Shown here in pieces: positions 1-64,000 of a stretch of DNA of 64,000 nt. Location: contig OX467087.1 of assembly GCA_950106755.1 (NCBI GenBank), positions 6,266,047-6,330,046 of the forward strand, given 5' to 3'. This DNA comes from Climacium dendroides (lineage: Eukaryota > Streptophyta > Bryopsida > Hypnales > Climaciaceae). Both the position numbers and the translations under genes were made by a program. Position 1 is the stretch's first letter; each line of letters begins with the position of its first letter. The notes beneath the pieces were generated by a model that saw nothing but the letters and a program-made list of their open reading frames with translations, was not told the origin of the DNA and did not search any database.

Positions 1-575
1 TGATATTATAGAAATAATATAGTCGTTGCAATTGAGGTGATATTAAAGAGGATCAATATGGTGATATTATAAAGGTAGCAATTCCATTGCTTTTCTTGGC
101 TTTATACTTCTTTTGCATTTCTATAATTTTGTGCTTTTGTGAGCTTTGAGCTTTTGATTTCAATTTTCTATTTCTACTACCAAATGATCTAAGAAATTTA
201 TTGGATTGAACCGATTTTGGATTTCACAACAATTAAATTGTTTACAAAGCTTTTGAGATTTACAAGTTTTTTCCTTTAAATTCTTCTATTTGGATTGCCA
301 TTGTTTGTAACAATTGAGTCAAATTTCTAATGCATTCTAATGTATGTGTATCTTTTATCGTATCCATCATTGCATGTATTTTATTCATCTTTCATTAAAT
401 TTCTATTGTTTATTTCAATATATGATTATTTATTAAAAAAATTATATAAAGATTTTAGTAATTTTTATTTGAAGATTTATTGAAGTTCTTGCTTTGCATT
501 CTATCTAATACATAAAAATTCTAATGAAATTCTAATGGTGAATGCGTAGCATAGCAAGTGCCAACTGCTAGTAGA
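1..575 (+). repeat. Unclassified AT-rich dispersed repeat, truncated by the window edge
   Basis: AT-rich sequence without a convincing reading frame. Positions about 385-575 match, in reverse complement, two diverged stretches at about 51,965-52,180 and 52,580-52,700. Shared words include a TTTAGTAATTTT run and the later run GCAAGTGCCAACTGCTAG, which appears as AAGCGCCAACCACTAG on the minus strand of the other copy. The first 80 bases (GTGATATTA words and ATAGTCGTTG) also resemble 52,450-52,560. It is probably the end of one transposable element family; no terminal repeats or class could be assigned. Confidence 0.5.
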
Positions 576-787
576 AGTCTAAAATTCTACTTTAAACACA
601 ATTTCTACTTTTGACTTAACTATAAGTGGTCAAGTTCCTATTAATTCTAATTTGTACTATTCCACATGGTTTGTTCTACATCCTACCACCCCATATGCAT
701 GTAAATAGTTTATGTACTCAACCAAACACTTAAAGTAAGTTGGAGATGTTTTTGAAAGCGTCCAATGGTTGATGGATTCAATTCTCA

Positions 788-1018
788 TTCCACCCTTGAA
801 TGATAGACTAGTGACTGTGGAAATCATCTATTTTGATACCTTAAGAATCATTGTTTTAAAATTTTCCAAAAGCACTCATTGGAAGTCAAAATATTGTAAA
901 AGGTCTCCTCTTTTCACACAAAATTTCAAGGATGAATAGCTACACTTATGTCCTATACAAAAAAAATTCTCTGTCATCCATTAGACACCAAATGTCCACC
1001 TCGACATTTAAGGGTTAA
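788..1018 (+). mobile_element. MITE copy A (TTAACCCTTAAA family)
   Basis: About 230 bp matching copy B at 1278-1495 over its whole length. It ends in ATTTAAGGGTTAA; the left end is diverged (CCACCCTTGAATGA). It has no coding capacity and looks like a non-autonomous element with short terminal inverted repeats. Confidence 0.55.
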
Positions 1019-1277
1019 TCAAACTTTGAATTTTTGTATGTAGTTTGATTTTGTAAGCTACAAAACTACCTGACATTGCATACCCCACTTGGTGTCCCTT
1101 TTTGGCATGTCCACAGGGGGGCACATGAAAATTAGTGTGGCCCTAGTCTCCAATTCCACATGCCAATTGAGCATTTGGCTCCACCATCCGGCAAGTCAAT
1201 TGAGTCAACTGTATGAAGCTTTTAAACAAAGTGCTTCAAACACAAATGGATAAATAAAACGTGGACTAATCTTAAGT

Positions 1278-1495
1278 TTAACCCTTAAATGACAAGCTGG
1301 TCACTGTGAAAATCATCTCTTTGGGTACCATATGAATTATTGGCTTAAAAAAATGAAAAAGCACTCATTGAAAGACAAGTTACAGTCCTTTTTTCACAAA
1401 ATTTGAAGGATGAATAGTTGCACTTCTGTCCTGCATGGAGAGATTCTTTGTCATTCATTGACCGAAAAACATCCTCGACGTCGTTTAAGGGTTAA
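1278..1495 (+). mobile_element. MITE copy B (TTAACCCTTAAA family)
   Basis: A 218-bp unit that begins TTAACCCTTAAATGAC and ends GTCGTTTAAGGGTTAA, a 16-bp terminal inverted repeat with one mismatch. The interior matches copy A at 788-1018 and the partial copy at 37,573-37,680. It is non-coding. The superfamily was not determined; the outermost TTAA could be a target duplication. Confidence 0.65.
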
Positions 1496-1910
1496 AGACA
1501 GTCTGATGACAGTTTGATGATAACTCCACAAGGGATGATTCTCAAATCAATCGTGAGTCGTGACTTCCACCAACTCACTAATAAGGTGTGGTCTTCTGGA
1601 ACTCCATTTGCGTTCTGGCTTTCGCTTCTCATTGCTGGATTAGGGTTTCACGGTTTCCGCCTTACCATCTCTCGATTCCTTGTATCAAACTCTTGTGCTT
1701 CTTCTGTAGGACATCGCTGTCGGTGCTCTTTGCGGTTGTCAAACTCTTTTCTGGTTTGAATTTCTCTTCGCACGTCTGGTAAGGTTGATCGATGGTAGAT
1801 CTTTGTGGTGTACTTGAAGCTCCCAAGAGGCTACTGCTTGGGTTCAAGGCTTCAGAACTTCCTCATTGCCTGCATTATTGTTGAAATGCTCCTTGTTTTA
1901 CATATTTGCA

Positions 1911-2091
1911 GGTCGTCTATGCGTAACCACTAGCGGTCGATCAATATATTTACGTACCAGTGTATTTTTTCTAGCGCAGGCATCATTTACACTCACTTGG
2001 GATCCCGCCGACGAGAGGAATGAAACGCAGTATCATGACCTTGTCTCGTTTGAATCTAGCAACATCAAGACAGAAATCCGAAGCAACAAAT
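1911..2091 (+). other. Possible upstream exon of the NAD kinase remnant
   Basis: The stretch follows an acceptor-like TTTGCAG and is open, ending in an acidic/polar peptide (DLVSFESSNIKTEIRSNK) next to a TAG. Its position before the NAD kinase exons and its polar composition would fit a regulatory N-terminal exon, but no diagnostic motif is visible. The rest of 1500-2248 shows no supportable gene. Confidence 0.2.
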
Positions 2092-2248
2092 AGGTACTCT
2101 CCTTTGCGATGTTGATGCATTTGAATTGTCCTGTATTTTTTCGTTCAAACATGTCAATGAATTTTATTCAACCGAGCGCGGCCTCTTCTAGTGCACCGTT
2201 TTCTCTCGACAGTATGATAGTCTCACAAGCCGTCCCTCTATTTGATAG

Positions 2249-3109
2249 ATTACTTTGGTTTGGAAGTCTCCACCTCAATCTGTGTTCATTCTCTTGAAGC
2301 CGAATGCAGCAGCCGTGCAGAGGCTTTGTAAAGAAATGGTTTGGTAAGTGAATCATTACAGATCTTGCAGAATAGTCAACTGGGGCGTCTTGAAAATTTT
2401 CGTACTTTATCTAAAATGTGCATCAAATTTTCAAACGTATCTTCTTGCTTATTTTGTTTACTATAGCATGTATTTTACATCGTGCAGACGCCTTGCATCT
2501 CTGCGGAGAGTTCTTACCGCGAGTGGAGTTTGACAGTCAGTGCTATATATGGTCTTGGCTCTTGTACTGAGCACGTCAACCATGATTTGCAGGTGGCTCA
2601 AAGAACAAAATATTGCTAATGTTTATGTGGAAGCAAGAGTCAAAGCAGAATTGCTGGAGGATAGTACTGACTTTGAGTTCATCCAGACATATGAGACAGG
2701 TATAATCTTTGAAGTTGCTTTTAGACATCTATGTTGCAGCATTAATGGTTCACATATTTTTAACACCATGCAAATAGTGAGTCTTATTTCAATCCCCGAA
2801 GACCCCAAGACAATGCGTTTACAATTACCTAAGTTGTACGTCTGGAAATTTCTGACCTGGTTTTGATGTCTAGAACTATCGATGCACGTTGATGACAATA
2901 TGGAAGCTACATATGGCTGTCCAGCTTATTCCTAATTCAGTAGAATAGGACAGAATATCATCAATTGACTTAATTGGATTATACATTGTGAATTTTTGTT
3001 GGCAGAGGATCAACTAAAGGACATCGACGAGCGACTAGACCTGATCATCACTTTAGGTGGTGATGGAATGATGCTCTGGACAAGCTTACTTTTCCCTATT
3101 CATGCTTAG
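2249..3109 (+). pseudogene. NAD(H) kinase gene fragment (three exons, 3' truncated)
   Basis: NAD kinase phosphorylates NAD to NADP using ATP. Three consecutive exons join in phase. Exon 2249-2343 encodes LVWKSPPQSVFILLKPN, like the first beta strand of plant NAD kinases. Exon 2593-2699 encodes WLKEQNIANVYVEARV and the following ELL...F.QTY segment. Exon 3006-3109 contains LIITLGGDGMMLW, the family GGDG nucleotide-binding motif, with Met where Thr is usual. Donors (GTAAGT, GTATAA) and acceptors (TTGCAG, TTGGCAG) are plant-like. The frame stops at TAG 3107-3109 and nothing recognisable as the remaining catalytic domain follows. About two thirds of the kinase domain is missing, so I call it a truncated pseudogene. 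The family assignment is firm; the exact ends are inferred. Confidence 0.72.
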
Positions 3110-3244
3110 TTTAGAGTCCATCACTAAGTAAAAACTAAGCTTTTTGTTTGCCTCAAACCTATGTTCAGAGTGGATACGGATTTGGTTTACGTGAAATTTC
3201 CATTGTTTTTAATAATTTTAGATCCTCGCAAGTCAGTTTAAAGT

Positions 3245-4475
3245 AAGTGCTGGGGGACCTTGGATGTCACGGAGCCATCCTCACCTATCGGGGCAGGGAA
3301 TCCACCACTTCTCACGTCACCTAGGGCAGAGGCGTCGAAAATGGCACAGAAGCACTGTCTTGTGCCCGTGTTGCAGCCCACAGTTCCTGTAGATGTCGTT
3401 GAACCAATCCCCATTGTTGGCCAAAGCAATGTCAAAGACGATGTTGTTGTTGACGTTAACTCCGACAAGAGGGTTTTTGAAGACGATGTTGTTCATGATG
3501 TTGTAGCTAACGCTGAGGAGGAGCAGGTAGAAGGCGCCGGTGAAGTTGCGATCCCTGAAACTACTGAAGGTCAGCAAGGAGTGGAAGATGTGTACGCCAT
3601 AGTCAAAGACTCCGGGGCGCAGGCAACATCTGAGAGGAGAGGAAGCACTATGGAGACCTCCACGGAGCAACAGGTGATGCGACGTCTCTCTTTCCATTTT
3701 AAGTGCCAAGTGACCGACGTGAAGCACTCCCTTTGTTAGGCTAGTGAAGTTATTTCCATGAATTGCCTTGTATGAGGATGGTGTCGTAGCGTAGTAGCGT
3801 TTGTTTGCAATGCTTCAATTTTTTTTTACAAGTGCGTGTCAAATTGGACATCGAAGTGAATGTCACTAGTGGCAGACGTTGATGCACTCCAGGGCTCAGC
3901 TTGTTCTTTTCAAAGCGAGTACATCAGAATAGTATGTAAGCAGAAGTCAAAGTTTCCTTTCAGTCCCCCATTCCATTGAATGCGCAGGTATGTTTTACAA
4001 TAACTATGTGCATCTTACAGGAAAGCAAGTGCCTCAATGGTGCTCAGGTAAGGCTAGGAAGTGTAGGTGATTAGAAGATGTCAAAAGTGAATAATAATTG
4101 TGTGATGGTGTTGCAGGAAGACATTGAAGTCCTTGGTGAGTCCTCAAGCCGACCTCGGTGTGCTGTGAGGACCACGCAAGCTGCGAAGGGCACAAAGGCT
4201 ACACGGAAGGCAACAATTTCCAAAGCGGTGGGTCTTCTTAAACCTACCCAACCCACTAAAAAGGTTAGGAAGGCTGCATTCCATTCACCCATACTTTCAT
4301 TTGTTTCTGTATGCAACTTAAAAGAATAATGCAAGTGTAGCATTCCTTGACATTTGTTGTGGCTGTATAAGAGTCCCAGAAATAAACATACACGAGTAGG
4401 TACTGCTGGTTTTGACTTGGTGTGGTACGATGCAGGCTGTTGTTGTCAAGAAATCGGATGCACCTCGGAAGAAGT
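3245..4475 (+). CDS. Unrecognised multi-exon gene, acidic then Lys-rich (perhaps transposon-encoded)
   Basis: Not recognised. A first open stretch (~3260-3685) is acidic, with DDVV, EEEQVEGAGE and EDVYAIV. Short exon-like blocks follow with good splice sites: 4020-4047 (after CTTACAG, before GTAAGG), 4117-4262 (after TTGCAG, encoding EDIEVLGESSSRPRC and a Lys/Arg/Thr tail) and 4436-4475 (after TGCAG, AVVVKKSDAPRKK then stop). The basic C-terminus suggests a nuclear protein. The gene ends about 1 kb before the right terminus of a CACTA element and has the same orientation, so it may be an element-encoded protein. Exon joins are inferred and no catalytic motif is visible. Confidence 0.35.
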
Positions 4476-4979
4476 GAGTCCCTGTTTGCCACAGCGTGTC
4501 CAACTTTACATCGCATATGATGGTCAAGCATGTTATTCAGAACATTGAGTAGAACGCACCATGTTTTCATTGAAAGTGTTGTAGTTAATGTTGTTGTGGA
4601 TTTCTTCGTAGTACTAGACTATGGGCATGTGCATAGCTATTTTGTGCAAAAGTTGGCAAGTGGCCTTATAATCCCAATGCCATTGAAAACACAGGCTTCT
4701 ATGCTTGGACATCTCTTACAAAGACACATAATTCATCTTCTAATGGCATATCTCAATCTTCCATTCACTCATGTATATGGGCTGTAGAGTACATCGTCTT
4801 TGATGTTGAGGTTTATGATTCACGTTGTTCATTTCGTTCGAGAAAACATCCTTCCTCTCGCATTGTATGTCTTCTGTAATGCTCAAGAAAACACTGCAGA
4901 TGTCACTGTGCGTGTCGAACGGAACACTGAACGCAAAGCAATGCATACCCCAGTACACGGGTTGCTCTATTTAATGTCA

Positions 4980-5535
4980 CAATAGACGTGTATGTAGACG
5001 ATGTCTGCGATTTCAACAAAGAATAAATTCCACAATATTGTCCACCCAGGTCGTTTCCTAAAGCACATTCTCATTGACTCTGATGTCATTTAAAACATCC
5101 TCCTGTCAAATGTGACGTCCCAGAGAACATCACACAGAACACCGACGTGTACCGCAGAAGAGTGCCATGTCAGTTGCCACGTAGGCTGCGTGCACTGGAA
5201 ATTATTTTCCACGTCGGATATTTAGAGGTCCACGTCATTGGACACGTCAGAACGTCGTTGGATGAAAAAGTTGTCCAACATGTCCCTGTCCATCGTTAAA
5301 AATCCTACGTGGATGCCAAAACCCCTCCACATGGCACTCTCAGAAACTCTTGGGTGACCCTGTTGTTTTCGATGTCACAAAAAATTTAAGCATGTTTTAG
5401 CACATAACATGGCCCATTTTTGGCCCGTTTTTTTAAACGGATTTTTTTAGACGTCACTACAGGCATCGTCCTTGTTAATTTGAACATCACGGCACGTTTT
5501 TCCGTTGTTAAAAAAAACACTGATTTCTTATAGTG
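4980..5535 (+). mobile_element. Right terminal region of a CACTA (EnSpm-like) transposon
   Basis: The stretch ends in AAATCAGTG-type sequence read on the minus strand as CACTATAAGAAATCAGTG, a typical CACTA terminus, at 5535. The preceding ~500 bp is packed with short GACGT/ACGTC/GATGTC words in both orientations, as expected of subterminal transposase-binding repeats. TTT at 5536-5538 could be the 3-bp target duplication. The matching left terminus was not found, so the left limit is arbitrary and the element may start before or inside the gene-like stretch at 3.2-4.5 kb. 4480-4980 holds no supportable gene. Confidence 0.6.
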
Positions 5536-5538
5536 TTT

Positions 5539-8425
5539 GCTAGCAGCCTCTCAGATACCCCTTTTCACCTAGGGCTATATCCTACACGCAGGCTATACTG
5601 GCATCCGAGCAATACTACCCTAACCTTACTGCCGGAACCATCCGGTTGATCCCCCCCCTCAAGTTTAATACATCTGGATACCCTCACAACATCGACTCTT
5701 GCCACACAAGGTAAGTTCTCAGTCCCGGAAACGCAAGAACGGACTCACACCTCTCACAAACATATACCGTACATAAGAAAGATAAGAGGTTGGATACTCC
5801 AATACACTTTAGAATTAAACTCCGAAAAAAAAGTACAATGCTGAAACTATGAGATGGTTGTTAATGACTAAAAAGGGCATTAAAAGTCCTACTTATACTA
5901 AGATTAACGTCATCCTAAAAATTCTACAAAACATTCCTACTGGTCCGCTAGATTTCCGGAAGATTCCAAATCCTATTTTTCCAGCTTTGACGGCCGGACT
6001 CCGGTATTGCTACTATACTATACTACTGTATACTATTCTTTTGAATCTGGATCTTTCGGAGGGACATAGTCCTTCAGAAGATCCAGCTTTACCTCTTTCC
6101 GGCTACCCTCCAGAGAAAACAGATTCGGACCCCTTTGACCCCATCTTGGGATTTCCATAATACTGGTGTCCCTGTCTACACTTCTAGTCCCGACTACCTG
6201 AATGTTCGGACTCCCTCTCGCATCCTTCTGAGTCTTCTTATGACGCGGAAAAGACTGTACCGTCCGTCCGGCGTGAACTTCCGGAGAAGCGCCCGTCAAG
6301 TCAATGGTCGGAGTCACCGGCAGCAGGTCTTCACTTCCCAGAGGTACCACTGCTCCCTAGTCCACTCCTTCTAAGCTTCCAGCTGGTGGTAAAAGTTCCG
6401 GATTTACCGGGACCACCGATGAGACCTCCGTAACCATAGGTTCCGGATTGCTGCTTTCCGGAACCACCAAAGTCTGCGCTGACGGGGGAGATTAAGGTGC
6501 GGGATCCGACTTTGTGGACGTAATGTACTCCATCATCTCCCTCATCGCGACCCGGGATGTATCCATTCGTCTTGCCTGCTCCAGTAAACATTTGACGATA
6601 GGAACCCGGCTTGAGCTGGCGGCTGCATCAAGGTTAGTTTCAAACAGCCGGGCCTTGTTGATATAGTCTGCCGGGACCTCTAGAGAACTCCGGAGCTGAA
6701 CTACACTTTCGCATAAGGCCGCTATCTGCCGGCGATGAGCTTCTTCTGTGAGCCGGGCTGTCTCCTTAGCGGTGCGGATGGTGCTTTCTAAACCCACATA
6801 GCGGGATTCCGAGTTCCGGACTTGGTCTCGCAACATCCGGTTTTCTACACGCAACGCCCCTAGCTCTGATACCAAATTCTTCTGTTCTGCTATGAGGAAG
6901 TTGTTTTGCTGCTCTGTTGCTACCAATGCATCCGTCCTCCGGAAAATGGCATTCCGGTCGATTAGCGCCATCTTCCGGCACACTCGTTTGAGGGCTCCAT
7001 CATAGTTCTCGTAGATCTGGAAGAGATCGTCTGCTCGCTACACTAGATGCTGAGCCATCTCCTGGATGTCTTCTAGAGGCGACCCTCCCAATCGCATGGT
7101 TGTCCGATCCCTCTCCTCCACCTCCGTCATCCGTGTCCGGGAGGGTCCGGCCTCAGCTTGAGTGGTGACGGTGTGCGGTCGTATCGGCCCAACCAGTTGC
7201 AAGGATGGTTGGACTCCCTTCGAAACAGGTCCGGTTTCCGTCTTTACCTCTTGAACCTCTTCTTGTGGTTCCGGTGTAGGAGGCTCCTCTGACGGACTTA
7301 CCGGCGGCGTCTTATTCCGCCGATTCCTCTTCTTTAGCGGAGAGACCGGTTCCTCTTCCTCAGTGTCCTCATCGTCCGGTCCGTCTAGGGTTGAGGGCTC
7401 CTCTCCTCCGTACTGCTGAAGTTGGACTAGGTCCTGATACGCACTCTCTTCATTCGCCTTGAGCAGAGAGTGGTGGGCATACAAATGAGACAAATATGTC
7501 GGAAGAGGACTCTGGGTCTTCTTTCCGGACCGGAGGGCACGCACTAAGTCTCCGACTAGCTCGTGGATGATGGCTGCCCAGTCCATCATCATCTTTCCCT
7601 AGAGGCTCCCTAAGATGGCGGAGGCTACCTTCGCTACTACTCACCGCGGCTTGGTGGGATGGAGGATAGGGTTGAGAAACGCTACCACATCCCGGTACTC
7701 CGGATTCACCAAGTCGGAAACCTGGTTACCTTCCTTTGGATTGGCGGGCGCCTGGAACTCTCCCTCCATCACCTCCTGGTTCTTCTCCATGACCTTGTCT
7801 GGCGCCTCCCGGAACTTGTAGACAGCTCGCCAAGTGTTCACCGTCCACTGGTCTGGTTTCGCCTGAATGGTGGTATCCAAGATACCACTTTCCGGACAAA
7901 GTATGTCCGAAACCAGGCTCTCCTCTCGGATTCCCCACGGCACTTCTAGGAGTCCGTCACACCCCATGTTGCGGAGATGCTCCCGTAGGCGCGCCAACCG
8001 GTCCTCCTTCGTCGGAACCTCCGGAACCACCTTCATCATCGAGATGGTCCTCGGTCGCGGTACAGGTACCGACGCTTCGTCCTCTGAATCCTCAGGCAAG
8101 TCCTTCAACTTCCACCAGCTTACCCTAGAAGCCATTGTGCTCACGATCAATCCTCACACAATCTCTCCCTAAATCTCTACTCACAACTGTCACTCCGGTA
8201 ACCCCTGCACGATCGCAACTCACGCAGTCCCTTAGTCTATCGGAATTCTAACGAAGCGAGGAAAACGGAATACGCCGGTGGAAGAACAAAAGAAAGAGGA
8301 TAAGTGTACCTGCGGCCGGCTACAATCCTCCTCTTATACGGACCCGATGTACGGGACAGGTTTTGGCGGCAAAACCCTATCCCTAGTATGGATCCGGTTT
8401 CCGGTTTAGGGCCGGCGCCGTTGTC
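5539..8425 (-). mobile_element. Gag-like retroelement family, copy 1
   Basis: On the minus strand this runs from a CCGG-rich leader (8425-8140) through a gag-like frame to a ~500-bp non-coding tail (6030-5539). It is collinear with the plus-strand copy at 12,208-15,117. The tail shares long stretches with 14,640-15,117, including GGATGGTTCCGGCAG and GCTCGGATGCCAG. It is cut at 5536-5538 by the CACTA terminus. No pol domains, primer site or LTR pair could be recognised, so 'retroelement' rests on the gag-like protein. Confidence 0.6.
6033..8135 (-). pseudogene. Gag-like protein gene, copy 1, broken
   Basis: The start is the ATG at 8135-8133 (MASRVSWWKLKD). Open blocks run 8135-7641, 7592-7038, 6983-6492 and 6350-6033, and together match the copy at 12,497-14,602. 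Visible parts are a basic/acidic N-terminus, a conserved core (NMGCDGLLEVPWGIREESL; VNPEYRDVVAFLNPILHPTK), an acidic Pro/Glu-rich linker, a heptad-rich segment after FRRTDALV, and a tail ending FLKDYVPPKDPDSKE. Several breaks are in-frame TAG or TGA where the other copy has Gln or Arg codons, pointing to C-to-T decay. No CCHC zinc knuckle or protease is seen. The structural role is inferred. Confidence 0.55.
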
Positions 8426-8636
8426 CTGATGTAAATTAGTACATATTGTAAAAAAGCATATTATTATATGTTTTCATCAATAACTTCATAGCGACGCTTT
8501 AAGGTTGAGAAGCTTGAAAGTGACGCTATCCTACAAAGATGTATTAAGTGGATAGATTTGCTATAGAGCTTTATTCAATCTTGTTAGTGAGTTTGTTTTC
8601 TACTTTGCAATTCAAATGTCGAATTGGAAGGTTTTT

Positions 8637-9062
8637 TCTGAGTCTCAAGATGAAGAGCCTCAACCGGACGTTGAACTTGATCTTTCACTATCGCAACTGC
8701 CGGAACAACCTCTACTGCCGCGAGATCTTTGACGTCCTCGAGAAGAAGCCGGACCGTCTCAACCGCCTAAACAACCTCGTGTGGAGCGGCGATGACACGG
8801 TAATCTTGATGCTGATGCTCGAGCATTGGTGATCTTACTCCAAGTCGGATGTGTTGAAGCAGGCACTCGTGAAGTGACGTTCGAGGCGAGTTATGAAGGC
8901 AAAAACGAAGATCATTATTTTTGTATGTGTCGGCCGGTGGAGGGTAGCCATGGCCATCAACGATGGTTGGAAGGGCCTGTAAACTCTTTGACAAAAGCTG
9001 AGCGTGCTGAATATGTTGCCGCGACCGTCAAACGTATTCTCAAGTTTTTACAAATGGAATGA
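8637..9062 (+). pseudogene. Decayed coding remnant, unrecognised
   Basis: One frame reads ESQDEEPQPDVELDL, then a Pro/Arg-rich stretch, then EASYEGKNEDHYFCM, VEGSHGHQRWLEGPVN and LTKAERAEYVAATVKRIL, ending at TGA 9060-9062. Two TGA codons interrupt it early and would be Arg (CGA) before C-to-T change. A second, overlapping frame (8548-8832) is also open for a while, so the true frame is not certain. The GC content is higher than in the flanks, which favours an old coding origin. No family was recognised. Confidence 0.3.
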
Positions 9063-10861
9063 AGCTTTGATTGAGGCTTTGTTTTTTTATTTCTAGTTGA
9101 TATTTGTTATGTTTTAGGTCTTCTACTTATGTATTGGATATTTATTTAAATCACAATGGGTGATTGTTTGAGTTAGAAATGAGACTGGGGTTAGTATTTT
9201 AGTTGAAAGGATTATAGTTTGAAGTGAGTGTGAATGGGAAAGTGGCTAAAGTATTAGGTGGGCCTTAGTAGGGGCATGGGCTGAAGTGCCACTACCTCTC
9301 ACCTTAGATAGGGGAAAAAGTTAGGAAAAGATTCCTTAGAGTGTGTGGAGAGAGTTTTGGGTGTGGGAGTATTATGGGAAGTTGGAAGCCGAACTTCGGG
9401 TTGATGTAGCTCATTGAGCATTGAATCTTTGGAATTGAAACTTTGGCATCTGATTCCTTGTGATTAGACCTTTCCAAATTGTGCTTGAAAGTTAAATTTG
9501 GACTTGTGAATCAAAAAATATAGAGTTTTGAAGTTGAGAGGACCTAAGGCCTTCCATTGAGAAGAGCAGAGGCTTCTTTGAATCATAACTTTTGGATTAT
9601 TTTTCATCTTGTCTTGAGATTTGGAGGAATTGTATATCATTGTAGTAGCTTTTCAAGGAGTCATCACTCATCTAGTTTGGGGTTTGGAAGAGAAAGTTAT
9701 GAGGAGTTGAAGGTTTGGAGGAAAATTGGAGTTTGGAAGGAGAAAGGCCATGATTTGAAGCGACCACAAATTTGGGTGTGTTTTTCATTTGTCTTTGAAA
9801 TTTCTTGTGGAGTTATTTTGTAGAATTTCCTATCCATAATGAGTTCAATCACTTCATTTGAACTCTTATTAAAGAAATTATAGAGTATAGAAGATAGGAA
9901 GGAGTGTTGCCTTCATAGTTTAGAAATCCGAGACTTTGTTCCTTAATAACTTTTGCACAGAGTCTTAGTTTCTCATGAAACTTTCTGAGATTGTGTATAT
10001 TGATTTGAGGATTCTAAATTGCTATCACACTTGCAATTTGGATCTGTAGTTCAAAAGTTATAGAAAAATATAGAGGCAGTAGTTGGTTGCCAAGGGATTT
10101 AAGGAACCTCTACTTTGCACTCTAATAACTTTTGGATAGTAGTTTAGATAGAGTTGAGATTTGGAGGGTGATTTTCTTGTAAAATTATCTTTCCAAAATG
10201 CTATTACAATAATCATTTGGAGATTTAAGACATCTGTGGCACTAGAATGAAGGTCGCAGCTATGGGAGGAGAAATTCTCTAGTGTTATTTGGGATTCTTT
10301 GAGGTTCTTTGAGGTTCTTTGGATTCTTTTGAGGACTTGAAGATTCAAAGGCCGTACATGCAGAGGACCTAGCCTTGTGTTGTGGCTTGTGGCTCGTTTT
10401 CATTTCTGTTATTCCCAGCCGGTTTTGGAGGCTAGTTGAAAATTCAATTTCTGCATTGTAAAATTGTTGCGAGCCGTGGTTATTCAGTAAGCGCTCCATT
10501 TTGTGTTTGTGGCGACGAAGTGGGGTTAATGGTCCACATGGTCGATCTTCTATGTTGTTCCCACCGATGAAAGGCGCTTCCTGGTCATCGTGGGTTTGAA
10601 GTTTAGGAGCCCATCATCCGGACGGTCACTCGTGTTGGCCGTCCCGTTTTACACGTCCGAAGCCTTGTTTTTTATCACACACCTTTATCCTTGGCCTATA
10701 GAGCCAGCCACACGATAGGCTAACGGAAGAGAAATAAAGATCCAAGCAAAGATTCAAGTGAAGATCGAGAGAAGATTCGAGTTTTGAAGACTTACCCAAC
10801 TTCACTCATCAACGTGCAGCCAGACACCCTGTGTGTTCTCTAAGCGTGCTCCTCTCTACAC
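9063..10861. other. No gene seen; AT-rich with short degenerate direct repeats
   Basis: The stretch contains repeated phrases such as AACTTTTGGAT and GAGATTTGGAGG, suggesting decayed tandem or transposon DNA. Around 10,290-10,325 GAGGTTCTTTG is repeated. 10,500-10,860 is less AT-rich but gives no supportable frame. Confidence 0.4.
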
Positions 10862-12207
10862 GACACCGTCATCCAATATCCGGAACTTTTTAGGGTTCCG
10901 GATTTTTAGGTTTTTAGCCCTAATGAAATTTTTCTAGATCCGGAAATCCGGTTTTCCTAATTTGCCCTAACTTCTTAGAAGAACTCAAAAACTTTCCCTT
11001 TGAAAGAGACAAATTTTGAAGTTTTCCGTCATATGCTAGTATTATGGGTTTAGCATGTGGGATCGCATTCCCGCAGATGCAGTCCACCGGGATCTCTAAA
11101 GATTACCGGAGCTGAGTAACACTCCGACTCTATGCCTCGATTTGCCGGCAGTGTTCTTTTTCCATGACTATGGCCTTCTCTTGGGCCATCCACAGCTCGT
11201 TCTCCAATCGGGTACAAGTGAACTCCAACCCCTCGGCCCATTCCAGTATATTCCGGTTCTCCACCCGGAGGGTGCGCAGCTTTGTCACCATCTTCTTCTG
11301 GTCTTGGATAAGCAAATCATTCTGTTTTTTTGCCGTTACTAAAGCGTCCGTCCTCCGAAAGATGGAGTTCCGGTCGGTCAGTGCCATCTTCCGACACATC
11401 CGTCTGAGGGTCTCCTCGTAATTGTGGAGAACCTTCATGATGTCGTTAACCCACTACACGATGTACTAGGCCATTTTCGTAATGTCTTCGTAGGGCAACC
11501 CCCCAGTCGGATTTCGGTCCATTTTTCCTCCTCTTCCTCCGGTGGATTGGTCCGAGGGTGACCGACTTTTGTTCGGTTCGGCATGTTCTTTGGTTTCCTC
11601 GTTTGCTCGGGCCGCTCCGGAGTTCTTCTTGTCCTTCGCATCTCTTTAGTCCACTCTGAAGCGGAAGGACTTCTTTTCTACATCACCGGTGATGTCGCAG
11701 TTCGCCGCATCTATTTCTTTAGAGGAGTGGACTGCTCCTCTTCTTCCGTCTCCTCGTCATCCGGACCGTCCTAGTGAGACGGTTCCTCCCCTCCGTATCG
11801 CTGGAGCTGAACCAGCTCCGCATAGGCCTCCTCCTCATTGTCCTTGAGTAAGAAATGGTGGGAGTACAAGTGGGAGACGTAGGTCGGAAAAGGGCTCCCA
11901 CCTTTCTTTCCCTACCAGAGAGAATGTACGAGATCCTCTATCAACTCAAAAATGATAAACGCTCAGTTCACCATCATCTTTCCTTGGAGGCTTCTGTGGC
12001 AATGTGATCCCACATGTTAGACTCATAATACTAGCATATGACGGAAAAATTTTAAAAATTGTCTCCTTAAAAAGGAAAATTTTTGAGTTCTCCTAGGAAG
12101 TTAGGTTAATTTAGGAAAACCGGATTTCTGGATCCGGAAAATTTTCATTAGGTCTAAAAACTTAATTCCGGAACCCTAGAAAAGTTTCAGAAATCGAATG
12201 ATGGCGC
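10862..12207. mobile_element. Element with ~210-bp inverted repeats enclosing a gag fragment (Pack-type)
   Basis: 10,862-11,074 and 11,994-12,207 are inverted copies of one another. Diagnostic shared words are CATATGCTAGTATTATG, GTGGGATC, AAATCCGGTTTTCCTAA and TAGGGTTCCGG. Between them lies only a ~920-bp gag-like fragment in minus orientation, with the repeat-to-gag junctions at both ends falling right after a CTGC/CTGTGG...ATCCCACATG-like inner edge. This is the architecture of a Pack-MULE or fold-back element. Target duplications could not be fixed because the outer right edge merges into the leader of the next gag copy. Confidence 0.55.
11075..11993 (-). pseudogene. Captured gag-like fragment (copy 4, second half only)
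   Basis: Minus-strand sequence corresponds to the second half of the gag-like protein. It begins at the residues equivalent to SLQGKMM in the 12.5-kb copy, passes through YVSHLYSHHFLLKDNEEEAY and MALTDRNSIFRRTDALV, and ends at SLEIPVDCI. Stops and a frame break occur around 11,440-11,640. The heptad-rich coiled-coil segment is retained (LRTLRVENRNILEWAEGLEF). It has no start region of its own and is bounded on both sides by inverted repeats, so it is a passenger and not a gene. Confidence 0.6.
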
Positions 12208-15117
12208 CAGCCCTAAAAACCGGAAACCGGATCCGTACTAGGGATAGGGTTTTGCCGCCAAAAACTTGTCCCGACTAAACCAACTACCTTGCCAATATAA
12301 GAAGAAGATTGTAGCCGGTAGTGGGCACGAGTATCTCTTTGTTTTCCTTCCACTAGTATTTTCTGTCTTCCTAGCTCTATGAGAATTCCGGTAGATTGAG
12401 GGACTATGTAAGTTGCGATCGTGCAGGTGTTACCGGAGTGAAAGTTGTAAGTAGGAGAGTTAGTGAGAGATTATGTGAAGGTTGTGTGTGAGCACTATGA
12501 CTTCCAGGGCAAGCCGGCGCAAGTTGAAGGATCTACTTGAGGACTCAGACGAGGAGATGCCACCACCGCTGCCCTGGTCGAGGACCATTCCGGTAATGAA
12601 GGTAGTTCCGGAGGTTCCTATCGAGGAGGACCGGCTGGTGCGCCTGCGGGAGAACCTCATCAATATGGGGTGTGATGGGTTCATGGAGGTTCTGTGGGGT
12701 ATCCGGGAGGAAAGTCTGGTGTTTGACATACTTCGCCCGGAAAGTAGTATCCTAGATACCACCCTCCGAGCAAAGCCGGAGCTATGGACGGTTAACACAT
12801 GGAGGACTGTCTACAAGTTCTGGGAGGCGCCGGACAAGGTTATGGAGAAAAATCAAGAAGTGATGGAGGGCGAATTCCGGTTGCCTGCCAATCCGAAGGA
12901 AGGTCACCAGGTTTCCGACCTGGTGAATCCGGAGTACCGGGATGTGATAGCATTTCTTAATCCTATCCTCCATCCAACCAAACCGCGGCAAGTAGTAGCG
13001 AAGGTAGCCTCCGCCATCTTAGGGAGCCTCCAAGGTAAAATGATGATGGATTGGGCAATCATCATCCACGAGTTAGTCGGGGACCTTGTACGTTCCCTCC
13101 GGTCAGGAAAGAAGAGTCAGAGTCCCCTTCCAGCGTATCTGTCCCATCTGTACGCTCATCACTCTCTACTTAAGGCAAACGGGGAAAGCGCCTACCAGGA
13201 GTTAGTTCAACTCCAGCAATACGGAGGAGAAGAACCCTCTCCTCAAGACGGGCCGGACGATGAGGGGACAGAGGACGAAGAGCCGATCACTCCTCTAAAT
13301 AAGAGGCAACGACGGACTAGGACGCCGCTGGTGAATCCCACAGAAGATCCTCCCGCACCGGAGCTGCGGAAAGAAGAAGTTTGGGAGCAGAAGACGGAGA
13401 CCAGACCGGCCCTGGAAGAAAACCGACCTTCCATGCAACCGGTTGGGCCGGTGCGACATCACGCTGCTACCGCTCAAGCCGAGGCTGGACCTTCCTGGAC
13501 CAGGATGATGGAGGTGGAAGAAGAGGACAAATCCACCATGCGACTGGGAGGGACGTCATTAGAGGACATCCAAGAGATGGCTCAGCACCTAGTGTAGAGG
13601 GCGGATGACCTCACCAAGATCTGCGAGAATTACGAGGGGGCGCTCAAATGGGTGTGACGAAAGATGGCATTAACTGATCGGAACGCCATCTTCCGAAGGA
13701 CGGATGCGTTAGTGGCGGTAGAGCAACAAAACGGTCTCCTAATAGAAGAACAAAAGAAGTTGGTGACGGAGCTGGGAACTTTACGCGTAGAGAACCGGAC
13801 GTTGCGAGACCAAGTCCGGGACTCAGAATCCAAGTGCGTGGGATTAGAGAGCACTCTCCGCACAACTCAAGAAACTACTCAACTCACAGAAGAAGACCAC
13901 CACCGGTAGATAGCGGCATTATGTCAAGATATAGTTCGGCTCCAGAACTCTTTGGACGTACCGGTGGATTGTATCAATAAAGCCCGGCTGTTTGAAGCCA
14001 ACCTCGACGCAGTTGCTAGCTCGAGTTGGGTTCACATCATCAAGTGCTTGTTAGAGCAGGCAAGACAAATGGACGCATCCCGAGCAGAGATGAGGGAGAT
14101 GATGGAGTATTTGGCTCCCACTGAGTCGGATCCGGTAACTCCGTCTTCCCCCTCCGCACAAACTTTGGTGGGTCCGGAAGGCAATAACCCGAAACCTATG
14201 GTTACTAAAGTATCATCGGTGGTACCGGTGAATTCGGAGCTTTCACCACCCTCCGGAAGACCAAAAGGAGTGGACTGAGGAGCCGTGGTACCCCAAAGAA
14301 GCGAAGATCTACTTTTGGTGACCCCGATCATCGACCTGACGGGTACTGGTCCGGAAGCTCATAGTGGTCGGACGGTACAGTCTTCTCCTCGTCATAAAAA
14401 GACCCAAAAGGATTCCCGGGGAAGTCCGGAAGTTCCAATAGTCGAGACCCGGAGTGTAGATAGGGACCCCAATTTTGTGGAAGTCCCAAAATGGGGACAA
14501 AGGGTTCCAAGTGTATTTCCTCCGGAGAGTGGCCGAAAAGAGGTGAAGCTAGATTTTCTGAAGGACTATGCTCTTCCCAAGGATCCGGATTCCAAGGAAT
14601 AGTGTACAGTAGTATAGTATAGCGGTAGTACCGGAGTCCGGACGTCAAAGCTAGAAAAATAGAATTTGAAACTGATCTTTCCGAATTTATAGGATCTCAG
14701 ATTTTCCGAAAATCTAGCTGATCAGTAGGAATGTTTTGTAGGATTTTTAGGATGATGTTAATCTTAGTATTAGTAAGAGTTTTGATGGCATTTCTGGTCA
14801 TTTGCATCCATCCCATAGTTTCAGCATTGTATCTTTTCGAGCTTAATTCCAAGTGTGTAGAGTATCCATTCTCTTATCTTTTTGTAGACGGTACATGTTT
14901 GTGGGAGGTGTAAGTCCATTCTTGCTTTTCCGGAGACTGAGAACTTACCTTGTGTGGCAAGAGTTGATTTCGTGAGTGGTTTCCAACTGTACTAATTTGA
15001 TGGGGAGATCAACCGGATGGTTCCGGCAGTAGTATTAATGTAGTACTGCTCGGATGCCAGTATAGCCTGCATGTAGGATACCGCCTTAGGTGAAAAAGAT
15101 ATCTGAGAGGCTACTAG
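12208..15117 (+). mobile_element. Gag-like retroelement family, copy 2 (most complete)
   Basis: A leader rich in CCGG (GCCCTAAAAACCGGAAACCGG onward, 12,210-12,496) is followed by the gag-like frame and a ~500-bp tail shared with copy 1. Homology to copy 1 stops near 15,117. From 15,118 to 15,728 there is GC-richer sequence with no frame and no reverse transcriptase, integrase or RNase H motif. It is probably a non-autonomous family depending on a partner element. Confidence 0.6.
12497..14602 (+). pseudogene. Gag-like protein gene, copy 2, with premature stops
   Basis: The start is ATG 12,497 (MTSRASRRKLKDLLEDS), supported by alignment with the starts of copies 1 and 3. The first block is open to TAG 13,595-13,597 (~366 codons). 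The same protein continues as MALTDRNAIFRRTDALV (13,664), VPVDCINKARLFEANL (13,952) and IIDLTGTGPEAHSGRT (14,285) to TAG 14,600-14,602. The interrupting codons are TAG or TGA at sites that are Gln, Arg or Cys in copy 1. An uninterrupted ancestor would be about 700 residues: basic/acidic N-terminus, conserved globular core, acidic PE-rich linker, ~80-residue coiled coil, Ser/Pro-rich tail. No zinc knuckle is visible. It is probably a particle-forming or structural protein of the element (inference). Confidence 0.6.
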
Positions 15118-15728
15118 CCACTTTCGTGTGCGGAAGTGTTGCAAGACATGCCCGAATTCTGGATTGCCAGAATTCCCCGTAGAACAGAGTCAAAGCCCCG
15201 GCGCAAGCCCAAGAGAGTATAAGGAAATCCACCTGATCGACAGGAGGCTCAGTGCTCGGTTAAGGTTAGAATGTCGTTGTAGTCCTTGACCGTCCCTACG
15301 TGACCTAATCCGAAAAGCCTTCCAGATTTGTGAGGTGATGGAACAGGAAGACACTTCTGGTCCTTGAAGAGTTAGGTTAGTACTAGTTTAGAAAGAGAGA
15401 GAGGGGAGAGAAAGAGACCGTATTTCCGGACACGATAAGCATCGGGACGGTGGATCTGGCCACTCGTCACCCAAATCCAGGGATCCCGGAAGGGGCACTG
15501 AACGGTTTCCAGATTTTTCCGGAACCTATCCGGCACTAGTGGCCGAACTGGACCTATAGTCCGAAGTAGTCGAACGGAGAGAAAGTGAATGCTTAGATTG
15601 GGTTATCCTATAGATCTGTAAACCTCAAGTCCTTGTGGGAACAAATCCGGAGCGGTTTACTCTAAGTGGGCCTTTGGTGTAAATTAAGGGCTAACTGGAG
15701 GAATACTGGTCCGACTAATCGCTACAGC
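15118..15728. other. No gene seen between two gag copies
   Basis: GC-richer than the surrounding DNA, with CCGG words in the style of the gag family, but stops occur in all frames. It may be the part of the gag element downstream of the tail. No RT or integrase motif was recognised. Confidence 0.4.
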
Positions 15729-16600
15729 TTCTTAGGATGGTGGAGGCCACCTTGGCCACCACCCGCTTCAACTTGGTCGGATAGAAGATAGGGTTAAGAA
15801 ACCCTATCACATCCCAGGATTCTGGATTTACCAGATTTGAGACTTGAAAACCCTCCTTTGGATTTGCCACCATTCAAAACTCACCCTCTATGTACTCCGG
15901 GTTCTTTTCCATCACTTTGTTTGGCGCCACCCGGAACCCGTAGACGACTCTCCACTCGTCCACCGTCCAATGCTCAGGCTTCGCACAGAGGATAGTATCC
16001 AAGATACCACTCTCTAGTCACAACAGATCTGCCACCATGCTCTCCTTCCGAATGCCCCAAGGGACATCCATCAATCCCGCGCACCCCATATTCGTGAGGT
16101 TCTTCCGAAGACGCTCCATCCAGACCTCGTCAGTTGGAATTTCCAGCAACACCCGCAACACCGGAATCGCCTTCATCCTCGGTTGTGACGTTGGAACTAG
16201 CTCCTCTGACTCCTTCGGCTCCTCTTTCAGCTTACGCCGCATCACCCTGGAAGTCATGATGCATATACAAGAAGCCTCATACAACCTCTCCCTAATTCTC
16301 TTGCTCACAAAAGGTTACTCCGGAACACATCTATACGATCGCAACTCATACAGCCTCTCAATCTACCAAAAGTTCTAAGAGCTTGGAAGGCAAAAAGGAA
16401 AAACGGAAAGCGAAGTGAAGGTAAGAAAGCAAGGATGCAAAAAAGTAACTATACCTTCTACCAACGATAGTCTCCTTCTTATACTAGTCCAGATGGATGG
16501 ACGGTCGGATGGATGAATGGAAGTCTGAGAGAGATTTCAGCAAGAAAGCCTAACCCTTGTACAGCTTACAGATCCGGTTTCCGGTTTAGGCTTCTTCTTG
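15729..16600 (-). mobile_element. Gag-like retroelement family, copy 3 (first half)
   Basis: The minus strand carries the leader (GATCCGGTTTCCGGTTTAGG at 16,572-16,591 on the plus strand) and the gag-like frame from ATG at 16,257 (MTSRVMRRKLKEEPKESEE). The core LRKNLTNMGCAGLMDVPWGI is followed by a TGA. Homology continues without an open frame to 15,729 and ends at the residues equivalent to the AIL.S position of copy 2. That is where the captured fragment at 11,075-11,993 begins, so copies 3 and 4 together cover one whole gene. Confidence 0.55.
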
Positions 16601-17560
16601 GCTTCGGAACTTGTTGTGAGCTTTAAAACCTCTCACACACACATCTACCACACTCCAATCCAATACTTTGGTCACAAATAAAAAACACACAAATACACTC
16701 CAATCTTAAATACAAAGAAATTAAGAAAACAAAACTATCATAGTATTATAAAAGAAAACTATATTTGTCTCCTATGTCAATGAAACTATCAAGGAAATGT
16801 ATATAGTAAATGGATTTTACAACACTAACTTCTTCCCACAACTAATAGACCCCAACTATATCATAACCTCAAAATATACCAAACATATGTAGAACACCAA
16901 TATAACACCTACTATGATCAAATAATCCAACAACACTTTCTCCCACTTCAAAGTTAGGATGCTAGCACTACAAGGGAAATGAGCCCGAATGACAAGATTT
17001 TTAATAGAAAAGTGTCCGGAATGACCACCATAACTTCTAGAACTTGGCACTCTGTCAATGTGGTTCATATTGCAATCTCTGTCAAAATCTAGTCAATTTT
17101 TCCATCAATTTTGACAAAAGAAGACAATTAATGGTTGCTTAGTACACACAAAGTGGAATCCACAAGTGTTATTTACCATGGTGTCTCAAGTGATGAGAAG
17201 ACAAGTCTTTTATACAAGTGGGATGGTAGGGAAGTAAGACAAACCATGTGGGATATCTTAATGAGGGTTAGTGGAAGCTCCACCGCTCATAGTTTAGTGA
17301 GAAGTAGGAATAATGGTTAAAGTGGAATTTTAGACTTAATTTAAGTATAGTAGAATAACATTTTTTAGAAAAATAGCATATAGTTTCCTTTTAGTATAGA
17401 TATATTTTACCTCCATTATTCCCTCCACTAATCAACATTTCTACGACATAATGCAACCCAGAACAAGACATCAATACCCAAGGAAACTGAATAATATTAA
17501 AAGATAATTGTGCTCATTTCTATGATAACACAAGCAAATACTTCCTATATATTAGTATTA
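16601..17560. other. No gene seen; AT-rich
   Basis: CACTACAAGGGAAATGAG at 16,966-16,983 resembles a CACTA terminus but has no partner in the window. The remainder is AT-rich with no coding signal. Confidence 0.35.
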
Positions 17561-18800
17561 ATAAACTAAAATGGTTATAGGAAGAATATTATAAATACAT
17601 TCCTACCATCCCAATCTTTGAACCTCCCCTTTAAAATTTTGAAACTGAAGTCATATGGTTATATCAAAGACATAAATATTGTATACCAAAAATAGATCCA
17701 TTAAAGCAAACATACTATTCACTACCTCTTCCAATATCAAACTTCCTAATAGAAACCTTTTCAATTACACTCTTATTTCTCCTCACCAACTACATGCTCA
17801 ATAAAAATCAACCACTTTTTTCTTCTTTTGCAAGTGACAAAATTTTTGGGTTACTAGGAACAATCTTTTCAAAAAAATGGAAGGGAATAGAATATGCACA
17901 TCCCATATCTCCAACTAATCCACAACAAACTAATTTGGAATAGATTTAGTGCAACAGATAACAATCAAAATGTAACGATTATCATCCACCCCAATAGAAA
18001 TTGGCATCATAACTATCAACCATATACTATCAGCTACCAAGTTACACATATTGTCTACCACTTTCCTCCCAATACAATTCCATATTTTGGATTTACTGCT
18101 CCAAAAGATAACTACACCATCCAATTTGAAACTGGTGCATTACAAATCATTTGCATAAATTATAAAAACACACAATTCAAAAACATACAACAAGTTTAGA
18201 ACATAACAAATATTCTCACAAACTTAAACATATCTATACCATATATGAAAGACATATCTTTTATACCACCAAACATTCCAATAAATAAAAGCCATATCTA
18301 ACACAATACCTTAGAAAGAAACGACCCTCCTTTTAATTATAATATTGTACCTCCACTACCACCCTACAACATTCCTACAAATCTCAAATTTCCAAGACAA
18401 TACAATTACTACATCAATGGATCATTTTTTCTCTTAGTAGAACTTAGTATTGATAGATGGAGAGTAGAACTACTTTCTATGGAATTTGTAACCCAAAAAA
18501 AGATCTTCGCATATAAAAAAGACTACCTAGCATATAAAATATACTTTGGATCAAATTAAAGGCTAAATACACCACCATCAAAATGAACATCAATGAATAT
18601 GCACAAGAACCAATTTATATTTTTGTAAATAGCTTAAACTCACTCTACCTACTAATTACTCCAATTACACATTCCACCCTTCATACAAATCATTTAGACA
18701 AAACCATTCTCCCATAAATAGTCAACATGTTACAACAAAGAACTCTATCTACTACACTAACCAAAGTAAAAGCACACTCCAATATTGAAGGCAACTAGGC
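17560..18800 (+). pseudogene. Decayed LINE-type reverse transcriptase tail with RNase H domain
   Basis: Plus-strand translation shows an RNase H domain. The FPRQYNYYINGSFF segment (~18,390-18,430) matches the usual YTDGSF strand but with Asn for the catalytic Asp. INEYAQEPIYIFVNSLNSLY (~18,590-18,645) matches the TDSLNSLY strand, again with Asn. LTKVKAHSNIEGN (~18,757-18,795) matches the KVKAHSNIEGNE block, followed at once by a stop. Upstream sequence from 17,894 is open for 101 codons and could be the thumb/connector. The strand is strikingly poor in G but not in C, and the losses of function are G-to-A. No 3' tail or target duplication was found. The RNase H assignment is good; the LINE type is inferred. 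Confidence 0.55.
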
Positions 18801-19171
18801 TCATTGTTCATAGAGAGATTTGGTGGTTAGTGTAAAGTTAGCTGAATGTAATTGTCAAATTTCCTATTTTACTTTGGAAGTTTAGGCTATTTTCCAGTAT
18901 CATATGAGTATCATCCGAGCATCATCCAGTTTCAATTTAAAATTGCCGAATAATTTCACTCAAAAGAGGTTGATAGTTGGATCATTCCATAAACTCCCCA
19001 TTCAATATTTCTGGTAGCGCCTGGCCCACCTCCTCCTTGCAAGTCCCTCCTTGTCGTTGGGCGGGCCTTCACATGTCTAGCCTCAAGCTAGGCTGAGAAG
19101 ACGCAGACCAGGTTTCGAGGAGGCTGAGGGCGCAGACCAGGCTAAGAGCAGGGTGAGAGCAGGCGCCATTC
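18801..19171. other. Left flank of the PIF element
   Basis: Unique-looking DNA, GC-richer from 19,010 (GGCCCACCTCCTCC; repeated GCAGACCAGG). It should be continuous with 30,771 onward before the transposon inserted, so it may be distal promoter sequence of the Crinkler-like gene. Confidence 0.35.
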
Positions 19172-19174
19172 TTA

Positions 19175-19211
19175 GGCCCGATTCAGACCGGGACGTCCAC
19201 AAGCAGTGGAC
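19175..19211 (+). repeat. Left TIR of the PIF element
   Basis: Begins GGCCCGATTCAGACCGGG and continues with ACGTCCACAAGCAGTGGAC. It is preceded by TTA. Confidence 0.85.
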
Positions 19212-19708
19212 AAAAGACCAAGCAATTTCATTGGTTCAAGATAGGGTTTTGTCTGCTAGGGCTTTCACACCCGGTGGACGTCCACTTCACTAGAAGTCCA
19301 TGTCATCAATGTCTCCCGCCAAAACTTAAGATGGACTTGCACTTGTAGTGGACAAGTTTGAGATCACGTTGGGACGTGACCCCAAACTTGTCCACAGGAC
19401 GAAACTCTCTCTTTCACCTGCGCGGCTTCAAGTTTTGTTTCTCTTCATCTCCCGCATTGCGCTTGCCGCATCGCGCCTGAAGCATCACGCTTACCGCATC
19501 GCGCTTGTAGCATCGCACCTTCAAGCTTTGCAACTGCTTCGCACAACTAAGCATCAATTACTTGCCTTGAAATCATTGTAAGTGAAAAGGTACAATTCTT
19601 CACCATTTTCTACTTCCGTGTTTTTAGCTGCTTTTGTTTCCATATTTGGAGGTTGAGGTTTAAGCTTTGAAATCAATGAATGTCCTGGGGAAATGGGTGG
19701 AAGACTGG

Positions 19709-19741
19709 CCATCTTTGCTACCAAGGCATGGTGTGAGCATC
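19709..19741 (-). other. 33-bp fragment of the PIF transposase coding sequence near the opposite end
   Basis: The sequence matches 28,840-28,872 at 31 of 33 positions in the same orientation. On the minus strand it encodes MLTPCLGSKDG, against MLTPYLGSKNG in the transposase. It has no open frame around it. Confidence 0.6.
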
Positions 19742-19789
19742 TGCTTATAGACATTAAGTTTGAATTGTAAGCTTGTTCACACGCTCCAT

Positions 19790-21639
19790 CACTACAACAA
19801 TGGTAGTGTTTTATGACTGCAGAATTATGACTGAGGATGACTGGCGACTGCTTGCAGTCATATTCTTAAAGGCCAACACTTTGGGGAGAAATATAATTGC
19901 AAAATATGACTGTTAGTCATTTTTATGCCTTGTACGTCACAAGCGTATACTATACGGCCATTAGGAATACCAAAGTACTTCATAGGGAACGTAGGGAACA
20001 TGTTTGGGAACGTTGGGAACATGTTTGGGAACATTGAGTCATATTATCACTAATATTTTCATATAATAGTGATTTTTTTAAATTTTGGGCAATTCAAGAA
20101 AAATTTGGGCAATTCCAAAAAAATATAGAGAAGTCATTGTTTAAAATTTTGAAATCCTAATCACCTATTTTTTTAGATTTTGAATCCTAATCACCACTTT
20201 TTTAGGGTTTTGAGACCCTAGCCATCATTTTTTAAGGGTTTTGAAACCCTAGCCGCCACTTTTTAGGGTTCTGGAACCCTAGCCGTCACTTCTTGTGGCT
20301 CTTCTTTCTTACTTTTTATTGTCTCTTAGCTCTCACTTGTTGTTGCTTTTTGTTGCATCTTAACTCTTGTTTCTTGTTGCTCTCTAGTTCATGCTTCTTG
20401 TTTCTTATTGTTGCATCTAAATTCTTTCTTTCTTTCTCTTGCATTTGAATTCTTTCTTCTTCCTAGTTTTTTTTTTTGTTTCCTCTTGTTTTATAGTTCT
20501 TGCTTCTTTTTTGTTCTTGTTGTATCTATACTCTCATTTCTTGTTGTTTCTTGTTATGTCTTAGTTGGTGCTTCTTGTTTTTTCTTGTATCTTAGTTGTT
20601 GCTTTTTTTTTGTTCTTATGTCTTAATTGTTGCCTCATATTGTGTCTTAATTGTTGTTTCTTGTTTTATGTTGCTTCTTGTTTCTTGTTGTGTCTTAGTT
20701 GTTGCTTAGTTGTTATTTTTTATTCCTTGTTGCATCTTAACTTTTGATTCTTGTTAACTCTTAATACTTATCTTCTTTTTCTTGTTTCTTCCATCATTAA
20801 TCTTATTCTTTCTATCCTAAACTTGAGCTAAATATTTTGTGTTTTTGTAAGTCTTTGAAGGTTAGGCTTTGTTGTTCAAGCACTAAAAACTAACCTCTCA
20901 TTTCTTTAATTGTATATACAGGCATCAAAAGTTGAAACAAAAACATTGGAAGCTACTTGCAACTTCATAAAGCCAAAAATATAACTCACAGAAGTCACAT
21001 TCCATAAAATATGACTGACAAAAGTCGTATTCTACATCACTGCAAAATATGACTCATCTCAGTCATATTTCATAAAATATGACTGCCAAGAGTCGTATTC
21101 TACATCACTGCAAAATATGACTCACCTCAGTCATATTCCATAAAATATGACTGACGAAAGTCGTATTCTACATTACTACAAAATATGACTCACCTCAGTC
21201 ATATTCCATAAAATATGACTGACGAGAGTCGTATTCTACATCACTGCAAAATATGACTGACCGCAATCATATTCCACGTCATCCAAAAATATGAATGACT
21301 GCAATCATATTCCACGTCATTCAAAAATATGACTGACCATAGTCATATTCCACGTAGGATTTTTTTGTTTGCCCGGGCAACTCAAGAAAAAGTCAAGACT
21401 CCCCTAGGAAAGTCAAAGTATACACCATGTTGGCATACTATGGCTAAAAATAGGTATTTATACCCCTCGGAAAATATGACTGCTAATATGACTGATGTCT
21501 GAAGCGACTGCTTCTAAACAACTGGAGTCAGTCATATTCCGAGTCATCTACAGTAATTTCTGCGTGAGTCATATTTTTTGATTTTACGACTCACTGCAGT
21601 CATATTTTGCAGTCATAAAACACTGCTTTTGTTGTAGTG
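19790..21639. mobile_element. Nested non-autonomous CACTA element 1 (1,850 bp)
   Basis: The ends are CACTACAACAATGGTAGTG on the left and, read inward from the right, CACTACAACAAAAGCAGTG. Both continue into TTTTATGACTGCA. CAT at 19,787-19,789 and 21,640-21,642 is the 3-bp target duplication. Subterminal DNA on the right (20,975-21,620) holds many copies of AAATATGACTGAC/AGTCATATT in both orientations, typical transposase-binding repeats. There is no transposase gene; the interior is low-complexity CTTGTTTCTTGTTG-like DNA. Confidence 0.85.
20138..20290 (+). repeat. ~29-bp minisatellite, five units
   Basis: Units resemble TTTTTAGGGTTTTGAAACCC followed by TAGCC.C.AC. Each unit contains a small AGGGTTTTGAAACCCT dyad. 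It lies inside CACTA element 1. Confidence 0.6.
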
Positions 21640-21642
21640 CAT

Positions 21643-22634
21643 CCAAGTGGGCGACTTTCAGTCTTTTTCTGTTTCAGACTTTGTCGTACTTCTTTGATCG
21701 ACTACGAAAATTGGACGCTGGTAATAGGGAAGCATTTGGAACTCGGGGAAAAGACGCGACAGGGCTTGGAATCCAAGGTCCATGTGCTGGAAGCGAACGT
21801 GACTGGCGCCGTGTGCCAGCTCGTGGTGCAAGACTTGGACCATCCCATGACTGCCCGGTCCTAGTTCAAAACCTGGTTTGGTGAAGGAACGGTTCCTCGC
21901 AACTCCGACGTCTTCTACGGGAAACTAATTGGAGTTAGTGACGAGCGAAAAGATGGAGCACCTGCAGGTCTTTGATTAACAGTAACCACATGGACTTGCA
22001 AGCTTTTCATTTATTTCTGGATAGAATTGGCTTGTGGTTGCACGACAGACAGAATTTTGCTGTCAATTTTGTTCTACTCAATCATGATTGTTCAAATTTG
22101 TTATTTTTGGTGGATTTAAGGGATTCGAATGAGGGTACCTGAAATCTTTCTCTGACTAGCTAATCAAGAAGACTGTGACACGGTGCCGTATCTTCAGAGT
22201 GGACGTACTGTTTGTGGAAGTTTAACTAACATGCGTAAGGATGATATATATATATATATATATATATATAAATGTACTTCTGGTATGGCTGTTACAAACT
22301 CTCTCAAGCCTAGGTTGTTTAAGAAAATCCTATTACTTGTAGTATTAGATTGTTTCATGTTTTAGCTAATTTTGAGATTACGCTTGCTGATTACATTTTG
22401 AGCTTTGCATGGTGCACTTTTACGTTTCGAGGTCTGATTCTGCCGTTGGGAGGCCTTAATTGCATTGGTACTACTTTCTTCATGCTTCAGTTTGCTCTAA
22501 TGGTGTGTTGGAATGCAAGTTGTTGATGTTCTGATTAGAGGCTGGAGAGTGTTGAACAACAAGACTAGATTGCTTAAATCTACATTGGAATTCTAAATTG
22601 ATTTACATGTTTCTAACCCTACAGGTTTATCACC
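21643..22634 (+). other. Leader region of the PIF Myb/SANT gene
   Basis: Internal PIF sequence with no long frame. An (AT)n run lies at about 22,244-22,270. An acceptor-like CCCTACAG at 22,617-22,624 stands just before the first coding exon, suggesting a 5' UTR intron. Promoter position unknown. Confidence 0.35.
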
Positions 22635-22808
22635 ATGCACCAAAGGTTCTTTTCTAAGACACCTAATGAAGATGGAGACAGTCAAGTGCCTCATTCCTCT
22701 GGTGGCTTCTTGGACATGTTATATGGAGACAACGAGGGGAGTTTTACTCACACAAAGCTCCCCAAAGTAGAGACAACTCAAGGTGAAGCAACCCTGGCTC
22801 AAGGCTAT

Positions 22809-25800
22809 CACTAGTAGAAAACAGGGTCAAATGTGACCAGTGAAGAAATGACTCGTGACCAAAAGGCTACTGAAAAATGACTTCCAGTCATTGAAATGGC
22901 GCCAAAGCTGACATGTCGAGGGCCACAATCATTTAGAAGTCACTTCCTACAGTACTGGATGGACTTCTAGATGAAATCGACGACCAAAATTGGTATCATC
23001 TATAGTTAAGTTTGTGTTCTGTGGCCTTGTTGTTGATGTAGTTTTTGTTGAGTCATATTTGAGTTGTGCTGTCATAAAATGAGCCCAATATATGACTACG
23101 GTAGAACGGAGGAATGACTATTAACCCCTCACCACCGAAGGGGACAAATATGTCCTCACATAGTCTGCAGTCCAATTCAAAGTGCTGTAACTTTTGCGTC
23201 CAATGTTCAAATTCAATAAAACTTGTTGGAAAAGTTGCGCGTACTAGCCTAGTCTGTGTGGTAAAATTTTCAGATCAATCTAAGATGTACAGACTTTTTG
23301 GAAGCCAATCGAAGTTCACAAGTTCAATTTGAGTTCACCATATTGCATTTTGATGGCTGTAACTTCAGGGGCTTGTATCTTCTTCATCCAATGTACGTTT
23401 TCAATAAAAATTGTTGGGTTATGTTCTAATTAAAGTCTAGTTATTGTGGTAAAAATTTCATGTCAATCCAAGTTGTTTTGAATGTTTGGGAGCAATTCGA
23501 AGTTCAAAATCCAGACATTTTTGGAATACAGTGGACTTCAAGAGCTTATTTCTTCTTCATATAGTGTCCAATTCCAATAATTGTTTTTGGAAAAGTTGCG
23601 CATACTAGTCTTTTTTATGTGGGTAAAATTTCATATCAATCCAAAAAGTTATGATTGACTAAGAAGCATTTTAGTAGAGGGAGGTTCAGGCATAGATGTG
23701 TTTTCTGCAACTTTTTTTTTTCTTATTTGACATTTCAAAACAATTTTGCAGATACAAAGAGTCAATTGAATGATATTCCCTTTCACCAATGTGTTTGTTT
23801 ATTGGCTTTGAATCACTTTTTAGTTTAAAGTTTTTTCATTTGAGTAGATTTAGAAGTTGAAATTCACCTCCAAATGTGTTTCTAGGAAAATTTCAGCATC
23901 TTTTTTCAACACTAATACATTATAATTTTGCAATCTATACAGTCAAATAACTTTAAATTTAGTTGACATCATCTTCAACACGCACACTACAAGATTGTAT
24001 GGTTGAGATTTTCATACCTCAATGAAATTTAATAGACTTATAGCACTTGTAAAGCAAGGAAGCTTTTAGAAATGTTTGGGCTTTGGCAATGAGGGGTTAA
24101 TGGGACACCGTGGAAATTGAACTTAAATTTATTGTTTGCTTCTCTATAAAGGTCTAGTTGCATTGTAGTCATTTTTAAGTCACAAATTGTAAGTGCACTC
24201 CAACTAGATGGACGGCTTGGATGGATGGATTAGAGAGAAAATTCAGATGAATAATTCAGATTCGATGGTCAAATCAAATTGCTTCTTTTTTGAGCGATTT
24301 AGATGGATGGATGGGTGAAAATTGCATTTTGGGGACAAATTAATGGATGGGTCAGATTGTATTTGGACAATAAATAGATCACTCAAATTGTATCTTTACA
24401 ACTAGTGGATGGCTCAGATTTTAGGTGAGTCGCCTTTCTACTTCTATGGTGGCTGACATGTAGTATGTTGTAATTGCATCTCATTTTTTAGTCATTGATT
24501 AGTAATTGATTAGGGCAGTTATAGAGAAGTCATTGATTGGTCATTGATTAAGCATTGTTCAGTCACTGTTCAGTCATTATTTAGTTTAATAATACATTGT
24601 GACGTGGCATCTGTAGATTGCAACTGCAATTGCTAAAGATGAACGATGGAGATTTCATCTCTCATTTACAGTTAGGGTTAGGTTAGCCGCCGCCTACTTA
24701 AGTGCATCTTCTTCTTCTTCTTCCTCCTTGTTGATGAACACCTTTTCATATTCTCTTCTTGTTTTTACTCCAAATTTCCTAAGTAAGTCTTTAGTTTACA
24801 ATCTTCTTTTTGTTGTATTGTTTTGTTGTTTTATTGTTGTGTTGTTTTGTAGTGTTGTTGTTTTGTGTTATTGTTTTGTATTGATGTTGTTTTGATGTTG
24901 TGTTGTTTTGCTGTTTTGCTGTTTTGCCGTTGTGTTGTTTTGTTGTTGTGCTGTTTTGTTGTTGTGCTGTTTTGCTATTTTGTTGTTTTGTTGTTTTGCT
25001 GTTTTGTTGTTGTGTTGTTGTGTTGTTGTGTTGTTTTGTTGTTTTGCTGTTTTGCTGTTGTGCTGTTGTGTTGTTGTGTTGTTTTGTTGTTTTGTTGTTT
25101 TGCTGTTTTGCTGTTTTACTATTTTGTTGCTTTAATTGCTGTTGTACTGATTTGTTCATTTTCTATTTTGGTGTTTTATTGATTTGTGGTTTGATTTGTG
25201 GTTTTGTTGTTGTATGTTTTTAGTTGGTAGTGGGCTGTAATTTTCAATGGACCAAAAATGTCAAAACAATGACTACCACATCATCACCAATGACTATCAT
25301 ATGACTCATATATGATTGACACAATTCAAAAACAACTATCATATGACTCAAATATGACTAGCACAACTCAAAAACGACTATCATATGATTCATATATGAT
25401 TGACGCAACTCAAAAATGACTATCATATGACTCATATATAATTGATGCAGCTCAAAAATGACTCAATTCAATTAAAAAATGACTAAAGTTTGACAGTTTC
25501 AGCCAAAACCATTACTACAAAATGACTAATATGATCTGAAATCTTCCATGTTAATTAAATGGGTCATTCCTGAATCAGCCAATAATAAACCTCCACGTGT
25601 ATAAACCACATCAATTGTCCCATATTATCACATCCGAATGAAGTTCCACATCAGCAAGGATGAAAAAGAATGAGCTAGTCCTAAATGACTGTCTGGTCCG
25701 TAATCACTTGTCCTCTATGACTCTAAGCCCAAAATCTACTTTCAGTCATACTGTCGTCATAAGTGTCCGAAATGACTGGTTATGCAGTCATAGACAACAG

Positions 25801-25827
25801 TCATTGATAGCCCCTTTTCTACTAGTG
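22809..25827. mobile_element. Nested CACTA element 2 (3,019 bp) inside the Myb/SANT gene
   Basis: The left end is CACTAGTAGAAAACAGGG. The right end read inward is CACTAGTAGAAAAGGGG. The TAT target duplication lies at 22,806-22,808 and 25,828-25,830. Subterminal AATGACT/AGTCATT words are abundant at both ends, related to the ATGACTG words of CACTA element 1. There is no transposase gene; the interior holds AT-rich DNA and a TGTTGTTTTG low-complexity block. Confidence 0.85.
24805..25215 (+). repeat. TGTTGTTTTGCTGTTTTG low-complexity array
   Basis: Irregular runs of TTG, TTTTG and CTG words. All frames stay open by chance: Cys/Phe/Val-rich on the plus strand, Lys/Gln/Asn/Thr-rich on the minus strand. 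It is not a gene. Confidence 0.8.
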
Positions 25828-26641
25828 TATGTTTCTGAAGACAAGGAGCCTACACCCCCTTCAAAGAAGCGCTCGAAGGTTGGGAAGCAGAAAGGTGCGA
25901 CCAAGTCTAAGAAACCCACACAACACGATGAAAGCTCAGAGGAAAAAGAGGCAAATAAACGAGGACCTAATTGGAAGGAGCATTGGATTGTAAACCTCAT
26001 CCACTTACGAGGAAAAATGCACGACAAATTCAGCAGCATGAAGAAACAAGGTAACTTCACACATACTTTGTATCATTTAAATTATTTTCAATTTTATTTT
26101 TGTCTTCATATATAATATCATGTTCTTTGGCAATTAAAAAATATCCTTCATGTTTTTTTTAGGTGTGGACAACTGGGATGTCCTACACACTCACCTTGTT
26201 GCTGCTTGTCCCGATTTCAATCGGAGTAGTGATGCATGCCGCAAGAAGTGGAAATCTTTGTATGACGACTACAAAGCTGATTATACTGCCAATGGTATAT
26301 CTGGCAATGAAAGATCTTTGAGGTCCAAATTCTACTCTCTAATTGACAGTTACATGCATGAACGTGCTAATGTAATGAAGCATGTTCATGGAGGTATTGA
26401 TGATGATGATCCTAACACTGAACCACAAGAGGACCAAGAAGATTTGTAGGAAAGCATGGGGGTTTCTGAACCTGCAAGTACTTCTCAAGTTCAAGACAAA
26501 ATGGTTGCCCAACAGGCAATTACATTGATGGCTGAATAGTCTGTGAAGCTCACTAATGCAATGAAAGATTCTGAAACAGCGAAGTTGACTATTCTCCAAG
26601 GGATGCTTGCAACAATGAATGAGTTGGTGAGGAAGTTGTAG

Positions 26642-28331
26642 AATGCTTGTTCATGGTCTTCCATTTCCTTTTTGGAAAGTATGTTTTCGTTTTTGAAGTT
26701 TAAATGTGGATTTACACTTCTTAGCTGTAGTGCTAAAGACTATTGTTGTAATGTTTGAAATTCTGATGCATTTTAGTGATGCATCTTTTGTCTCAACCTG
26801 GATTACTAAGACTGCAATTGAATATGCTTCGTTGTCTCTTTCTCTCAGCAGTTGTTTGAGTCTCGTTATTGAAATTTTTTGCCTATTCATATTTGACAAA
26901 GGGTGTATAGTACTTGAAGTTCGCAAGTTGGACATGCAATTGAACTGTACACCATGTTCATACAACATGGTGGAAATAATCGTAAACAGAAAGAACTATA
27001 GAAATGATTCAAAACATAATTCAAAAGATTTTTTATGATTTCATTTTGAAATTTAAAAAATGCCAATTCCAATAGTTGCAACACTTCTATATACAATCTA
27101 GAACCAAAGATTATTTTCCTTCAAAAAATATTAAAAATTGAATTAAAGGACTTCAAAGTATATTAATTTAATGTGTGTTGAAAAGTTTTTAGTCAATCCT
27201 GAACATTTTAGTAGGATATCTTCCTCATAGTCATTATTTTTTTAAATAGAAATTATATACTACATTATCTCTTCAGAATTGTGAAGCAACCTATTTTAAT
27301 TGTGGCCTACAGTGGAAAAATAGCAACCGTTGGATGTAATTAACAAAACCTAAGACCATTCTTCACTACCATCTAATGTGAATTATTAAATAAAATGTCA
27401 TTAAAGTCCAACAACCCGCATGACTTGAAATTTTTTTTTTTTGAAAAGTCAATAATTGTGCTATTGGGTTGAATATTTGTATGTTGTAGTGATGATAGGA
27501 CTTCTTTTAATATGAACATGTAATATATAAATTAAATATTCAAATTAATTAATGTCATTTTGTAGAATTAATATGAATTAATTCATTTGAGGAAATGAAC
27601 TCAAAATATTTCATTTGAGAAAACCAATTCAATGTAATTCATTTGAGAAAACCAATTCAATGTTATTCATTTGAGAGAATGAATTGCAATTAATTTTATT
27701 GAGGGCATGAATTCTAATTAATTCACTTCAAAGAATGAATTGAAATTAATGCATTTGATAAAATTTTAACAACATAAAGAAGATTGCAATTTAGTACCAT
27801 GAGATTGAAGAAAAAAATGTTAAAAACATTAGAATTTCATGTAAAAGTTCTAAATAAAATTTAGAAAATGAGATTTTGAATTTTTTCATTGTAATTTAGA
27901 CTTACCTTTACAATTAAAGCAATTGAGTAGGAAGGAAGTGTATTTGGAGATTGTTTGTTTCAATGTAGAAAATTGAAAATGATTTTTGTTGAATGGCCAC
28001 ATGCCATGCGGATAAAAATTATTCTTCGACTATCCTACTATTTGGCTTGTATATGGTTAAAAAACTATCACTTGAAAAGAGACATTATTAATATTTTTTT
28101 TGTAATGCATTGATGCATTAATGTATTGCTTACATGTAATTGTAGTGACAATTCTATATAATTGAATAAGACAAATCCAAAGTAAAAATTGAAGGCAATG
28201 TTCAAAAGAAACAAGAAAGACATAGAAATACTGGAATAGAAGGGGAGTTTCATTAGCAACTTGAAATTTGGGGAGAACACTTTTGTATCTTAAAAAATTC
28301 TTGAACAACAAGGAATAGTACAAGTAGAAGT
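26642..28331. other. AT-rich spacer between the two convergent PIF genes
   Basis: No coding signal. A short direct repeat of ATTTGAGAAAACCAATTCAA occurs around 27,610-27,660. Terminators cannot be placed. Confidence 0.4.
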
Positions 28332-29729
28332 TCATTCTGATTCAGAAGAAGTGAGCTCAATGTGAGTATGACCTTTGTCTCCAGCCAAATCTCTAAGCCA
28401 TTTCCTACTAAATAAAGATTTGGCTATGGCATCGCGGCGCATGCTCATTTCTGCTCTACTAGAAGATGGAGTGGAGTTCCAACCAGGTATTTCACCCTCG
28501 ACTGTGGCACGATTGTAAAAATCAATTGGCGTGATGGTAACATTTTGAGCTTCCAATAAAATAGTTGATGCAGCAGTAGCATTCGCAGGTGTCGGCGTCC
28601 TCCCTTGGAGTTGAGTTTGAGCCTCATTAACCCAAGACACATTGAACATGTCATTATGCATAATAGTTAAATTATGCAAAATTAAACATGTTGTAACGTG
28701 AGCTGATACATATTGGAGTAGACAATCCATTTTCTTTAAGAGAATCCTCCAACACAACTTTAAGATTCCAAAAGCACGCTCTACACACATTCGTGAACTA
28801 GATTGAGTAAAATTCCAATATTCTTGTTGGCGAGTGAAACCATTTTTGCTACCAAGGTATGGTGTGAGCATCCATGGACGAGGTTGGTAAGCAGCATCAC
28901 CCAATAAAGCATAAGGGTTGAGTTTACCTTCTAAACAATATTTACCTATGGTGGATTTACAAAATAAATTGTAATCATGTATACTACCGCACCATCCTAT
29001 ATCGTAGTCCCAGAAACAACACGAATGATCTACGACCCCTTGTAATAGAACGGAATGAAATCCTTTTCTACAATAATAATCTGCAGCGTGCTCATTAGGA
29101 GCAAGAATCGGAATGTGACTACCATTTATAGTTCCAGCAATGTATGGTATTCCATGTAGTGATTCAAAATTTCTACTTATAGTTTGTAAACGTGATGGAG
29201 TAGGCCATCGAATGAAGCTATTTCTATACATTTTTTTTAAAGCATCACAGAAGTCTAGAACAATAGCATGTACGATAGATATGCCAACTCTATAGCTATT
29301 AGCTATTATATATAGGGAAGAACCAGATGCTAACCTTGTAATAGCAATAGCAACTCTTGTTTCCACTGAAATAGTTGTCCTCTGATTTGTGTCTTGTTTG
29401 AAAAGCAACGACCCAACTTGTTGACACACATACATAAAAGTTCCTTTTGTCATTATAAACCTTTGCTTAAAGATAATGTTATTATAGGATCCTACCAAAT
29501 CAACATCTACATAGCCCGGGGCCCTATTGTAGGATTGAATCCTTCCTGGTTGTGACCCTCCTCTAGCATTTTCAATGAAAAAATGTTGTGTAAGAAGTAG
29601 AGCATTTTGATTTAAATTAAAATTGGCCTCTATATTGGCACTAGACATGGCAAACAAAGCAATGAAAGAAGCAAATTGTAGAATGAAGACTGCAACAAGC
29701 TTTCTACGCTCTGGATCCATCGTTGACAC
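28332..29729 (-). CDS. PIF/Harbinger transposase (HARBI1-like DDE nuclease), catalytic Asp lost
   Basis: An intact 465-codon single-exon frame. It starts MSTMDPERRKLVAVF. The N-terminal region carries a helix-turn-helix-like segment (residues ~115-165, ETRVAIAITRLASGSSLY). The DDE nuclease core follows: GTINGSHIPIL (~199-209), HDYNLF (251-256), YALLGDAAYQPRPW (~273-286) and RMCVERAFGILK (~313-324). In this superfamily the first catalytic Asp sits in G.IDG.HI; here it is Asn (N202, codon AAT). The second Asp (D278) and Glu (E317) are present. The frame has no stop, so the loss is either recent or the protein retains only DNA binding. Length is near the family norm (~400-470). The gene is convergent to the Myb/SANT gene. 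Confidence 0.85.
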   Translation of the reverse strand: MSTMDPERRKLVAVFILQFASFIALFAMSSANIEANFNLNQNALLLTQHFFIENARGGSQPGRIQSYNRAPGYVDVDLVGSYNNIIFKQRFIMTKGTFMYVCQQVGSLLFKQDTNQRTTISVETRVAIAITRLASGSSLYIIANSYRVGISIVHAIVLDFCDALKKMYRNSFIRWPTPSRLQTISRNFESLHGIPYIAGTINGSHIPILAPNEHAADYYCRKGFHSVLLQGVVDHSCCFWDYDIGWCGSIHDYNLFCKSTIGKYCLEGKLNPYALLGDAAYQPRPWMLTPYLGSKNGFTRQQEYWNFTQSSSRMCVERAFGILKLCWRILLKKMDCLLQYVSAHVTTCLILHNLTIMHNDMFNVSWVNEAQTQLQGRTPTPANATAASTILLEAQNVTITPIDFYNRATVEGEIPGWNSTPSSSRAEMSMRRDAIAKSLFSRKWLRDLAGDKGHTHIELTSSESE

Positions 29730-30730
29730 TTAAACAATATAAAAGCATGAGAGACTTTGTGAAAGGATCATTCCTAGAAAAAATAATAATATTTATGGCA
29801 TCATTATCTCTATAGTATCAAACCTATACAAAACATGGAGTTAGAGTAAAGGAACTATAGTTTGATTTACTTAGTACTATAAGTTAGAGTCAACTTTATA
29901 AAAAATAGAGTACTTTGCAAAGTTCAACTTCAATTCGCATGTACTTATTAAAAGATGCATACTTTAGCATGTAGTTTGTACACAAAAAACAATGGGTATG
30001 TAGTAACTCTCACTTCATAGATTACTACTATAATTGTACATAGACTTTGTATAGGAACATTCTCTCATAAAATTTTCAATAATAAAATACATGGTGAGTT
30101 TACATTGATATACTGTTGTTATATTTCATAAATTTTTTTTAACATGAACTTCTTGATTTTTTTAGAATTTTAAAGAGAAAAAGTACCACTGGTACATATT
30201 ATATATGAGAGAAGTATAGAAGTTTTAGTTTTTTAACAATGACAAAATCCAAAATTAAAGATATGAAAAGTTTAAATGTAAATTACTTCATGATGAAGAA
30301 TTTTGGTATTGAACGTCAATATCAATCTTCCCATTTTTTTGGTGCATTTTTTAAAGTTTTAGATAAGTTTTAGAATTTTTTGGAGTATATATTCAATATT
30401 TCTGAAGTGTATTCTAGATTTTTTACATTTATTTTTCAATGATTTAAAAAAAATATTTATAATGATTTTGTAAATGAAGGCCAAAGAATGAGGTTAAAAT
30501 AAAATTAATGTCATTTAAAATAATAAATATTTTTCATGAAAGACAATAGTTTGTTGTTGCAATTCCATTTTCACTAGAAGGTTTAAAATTCCACATGAAG
30601 CATTGTAAAATATAATGTGACCGGACGTCCGGGCCTAAGTGTGAAAACATACACTGAACGGACAAGATGATTGATGATGTGGCAATTTCCCTCCATTAAG
30701 TGGTGGATGAAATGGTGGAGACCGGGTTTC
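29730..30730. other. Subterminal AT-rich region of the PIF element
   Basis: No gene. Position and orientation make the first few hundred bases the likely promoter side of the transposase. Near 30,620-30,665 GGACGTCCGGGCCTAA and related words echo the TIR. Confidence 0.4.
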
Positions 30731-30767
30731 GTCCACTGCTTGTAGACGTCCCAGTTTGAACCGGGCC
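30731..30767 (-). repeat. Right TIR of the PIF element
   Basis: Read on the minus strand it begins GGCCCGGTTCAAACTGGG and ends ACAAGCAGTGGAC, with four differences from the left TIR over 37 bp. It is followed by TTA on the plus strand. Confidence 0.85.
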
Positions 30768-30835
30768 TTATATTTTTGATGTAATTTGGGGAGTGATTCG
30801 GGCCTTATATTTTTGATGTAATTTCGGGAGTGATT
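30762..30835 (+). repeat. 37-bp tandem duplication straddling the PIF right end
   Basis: CGGGCCTTATATTTTTGATG plus 17 more bases occurs twice in tandem (30,762-30,798 and 30,799-30,835) with one mismatch. The first unit begins inside the TIR and contains the TTA target duplication. Confidence 0.8.
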
Positions 30836-31058
30836 CGAGCTACTTGGCATGTGCTTGTGCCGTGCTGCCAACTTGTATTTGCAAGGTTTGAAACGCGGTT
30901 CAATCGGCGGTTGTCGAAGGGGGAGTTTGACGTTTAGGGTTTGACAGGGGATTCGTGTTTCGTGTCTGTTGGTTCGGGTTTGAGGGCGGCCTTGTAGCGA
31001 ATATTTCGACAGGAGAGAGGTCGTTTGGATTCTGGTTGATTTCTTTTAATTCGGCACA

Positions 31059-33684
31059 ATGGAGAGCCGTTATTCTAACCCTAACCCTAGTGAAAAACGC
31101 AAGAGGAGCCCTAGCCCTACTGAAGCCATTCCGGCGCCTCCGACACGTGCCGCCAATGATGATCCAGGTTGGAAAGGTTCAGTACTAACGTATCTAGCGA
31201 TGCATTATGGTATAGACGTTGTACAAGAGAGTTTTCCAGGGTTTTCTGCTTTCCTTAATTGCAACTCTGATACTTTGAAGTCCTACGTTCAAGCCTGTTA
31301 TGAAGCGAAGTCTGACGGAGACAGGAAGGCGTGCAAGTCCATTTTGGATTCCGATTCCCCCAAGGTTTCCTCGAAGCTTTCCCCCAAGCTTGCTGTGGGT
31401 AGTAAGGTTAGAAAAAGCTTTTTGAAGGCTTTCTCTGATGAGTATAAAGATGATCGCTCCTGCTTGAAGACATTTACCAATTTTATTGACAGATGTGCAG
31501 CTAACTGGAGGCGCGGGAATTACCTTGCCCCCTATACGTCTCTTGTGCAAAGCTCAGGTACCGGGAAAAGCCGACTGGTGAAGGAATTTGCCAACGAACG
31601 GTATGTGATATACTGCTGTGTTAGAGAGAAGGGTAGTTCCGGCATTCCTGCGCGTTCCTGGATAGCGGACACCCTTCTCCCGGCTTCCGAGACAGGCGAT
31701 GACCATGAGAGATCGATGGGGTTCCTTCTTTATGCTTCATTTTTTTGTGCCTGCATGGATCATCTGGCCGATTTTGTGAAGAGCGGCGCAAACCGTACTG
31801 AGCGAGAATGGTGCAAGATGCAACTAATGGAGGAGGAGTCTGGACAGATCAATGTCAGTGGAGTTGCTTTTTGGAAGGAAATCCACGAGAGGATGACCGA
31901 ATTTCGAACGACTGTTCTTGGAGAAGGCCCTTTCGAAGAAGGGATACCATTCACGAATCTCTTAGAGTCCAAGGTACGATCGTCCTGTACGAAGCTCGTG
32001 GAAAGCTTCAGGATCTCTGGTTTAGACACAAAGGGTAAGGCGTTGCTTACCTTCGCACTGGACGAGTCTAAAAGCCTCCTTGGAGATTATGGTGCCACGA
32101 CACACTTCAGCATATTCCGGTGGATGGCCTCTTCTCTTGAGGAGGGCTGTGGCATCTTTATAGTACTTCTTGATACAACTTCTAAAATCAGCAACTTCAT
32201 GCCCTCCAAGATTCCAGATAAATCGTTCCGGTACAGTGAAAAGGGCAAGCAGCTGCTTCCAGCATTCTACGCAGTCGACACCTTCAATATCTTGGCTCCC
32301 AAGGAGAAGATTTGGACTGTGTTAGGTGATTCTCCTTGTGACTTGACAAGTGTGTTGCTCAAGCATTTCATGAAAGGGCGACCATTGTTTGCAAGTTGCA
32401 TTCAATCTGGGTCGGACGCCAAAGTTAGTGAAGTGGTGAGATTGGCTGATGTGGTGCAACTGGCTGTGGCGAAGTTACTTGGGGGAATCGCTGTAGAACA
32501 GGATATGCAAGTAAATACGGACCATAATCTAGCGGTTGCATTGCTTTCTGTGCGTGCCGCTGTTTTTGTTAAACCCCAGTCGGAGTTGGCATCGTCCTTG
32601 GTTGCCCAGCACCTTGGCATGTGCCTTGCTATTTCCTCTGACAGGCGCTTGGTGTTCACCGGGTATCCATCGGAACCAGTGCTGGCTGAAGCTGCATGTC
32701 GCATAATGAATCGACGGTCGAAGTTAGATTTGGGTGAAATCCTCGGTCCCATTTTACCTTACGTACGGGAGGGAATTGTTGAAGGGGGTGCACGAGGTGA
32801 GTTGGTGGCACGAATTCTTTTCCTCTTAGCTTGGGATCGCGCCTGCAAGAATGATACGTCTGTATACGAACCACGGTTCGCCATCTTCCGTGATTATGAG
32901 GTACTCTACACCAGGCCTCTAGTGGTGCGGGAGTTTCTACATTCCTTGGCTGACAAAGATCAATTCGATGATGCTCTTAAAGGGCAAATTGATCAGGAAG
33001 AAATGGAGAGGTTTCTGAAAGGGAGGGTATTCTTTACCCACTTTACCTCAGTCACCCGCAGTGTCCAACGGTCTGAATTGATAGATTTCTACGAGCGTGG
33101 TGTTGCCATTTTGTGCAAGCGTAATCAAGTGGCCGTTGACATGATAATTCCCGTGCGGTTATGTCAAGATGATATGTCGTGCATTCTGGTTCAGGTGCGT
33201 ACAGATGGAAATTACAAGTGGGCCAGCATGGCAGTTAGGCCCGAACGTGCCAGGTTTATCAACGGAGCCGGCGGACTATCCATACCTTGCTCTTTATCTT
33301 CAGCTTGGGTATAAAACTGCGAAAGTATGGAATCTCAAATATGAGCAGCACGATGTTCCTGTCTCTCGTGCAAAACCAAGCGCCAGAAGAGAAGCAAGCA
33401 AAAGCGATGAGGACCCCTTTCAAATGATTGTTGGCCTTTTCTCACTAAAGCCTGCGGCTTATCCTTGTCTTCGTGACGAAGTAAGAAGAGACTATGGAGC
33501 TACTGAGGATTCGCAGAATTCCAAGCATTTGTCAAGCGTTTGTCAAGCTTGGAGTGATCCGCTCTATTATGTTGAGAGCTATGAACCTGCGGCGTTGGGT
33601 GAAAGTACAATGAAACAGGCGAACTGCGACTTTGTGAAGCATACCTGCGTTCTCACCTATGCATCGAGTTCCTCTGGTAGTTAG
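31059..33684 (+). pseudogene. Crinkler-like P-loop NTPase gene, frameshifted near its 3' end
   Basis: The frame from ATG 31,059 is open for 751 codons and resembles the CRN-type ATPase proteins of fungi and oomycetes. Signs are a Ser/Pro-rich N-terminus (~1-35), a Walker A motif SSGTGKSRL (~165-173), a Walker B-like segment TFALDESKSLL (~331-341) and a conserved IFIVLLDTTSKISNF (~367-380) like a sensor strand. The frame ends at 33,314, but the expected C-terminal part, including YPYLALYLQLGYKTAKV, continues in another frame to TAG 33,682-33,684. The frame change lies between about 33,170 and 33,275. It could be a real frameshift, an assembly error or an unrecognised short intron. Total length would be about 870 residues. 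It is intronless in a window where other genes have introns, which fits transfer from another lineage. The biochemical role in the host is unknown. Confidence 0.7.
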
Positions 33685-34505
33685 GAATCTATGACTGCAT
33701 TGTTTCTGCCATTGGCATCAGGACTATGACTAGGTGCTGTGGACATGAGACCTTCAAACCAATTTTGTAACCAAATTTTGTGATGTAATTAGAGTTGCAA
33801 ACCAGTTTTGTGATGGACTAAGGTGTAGAGTCCAATTTTGTCATAAGTGCAGATAGGTAGAGTAATCAAGGAGGTGAAGGGAATTGGATTGCAATTGGTG
33901 AGGTGTTTCTGTGTCCCGGTTGTGGTCGTCAGTTGTTCATATTGTGGATGCAAGGGTTAATTGTTTGGTTGGTAGGCTCACAACGGTGTTCATGTCTTGC
34001 TGTAAGTTGCGTGTGTTCATTAGTTAGTAGCTTATATGTACATGGATTTGCTGCACTTTCTGCATGAGACCCTTGGTTGGGATCTTCAAGAAGCTTTGCA
34101 AAAATCATTTGCAAGTTGTCTAAAAACTCCAGCAGTCTTGCCTTTATTGTGGTATGGTTGAGGGTTAATGATTCTTTTGCTTGTGCTTAACAGCTACCTA
34201 GCCATGTGTGTGGCGGAGCATCGGTATGGATTTGGTGTTGATCTTTGAGGATGTGCAGAATGAAGTGGAGATCGTATTGTGTAGACCTGCTCGGCAATAT
34301 CAGCCACTGAATGATCAAGTTGAAAATCTGAGGAGGCTGCTATCGTCTCTTTTTCTTTTTCTTTTTAAATTTTAAAAATTTAAAATTTAAAATTTTCTAT
34401 ATTTTAAATTTTTAAATTTCTGAAGTCGGAAGTGCTGGCAATCCTCTATCTTTCTCTGATCTGCATGTATTGAGCCGTGGTAGTTGGAAAGGTGGTCCTG
34501 TTCAG
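33685..34505. other. No gene seen; contains an AT palindrome-rich tract
   Basis: 34,366-34,430 is built almost only from AAATTT/TTTAAA words and can fold on itself (TTTAAATTTTAAAAATTTAA and similar). 34,210-34,330 may hold a decayed upstream exon of the polymerase remnant (EVEIVLCRPARQYQPLND), but this is not firm. Confidence 0.35.
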
Positions 34506-36757
34506 CCTATCTGATTTCAATTGTGGAGGCATCCGGTAAAGTGTTGAACATCTTCCGTCGATATTCCAAGCTTTGCGAGAGAGCAAGTATCGACGAAGTG
34601 TATCTTGACGTTTTGGAGCAGGTAATGGAGGTACATAAATTGCAATTGAGACAATCTGACAGGCCAAGAGTACTAATAATGGCCTTCAAACTGGGATGGT
34701 GTATGATCAATTGTTGAATTTGCAATGATAATGGGGATCCATGAGCAGGTTGAAGAGATGCTAGAGAAAGCCATCGATTGGGAAGGCGACTTGCATCGGC
34801 TTCTTGAACCTGCCGGGTCCGATAGTACATCCGATAGTTCTTGTCATGTTGATTGAAGGTGTTTACAATGCTTACGACCGCAGGTATGACTCTTACTTGT
34901 GCGTATACCAGTTTTTTCATTGAGCTGCCAAGTCTTCAAGATGTGTGCAACTAACAAGGTTGATGTATGCTTGGACAGGACAGATTACTAGCCGGTGCCA
35001 TGATCGCCGACCGGATGCGGAGCTTCTATCCCAAACGAGCTTGGTTACACAATCTCCGTGGTAAAATTCATCCGGTTTCAGAGTCATTTCTAGCTCACAT
35101 TTTTTTTGTTTGCGAGGTTGATGAACGCTGCCTTATTTGTCATCGATGTGATTTTGGTCCTTCATGACAATGAGAATCAAAAAGTATCAAAAAGATTCTG
35201 AATGGGTGCACAATTGGATTGTTATTATTCTTCTCTATTTCTTAGGGTTGCCTGTCATGCTTTGGCTGTGAAAAGGGGCATTGCGTCAAGTAAACTGCTG
35301 GCGAACCTGCAAAAAACAAACCAGATCGGCGAACCTTGGTAGGTCCTTGTCACTGTATCCCATCCTACCCGTTCAGTTCTGATTCACTTGAAACCACATA
35401 GTTCCAATTGATTGTTTTACATAATCTATAATCAGGATTTACACATGAGCAGAACGTCTTAATTTGCATAATATCTCGGGCTGATGATGGAGCGTTAATG
35501 TGCAGATTCCCCCGAGATTTGTTCCAGGTCCGATGAAGGATCTTCCTTTGCAGAAGAACAAACCTCTCGGTGGTACGCTTGGAGAGGTATCATGTCTCTT
35601 ACCCTATTCACGACTCTGGGCATTCGTTTAATATAAGTAGCATGGGTGATGTCTGGACTTCCGCACTCTAATTGTAAAGGCCATTGCAATGGAAGACCTC
35701 ATCACTACGTTCTCGCACCCTGGCAGAAACGTGTCATATGGATTTGTAGTCAGGCTCAGAGGTTTATGTTTCAGTATTTTGCGTAATGTTTGATGGCTTA
35801 TGTTTGACGGGAGTCTTGCAGGAGATGAAGCCGAGGTGGGGCTGCACAACAACAGGCGATGCGCAGCAGATTCCACAAGCAGCACTTGTGGCTTGCTTCG
35901 GCGATGGTCTTGGAACTTATGCCTGGAAGGCAGTGCAGGGACTTGAAGCTGGAAAAGGTTTAACAGTACGAAGTTCGCTGAATATGTGATTGTGCGTGTC
36001 TTATCAAGTGGACAATGCCTCATTGGCAGTGCAAGTGAAGGATTTGATGAAGTCCATGCTGGCGTCTAAAAGCTTTGGAGCCACAAACCGACCTCTCGGA
36101 TATCAGGTACAAATGTTAACAGACCCAGGTTGCGCCCATCATTTTATTATTCATGCCAATGCAGTCGCGAATATTCTGAGTCTGCTAAACAATCATCCTC
36201 TTTCGGTTGCGTATCCATGTACTTCACTCTTGTGTTCTTGGATATGTAAAGCTTGACTTCCGGCAAGTTTGTGAAGAGTTTGCACTGTCTCGCATTGTAT
36301 CAGGAAATGGCTGTCGGTACTAGCCCAAGAACTTGCAATAAGGATGCGTCGTGATTTTGAAATGAACCAGAGGCAACCCAAGTTGTTTCAGCTTTGCTAT
36401 CGATCTGGGAAGTTCAAGAATTCTGCCGATCATTCTCGATCGGCGGCTATGCCTACAAGTGCTTTGCAAATTCTTTCATCACCTGCATACTCTGGACACG
36501 GATAGGGACGTGGATATTGAAATGTATCACAGGTGAGAAGTAGAATTATTATCAGAGCGTGTGGATGTGGAGATGCTGAGGCCCAGGGCAAAAGACACAT
36601 TAGATGGTGGTGTGCCAGGCGGTATTACAAAGAGGACAAAAGCATTGGCAAAGGTCCTTGAAGCCGCAGCTCTCCGAATACTCGAGTCCGTTGATGGATC
36701 GTTCCCATGCACACGACTTGCCATAGCTGTGACTGGTTTTCAGGGACCTCCCAGCCA
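34506..36757 (+). pseudogene. DNA polymerase eta (Y-family) remnant, N-terminus missing
   Basis: Polymerase eta copies past UV lesions. Exon-like blocks with GT-AG borders follow the family order: 34,506-34,621 (CERASIDEVYLD, holding the Ser-Ile-Asp-Glu active-site motif of the palm), 34,749-34,883, 34,979-35,061 (DRLLAGAMIADRMRS), 35,246-35,338 (RGIASSKLLANLQKTNQ), 35,506-35,586 (PMKDLPLQKNKPLGGTLGE), 35,822-35,956 (CFGDGLGTYAWKAVQGLEAG), 36,009-36,105, 36,304-36,505 (KWLSVLAQELAIRMRRDFE) and ~36,555-36,757 (LRILESVDG, CTRLAIAVTGFQGP, the little-finger end). The first ~100 residues with the metal-binding Asp motif are not found, and TGA 34,854-34,856 breaks the second block, so it is very likely a pseudogene. 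Identification rests on motif order, not on an alignment score. Confidence 0.68.
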
Positions 36758-37572
36758 GGTTTGTACTGTGTGCCCATGTCATCTCGTTCGTTCTTTCATT
36801 CTCGCCAGCCTGCCCTTTCCTGAGGTAACACCTTGTTTTTACCATGCACTTGGATGTGGTCGACGATGGCACTAGACCCTGTGACCAATCTGAGGGGCAT
36901 GATGGAGGTATCGATCTGGAGACGGTGACGTCGACGAGCAGCGGCACATTTTAGAAGGAATATATCGATCTAGACGCAGTCAAAGTGCAGGTGCATCATT
37001 GCAGAAGTAGGTTCATCTCTTGAATACAAATTTAAAACTTGTTACCATAGCAAGTATCTGAGTCCTTTTATATGCTTGGCGATCTGGTCGCATGCGAGAG
37101 TGCACTGGCACACGATTTGCTCGTGCTGGTATCGCGCATGCTGAGTATTGCTGTTGATCAAAGTCCTTGCAGCTCTCGGTAGTGGTCGTGGGTTTTCAGT
37201 TGCACGGCGATGGCGCAAGAGCTTCACTTCTACAGGTTTACCCGCGTCCCCGTGTCCTTGAAGGTGATCTATGTATTGCACGGCGACAAAAGTGGAGTCA
37301 TTCACACTTCCTTCCCCCCAAGTGAGGGTGGCCCTCTCGTTGACTGGGTGCTGGCTGATGGCTTACAAGGGGACAGGTATGCACGACTGACTGGTTTCTG
37401 AATTGTACATTTCTTTTCTCTTGGAAGTGTGGTGCCGATATGAGAGGCTTGGGTAACCCGTCGCTTAATGGCGATTTGGATAAATACAAAATCGAGTGTG
37501 GTTTTTGTTTTAAGACACATTCGGAGTATAAATGACGAAAAGGAAAATTAGATGTGGCAAGTCGTATAGTGC
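36758..37572. other. No gene seen; contains a segment duplicated at 41.1 kb
   Basis: 37,157-37,285 matches 41,126-41,225 (AGTCCTTGCAGCTCT, TTGCACGGCGATGGCGCA, GGAGCTTCACTTCTACA-like), with about 27 bp missing from the second copy. The short frame MAQELHFY common to both is not long enough to call. Confidence 0.45.
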
Positions 37573-37680
37573 TTAACCCTTAAACGACAAGCCAGTCTCC
37601 GTGGAAATCATCTGTTTGTGTATCTTGTGAATTGTTGGCTTCAATAAATGCAGAAGCATTCATTAGAAGACAAACTGTTA
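37573..37680 (+). mobile_element. MITE copy C, left half only
   Basis: Begins TTAACCCTTAAACGACAAGC and matches the left half of the copy at 1278-1495. The right half is missing and the LRR reading frame begins about 20 bp later. Confidence 0.6.
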
Positions 37681-37702
37681 TGATGGCCATGAACGGTCCA
37701 AA

Positions 37703-39067
37703 GGTGGAGGCCAGGTAATTGGCCTTCGAGAGCTGCGGAGTCTTGCATGGCTTGACATGAGCAACATTCATTTTGCAACATGTTTCCAGGAAATTGGTCA
37801 GTTGACAAGGCTTGAGGTTTTGCGGTTGGGTACGAATTGCTCACCCTCAGAAAGTATAGAGCCACCGAATCTTGACCAATGCATTCACTTACAGGAGCTC
37901 GTGCTTGCATGCGCGTGTCTTGTATCATTCAGATTTGAGCAATTTAACATCGTTGAGGAAGATTCCCTTTTACGGATGCAGGAATGAAAAGAGTTAGTTG
38001 GATTGAGCTCACAAATGGCTTCCGTGCAGGAGCTCTTGTTGTTGGGTTGGCATTTGTTAAGCCAATTGCCTGGTCTGGGCGATGTGGTTTCGTTGCAACT
38101 ACTCATTGTTGAAGGTTGTAACCAGCTCACACAGTCTCCTGACCGACCTGACGTGCACAGGCTTACAAAGCTACGACGGTTGAATGTAAGGTGGAATGGA
38201 TTGCACAAGCTGCTCGGGTTGAACGACTCCATGCAGTTGGAGGAACTTGTTGTGTGCGGTTCTGCAATTGACGAGTTGCCCAATTTACACTTGTTGAGGC
38301 ATTTACAACAGTTGGAAATGGAATGTATCGAGTCTACGGTGATGCCGTGGTTTGGCAGCTTCATTGCCTTGGAAGCACTCGTCCTTCATAATTTGCCAGA
38401 GGTTACGGACATACCTGGCATGCGCTTGTTGACAAGGTTGAAAAGGCTGACAATATATTCTACCCGTAATCTATTACAGTTGCCTGAGTTGGGTGACTGG
38501 ATGGCATTACAATACCTCTGGCTACATGACTGGTGTAGTGTGGTAGGGAACCTTGAATTACCAGATCTTCACAACCTCATACACTTGGAAGTTTTGTGGA
38601 TTTCCGCAACCCCAATCAGGAGGTTACCAAGCTTGGAACGCCTTACGCAACTCAGGGAGTTGCGTTGCTCTGACACTTTGTTAGCGGAGTTACCCGTTCT
38701 CAATGGTTTGGACAAATTGGAGTCGATCAACCTTGGCAAATGCTTTGGGCTGATAAGCTTGGAGAAGTTGGGAACCTTGCCTGCATTGACAAGCCTGAAT
38801 GTTTCATTGTGTCCTAGTTTGACGAGATTGCCAGATTTGAGAGGCTGCAAGAGTATGGAGGATATCGAGTTTACTAGGAGTGGAGTGAGCCTGGGTCGCG
38901 AAGACATGAGGGCCCTGGCAACTTTACCTGCGCTCGACATGTGGGGTTGGGACGATGTTTGTGTGCCCTTTTTTGAGTTATTAGAAACGATGTCATTGGA
39001 TGAGGTCGTATTGCATTTGGAAGCAGAGCAAATGAAGTATTTCACCACGTTTCAGACAAGGACATGA
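37703..39067 (+). pseudogene. Orphan leucine-rich-repeat gene (NLR C-terminal type)
   Basis: One frame of 455 codons made of about 15-17 LRR units of ~23 residues, pattern L..L..L.L..C..L..LP.L. Examples are LRRLNVRWNGLHKLLGLND, LEALVLHNLPEVTDIPG and LRELRCSDTLLAELPVLNG. The spacing and the LP.L/C ends resemble LRR domains of plant NLR immune receptors. No TIR, coiled-coil, hydrolase or NB-ARC domain is found upstream; instead a MITE fragment stands at the left edge. TGA at 37,985-37,987 interrupts the frame (CGA before a C-to-T change), leaving an intact 354-codon piece from 38,003. There is no signal peptide or membrane segment. It is probably the tail of a broken receptor gene. Confidence 0.65.
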
Positions 39068-40680
39068 ACTGATCCAGAGACCTGGCCAGTGATGGCCGGT
39101 GATTCCCATTCTTGTTTGCAACGATTCCTTTTGGCTTAGCTGGAAAGGGATACTCATTTTGAACGAGACTTATCAGCAATTAAAGGTATTTTATCAAATA
39201 TGATCTGATTTTTGAATCAGTAAATGTATTCTTCGTTTGCATAGTGTTCTTGAAAGTCATCCATCTTGCCTTGGGGCTAAGACACATCCGTCATAAGCCT
39301 AGCAGAATGAGGCCTATTACTGAGGTAGTGAGCATTAATTATCAACTTTTTTGAATAGGTTCGTTTTTTTGTTTCCATAGTGTATCCAACTATCATTTAT
39401 CAATCACTTTTTGGCTACACATTCCTTGAAGGTGAATACCTAAAGGTAGAAAGTGTTTTCTACAAGTTACAATTTGAGAAGAGTTTTTGTAAAGTACTAT
39501 TTGGAAGAGTGTTTTGGAATTGATATTCAAATAATAGTTTTAGATTTTTCGTTTTAGATTCCATTGGTATTGCCTAGATTTGTTAATAATATTACCAATA
39601 TTTTTTATTTAGTAAATTTCAAAAAGGAAATTTTAAAATTTCTTCTAAATTTAATTACAATCAAAATGGTAGGTTTGAACTAGAGTCAATACAATTTTGA
39701 CTCTCTCAACAATTTGAAATGCTTCTACATCTGAAATGTAAGGAAAATATGTAATTTTGTTTTATCAAATTATTTGAAATCAGAAACTAAAATATGTCTT
39801 CTAGAATTGCATTTAGAATTGTAAGTAAAATAGTGCTATTTCGTCATGTTGATCTTTAATAAATTGATAATAACAAATTTTAAAATCTCAAAATTGGCCA
39901 TTTGTGAGGATCTAATGGTGATGAAATTTCACCAAAAAAATGAACTTAAAACCATCATTTAGGTTAAAAAATGTGTATGCCATAAAGCCCTTTTTTTGGC
40001 CTATATGCGCAAATGTAGAAGACATAATATAACATATTTTTTGATGGCCTTTGTATGGAACATGTCCCATTAGTATGGGAATAGTCGACCAAAATTTTAG
40101 CTCTACCATATTAAATTTGGGTACTCTATGATTTTATCCCCCCTTCAAAGTGTGACAAATTAAAGAAATTGAATTATAAATATAAATTGATTATTAAATT
40201 TCTTTTAAAAAATAGGAAAAAATAACATTCAAAATATCCAACAATAAATTCTTAAATTTGTTGGCATTGTAGTTAAAATTCAAAAATTATAGCAAAAGAC
40301 AAAACTAATTTGACAAATCCATTATCAAAATCATTTAGTATTTTTGGCAACCACCCAATTCTTGACTTTTCTATATATTGATTGCATGTAACTTCTTTCC
40401 CTTAAGAACAACATTGATTTTAATTTTGAAATTTTCAAACTTTCAAATGAAATTTATAATCTAAAATGAAGTCAAATTCTTCATTGTTATTATCGTATCT
40501 TTCATCCAATATATACCATTTTTTGTACAATTTAACTTTGTTTAGAAGACATGTTAAAATTGCCCTCAACAGGTTTCTCATAATTCTCGAATTTCCATAA
40601 CTAACTCAGAAAATAAAATTTATTTTTAAAAATTGGTCAAGTTGTGGCATTAGATGCAAATAATTGAGTTTCAGAATCTT
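39068..40680. other. No gene seen; AT-rich
   Basis: Low GC with long A and T runs. No coding signal, terminal repeat or tandem array recognised. Confidence 0.4.
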
Positions 40681-43600
40681 CAAAATAATAAAGAAGCTTT
40701 GGAATCACAAGAGTGGGAGCATCATTCTGCTTCGGGTTTTGTCAACGAATGTGAAAATTGTGAAAAATTCTGCGGATATGAATTGCGTGGGCCAAATTTG
40801 TGAAATCTTGCATTCGAGGTTGAGTTCAGTGACACCTTTGTAGGACACAATGGAGTTTCCAAATCTCGCTGCGTGCCTTCTGAACTCCAGAATCTCTCTT
40901 CCATGCAGTGGTCTTCTTCGTTGTAGAGATTTCGAATCGGATCACACCCAATGGGACTCTGCATTCCACAAAGTTCTGGGCCCCAGATTCTAGAGTTCTG
41001 GAACCTGATTCTGATGTTGCGTGCTTCTGCTCGCCAACTCTGATCCCCCGATGAGCAATTTTCCTTCCATGAGACTAGTCGAGTTCATGTTGTGAGTTGA
41101 TTGTGAGAGGTTTTGCTCTCGGGGATTCAAAGTCCTTGCAGCTCTTGATAGTGGTCGTGGGTTTGCAGTTGCACGGCGATGGCGCAGGAGCTTCACTTCT
41201 ACAAGGTTTATATGTATTGCACGCCAACAAATTAGACGGTTAAATTTTAGAAAAAGAATTACATATTTTGGAGTTTCTTTTGTAGTTTTTTTGTGGATTT
41301 TCAAAGTCCGAAATTTGTATCTGAATTCTTAATGACTCAATCTTGTCATTCTTGGGTCCTTGCTCACCAAGTAGCACTAGTTTGCTAACTAGGCTTTTGT
41401 AGATGGAAGTGAAACAACTTGTTTGTGTTTGGGGGGTGTACTTAATTCTATGACAACAAACCACATGCAAACAAGTGGTTTCTAATAAACTATAATGTTA
41501 ACTTCAAATTTTGAGCATTGTTACTAATGACTATAGGATTCTACTCCCCAAATTTCAAACTCAAATAAAATATGGAATGATTTTTAGAAGAGGTTAAAAA
41601 TGCACTAAAATGGGATGTTTTTTTAACTCAAATATTTTTAGAAAACACATTTAGATGAACATTGCATCAATATTCAACTCAAAATGAGCTTTCAATAGAG
41701 AGTTATTTTTAGAATTTTTTTCATTTTTTAGACAATTTTTTCTTATATATATAGGGGTGTGAAAGTTATTTTTCAGTTCTACAATGTATCTTATTAGTTC
41801 AAAAATCTATAAATAATTATTATTAAAAAATAAAAATATCAATAATTCAAAACATAAATTTTCAAAGTAAAAAAATCTATTCATATTTTTTTCATTTAAT
41901 TTTATTTAAAATTCAAAAAGGCTATAGGGGGTCCAAAGTTTTGTTCACATGCTAACATCAAAAAAAGGAGAGTGCACCCTCCAAGCTGTTGTGTGACCAC
42001 ACTTACAGGCTACCTATTTAAGAGTTAGGCTTTCAAGTTAGCTAATTGCTATCGCTTTGTTTGGTGTTGGCGGATTTAGCACTTTCAACTGGTTGTTTGG
42101 GCATAGTGCCTTAAGAGGTAGGAAAATGGAATCAAACAATTTAGTCTTCGAATTAATTCCTTGTAGTCTAAAGAAAATGTTGACAGGGTTTCGAAGCCAA
42201 ATCAAGAAAGTGATGAAGAATCAAGCCTTGAATACACTAAAGAACAACACTTCAATTTGACTAGTCTTGCCTTGTAGAAAGCTACATACCTTCGCAGCGG
42301 TCGCTGCAAAATACCTAATCTTCGCAGGACGCCCCTACCTTAGACGAGGGAGGAAGAAGAGACCTCTACTTTTTATTTCTCTAAGTATCACTGCGAGATT
42401 AATGTGTTAGTTAGGTCTGAAAACATTGGAATAGCCTAGTTCCATGGGCTAGATCTTTAATCTTACCACCTGGAGTTTCAACTTTGTTAGTGTCATGTGT
42501 GCTACAATCAATGATAGTGTCACAAGCGGGATCCCCTGTAAGTTAAGTTATTGTTGTTTGCTAGGAAATTCTTTCGACTCTCTTCTCCACTTTTAGAGTT
42601 TAAACTGAAGTTGGGATTTTGTAGAAGGATGTAATTTATATTTATCATGCAACAGAGCATGGGGAGGGAATTAGTGGATCCGTATTCTAGAGTTTGGACA
42701 AGGTGCATTTGATCCCAAGTCGCACCTCTGTGGACATGAAGGACAAATGGTGAAATCTGGTCAAGCGCGCCAATGTCTCATAGCCGTGCTATTCTATGGC
42801 TTTCATGATACCCAACAATTTCATGTCAGTTATTATTTGAGCTTCACATAACTTATGTACGCTAAATAGTCAAGGAAGATTTAAAGTTGGTTTTATTAAG
42901 AACTAGTTATTGTGAGGTTCGATGAATTTGTTTAGGTTTGCATAGATTAAGTATCATACAGTTAGCAAATGTTCCCTTCGCATCAAGGCAAAACTTATCA
43001 AACTCCTTTCCATATTGCTACCATGAGTCAAATTGCATTCACATAAGAGAATCGATGTTAGCTATTAAAAATTTGAACTCTCTAGCGCTAATAATCACCA
43101 AAATTAAATTTTGAAATTTTCTTATGTACTCATTGATTTTAAGTGGCATGTTTCAAATTGAGCACCCATTTCAATTCCAGAGTCTCAGTATGCAACATGA
43201 TTTCTATTCAATGTTGGTGTTGTTAGTACATTTGAACCTCTGTATGCAAATCTATTGTGTTTTTGTGTGCAAATAGTTATAGACTTTGGAATAGGTGTTG
43301 TGACGGTCTTTGTAAAGTATTGCTTTGAATGTGAAATCCTACGATGATTTTAAAGCCGGAAAAGGTTGTTGCCTTCTTAACAACATTGGTTTTGTTATTG
43401 CGAAACACTACTGGATCAGTTTAAATACGTCAAAGTACAATTTGAAATTCATATACCAGTTTTGTGATTTTCCATTTCTATGGCAGCATCAACTTACTGG
43501 TGTCCTGTAGTAGCACTAGCACTAAGTATCTCCTTATTTATGATTAGTAGTAGAATGATAGAGGGGGTGAACAAGTTCACCTTCATATATCATAGGGTCA

Positions 43601-43786
43601 GGAGTAGTGTTGAAATCAATTTCCGTTCACCGTGGATAAAGTGAAGGTCGGTGCAAACCAACACTAAGAACTTGTGTAAGTCCAATGATCGCTTGAACAA
43701 GGGATACTTGATTGACATGTATCAAACAAGCAATTTCTAGAGCAATCATGTCTCGTTCTTTGTTGTACTTTAGTTGCTCCTAAAAG
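40681..43786. other. No gene seen; mixed decayed DNA
   Basis: 41,126-41,225 is the second copy of the duplicated segment at 37,157-37,285. 41,240-41,990 is AT-rich. 42,050-42,720 has near-average GC but only short frames. No family recognised. Confidence 0.4.
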
Positions 43787-43831
43787 ATGTTCCATTGTAG
43801 CTTCCTATCTTATTCATTTAGTTTTTACATT

Positions 43832-46800
43832 AAAGTTCATTTTTCCATGAATCCTAATTATTTCAAAGATTTGCAACTTGTGTGTTATGTTTTCGGACAT
43901 GCTTCCACGTCAAAACGATTTTATTTTTTTGGTTTGGTTTCTATTAAATACAACATGATTTTTAGAGTCTTTTTTTTAAAACCCATTTCACTTGAAAAAG
44001 TGTGGGGAAGCAATAGGGTTCTCTTAAACTTCATTTTTCCATGAATCCTAATTAGTTCGAAGATTTGCAACTTGTGTGTTACGTTTTCGGACATACTTCC
44101 ACATCAAAACGATTTTATTTTTTTGGTTTGGATTCTATTAAATACAACATGATTATTAGAGTCTTTTTTTTAAAACCAATTTCAATTGAAAAAGTGTGGG
44201 GAAGTAATAAGGTTCTCTTAAACTTCATTTTTCCATGAATCCTAATTAGTTCGAAGATTTGCAACTTGTGTGTTACGTTTTCGGACATACTTCCACATTA
44301 AAACGATTTTATTTTTTTGGTTTGGATTCTATTAAATACAACATGATTATTAGAGTCTTTTTTTTAAAACCAATTTCAATTGAAAAAGTGTGGGGAAGTA
44401 ATAAGGTTCTCTTAAACTTCATTTTTCCATGAATCCTAATTATTTTGAAGATTTGCAACATGTGTGTTATGTTTTCGGACATGCTTCCACGTCAAAACGA
44501 TACAATTTAATGGTTTGGTTTCTATTAAATTCAACTTGAATTTTAGAGTCCTTTTTTTAAAACCCATTTGACTTGGAAAAGGGTGGGGATGCAATAGGGT
44601 TATCTTAAACTTCATTTTTCCATGAATCCTAATTAATTCAAAGATTTGCAACTTGTGTGTTACGTTTTCGGACATGCTTCCATGTCAAAACGATATAATT
44701 TATTGGTTTGGTTTCAATTAAACAGAGCATGATTGCTAGAGTCTTTTATTTTAAACACCTTTCAATGGAAAAAGTGTGGAGAAGCAATGAGGTTCTCTTA
44801 AAGTTCATTTTTCCATGAATCCTAATTATTTCAAAGATTTGCAACTTGTGTGTAATGTTTTCGGACATGCTTCCATGTCACAAACAATACAAATTAATGG
44901 TTTTACTTGTATGAAATACTACATCATTTTTAGGGTTTTTATTTTCAGATCCATTTCACTTCAAAAAGTATGGGGATGCGATAGGGTTGTCTTAAACTTC
45001 ATTTTTCTATGAATCCTAATTATTTCGAAGATTTGCAATTTGTGTGATATGTTTTCGGACATGCTTCCACGTCAAAACGATATAATTTATTGGCTTGGAT
45101 TCTATTAAACACAGTATGATTTTTAGAGTCTTTTTTTTAAAACCCATTTCACTTGAAAAAGGGTGGGGAAGCAATAGGGTTCTTTTGAACTTCATTTTTC
45201 CATGAATCCTAATTATTTCAATGATTTGCAACTTGTGTGTTATGTTTTCGGACATGCTTCCACGTCAAAACGATATAATTTATTGGTTTGGATTCTATTA
45301 AACACAGCATGATTTCTAGAGTGTTTTATTTAAAACGCACTTCAATTGAAAAAGTGTGGGGAAGCAATAGGGTTCTCTTGAACTTCATTTTTCCATGAAT
45401 CCTAATTATTTCAAAGATTTGCCACCTATGTGTAATGTTTTCAGTCATGCTTCCACGTCAAAACGATATAAGTTATTGGCTTGGATTCTATTAAACACAG
45501 CATCAGGTTTAGAGTATTTTTTTTAAAACCCATTTCATTTGAAATAGTGTGGGGAAGCAATAGGGTTCTCTTAAACTTCATTTTCTCATGAATCCTAATT
45601 ATTTCAAAGATTTGCAATTTGTTCGTTATGTTTTCGGACATGCTTCCACGTCAAAACGATATAATTTATTGGCTTGGATTCTATTTAACACAGCATCAGG
45701 TTTAGAGTATTTTTTTTAAAACCCATTTCACTTGAAATAGTGTGGGGAAGCAATAGGGTTCTCTTAAACTTCATTTTCTCATGAATCCTAATTATTTCAA
45801 AGATTTGCAATCTGTTCGTTATGTTTTCGGACATGCTTCCACGTCAAAACGATATAATTTATTGGCTTGGATTCTATTTAACACAGCATCAGGTTTAGAG
45901 TCTTTTTTTTAAAACCCATTTCACTTGAAATAGTGTGGGGAAGCAATAGGGTTCTCTTAAACTTCATTTTCTCATGAATCCTAATTATTTCAAAGATTTG
46001 CAATTTGTTCGTTATGTTTTCGGACATGCTTCCATGTCAAAACGATATAATTTATTGGCTTGGATTCTATTTAACACAGCATCAGGTTTAGAGTATTTTT
46101 TTTAAAACCCATTTCACTTGAAAAAGTGTGGGGAAGGAATAGGGATCTCTTAAACTTCATTTTTCCATGAATCCTAATTATTTCGAAGAATTGTCACTTG
46201 TGTGTAATGTTTTCCGACATGCTTCCATGTCAAAACGATATAATTTAATGGTTTGGATTCAATTAAACACAACATCAGGTCTGGAGTATTTTTTTAAAAC
46301 CCACGTCAATTGAAATAGTGTGGGGAAGAAATAGGGTTCTTTTAATCTTCATTTTTCTATAAATCCTAATTATTTTGAAGATTTGCAATTTGTGTGTTAT
46401 GTTTTCGAACATGCTTCCACGTCAAAACGATATAATTTATTGGCTTGGATTCTATTGAACACAGCATCAGGTTTAGAGTCTTTTTTTTAAAACCCATTTC
46501 ATTTGAAAAAGTGTGGGGAAGCAATAGGGTTCTCTTAAACTTCATTTTTCCATGAATCCTAATTATTTCAAAGATTTGCAAATTGTGTGTTATGTTTTCG
46601 GACATGCTTCCACGTCAAAACGATATAATTTAATGGTTTGGTTTCAATCAAATAGATCAGGATTTTTGGAGTGTTTAATTTTGAACCCCTTTCATTTGAA
46701 AAAGGGTGGGGAAGGAATAGGATTCTCTTAAAGTACATTTTTCCATGAATCCTAATTATTTCAATGATTTGCAACTTGTGTGTTATCTTTTCTGACATGC

Positions 46801-49800
46801 TTCCACGTCAAGAACAGTAGAAATTAATGGTTTTACTTGTATGAAATACTACATCATTTTTAGAATCATTTTTTTCATATCCATTTCACTTTAAAAAGTG
46901 TAGGAATGCAATAGGGTTCTCTTAAACTTCATTTTTCCATGAATCCTAAATTATTTCGAGGATTTGCAACTTGTGTGTTATGTTTTCGGACATGGTTCCA
47001 CGTCAGAGCGATACAATTTATTGGTTTGGTTTCTATTAAATACAGCATGATTTTTAGAGTCATTTTTTTAAAACCCATTTCAATTGAAAAAGTGTAGGGA
47101 AGCAATAGGGTTCTTTTAAACTTCATTTCTCCATGAATCCTAATTATTTCGAAGATTTGTACCTTGTGTCTTATGTTTTCGGACATGCTTCCATGTCAAG
47201 AACAGAAGAAATTAATGGTTTTACTTGTATGAAATACTACATCATTTTTAGGGTTCTTATTTTCAAATTTATTTCACTTCAAAAAGTATGGGGATGCAAT
47301 AGGGTTGTCTTAAACTTCATTTTTCTATGAATCCTAATTATTTCGAAGATTTGCAACTTGTGTGTTATGTTTTCGGACATGGTTCTACGTCAAAACGATA
47401 CAATTTATTGTTTGGGATTCCATTATTCACAACATTATATGTACAATATTTTTTTTTAAACCCATTTCACTTGAAAAAGTGCGGGAAAGCAATAGGGTTC
47501 ACTTAAAGTTCATTTTTCCATGAATCCTAATTATTTCAAAGATTTGCAACTTGTGTGTTATGTTTTCGGACATGCTTCCACGTCAAAGCGATACAATTTA
47601 TTGGTTTGGTTTCTATTAAATACAACATGATTTCTAGAGTCTTTTTTTTAAAACCCATTTCAATTGAAAAAGTGTCGGGAAGCAATAGGGTTCTCTTAAA
47701 CTTCATTTTCCTTGAATCCTAATTATTTCGAAGATTTGCAATTTGTGTGTTATGTTTTCGGACATGCTTCCACGTGGAAACGATATAATTTAATGGTTTG
47801 GATTCTATTAAACACAACATCATATTTAGGGTATTTTTTTTAAACCCATTTCAATTGAAAAAGTGTGGGGAAGCCATAGGGTTCTCTTAAACTTCATTTT
47901 TCCATGATTCTAATTATTTCGAAAATTTGCAACTTGTGTGTTATGTTTTCGGACATGTTTCCACGTCAAAGCGATACAATTTATTGGTTTGGGTTCTATT
48001 ATTCACAACATCATATTTAGAGTATTTTTTTTTAAACCCATTTGACTTGACAAAGTGCGGGAAAGCACTAGGGTTCTCTTAAACATCATTTTTCCATGAA
48101 TCCTAATTATATCGAAGATTTGCAACCTGTGTGTTATGTTTTCGGACATGCTTCCACGTCAAAGCGATACAATTTATTGGTTTGGTTTCTATTAAATACA
48201 ACATGATTTCTAGAGTCTTTTTTTTAAAACCCATTTCAACTGAAAAAGTGTCGGGAAGCAATAGGGTTCTCTTAAACTTCATTTTCTCATGAATCCTAAT
48301 TATTTCAAAGATTTGCAATTTGTTCGTTATGTTTTCGGACATGGTTCCACGTCAAAGCGAAACAATATATTGGTTTGGTTTCTATTAAATACAGCATGAT
48401 TTTTAGAGTCATTTTTTTAAAACCCATTTCAATTGAAAAAGTGTGGGGAAGCAATAGGGTTCTCTTAAACTTCATTTTCCTTGAATACTAAGTATTTCGA
48501 TGATTTGCAACTTGTGTGTTATGTTTTCAGACATGCTTCCATGTCAAGAACAGAAGAAATTAATGGTTTTACTTGTATGAAATACTACATCATTTTTAGG
48601 GTTCTTATTTTCAAATTTATTTCACTTCAAAAAGTATGGGGATGCAATAGGGTTGTCTTAAACTTCATTTTTCTATGAATCCTAATTATTTCGAAGATTT
48701 GCAACTTGTGTGTTATGTTTTCGGACATGGTTCTACGTCAAAACGATACAATTTATTGTTTGGGATTCCATTATTCACAACATTATATGTACAATATTTT
48801 TTTTTAAACCCATTTCACTTGAAAAAGTGCGGGAAAGCAATAGGGTTCACTTAAAGTTCATTTTTCCATGAATCCTAATTATTTCAAAGATTTGCAACTT
48901 GTGTGTTATGTTTTCGGACATGCTTCCACGTCAAAGCGATACAATTTATTGGTTTGGTTTCTATTAAATACAACATGATTTCTAGAGTCTTTTTTTTAAA
49001 ACCCATTTCAATTGAAAAAGTGTCGGGAAGCAATAGGGTTCTCTTAAACTTCATTTTCCTTGAATCCTAATTATTTCGATGATTTGCAATTTGTGTGTTA
49101 TGTTTTTGGACATGCTTCCACGTCGAAATGATACAATTTAATGGTTTGGTTTCATTTAAATGCAACATGATTTTTAGAGTCTTTTTTTTAAAATTGAAAA
49201 GTGTGGGGAAGCAATAAGGTGCTCTTAAACTTCATTTTTCCATGAATCCTAATTATTTCGAAGATTTGCAATTTGTGTGTTATGTTTTCGGACATGCTTC
49301 CATGTCAAAACGATATAAGTTATTGGTTTGGAGTCAATTAAACATAGCATAATTTCTAGAGTATTTTTTTTAAAACCCATTTCAATTGAAAAAGTGTAGG
49401 GAAGCAATAGGGTTCTCTTAAGCTTCATTTTTCCATGAATCCTAATTATTTCAAAGATTTTCAACTTGTGTGCTATATTTTCGGTTAGGCTTCCACGTCA
49501 AGAACAATATAAATTGAATGGTTTTACTTGTATGAAATACTACATCATTTTTAGAGTCTTATTTTTCATATCCATTTCACTTCAAAGAGTGGGGATGCAA
49601 TAGGGTTCTCTTAAACTTCATTTTCCTTGAATCCTAATTATTTCGAAGATTTGCAATTTGTGTCTTATGTTTTTGGACATGCTTCCATGTCAAAACGATA
49701 TTATTTAATGGTTTGGATTCTTTTAAACACAACATCATATTTAGAATATTTTTTTTAAACCCATTTGACTTGGAAAAGTGTGGGGAAGCAATAGGGTTCT

Positions 49801-51945
49801 CTTAAACTTCATTTCTCCGTGAATCCTAATTATTTCAAAGATTTGCAACTTGTGTGTTATGTTTTCGGACATGCTTCCACGTCAAGAACAGTAGAAATTA
49901 ATGGTTTTACTTGTATGAAATACTACATCATTTTTAGAGTCTTTTTTTTCATATCCATTTCACTTCAAAAAGTGTAGGGATGCAATAGGGTTGTCTTAAA
50001 CTTCATTTTTCCATGAATCCTAATTGTTTCGAAGATTTGCAACTTGTGTGTTATGTTTATGGACATGGTTCCACGTCAAAGCGATACAATTTATTGGTTT
50101 GGTTTCTATTAAATACAGCATGATGTTTAGAGTCTTTTTTCTCAAATCCATTTTACTTGAAAAAGTGTGGGGAAGCAATAGGGTTCTTTTAAACTTCATT
50201 TTCCCATGAATCCTAATTATTTTGAAGATTTGCAATTTGTGTGTTATGTTTTCGGACATGCTTCCACGTCAAAATGATACAATTTAATGGTTTGGTTTCA
50301 TTTAAATGCAACATGATTTTTAGAGTCTTTTTTTTAAAATGGAAAAAGTGTGGGGAAGCAATAAGGTGCTCTTAAACTTCATTTTTCCGTGAATCCTAAT
50401 TATTTCAAAGATTTGCAATTTGTGTGTTATGTTTTTGGACATGCTTCCACGTCAAAACGATATAAGTTATTGGTTTGGATTCAATTAAATACAGCATAAT
50501 TTCTAGAGTATTTTTTTTAAAACCCATTTCAATTGAAAAAATGTGGGGAAGTAAAAGGGATCTCTTAAACTTCATTTTCCTTGAATCCTAATTATTTCGA
50601 AGATTTGCAATTTGTGTGTTATGTTTTCAGACATGTTTCCATGTCAAAACGATATAATTTAATGGTTTGGATTCTATTAAACGCAACATCATATTTAGAG
50701 CATTTTTTTAAAAACCCATTTGACTTGAAAAAGTATGGGGAAGCAATAGGGTTGTCTTAAACTTCATTTTTCCATGAATCCTAATTATTTCGAAGTTTTG
50801 CAACTTGTGTGCTATGTTTTCGGACATGCATCCACGTCAAGAACAATACAAATTAATGGTTTTATTTGTATGAAATACTACATCATTTTTAGAGTCTTTT
50901 TTTTCATATCCATTTCACTTTAAAATGTGTAGGGATGCAATAGGGTTGTCTTAAACTTCATTTTTCCATGAATCCTAATTATTTCAAAGATTTGCAACTT
51001 GTGTGTTATTTTTTCGGACATGGTTCCACGTCAAAGCGATACAATTTATTGGTTTGGTTTCTATTAATTACAGCATGATTTTTAGAGTCTTTTTTTTAAA
51101 ACCCATTTCAATTGAAAAAATGTGGGGAAGCAAAAGGGTTCTCTTAAACTTCATTTTCCTTGAATCCTAATTATTTCGAAGATTTGCAATTTGTGTGTTA
51201 TGTTTTCGGACATGTTTCCATGTCAAAACGATATAATTTAATGGTTTGGATTCTATTAAACGCAACATCATATTTAGAGCATTTTTTTAAAAACCCATTT
51301 GACTTGAAAAGTGTGGGGAAGCAATAGGGTTCTCTTAAACTTCATTTTTCCATGAATCCTAATTATTTCGAAGTTTTGCAACTTGTGTGCTATGTTTTCG
51401 GACATGCATCCACGTCAAGAACAATACAAATTAATGGTTTTACTTGTATGAAATACTACATCATTTTTAGAGTCTTTTTTTTCATATCCATTTCACTTTA
51501 AAAAGTGTAGGGATGCAATAGGGTTATCTTAAACTTCATTTTTCCATGAATCCTAATTATTTCGAAGATCTGCAACTTGTGTATTATGTTTTCGGATATG
51601 GTTCCACGTCAAAGCGATACAATTTATTGGTTTGGTTTCTATTAATTACAGCATGATGTTTAGAGTCTTTTTTTTAAACCCATTTCACTTGAAAAAGTGT
51701 GGGGAAGCAATAGGGTTCTCTTAAACTTCATTTTTCCTTGAATCCTAATTATTACGAAGATTTGCAATTTGTGTCTTATGTTTTCGGACATGCTTCCACG
51801 TCAAAAACGATATAAGTTAATGGTTTGGTTTCTATTAAGTACAGCATCATTCCTAGAGTATTTGTTTTGAAACCCATTTCAAATTTTCAATTGAAAAAGT
51901 GTAGGAAAGCAATAGGGTTCTTTTTAAATAATTTTTTCAATGAAT
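43832..51945 (+). repeat. ~194-bp satellite array, about 42 monomers
   Basis: Successive ATGAATCCTAATTATTTC landmarks fall at 43,847, 44,041, 44,235, 44,429 and 44,622, giving a 193-194-bp period that continues to about 51,945. Each monomer has CATGCTTCCACGTCAAAACG and GGGGAAGCAATAGGGTTCTC-like blocks. At least two subfamilies alternate: type A has CGATATAATTTATTGGTTTGG; type B has GAACA-TA-AAATTAATGG followed by TTTTACTTGTATGAAATAC. Local amplification is visible: a ~535-bp block near 47,198 recurs at 48,546 (offset 1,348 bp, about seven monomers), and a three-monomer block near 50,581 recurs at 51,160. Short minus-strand frames recurring in each monomer are by-products. Confidence 0.9.
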
Positions 51946-51949
51946 CCTA

Positions 51950-52720
51950 CCAGCTGCATTCATCCACAAAATTTCATTAGAATGTTTATGTATTAGACTA
52001 GTGGTTGGCGCTTGCTTTGCTACATGATAACTATATTACTTTAATCAAATTCTTATGTGATAGAATGTAGATTAAAAAGTATTTATAATCTTTAAATGAA
52101 AATATTGACATTCTCATACAATACTTTTTGGAAATACATATATTGTGCAATAGAAAGTAATTAAAGAAAATCTTTATATCATAATTTTTTTTAAAAAATC
52201 TTTGTAAACATGAAAACATTGCAAGGACACCACCACTTGATAAATTTTTTCACTTACAAGCAATGGTGACCAAAATTGAAGAATTGAAATGCAAATTTGT
52301 CAAATTGTAAAAACTTTGTAAATACTTTGTTGTAGAATTCAAAATTGCTTTAATGTAACAAAACTTCAAATCATTTGATAGTAAGAAAAAAAATCATAGA
52401 ATTGTGGAAGTAAAATGAAGTATGAAGCCAAGAAATATGAAGCCTCCATAATATCACTTTACCTCTGTAATATCACATTTTTACACTGTGTGCTATTATA
52501 GGTCAAATAGTCGTTGAAACTTTATAATATCACACAGTGTAAAAATGTGATATTACAAAAAGCCTTGTGATTTTAGTAGTATGATAGAATGCAGAGCAAG
52601 AATTTTAATAAATATTTAAATGAAAATTACTAAAATATTCATATAATTTATTTAAGAAATAAGCATATACTGATATAATCAATAGAAATTTAATGAATGA
52701 TGAATGAAATATATGAAATA
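51950..52720 (-). repeat. Unclassified dispersed repeat, inverted relative to the window start
   Basis: Two partly overlapping, diverged copies (51,965-52,180 and 52,580-52,700) match 385-575 in reverse complement. This immediately borders the right edge of the satellite. No coding potential. Confidence 0.5.
52466..52557. repeat. Perfect 27-bp inverted repeat with 38-bp loop
   Basis: The left arm 52,466-52,492 (TGTAATATCACATTTTTACA onward) and right arm 52,531-52,557 are exact reverse complements. The hairpin lies inside the dispersed repeat. Confidence 0.85.
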
Positions 52721-52976
52721 GTGAATATGGTAAAAAGTACACATACATTAAAATGCATTAGAAATTTGATTCAATTGTTACTAACATTGGCACCCGAAAA
52801 AAAAGAATTTCAAGGAAGAACTTATAAATCTCAAAAGCTTCGTGAACAAATTGATTCAAAGGTCACAAAAGCACAAAATCATCTCTTCTATTAAGACAGG
52901 TGTTTTGTTTTGTTTTGTTTTGTTTGTTTGTTTTGTCACGTTGAGATCTCCCGGACCGTGCATCCCTCGATTGCGT

Positions 52977-53720
52977 GCTTGGTACCGTCGGAAAGCCCTC
53001 GGCAAGGAGGGGTGCACCGGCTTGGTTTCGTGGTGTTCGGACCTACGGTGTGAAAGTTGTGCATTTTTGAGTTATTTTTGGTTCTAGAAAATTAGAAAAT
53101 TATATTTTCTTATATTTCAGTTGCAATTTTGGTACCATCGGAAAGCTCTTGACAAGGAGGCGTGCACGGGCTTTGTTTTGTGGCATTCCGTCTCACGATG
53201 AGAAAGTTGTGAATTTTTTAGTTATTTTTGGTTCTAAAAATTTAGAAAATTACTTTTATTTTTGTTTTGACTGTGGCAACAACAGAAGATACACTACCTC
53301 CGGAAAGCCCTTGGTGAGGAAGGTGCACGAGCTTTGTTTTGTGGCATTCTGACTCACAATGAGAAAGTTATGCATTTTCGAGTTGTTTTTGGTTCTATAA
53401 AATTAGAAAGTTATTTTTACTTTTGTTTTGACTATGGCAATGGCTTAAGACACACGTGCTTGGTATTGTCAGAAAGCCCTTGGCGAGGAGGGGTGCACTG
53501 GCTTGGTTTTGTGGTGATTGGAAGTACGGTGTGAAAGTTATGCATTTTTTAGTTGTTTTTGGTTCTAAAAAATTAGAAAATTACTTTTTCTTATATTTTG
53601 GTCACAATTTTGGTATTGTCGGAGAGTTCTTGGCGAGGAGGGGTGCACAGGCTTGGTTTCATGGCATTCCAACTTACAGTGACAAAGTTATGTATTTTTG
53701 AGTTGTTTTTGGTTTTTTAA
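52977..53720 (+). repeat. Five tandem copies of a 150-167-bp unit
   Basis: The landmark TGGTACCGTCGGAAAGCCCT recurs, with changes, near 52,980, 53,130, 53,297, 53,460 and 53,610. Each is followed by GGCGAGGAGGGGTGCAC, a variable middle and GTTATTTTTGGTTCTA. A (GTTTT)n run lies at 52,902-52,935. Not related in sequence to the 194-bp satellite. Confidence 0.75.
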
Positions 53721-53799
53721 AAAATTTAAAAATTACTTTTATTTTTGTTTTCATTGGGCAATGCCATAGGGCGCTCTAGTAGTAATGCAAAAGAGTTAT

Positions 53800-53995
53800 A
53801 AAGCCGGTACGAGTCCGGGTTCCATAGGCGAGTCCGGGTACCGGTTTTGGCGGGTACAGGTACGGTTTCCTGAGGGGGGTTCAGGTCCGGGCGGATACAG
53901 GTTCGGGCGGATACAGGTTCGGGCGGGTGGGAACGGGTTCGGGTGGGTTCAGGTGGGTTTGGGCGGGTTAGTCGCGGGATGTAGGATTCGGGCTG
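53800..53995 (+). repeat. GC-rich minisatellite (CGGGT/TCAGGTTCGGGCGG words)
   Basis: Irregular short repeats of GGATACAGGTTCGGGC and GGGTTCAGGT. The Gly/Arg-rich frames through it are by-products of the repeat. Confidence 0.65.
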
Positions 53996-56140
53996 GTTAG
54001 GGTTTCTATTATTTTGTTGTATTTTGCTGTATGTCTGTGTTTTACTGTGTCTTCGTGTTTTGCTGTTTCGTGTTATTATGCAGTGTATGTTCTTGTTTTG
54101 TTTTCGTGTTTTTTGTTTTTTCAGTTTTTACAGTAGAGCAGAGGTGTCGGATTGTGGGATTGGAGTGAGGGAGCAGGATCTTCCATACTCACAACGGAAG
54201 GTGGAACTTGGAGTGCTCGCTAAGAGAGCTGCGCGATTGCAAAAGACATTGTGGGTTGGAGGAGAGTGAGGGAGCAGGATCTTGCATTGCTTGCAGCAGC
54301 AGAGGGCGCCGGAATACAGGGCACAGCAGCAGCGGTCGCAGCATTGCAGGTATCCTTTTCTTCCTTATGCTTTCTAGTGTTTACACATGTATGGTTTCGG
54401 GTTTTTGAATGGTCCTGTTCACAGGTCTTGAACGTAAGAATTGTCTAAAGACACCCACTTGCTTGTGTAGCTCTTCTGCATGGATGGACAAATTCGTAGG
54501 TGAAAAACAGAAAGTAAGAAACAAAAGTTTAAGAAAAAAAAAAAAAAATGGCTGCTGAATCGGATTAGAGGGAGGAACTGTACCGTGTTCTGGACGATGA
54601 AACACTTTGTTCCATATGTGCTTTCGACCTCGCCTGCGAGGGCACTAATTTCTTTCATGAAAAAATTCGAATTGCGTACGTTTCCACTCTGAAGGATTTC
54701 ACACGCAAAAACCTGAACCCTAAAACCCCAACAACGGACATCGCAGATTGAAATCGGGGCTTAGAACGAGATAGATTCCCTTGCTTCAGCAAACTGTAGT
54801 AATGGAACTGAATCGATAGCGCAATCTCCCCATTGAGTAATTTCGAAATGCTTAGGCTTACGAGTTGTGTATTTTTACGAGATGCTTACAACACAAACGG
54901 TGTCTCAACGATAGTAGAAGCGCAAATTAGGTCATCGTCACTACTTCGCACCTCGTAGGTTTGCATGTTATCCAAGAGTGGCTGCATGCTGGTCACCTAG
55001 ATATCCAGCCAACTGAACACCAGCTAGCGGAAAGTCCTCAGATTTTCCCGGTCAACGTAACTCAGCATTGCCCTACATCAAACATGTATTGTGAGGCTGA
55101 TCATATTTGCTAGCTTTGGGTTTGATGCTTGGTTAAAGTGCGTTTTGTAAGTGGATTGTAACTCAGCATAGGTTCAGAGGGAAGCATTGATTTTGATCAT
55201 CGAAGATTGATCAACGGTGATTGGAATTGTTCACCTACTGAAGTTCTGTTGAATTGCAAGGGCGCCTTGTTTCGAAGCTTGCCATACTTGCAGTGATGTA
55301 GGTTTTTGTGAAAAAATGGTCTTCAATTCAAAAAAATTGAGGATGAAATCGCATTGTGTTGGGTGCCCAAAGAATCTTGTTGAAATTCAATTATTGTGGA
55401 TAAGAGTGGATAAGATTTGCTTTCTGATAAGAGTTGTGTATTGTATTGGGAGGTATTTGCTCCCAACAGATTGGATCTTTCTTTTTAATTGTTGGAAGGA
55501 ATCTAGTTGCTTGGAATATGTTTGCAGTTTGTTTCTTGGCATTTGGTTTGCAATGTAAGTTTTTAAAAATTGGTTTGTTTTTTGCATTTTAGATTGACGA
55601 TTGTAGCATTGGAGTTACAAGATTGTGGAGTCCATAATAAGCAGCTACGCTGAAAGTAGGAGCTAAGTTGAGGCTGAAGTTGCATATTGCTTGCTTGTAG
55701 AAACTCAGGTATGTATTAATTTCAATTCTCTTGCACCATCTGTGCTTTGAATAGTGATTTTTGTGATTGTTGTAAAGCTAGCTGCAATGTTTAATGAATG
55801 TGTTAGTAGGGTTTAAGTTGCAGGATGTATCGTGCGCATACGTCCCGTTTTTAGTTCTCTTGAGGTTTGTTGATTTCTGTTAGAATTCATGGTTTGGAAG
55901 TTGCTAGATGAAAACATGCTTGTTTGAGATGTTGTAGGTTTGCACAATTACTTTTTGGTTTTAGGTTTAGGTTGTTTGCTGGTTTGAGATGTTGTTTTTG
56001 ATTTTTTTGGCGTTTTTCAACTCTTGAATCTGTTGAAAATGTGGATAATTTTGCAAGTTTTGGAGATTAATCTATCTGCATTGCATTTCAAGGTCCTCAT
56101 TTTTCAATTCCCTAGGTGAATTATAATGCACAGGACTTTG
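53996..56140. other. No firm gene; exon-like traces on both strands
   Basis: On the plus strand 54,130-54,350 gives an Ala/Gly-rich peptide before a GT donor (GCATTGCAGGTATCC). On the minus strand ~55,075-54,895 reads AMLSYVDRENLRTFR, then LVFSWLDI, then VTSMQPLLDNMQTYEV, with TAG codons at the two joins. 54,660-54,545 reads KEISALAGEVESTYG. These look like eroded exons of an unrecognised gene; none is supportable as a CDS. Confidence 0.3.
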
Positions 56141-56141
56141 T

Positions 56142-56290
56142 TTAGGGTTTAGGGTTCAGAAATTGGCATTCATTGTTTAGGGTCCAGTGCTTAAGTTCCA
56201 GGGTTTGTTTAGGGTTCAGTGCTTAGGGTCCAGAGTTTCTTTAGGGTTCATTGCTTAGGGTTTAATGTTTCCTTAAGGTCTAGGAATTAA
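56142..56290 (+). repeat. Degenerate telomere-like TTTAGGG repeats
   Basis: GTTTAGGGTTTAGGGTTCAG and further GTTTAGGGT, CTTAGGGTCCAG and TTTAGGGTTCA words. The unit matches the plant telomere repeat, strongly diverged, far from any chromosome end visible here. Confidence 0.55.
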
Positions 56291-56392
56291 AATTCAGAAT
56301 GTCATGAAAAGAAATGATCGGCCACAACCACATAAATTCCCCGGAATCAGCCCAATACTACCCGGGTATCATCCTGTCACCCGAAATTCCTA

Positions 56393-57235
56393 AACGTACC
56401 ATGATTGTAAGGCACCCGAACCAAACTACAATTCAGGTCGCATCGACCTGAATTGCATATCCTCTTCAAACACATCCCCTTCTAAAATCTATGCTTTGGT
56501 CCGTGCAAGTTTATGGATAATTTTCAAATGAGATTAACATGCATTTCAGGCCGGTCCAACTTGAAATGTACACCTACTAGCATTGTCTGTACAAAGAAAG
56601 CAACTAAATAGCAGGCAATTGCACTAACATCTCAAAAGACAAATAACATCGTCGTCAAAATTCAATGCAGATCAGGTCGGTTCAACCTAAACTGCAAAGA
56701 AGACCCTATGCAATCTAACACGTCAAATAAGTTGTGGTACCAACAAATAAATTACTATCATGATATTAGACACCTATTTATAAACAAATTGACCAATAAA
56801 TAAATTCTTTAATGTACCGGGAATGTACGTCACATGACCCACACTACAATTCAGATTGCATTGACCTAAATTGCATAGCCCCATAAAACATATCCTCTCC
56901 TAAATCTATGCTTTTGTCCGTGCTATTTCATGGATAATTTTGACATGAGATGAACATGCATTTCAGGTCGGACCGACTTGAAATGTACACCTACTAGCAT
57001 TGTCAGTACAAGGGAAGCAACTGAATAGCAAACATTATCACTAACATTCCAGAAGAGAAATAACATCATCGTCAAAATGAAATGCAAATCAAGTCGGTCC
57101 GACCTAAACTGCAAGGAAGACCCTCTGCAATCTGGTACAACAAATACGTTTTCCCTTAACCAACATATATATTTATATGAGGATATTAGACTCCTAGTAT
57201 AATTAACAAATTGATCATTAAATACATTTTTAATA
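56393..57235 (+). repeat. Tandem duplication of a ~418-bp unit upstream of the DGQHR gene
   Basis: The block starting ACGTACCATGATTG (56,393) recurs about 418 bp later. Both contain ACTACAATTCAG, CTATGCTTT.GTCCGTGC, ACCTACTAGCATTGTC and three palindromes each at equivalent places. It is probably 5' non-coding DNA of the element at 57.6-63.3 kb. Confidence 0.75.
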
Positions 57236-57587
57236 AACATCCATTTACCAACAATAAACCTAATGAAATTACCGCATGCAATTTAGGTCGGGCCGACCTA
57301 AACTGCCAGTTCTAAAGTGAGAACAATACGTATTAGGACGATCCGATAACATTAATCAATAACACTGAGGTCATTACAGTAGCAAAAATATTTGAATATT
57401 CCGACTAGAACTTCAGGTCGAGTCGATTTGAAGCGTATGAAGCAAAACAAACCGAGTCCAAGTAGATCAAACACATAGAAGATGAAATGTAGAAGCTCCA
57501 TGTACTGGCATTTAGGTCGAGTCGATTTGAATCAATAGAGCAACAACTCTTGTTGTAACAACATCCCGTTTGAAAAATGAATGCAGA

Positions 57588-60500
57588 ATGGATGACCAAG
57601 TTGAGAAGCTGGAGGCCTTCTACGTACGCTGTGCGCACGAATCCTCTAGAGAGGAAGGGGACAACTTTGACAATGACGGAGACTACTGGGAATTCAAAAA
57701 TCCCGAGAAGGTTGAGAGTTGAAGTCTCTACATGATTCCATTCAAGAACCTCATTTGCTTCGCTGCAAAGTTCAAAGACACGGACCATTTCTTCAACATA
57801 TCATTTGATGAGAAGATAAAGGACGTCGCCCACGACAGTGGTCCATTCTTGAAAATTCGCTACGTTACAGTTGTGACAGGAAAGCCTGAAAGCGAGCAGT
57901 ACCACTTCACTATTCGCTTGGACTCCTCAAGATGTGCCTTCAACATATCGTACTTCCTCTCAATGCTGGAACCGACTGAATACAGAACAGAGATACCCGA
58001 CCTTGAGAAGAAAGTTGACCACAACTACTTCAAAACAAAGGACGGGAAGTTGGCAACGGGGAAGGCCCTATACTCTCGCTTGAAGACACTCCTGAACGAC
58101 TTCACAATTCTGAAGACGAAACTTGAGCTCAAGAAGAAAGACATGATTGTCAGAACTATCTCTCAGGAGTTTCCAAGTAACGTGGAGGGACAGAGCTCAA
58201 TGGGTACACCTGGAACCCAACAGAGTCGGGGGACAAGAAAGTCCAAGCAGTCTGCAACTCCACCACCAGCTTCCAGGCTAAGTAAGATGGCATCAACCTC
58301 AACAGCAGTAGCAGCAGCGTAAGATCCTAATGCAGTTTTACTAGGGAAGCTGAGTTTTGTGTCCACGGTAACTGAGGTCTCGCTCCCTTATAACGCCAAA
58401 AAGTCGCACGATTACATTGCGTCCGCGGAAGCATACAAGGCCTACTGGAAGCACTGCACTGACGCTTACATCTTTGGCTTGGAGGATAAGAAGACGATTT
58501 CCATTGAGCAGCTCATCAAGGCCCCAGAGGATTTAAACATCCATAGCCATGAGATGAAGCTCGCGGAAGACATGATGACATACCTTTGGGAAATGCCAGA
58601 TAAGTCCACAAAACAAACATTGTGCGTCATGCCAGTGGACTACTCTGAGAAGCCAAAGCCGGAGGATTGGCTAGCACTAGAAAGGAAGAACTTCTACATC
58701 ATCGATGGGTAGCATAGTGTGACTGCCAGCAAAATGATGGTGGACCAAAATCTTGACAAAGAGATTGTCAAGAACTTTCGTCAATGGGATTGCTACGTGG
58801 TCTGGTCCACAGATGCTCAAAAACTACGGGACATATCAGCGTACTACAATAGGGTCAACCACTTTGTGGCGCAGAAGCCCTCGTGGTCAACAAACATTTT
58901 GGGAGCCAGAAAAGTGTGGGAACTGATGGGAAGGCCACGCAATCCGAAGGAAGCCGCCCCAATAGCAACAATGTCCAATGTTAGACGAAACACTGAGAGT
59001 GCAGTAAATAAAAAGAAATTCATGGTAAGAGATTTAGGTCGAGTTGACTTGATCTATGAATGATAAGGTGATGCTTTGATCTTTGTCACGTGATAATGAA
59101 TGAAGTGTTCGAAGTAAGGAGAACAATAAGGTGCATTTGACGTTAAAAGTGAAATGTGTAGTTTAAGTCGGTTCGAGCTGAATAAAGAGCTCCAAATTGA
59201 CTGTGAATTATAAAATTATTTTGCAGGAATTCTCATCGGCAATGTACAAGCGGTTCGCTCTGCTAGATGTACTAAAGGCCTAGAAGACTGCGAAAGGCAA
59301 GGACGCCAAGGAGAAGCTCGAGATCTGAAACGAGATGAAGATAATCACAGCTCCAGACGACATGTACAACCTGTGGAGCGAGGTTATCTCTAGTGCTGCG
59401 CATGGGGAGTTGATAGACCCTAATACAAGACTGAAGTACAACGAGAAGGCAACTTGGAAGCCCGAGCAAGGGAATCTGACGCATGAGTTTTTCAAAGTGA
59501 TTGGAAACCTTTCCTTCAATGACTTGTCGAAGCTGGCCGAATATATTCTGCATCAGAATCTAGGGAGCAAGAACAAGGAGTACCCGAAGGTCACAATCAA
59601 GCTTCTCTCTGCTGTATAGGAGAGCTACTACACTACTAGGGAGTGGGTGGAGAGAAGGAAGCGCAAGCACAAGGTGAAGATGGAGCTCCACGCCCTGGAC
59701 ACAAGCCTCGGGCTCATGACCTCCTTAAACGAGCTGAACCACAAGAAGTGGAGGGAGTTCAAAGGAAGTCAGAACTTCACGAGTGCCACCATGAACGTGC
59801 TGCTAGAGCAGCCAGGGAACGAATACTAGATGGAGGCGAAGTAGTCAAGAGCAAAGGGGAAGAGCGCTGAGGAGATGTTAATGTACGCGGCTGAGTTCTT
59901 TCGGGTCTTCCTGTAGTAGAGAAACAACTTTGTGCCTCCAAAATCCACTGCATACTATCATCCATATGACGTTATGTATAAGACGCACCAGAATTGGCCT
60001 AGAGGCATGCTCACTACAAAGAACGTGAAGGACATCAAGCTTGGAGTGTGGGACCTGCGTTATACCCCGAATGTGGTGTCAAAGTCTAAGTGTACACCAG
60101 TCGATCCATACTTCGCTGCAGTTGTCGAGTCCTCCCAAGAAAAGGGCCAACCTTTTCTCGAGGACATTTTAGTGTGGGTGCTCATTTGTTTCGACCTCAC
60201 CGAGCAAACGCAGACACTCCACTTCATAGACAGCAATCCCCCGTTGAAGGAGTATTCCATGAGTTTCTCTAACTACATGCTCTCACCCAATGAGCGTATC
60301 GGTGACTTGTCTACACGAAGCAAGAAGGCGGTGGAACCAATTTATCTGACCATTCTACAGAGCCCAAGCAACGCTAGGACGGTGAAGATGAGGTCTTTCT
60401 ATGATGCTCCCAACACTGAAACATTCACGAAGCTTGGGACTTACAACGAGCTAGAGTTCAGGATTAACAATATTGAGCTACGGATGGAGTTCTTCCTCAA

Positions 60501-61882
60501 TCTCGTGAGGAAATTCTGCGCTCCTGGACAAAGCATAATGTCATTCTTTGCTGGGTCAAAGTTCACATGTGCTACGATGGTAAGCTTGAATGCAATTAAT
60601 TCCACAATGTCATGTTTTGGCTATGGTTAAGGTCGATTTGACCTGAATAAAATGAACATGTATATCGTTCTTGTAATTATAAGGTGATAGAAGTCAGGTC
60701 GGGTCAACCTGACTTGTAGCATTGGCTAGAGTGAGTTGTTCCGCAGGTCGGCTCGACCTGACCGGTGGCATTGAGTGTCCAAGCCTTAGCTTTAGGTCGG
60801 GTCGACCTGACACAACCTACTGCTGACATTACTTGAAATGCCATTGTATCCTCATTAGGGAATTTACATACCATTGTAGTCTGATGGCGTTGTGTGTGAC
60901 TTTGCAGATGAGTGGGGTTAATGTGTTTGCTATGGGGGACTTGGAGGAGAGTGACCAGTGGACTGAAATTGCAACCACTGCAAAGAAATTGGATAATAAC
61001 GATTTTCTTCCAGAGGGATACTTTGTTGATGAGGGCAAATTCCCACGCCGACCATCAGGGTCAAGCACGCCATCGTCATCAAAACACAAGGGGAAGGCAG
61101 CTGGAGAGGCAAGCACGCCGTCCGGTCGGAGGTCATCTATAATCATAGTGTGTGAGTCCTCCGACAGTGATGGGGCAGCCGGTGATGACGACGACGACGA
61201 CGACGTTCCCATGGATCGGAGCACCCCTCTAGTGATCCGCTCTCAAAGCATCCGAGGGTCATCAACGTCGTCGGGTTAACCACCTGACACCTCTACCATG
61301 CCGTCTCTAACCTCTAAGGAGAAGCGAAAGAGGGCAAGATTGCAAGCTGATGACAATTATAAGGCCGAAATTGCAGAGCTCAAGAAGAGGCGGGAACAAG
61401 ATCAGATGATGTTTGACAGGCAGGCCAGGGAGATGGCGGAGTCGCGACAGTTTATGGTGGCAATGTCACAGAAGAACGACTCCAAACTTGACGCCATTAT
61501 CAATAGTCTTGGTGGAGCCATGCCTCTGGCATCTGTGTAGCCGTCTTAGGCTGACTAGGAGCTTTTGCTGTAGGGAGCGCCAGCAAGACCAACAATGAGT
61601 GGATCCTTAAGCTTACCCTCCACTCCACGATTGATTGGGGTGCCTTCTGTCTCTCTCACTCCTCTTGCAGGTTCTGTAGATCCTCCAGCTCCTCCTAATG
61701 AGGAGTGCCCCTCGACCCCTACACCTCCACCTGATGACGAGGACACGACACGAGTTCCACTTAATGGTGGCAGGTTCTCAGAGACCTTGGAGTCTAGCCC
61801 AAAGATGCCCGCGGATCCTGCCATCGCCATTGATGATGATTGGAGTCATGCATTGGATGGCCAGGATGCACCATCAAATTGA
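57588..61882 (+). pseudogene. Large protein with DGQHR/ParB-like and methyltransferase-like parts, many stops
   Basis: One frame of 1,255 codons runs from ATG 57,588 (MDDQVEKLEAFYVRC) to TGA 61,880 across two in-phase introns (59,025-59,226 and 60,580-60,907), with no indel but 15 premature stops. Order: unrecognised N-terminal domain (~1-190); Ser/Thr/Gln-rich linker; a DGQHR-family signature at 58,695-58,735, reading IIDG-stop-HSVTASK with TAG in place of the Gln codon, followed by VVWSTDAQKLRDISAYYNRVN; a Lys-rich middle; a region (59,932-60,960) with FIDSNPPLKEYS and FFAGSKFTCATM followed after the intron by VNVFAMGD, like motif I of a beta-class DNA methyltransferase; an Asp-rich acidic stretch (~61,165-61,215); a coiled coil (61,300-61,520); and a Pro/Ser-rich tail. 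The DGQHR call is good and the methyltransferase call weak. It is probably a transposon-type gene inactivated by deamination. Confidence 0.6.
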
Positions 61883-62127
61883 TCATACAATCACTCGATG
61901 TCATTTGTATAGAATTAGCTCGACTCGAGTTGATTTGTGTCATAGGTTGTATTTAGATAGAGGCCCTTAGTGTGGGAGACAGAACTTTTTGATAGAAAAC
62001 AATTTTTTGGCAAATCCATATCTTCATGTAAGATGATGACTTTTTTATACTCAATTTTATTAATCAATTATACAGATTTTCAGTAAAAATTTTAAGTCTT
62101 ATTTGTCTGGCCCTTCCTAAATTGCAG

Positions 62128-63313
62128 AACCTCCTCTGATGGCTATTCCAATTCGACCGAATGAACTTTGAAAATCTATTGCTCCTGTACAGCATGTACA
62201 AAGTCCACCATTTGGTTGTGGCACTATGGAAGCTACAAGTGGAGGTGTACCAGAATCTGAGTCCATGCATTTAGATGATGACGTCTCTATTCCTGACGTT
62301 CATCTTCTGGAGATTGAAATGTTGGACCTCGTTGAACTAACGTTGCCTTTGCGGGAAAAGGTATCCTCTTGCCCATGTGTCCTTGATCTCTGCACTAATA
62401 GGTACCTCTATATTCATAGTCTGCAACGTTTCGATTTTGATTTTTTCCCTAAGTTTCGAAATGTGTCAGTGCAGCTTAGTAACTGTCTACACATTTGTCC
62501 GTTTGATAGTAGGGATCGGTTCCCCCATCTGAATGTGAAGATACGTCGAAGGATGTTGAGATTCCATTGACGTCTAGGGTGACCGTCGCCGAGAAGTGGA
62601 TGAATGTTGTCCTGGACTTGAATGGAGTCTTGTGTGTCTGTGAAGACGTCAAGTACAAGGGGTAGACTGTGCACGTTGGGAATGCAGACCAACCGCACTC
62701 CGCCACAATTCCTACGATTGTGGGACCGAAGGCGGTGTTTATCCACTTGAATTGCGCTCATTTTCTTCGTGAGCTAGGATTGATAGCACACGTTTCTATT
62801 TGGAGCTCCATAAAGAAGTTTACCGTTCAAAAAATCGTCGATTATCTTTTTGTCGGTCTGGATAAGCCCCGCATTATACTTGGGCAGGAGTCTTGCACGA
62901 CGCTCAAGTGTGAGGAACAAGGCCGGATAGTCACATTCAGGGAGCCAGGCACCACCAAGGACCTGTTCGTGAAGGATGCGAACACCTTGTTTAATAATTT
63001 CAATGGGCAATTTCTTTGAGAGAATACTGTCATAGTTGACGACAGTCCTATGAAGCACTTCATGAACAAGTCGGAGAACGTCGTTCTCCCCATCAGTTGG
63101 TTTCCCAAGGGTAACGGCCCTAGGGACTCATATTTGGATATGGTTCTTTTGCCCTGGCTCAGGCGACTTCACGTAGTTCGAGATGAAGGGTTGAAATCAT
63201 TTTGCAAGAGTAGTGTGGAGAAGATTGGACGGAAGATGTTGTATGACGAGAGAAATCGTGGCATGTACAATAGTCTTATGGATGCAGTTAGAGTGTCTTC
63301 AGTATATCGATAA
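62128..63313 (+). pseudogene. FCP1/SCP-like HAD phosphatase gene, broken
   Basis: Two exons join in phase 0: 62,128-62,360 (acidic, EIEMLDLVELTLPL) and 62,513-63,313, with a 152-bp intron. The second exon carries the FCP1-homology (NLI-interacting factor) phosphatase domain. MNVVLDLNGVLCV holds the nucleophile Asp but has Asn at the usual general-acid Asp of DLDxTL. FLRELGLIAHVSIWSS and the following VQKIVDYLF form the middle block, and VIVDDSPMKHFM is the distal metal-binding motif. Premature stops: TGA 62,169-62,171, TAG 62,663-62,665 and TGA 63,017-63,019, all explicable by C-to-T. The frame ends at TAA 63,311-63,313. It follows the DGQHR gene in the same orientation by ~245 bp and has palindrome sites on both sides, so it probably belongs to the same element. 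The first exon starts in mid-codon, so an earlier exon or fusion to the upstream gene is possible. Confidence 0.62.
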
Positions 63314-63433
63314 CGCACTGCATTTCATTGCATGTTCATCAACCACGTCGATGCAATGACTGTATCATCGTCTAATTGGCGTTACGAGAGGGTAGTTTAT
63401 TTATTGCTTTAGTTCAGGTCGAGTCGTGCTGAA

Positions 63434-64000
63434 TGGCATGTGCATTGTTGTGAGCACTTTTTTACCCACCCATGGTAAACTAGCGTTGCACAACTAGGTT
63501 CTTAGTATTGTTTTATAAGTTTTGTCATAAGGGTGCCTAGCGTTAATTCATTGTGCCTTCCAAGCAATGGATCTTTTCTAACTCCTATATGTGAAAAACA
63601 AACAAAACAACAAGAAATTCTAAATGACCATAAGTTTTACCCTTTTATCTCAACTAACTAAGCCAATGTGGTTTTTTATTCAAAATGAATTCAGTCTTGA
63701 TGTATCATTTTTAAGTGATAGAACATGTTATGCCATTTCTAAAAATATAAAACTCGACCTCATCCGAGCTTTCTGACAATAGTTATGGAGGGATGAAGTT
63801 TGACCGCTAATCGGTTCATCAAACTTCATCCATTGATTTCTACTAATCTACCTTATAAATTTACTTGAGATTTGACTTTTGTGCTCTGAACTCTATTTAC
63901 TATTTGACTTTCTAATATGGTTGACTTTGGATGATTTATCTAACTTTCATCCATTTTGACCCCTAAACTTCATCCTTTCATATCTTGGTCATTGTAACTC
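63434..64000. other. No gene seen
   Basis: AT-rich DNA. No palindrome of the 56-63 kb family occurs after 63,433, so the element may end near here, but no terminal repeat was recognised. Confidence 0.35.

Follow-up and report, generated by a model that had tools for sequence, protein, structure and literature searches.

In Arabidopsis, anti-silencing by VANDAL21/VANC21 (and VANC6) involves a short motif repeated mainly in non-coding parts, including upstream DNA and introns (PMC5735166, accessible text). The arrays of VANC motifs (YAGTATTAY) run in a single orientation, the string "palindrom" is absent from the accessible text, and the VANC protein domains named there are DUF1985 and DUF287 (PMC5735166). 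The bacterial site parS is 16 bp long, and VirB of Shigella is a bacterial ParB-type transcriptional anti-silencer that acts against H-NS (PMC10770331, accessible text). According to the accessible part of a survey of the ParB-CTPase fold, the fold often has ties with mobile elements and occurs in fusions with lineage-specific domains, and its commonest eukaryotic case is sulfiredoxin; the survey's main text contains no word starting with "plant", "moss" or "transpos" (PMC12704722).

We analysed a 64,000-nt stretch of DNA (hereafter the window) that carries 17 palindromes of the form AGGTCG-N3-CGACCT within positions 56435–63430. As in VANDAL21/VANC, the motif is non-coding, found in introns among other places, and element-specific (here seen in the window and two relatives); it has been amplified by tandem duplication and differs between families. 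The original prediction, which knew of no plant transposon family that carries sites like these, overlooked this functional precedent, although the VANC motifs, arrayed in one orientation, are not described as palindromic and the sites here are. Neither DUF1985 nor DUF287 had a Pfam match in the window or its relatives. As in bacterial ParB-parS, Noc and KorB, a predicted ParB-type fold occurs together with dispersed palindromes of similar length, and the palindromes lie near the gene, as for ParB (17 in the window, 15 in the two relatives); the protein is a candidate for loading there. Unlike those systems, the gene is eukaryotic and intron-bearing, and relatives carry a NIF phosphatase fusion. 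VirB likewise combines a ParB-type protein with parS-like palindromes, and relief of silencing is its feature; the likeness to it is one of predicted fold type and of palindromic sites. Among openly accessible papers, judged by title and the start of the abstract and with subscription papers outside this scope, none describes the element, and the accessible text of a paper on transposable elements of Physcomitrium patens (PMC7466625) contains neither "FCP1" nor "palindrom".

Palindromes in a decayed element gene

The sites, none of which has a strand, are as follows.
56435..56449, site 1, perfect core, 12-nt arms (56429–56455)
56548..56562, site 2, 3 mismatches
56674..56688, site 3
56853..56867, site 4, duplicate of site 1, decayed, 3 mismatches
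56965..56979, site 5, duplicate of site 2
57091..57105, site 6, duplicate of site 3
57285..57299, site 7, perfect core
57415..57429, site 8
57514..57528, site 9, closest to the ATG at 57588
59036..59050, site 10, intron 1, core beginning at intron position +12
59165..59179, site 11, intron 1
60630..60644, site 12, intron 2
60696..60710, site 13, intron 2
60745..60759, site 14, intron 2, perfect core
60794..60808, site 15, intron 2, perfect core
61917..61931, site 16, 3 mismatches, in a probable intron past exon 3
63416..63430, site 17, 3' of the element gene

The palindromes predicted from the sequence were borne out, although their spacer, given earlier as N2-3, is 3 nt at all 17 sites. Four cores are perfect, against 0.00 exact forms in 100 shuffles, and 14 have at most 2 mismatches. 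Allowing 2 mismatches and spacers of 2–4, the whole window has 16 placements, these 14 and two elsewhere (13598 and 42326), where 20 first-order Markov sequences gave a mean of 1.95 and a largest count of 4. Because placements with 3 mismatches are frequent by chance (60 found, 27.6 expected), the three weakest sites rest on other support. Those at 56548 and 56853 lie in register within a tandem duplication (56384..57234, + strand, unit of about 417 bp, holding sites 1–3 and 4–6), whose units are 85% identical over 249 nt and 80% over 435 bp. The third, at 61917, reads AGCTCG-ACT-CGAGTT, like the core type of the two relatives, and is the only window site whose core change is compensated (G3C/C13G).

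These sites belong to a decayed copy of one intron-bearing gene, and the window copy is dead, with 15 in-frame stops in exons 1–3, 11 of them TAG.
57588..59024, + strand, exon 1, decayed, 3 in-frame stops
59025..59226, + strand, intron 1 (GTAAGA...GCAG), sites 10–11, position conserved in relatives
59227..60579, + strand, exon 2, 7 in-frame stops
60580..60907, + strand, intron 2 (GTAAGC...GCAG), sites 12–15, position conserved in relatives
60908..61882, + strand, exon 3, acidic and proline-rich with helical stretches, 5 internal stops, uncertain 3' limit
62513..63313, + strand, last exon, NIF/FCP1-like phosphatase domain, carrying its own stops

Nine sites lie upstream of the ATG used, reaching 1.15 kb from it; introns 1 and 2 hold two and four, respectively, the probable further intron holds one, and one is 3' of the gene. 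Exons make up about 69% of the span, counting one uncertain 270-bp exon, and all 17 sites fall outside them (P = 2e-9 under independence; 7e-8 leaving out the three duplicated copies); two placements with 3 mismatches do fall in window exons (58285 and 59349). The claim that the palindromes concentrate on the gene and are excluded from its exons thus held.

Sites in relatives of the element

In P. patens, relatives of the gene are multi-copy, with near-identical copies among them; they reach 1551 aa, and three of six carry the NIF phosphatase domain. For two relatives with DNA (L004 and L005), counting at one or no mismatch gave 15 sites of the form AGCTCG-N3-CGAGCT, 10 of them within mapped introns and none in exons. 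Weaker placements do occur in coding sequence, at L004 3191 (exon 2, 2 mismatches) and at L004 2410, L004 4972 and L005 1811 (3 mismatches each). A lack of palindromes at further copies of the gene had been named as grounds for abandoning the idea; both relatives with readable DNA carry them. By eye, seemingly decayed sites are also visible near L004 1433 and L005 4800 and were left out of the count.

Within L004 and L005 the core sequence is almost fixed, and between the families it differs, AGGTCG against AGCTCG, a two-sided compensatory change. This difference argues against captured host transcription-factor or enhancer sites, which short palindromes in introns and upstream DNA could otherwise be: a conserved host factor suggests a constant core, and here the core varies with the element family. 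We consider such capture very unlikely.

Sites at equivalent positions in L004 and L005 form near-identical islands amid diverged introns. In the 3' alignment, agreement is limited to 61 of the 81 site columns, since L005 lacks a match for the site at L004 5991; the site at L005 1571 likewise lacks one in L004. Unmatched sites, together with the 417-bp duplication, would fit a functionless origin, either small self-complementary units spreading neutrally or template switching that perfects chance palindromes, and template switching would also fit the symmetry of the outer arms and the middle-base flips described below. Three observations speak against this origin: equivalent sites are nearly identical although the introns around them have diverged, sites are absent from exons, and one intron position is re-used in distant relatives. 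We regard it as highly improbable.

That re-use can be followed in protein sequences. Reading on in frame beyond exon 1, into intron 1, gives the window's motif in 26 of 33 other relatives. Tail starts were placed by hand at the conserved V (the GT of the donor; I in P0030), and two recognised tails, P0043 and P0056, were left out as too short; no tail was recognised in the remaining matches. The motif test missed seven (P0009, P0013, P0036, P0039, P0044, P0055 and P0058); one of these, P0044, does carry a genuine site with the other core, visible in L005. Tails outscored the same protein's best exon placement in 25 of 33, and just two pre-tail placements scored at least 12, both in P0008 (one upstream of an ATG-type Met, one in an exon). 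A motif-blind palindrome test on the peptide tails had no power: three of 34 fell below P = 0.05, in two cases away from the motif, and the known site of the window scored 0.18. A core of AACTCG/CGAGTT, deduced from QL[DE]SS-stop peptides, was dropped, as the L005 DNA reads AGCTCG/CGAGCT.

Domains of the encoded protein

The exon 1 protein is predicted to have a ParB-type fold; by collinearity with that fold in the relative P0010, it would correspond to about 58482–58868 of the window. The DGQHR label given earlier to the gene found no family match in searches, and it is the fold result that places the domain. Profiles of exons 1 and 2 had no matches among PDB sequences, and comparison of exon 1 with NCBIfam and PHROGs was uninformative. 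A longer structure model based on P. patens was discarded for low confidence. The window's NIF domain (62567–63019) matches PF03031 at E = 4.5e-4 and 20.4 bits, below the Pfam cut-off of 21.8; relatives reach 54–56 bits.

By eye, the end of exon 2 in the window weakly resembles motif I of DNA N4/N6-methyltransferases. PF01555 is the sole Pfam match of L005 exon 2 (E = 0.027, below cut-off) and was unmatched by exon 2 of the window, P. patens and L004; the methyltransferase resemblance is only weakly backed. Chance-like Pfam matches score as well as PF01555, for example Tugs in P0001 (E = 0.0034).

No Pfam match above cut-off was found for a DNA-binding domain that might read the palindromes, nor for a transposase domain in the encoded proteins. 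One sub-threshold match, confined to L004 exon 2, is to PF09039, a Mu transposase DNA-binding subdomain (E = 0.069). This match, the numerous copies in flanks and introns, the multi-copy family and a self-encoded candidate binder are what cis-acting transposition or replication signals, like subterminal transposase-binding repeats, might show. However, the sites also occupy central introns rather than just the neighbourhood of the ends, no terminal repeats were found between 55700–56460 and 63300–64000, and element ends were not located; we hold this reading to be quite unlikely.

Arm symmetry and the proposed role of the sites

The core and outer arms behave differently. Window core arms show no co-variation, with 80 of 102 pairs complementary against 80.7 when arms were re-paired between sites, and only 1 of 23 changed core pairs is compensated. 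Outer positions 7–12, chosen to follow the earlier claim of co-varying arms, do co-vary in the window (63/102 against 53.0 re-paired, P = 0.004; 0.005 or 0.03 after dropping one or other duplicate set). Independent relatives upheld that claim: over 25 sites, 105 of 150 pairs are complementary against 87.6 expected (P = 1.6e-4). Co-variation was not significant at positions 13–16 (P = 0.36), for T/A at position 9 in L004/L005 (P = 0.089), or at positions 7–16 in L005 alone (P = 0.07), and neither was complementarity of the spacer ends (8/14 against 6.0). Positions 17–20 gave P = 0.047, on which we put no reading.

Outer-arm complementarity is what selection on hairpins would produce, whether as intronic RNA (in splicing or RNA binding) or as DNA cruciforms, with sequence secondary. 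Consistent with this, perfect arms reach 16 nt in L004, sites are often intronic (7 of 17 in the window, one of these probable, besides those in L004/L005), and at 3 of 4 equivalent sites the middle base of the spacer is switched (AGT against ACT), as inversion of the spacer would give. Core deviations that spare G-U pairing on the sense strand, C>T, exceed G>A by 12 to 6, which is not significant (P = 0.24). Yet the core is stricter than a hairpin needs, being nearly fixed in L004/L005; 22 of 23 changed window pairs are uncompensated; 18 of 24 deviations are C>T or G>A; and nine sites lie upstream of the ATG and one 3' of the gene. Hairpin selection as the main cause, which had been suggested, is in our judgement unlikely, and a hairpin-related process is needed for the outer arms only. 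The decay of the window copy looks like loss of methylated cytosines.

We give an even chance to the reading that the palindromes are dispersed, sequence-specific putative binding sites for a symmetric dimer, most likely the element's own ParB-fold protein. Such a dimer would dock on the palindromes, and drift in its specificity would make both core arms change together between families. Bound along the promoter and introns, the protein could form a clamp or array over the element, and this coverage might keep the element from being silenced, in the manner of VANC or VirB; the NIF phosphatase domain would perhaps tie the protein to RNA polymerase II. A further, hairpin-related process would keep the outer arms symmetric; the simplest candidate is templated correction of quasi-palindromes. 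More tentatively, and at rather less than an even chance, the whole may be a eukaryotic counterpart of ParB-parS, in which an element present in many copies in plant nuclear genomes codes for a ParB-fold protein, joined to a NIF phosphatase and maybe a defunct methyltransferase, that loads on palindromes in the element's own promoter and introns, spreads and keeps the element unsilenced, protein and palindrome co-evolving so that each family marks only itself, with symmetry maintained by a hairpin-templated process.

If true, self-encoded anti-silencing would reach beyond the VANDALs of Arabidopsis into an unrelated family of elements, and a ParB-type fold, in eukaryotes mainly that of sulfiredoxin, would act on palindromic DNA in the nucleus. 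In the symmetry of the outer arms, a eukaryotic genome would have naturally preserved traces of change involving hairpins. P. patens is genetically tractable and holds near-identical copies of the gene, so tests of binding and methylation are practical there. No relatives of the element were found in viral contigs; the exact 21-nt palindrome matched three IMG/VR contigs (L001–L003).

Palindromes around a decaying element gene

The last 8 kb of the window contains 17 palindromes in which two complementary arms of six bases flank a three-base spacer (AGGTCG-N3-CGACCT). They are spread around a single gene:

57588–63313, intron-bearing element gene

Four of the palindromes are perfect, 14 have at most two mismatches and three have three mismatches, two of these three lying in register within a tandem duplication. 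Allowing two mismatches, only 2 placements occur elsewhere in the 64-kb window; 20 first-order Markov sequences gave a mean of about 2 per full-length sequence. No site is exonic (0/17), though about two thirds of the site span is exon; two three-mismatch placements fall inside exons. Nine sites lie 5' of the ATG at 57588 (the first ATG, used for counting upstream sites). Of the rest, intron 1 holds two, intron 2 holds four and a probable third intron holds one, and the last lies past the gene. Core deviations are C>T or G>A in 18 of 24 cases.

Joined exons 1–3 carry 15 in-frame stops ahead of the last one. Of these, 11 are TAG, a bias that CAG-to-TAG change at methylated cytosines could explain, and the C>T and G>A changes in the palindrome cores are of the same kind; one TAG interrupts a conserved motif (IIDG*HS) where the relatives covering it have Q. 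Using residues 250–900 as query, we found six Physcomitrium patens proteins, 39–43% identical. Three of them (1489–1551 aa) have an FCP1/NIF phosphatase domain, located near the end of the protein in both P. patens proteins scanned, and the aligned P. patens copies are 91–92% identical to the relative P0001. With exon 1 as query, a broader search listed 57 proteins, and two clusters hold 61 and 70 member sequences. The gene therefore belongs to a family that is multi-copy and decaying and that resembles a mobile element in its behaviour, although a search of the window around the element found no element ends.

Related sites in other genomes

A scan of prokaryotic genome contigs yielded two, L004 (CADCWO010000269.1) and L005 (CADCWO010000243.1), filed under the cyanobacterial MAG AVDCRST_MAG81. 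Both are eukaryote-like: the gene has GT-AG introns, and the L005 copy also has a NIF exon. They are probably moss DNA within an environmental sample; as such they are probable eukaryotic contamination of a public MAG. Their exon-1 proteins are 34% (L004) and 33% (L005) identical to P0010, a relative that itself shares 81% identity with exon 1 of the window.

With at most one mismatch, L004 has 8 and L005 has 7 palindromes of the form AGCTCG-N3-CGAGCT, a core in which, relative to the window's, both members of pair 3/13 have changed and still pair. None of the 15 is inside an exon (L004 exon 2 has one two-mismatch placement); ten lie in mapped introns and five between the exon-3 frame stop and the following exon. 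The original observation of palindromes excluded from exons was confirmed in the window and strengthened by these relatives; its interpretation is supported in part. The spacer is AGT or ACT at 14 of the 15 sites. Four sites occupy equivalent positions in both contigs, and their central 21 nt are identical except for the middle base, which differs in three of the four; aligned sequence outside sites is 64% identical around intron 1 and 58% around intron 2. Other sites exist in just one of the two contigs.

Many relatives have a predicted frame that continues beyond exon 1 into intron 1. The matrix used to score 33 of these read-through peptide tails was built on 16 window sites, with the window's first intron-1 site withheld, and each tail was compared with 500 shuffles. 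P was below 0.01 for 26 of the 33, and 19 of these have the core start at intron position +12, the place it takes in the window; 25 of the 33 scored above every exon placement of their own protein. Because the tails share ancestry, the 26 positives, as read from predicted peptides, show retention and not 26 independent events. The first intron of L005 encodes the tail of P0044, a 98% identical relative of L005, which confirms the peptide approach. In another relative, P0008, read-through 5' of the ATG-type Met encodes FSSYRPK (residues 6–12), as a palindrome immediately before the start codon could.

Arm pairing and a possible mechanism

The palindromes had been noted to have co-varying arms, possibly selected as hairpins. 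As a control, left and right arms were re-paired between 25 sites (14 window, 8 L004 and 3 L005, leaving out three duplicated window sites and the four equivalent L005 sites). Positions 7–12 were complementary in 105/150 cases versus 87.6 after re-pairing (P 1.6e-4), so co-variation of the outer arms held up; positions 13–16 had no excess over re-paired arms. Core positions 1–6, however, had none either (130/150 versus 129.4), and the core therefore acts as a sequence signal.

Loading of ParB dimers takes place on palindromes of 16 bp, and VirB acts from parS-like sites to relieve silencing (PMC10770331). VANC proteins bind motifs that recur upstream and in the introns of the element encoding them, and they counter silencing; their binding to coding stretches was much weaker. 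The motifs spread via tandem duplication and differ from family to family (PMC5735166; PMC10398659). The element has the anatomy of both: like ParB and VirB, it pairs a self-encoded, predicted ParB-fold protein with palindromic sites, and like those of VANC, its sites are non-coding and family-specific. Unlike VANC, its proteins gave no Pfam hit to the VANC domains DUF1985 and DUF287, and action as a ParB clamp is a putative role. On the reading taken as most likely, the predicted ParB-fold protein would mark its own element via the palindromes, marking by this putative palindrome-binding protein would counter silencing of the element, and the palindromes may work like the VANC and parS/virS site sets.

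Dimer binding does not explain the outer-arm symmetry or the middle-base flips. Imperfect palindromes can be corrected through hairpins, and such correction would produce both; selection on hairpins is a possible alternative.

Other features of the window

7038–7592 (-) and 12482–13597 (+), two closely similar ORFs, the longer without a Pfam match at E 0.1
28332–29729 (-), 465-aa ORF with DDE_Tnp_4 (PF13359, E 1.4e-27), which we take to be a Harbinger-type transposase
31059–33314 (+), 751-aa ORF without a Pfam match at E 0.1, in which inspection by eye shows a P-loop-like GTGKS motif
38003–39067 (+), 354-aa leucine-rich-repeat ORF (PF12799, E 1.7e-11)
43830–51949, satellite with a 193-bp unit repeated about 42 times

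Directly 5' of the element, at 56140–56280, lies a degenerate, telomere-like TTTAGGGTTCAG minisatellite. By eye, L004 has a stretch rich in TAGGGTTTGGTCTAAG 5' of its gene.
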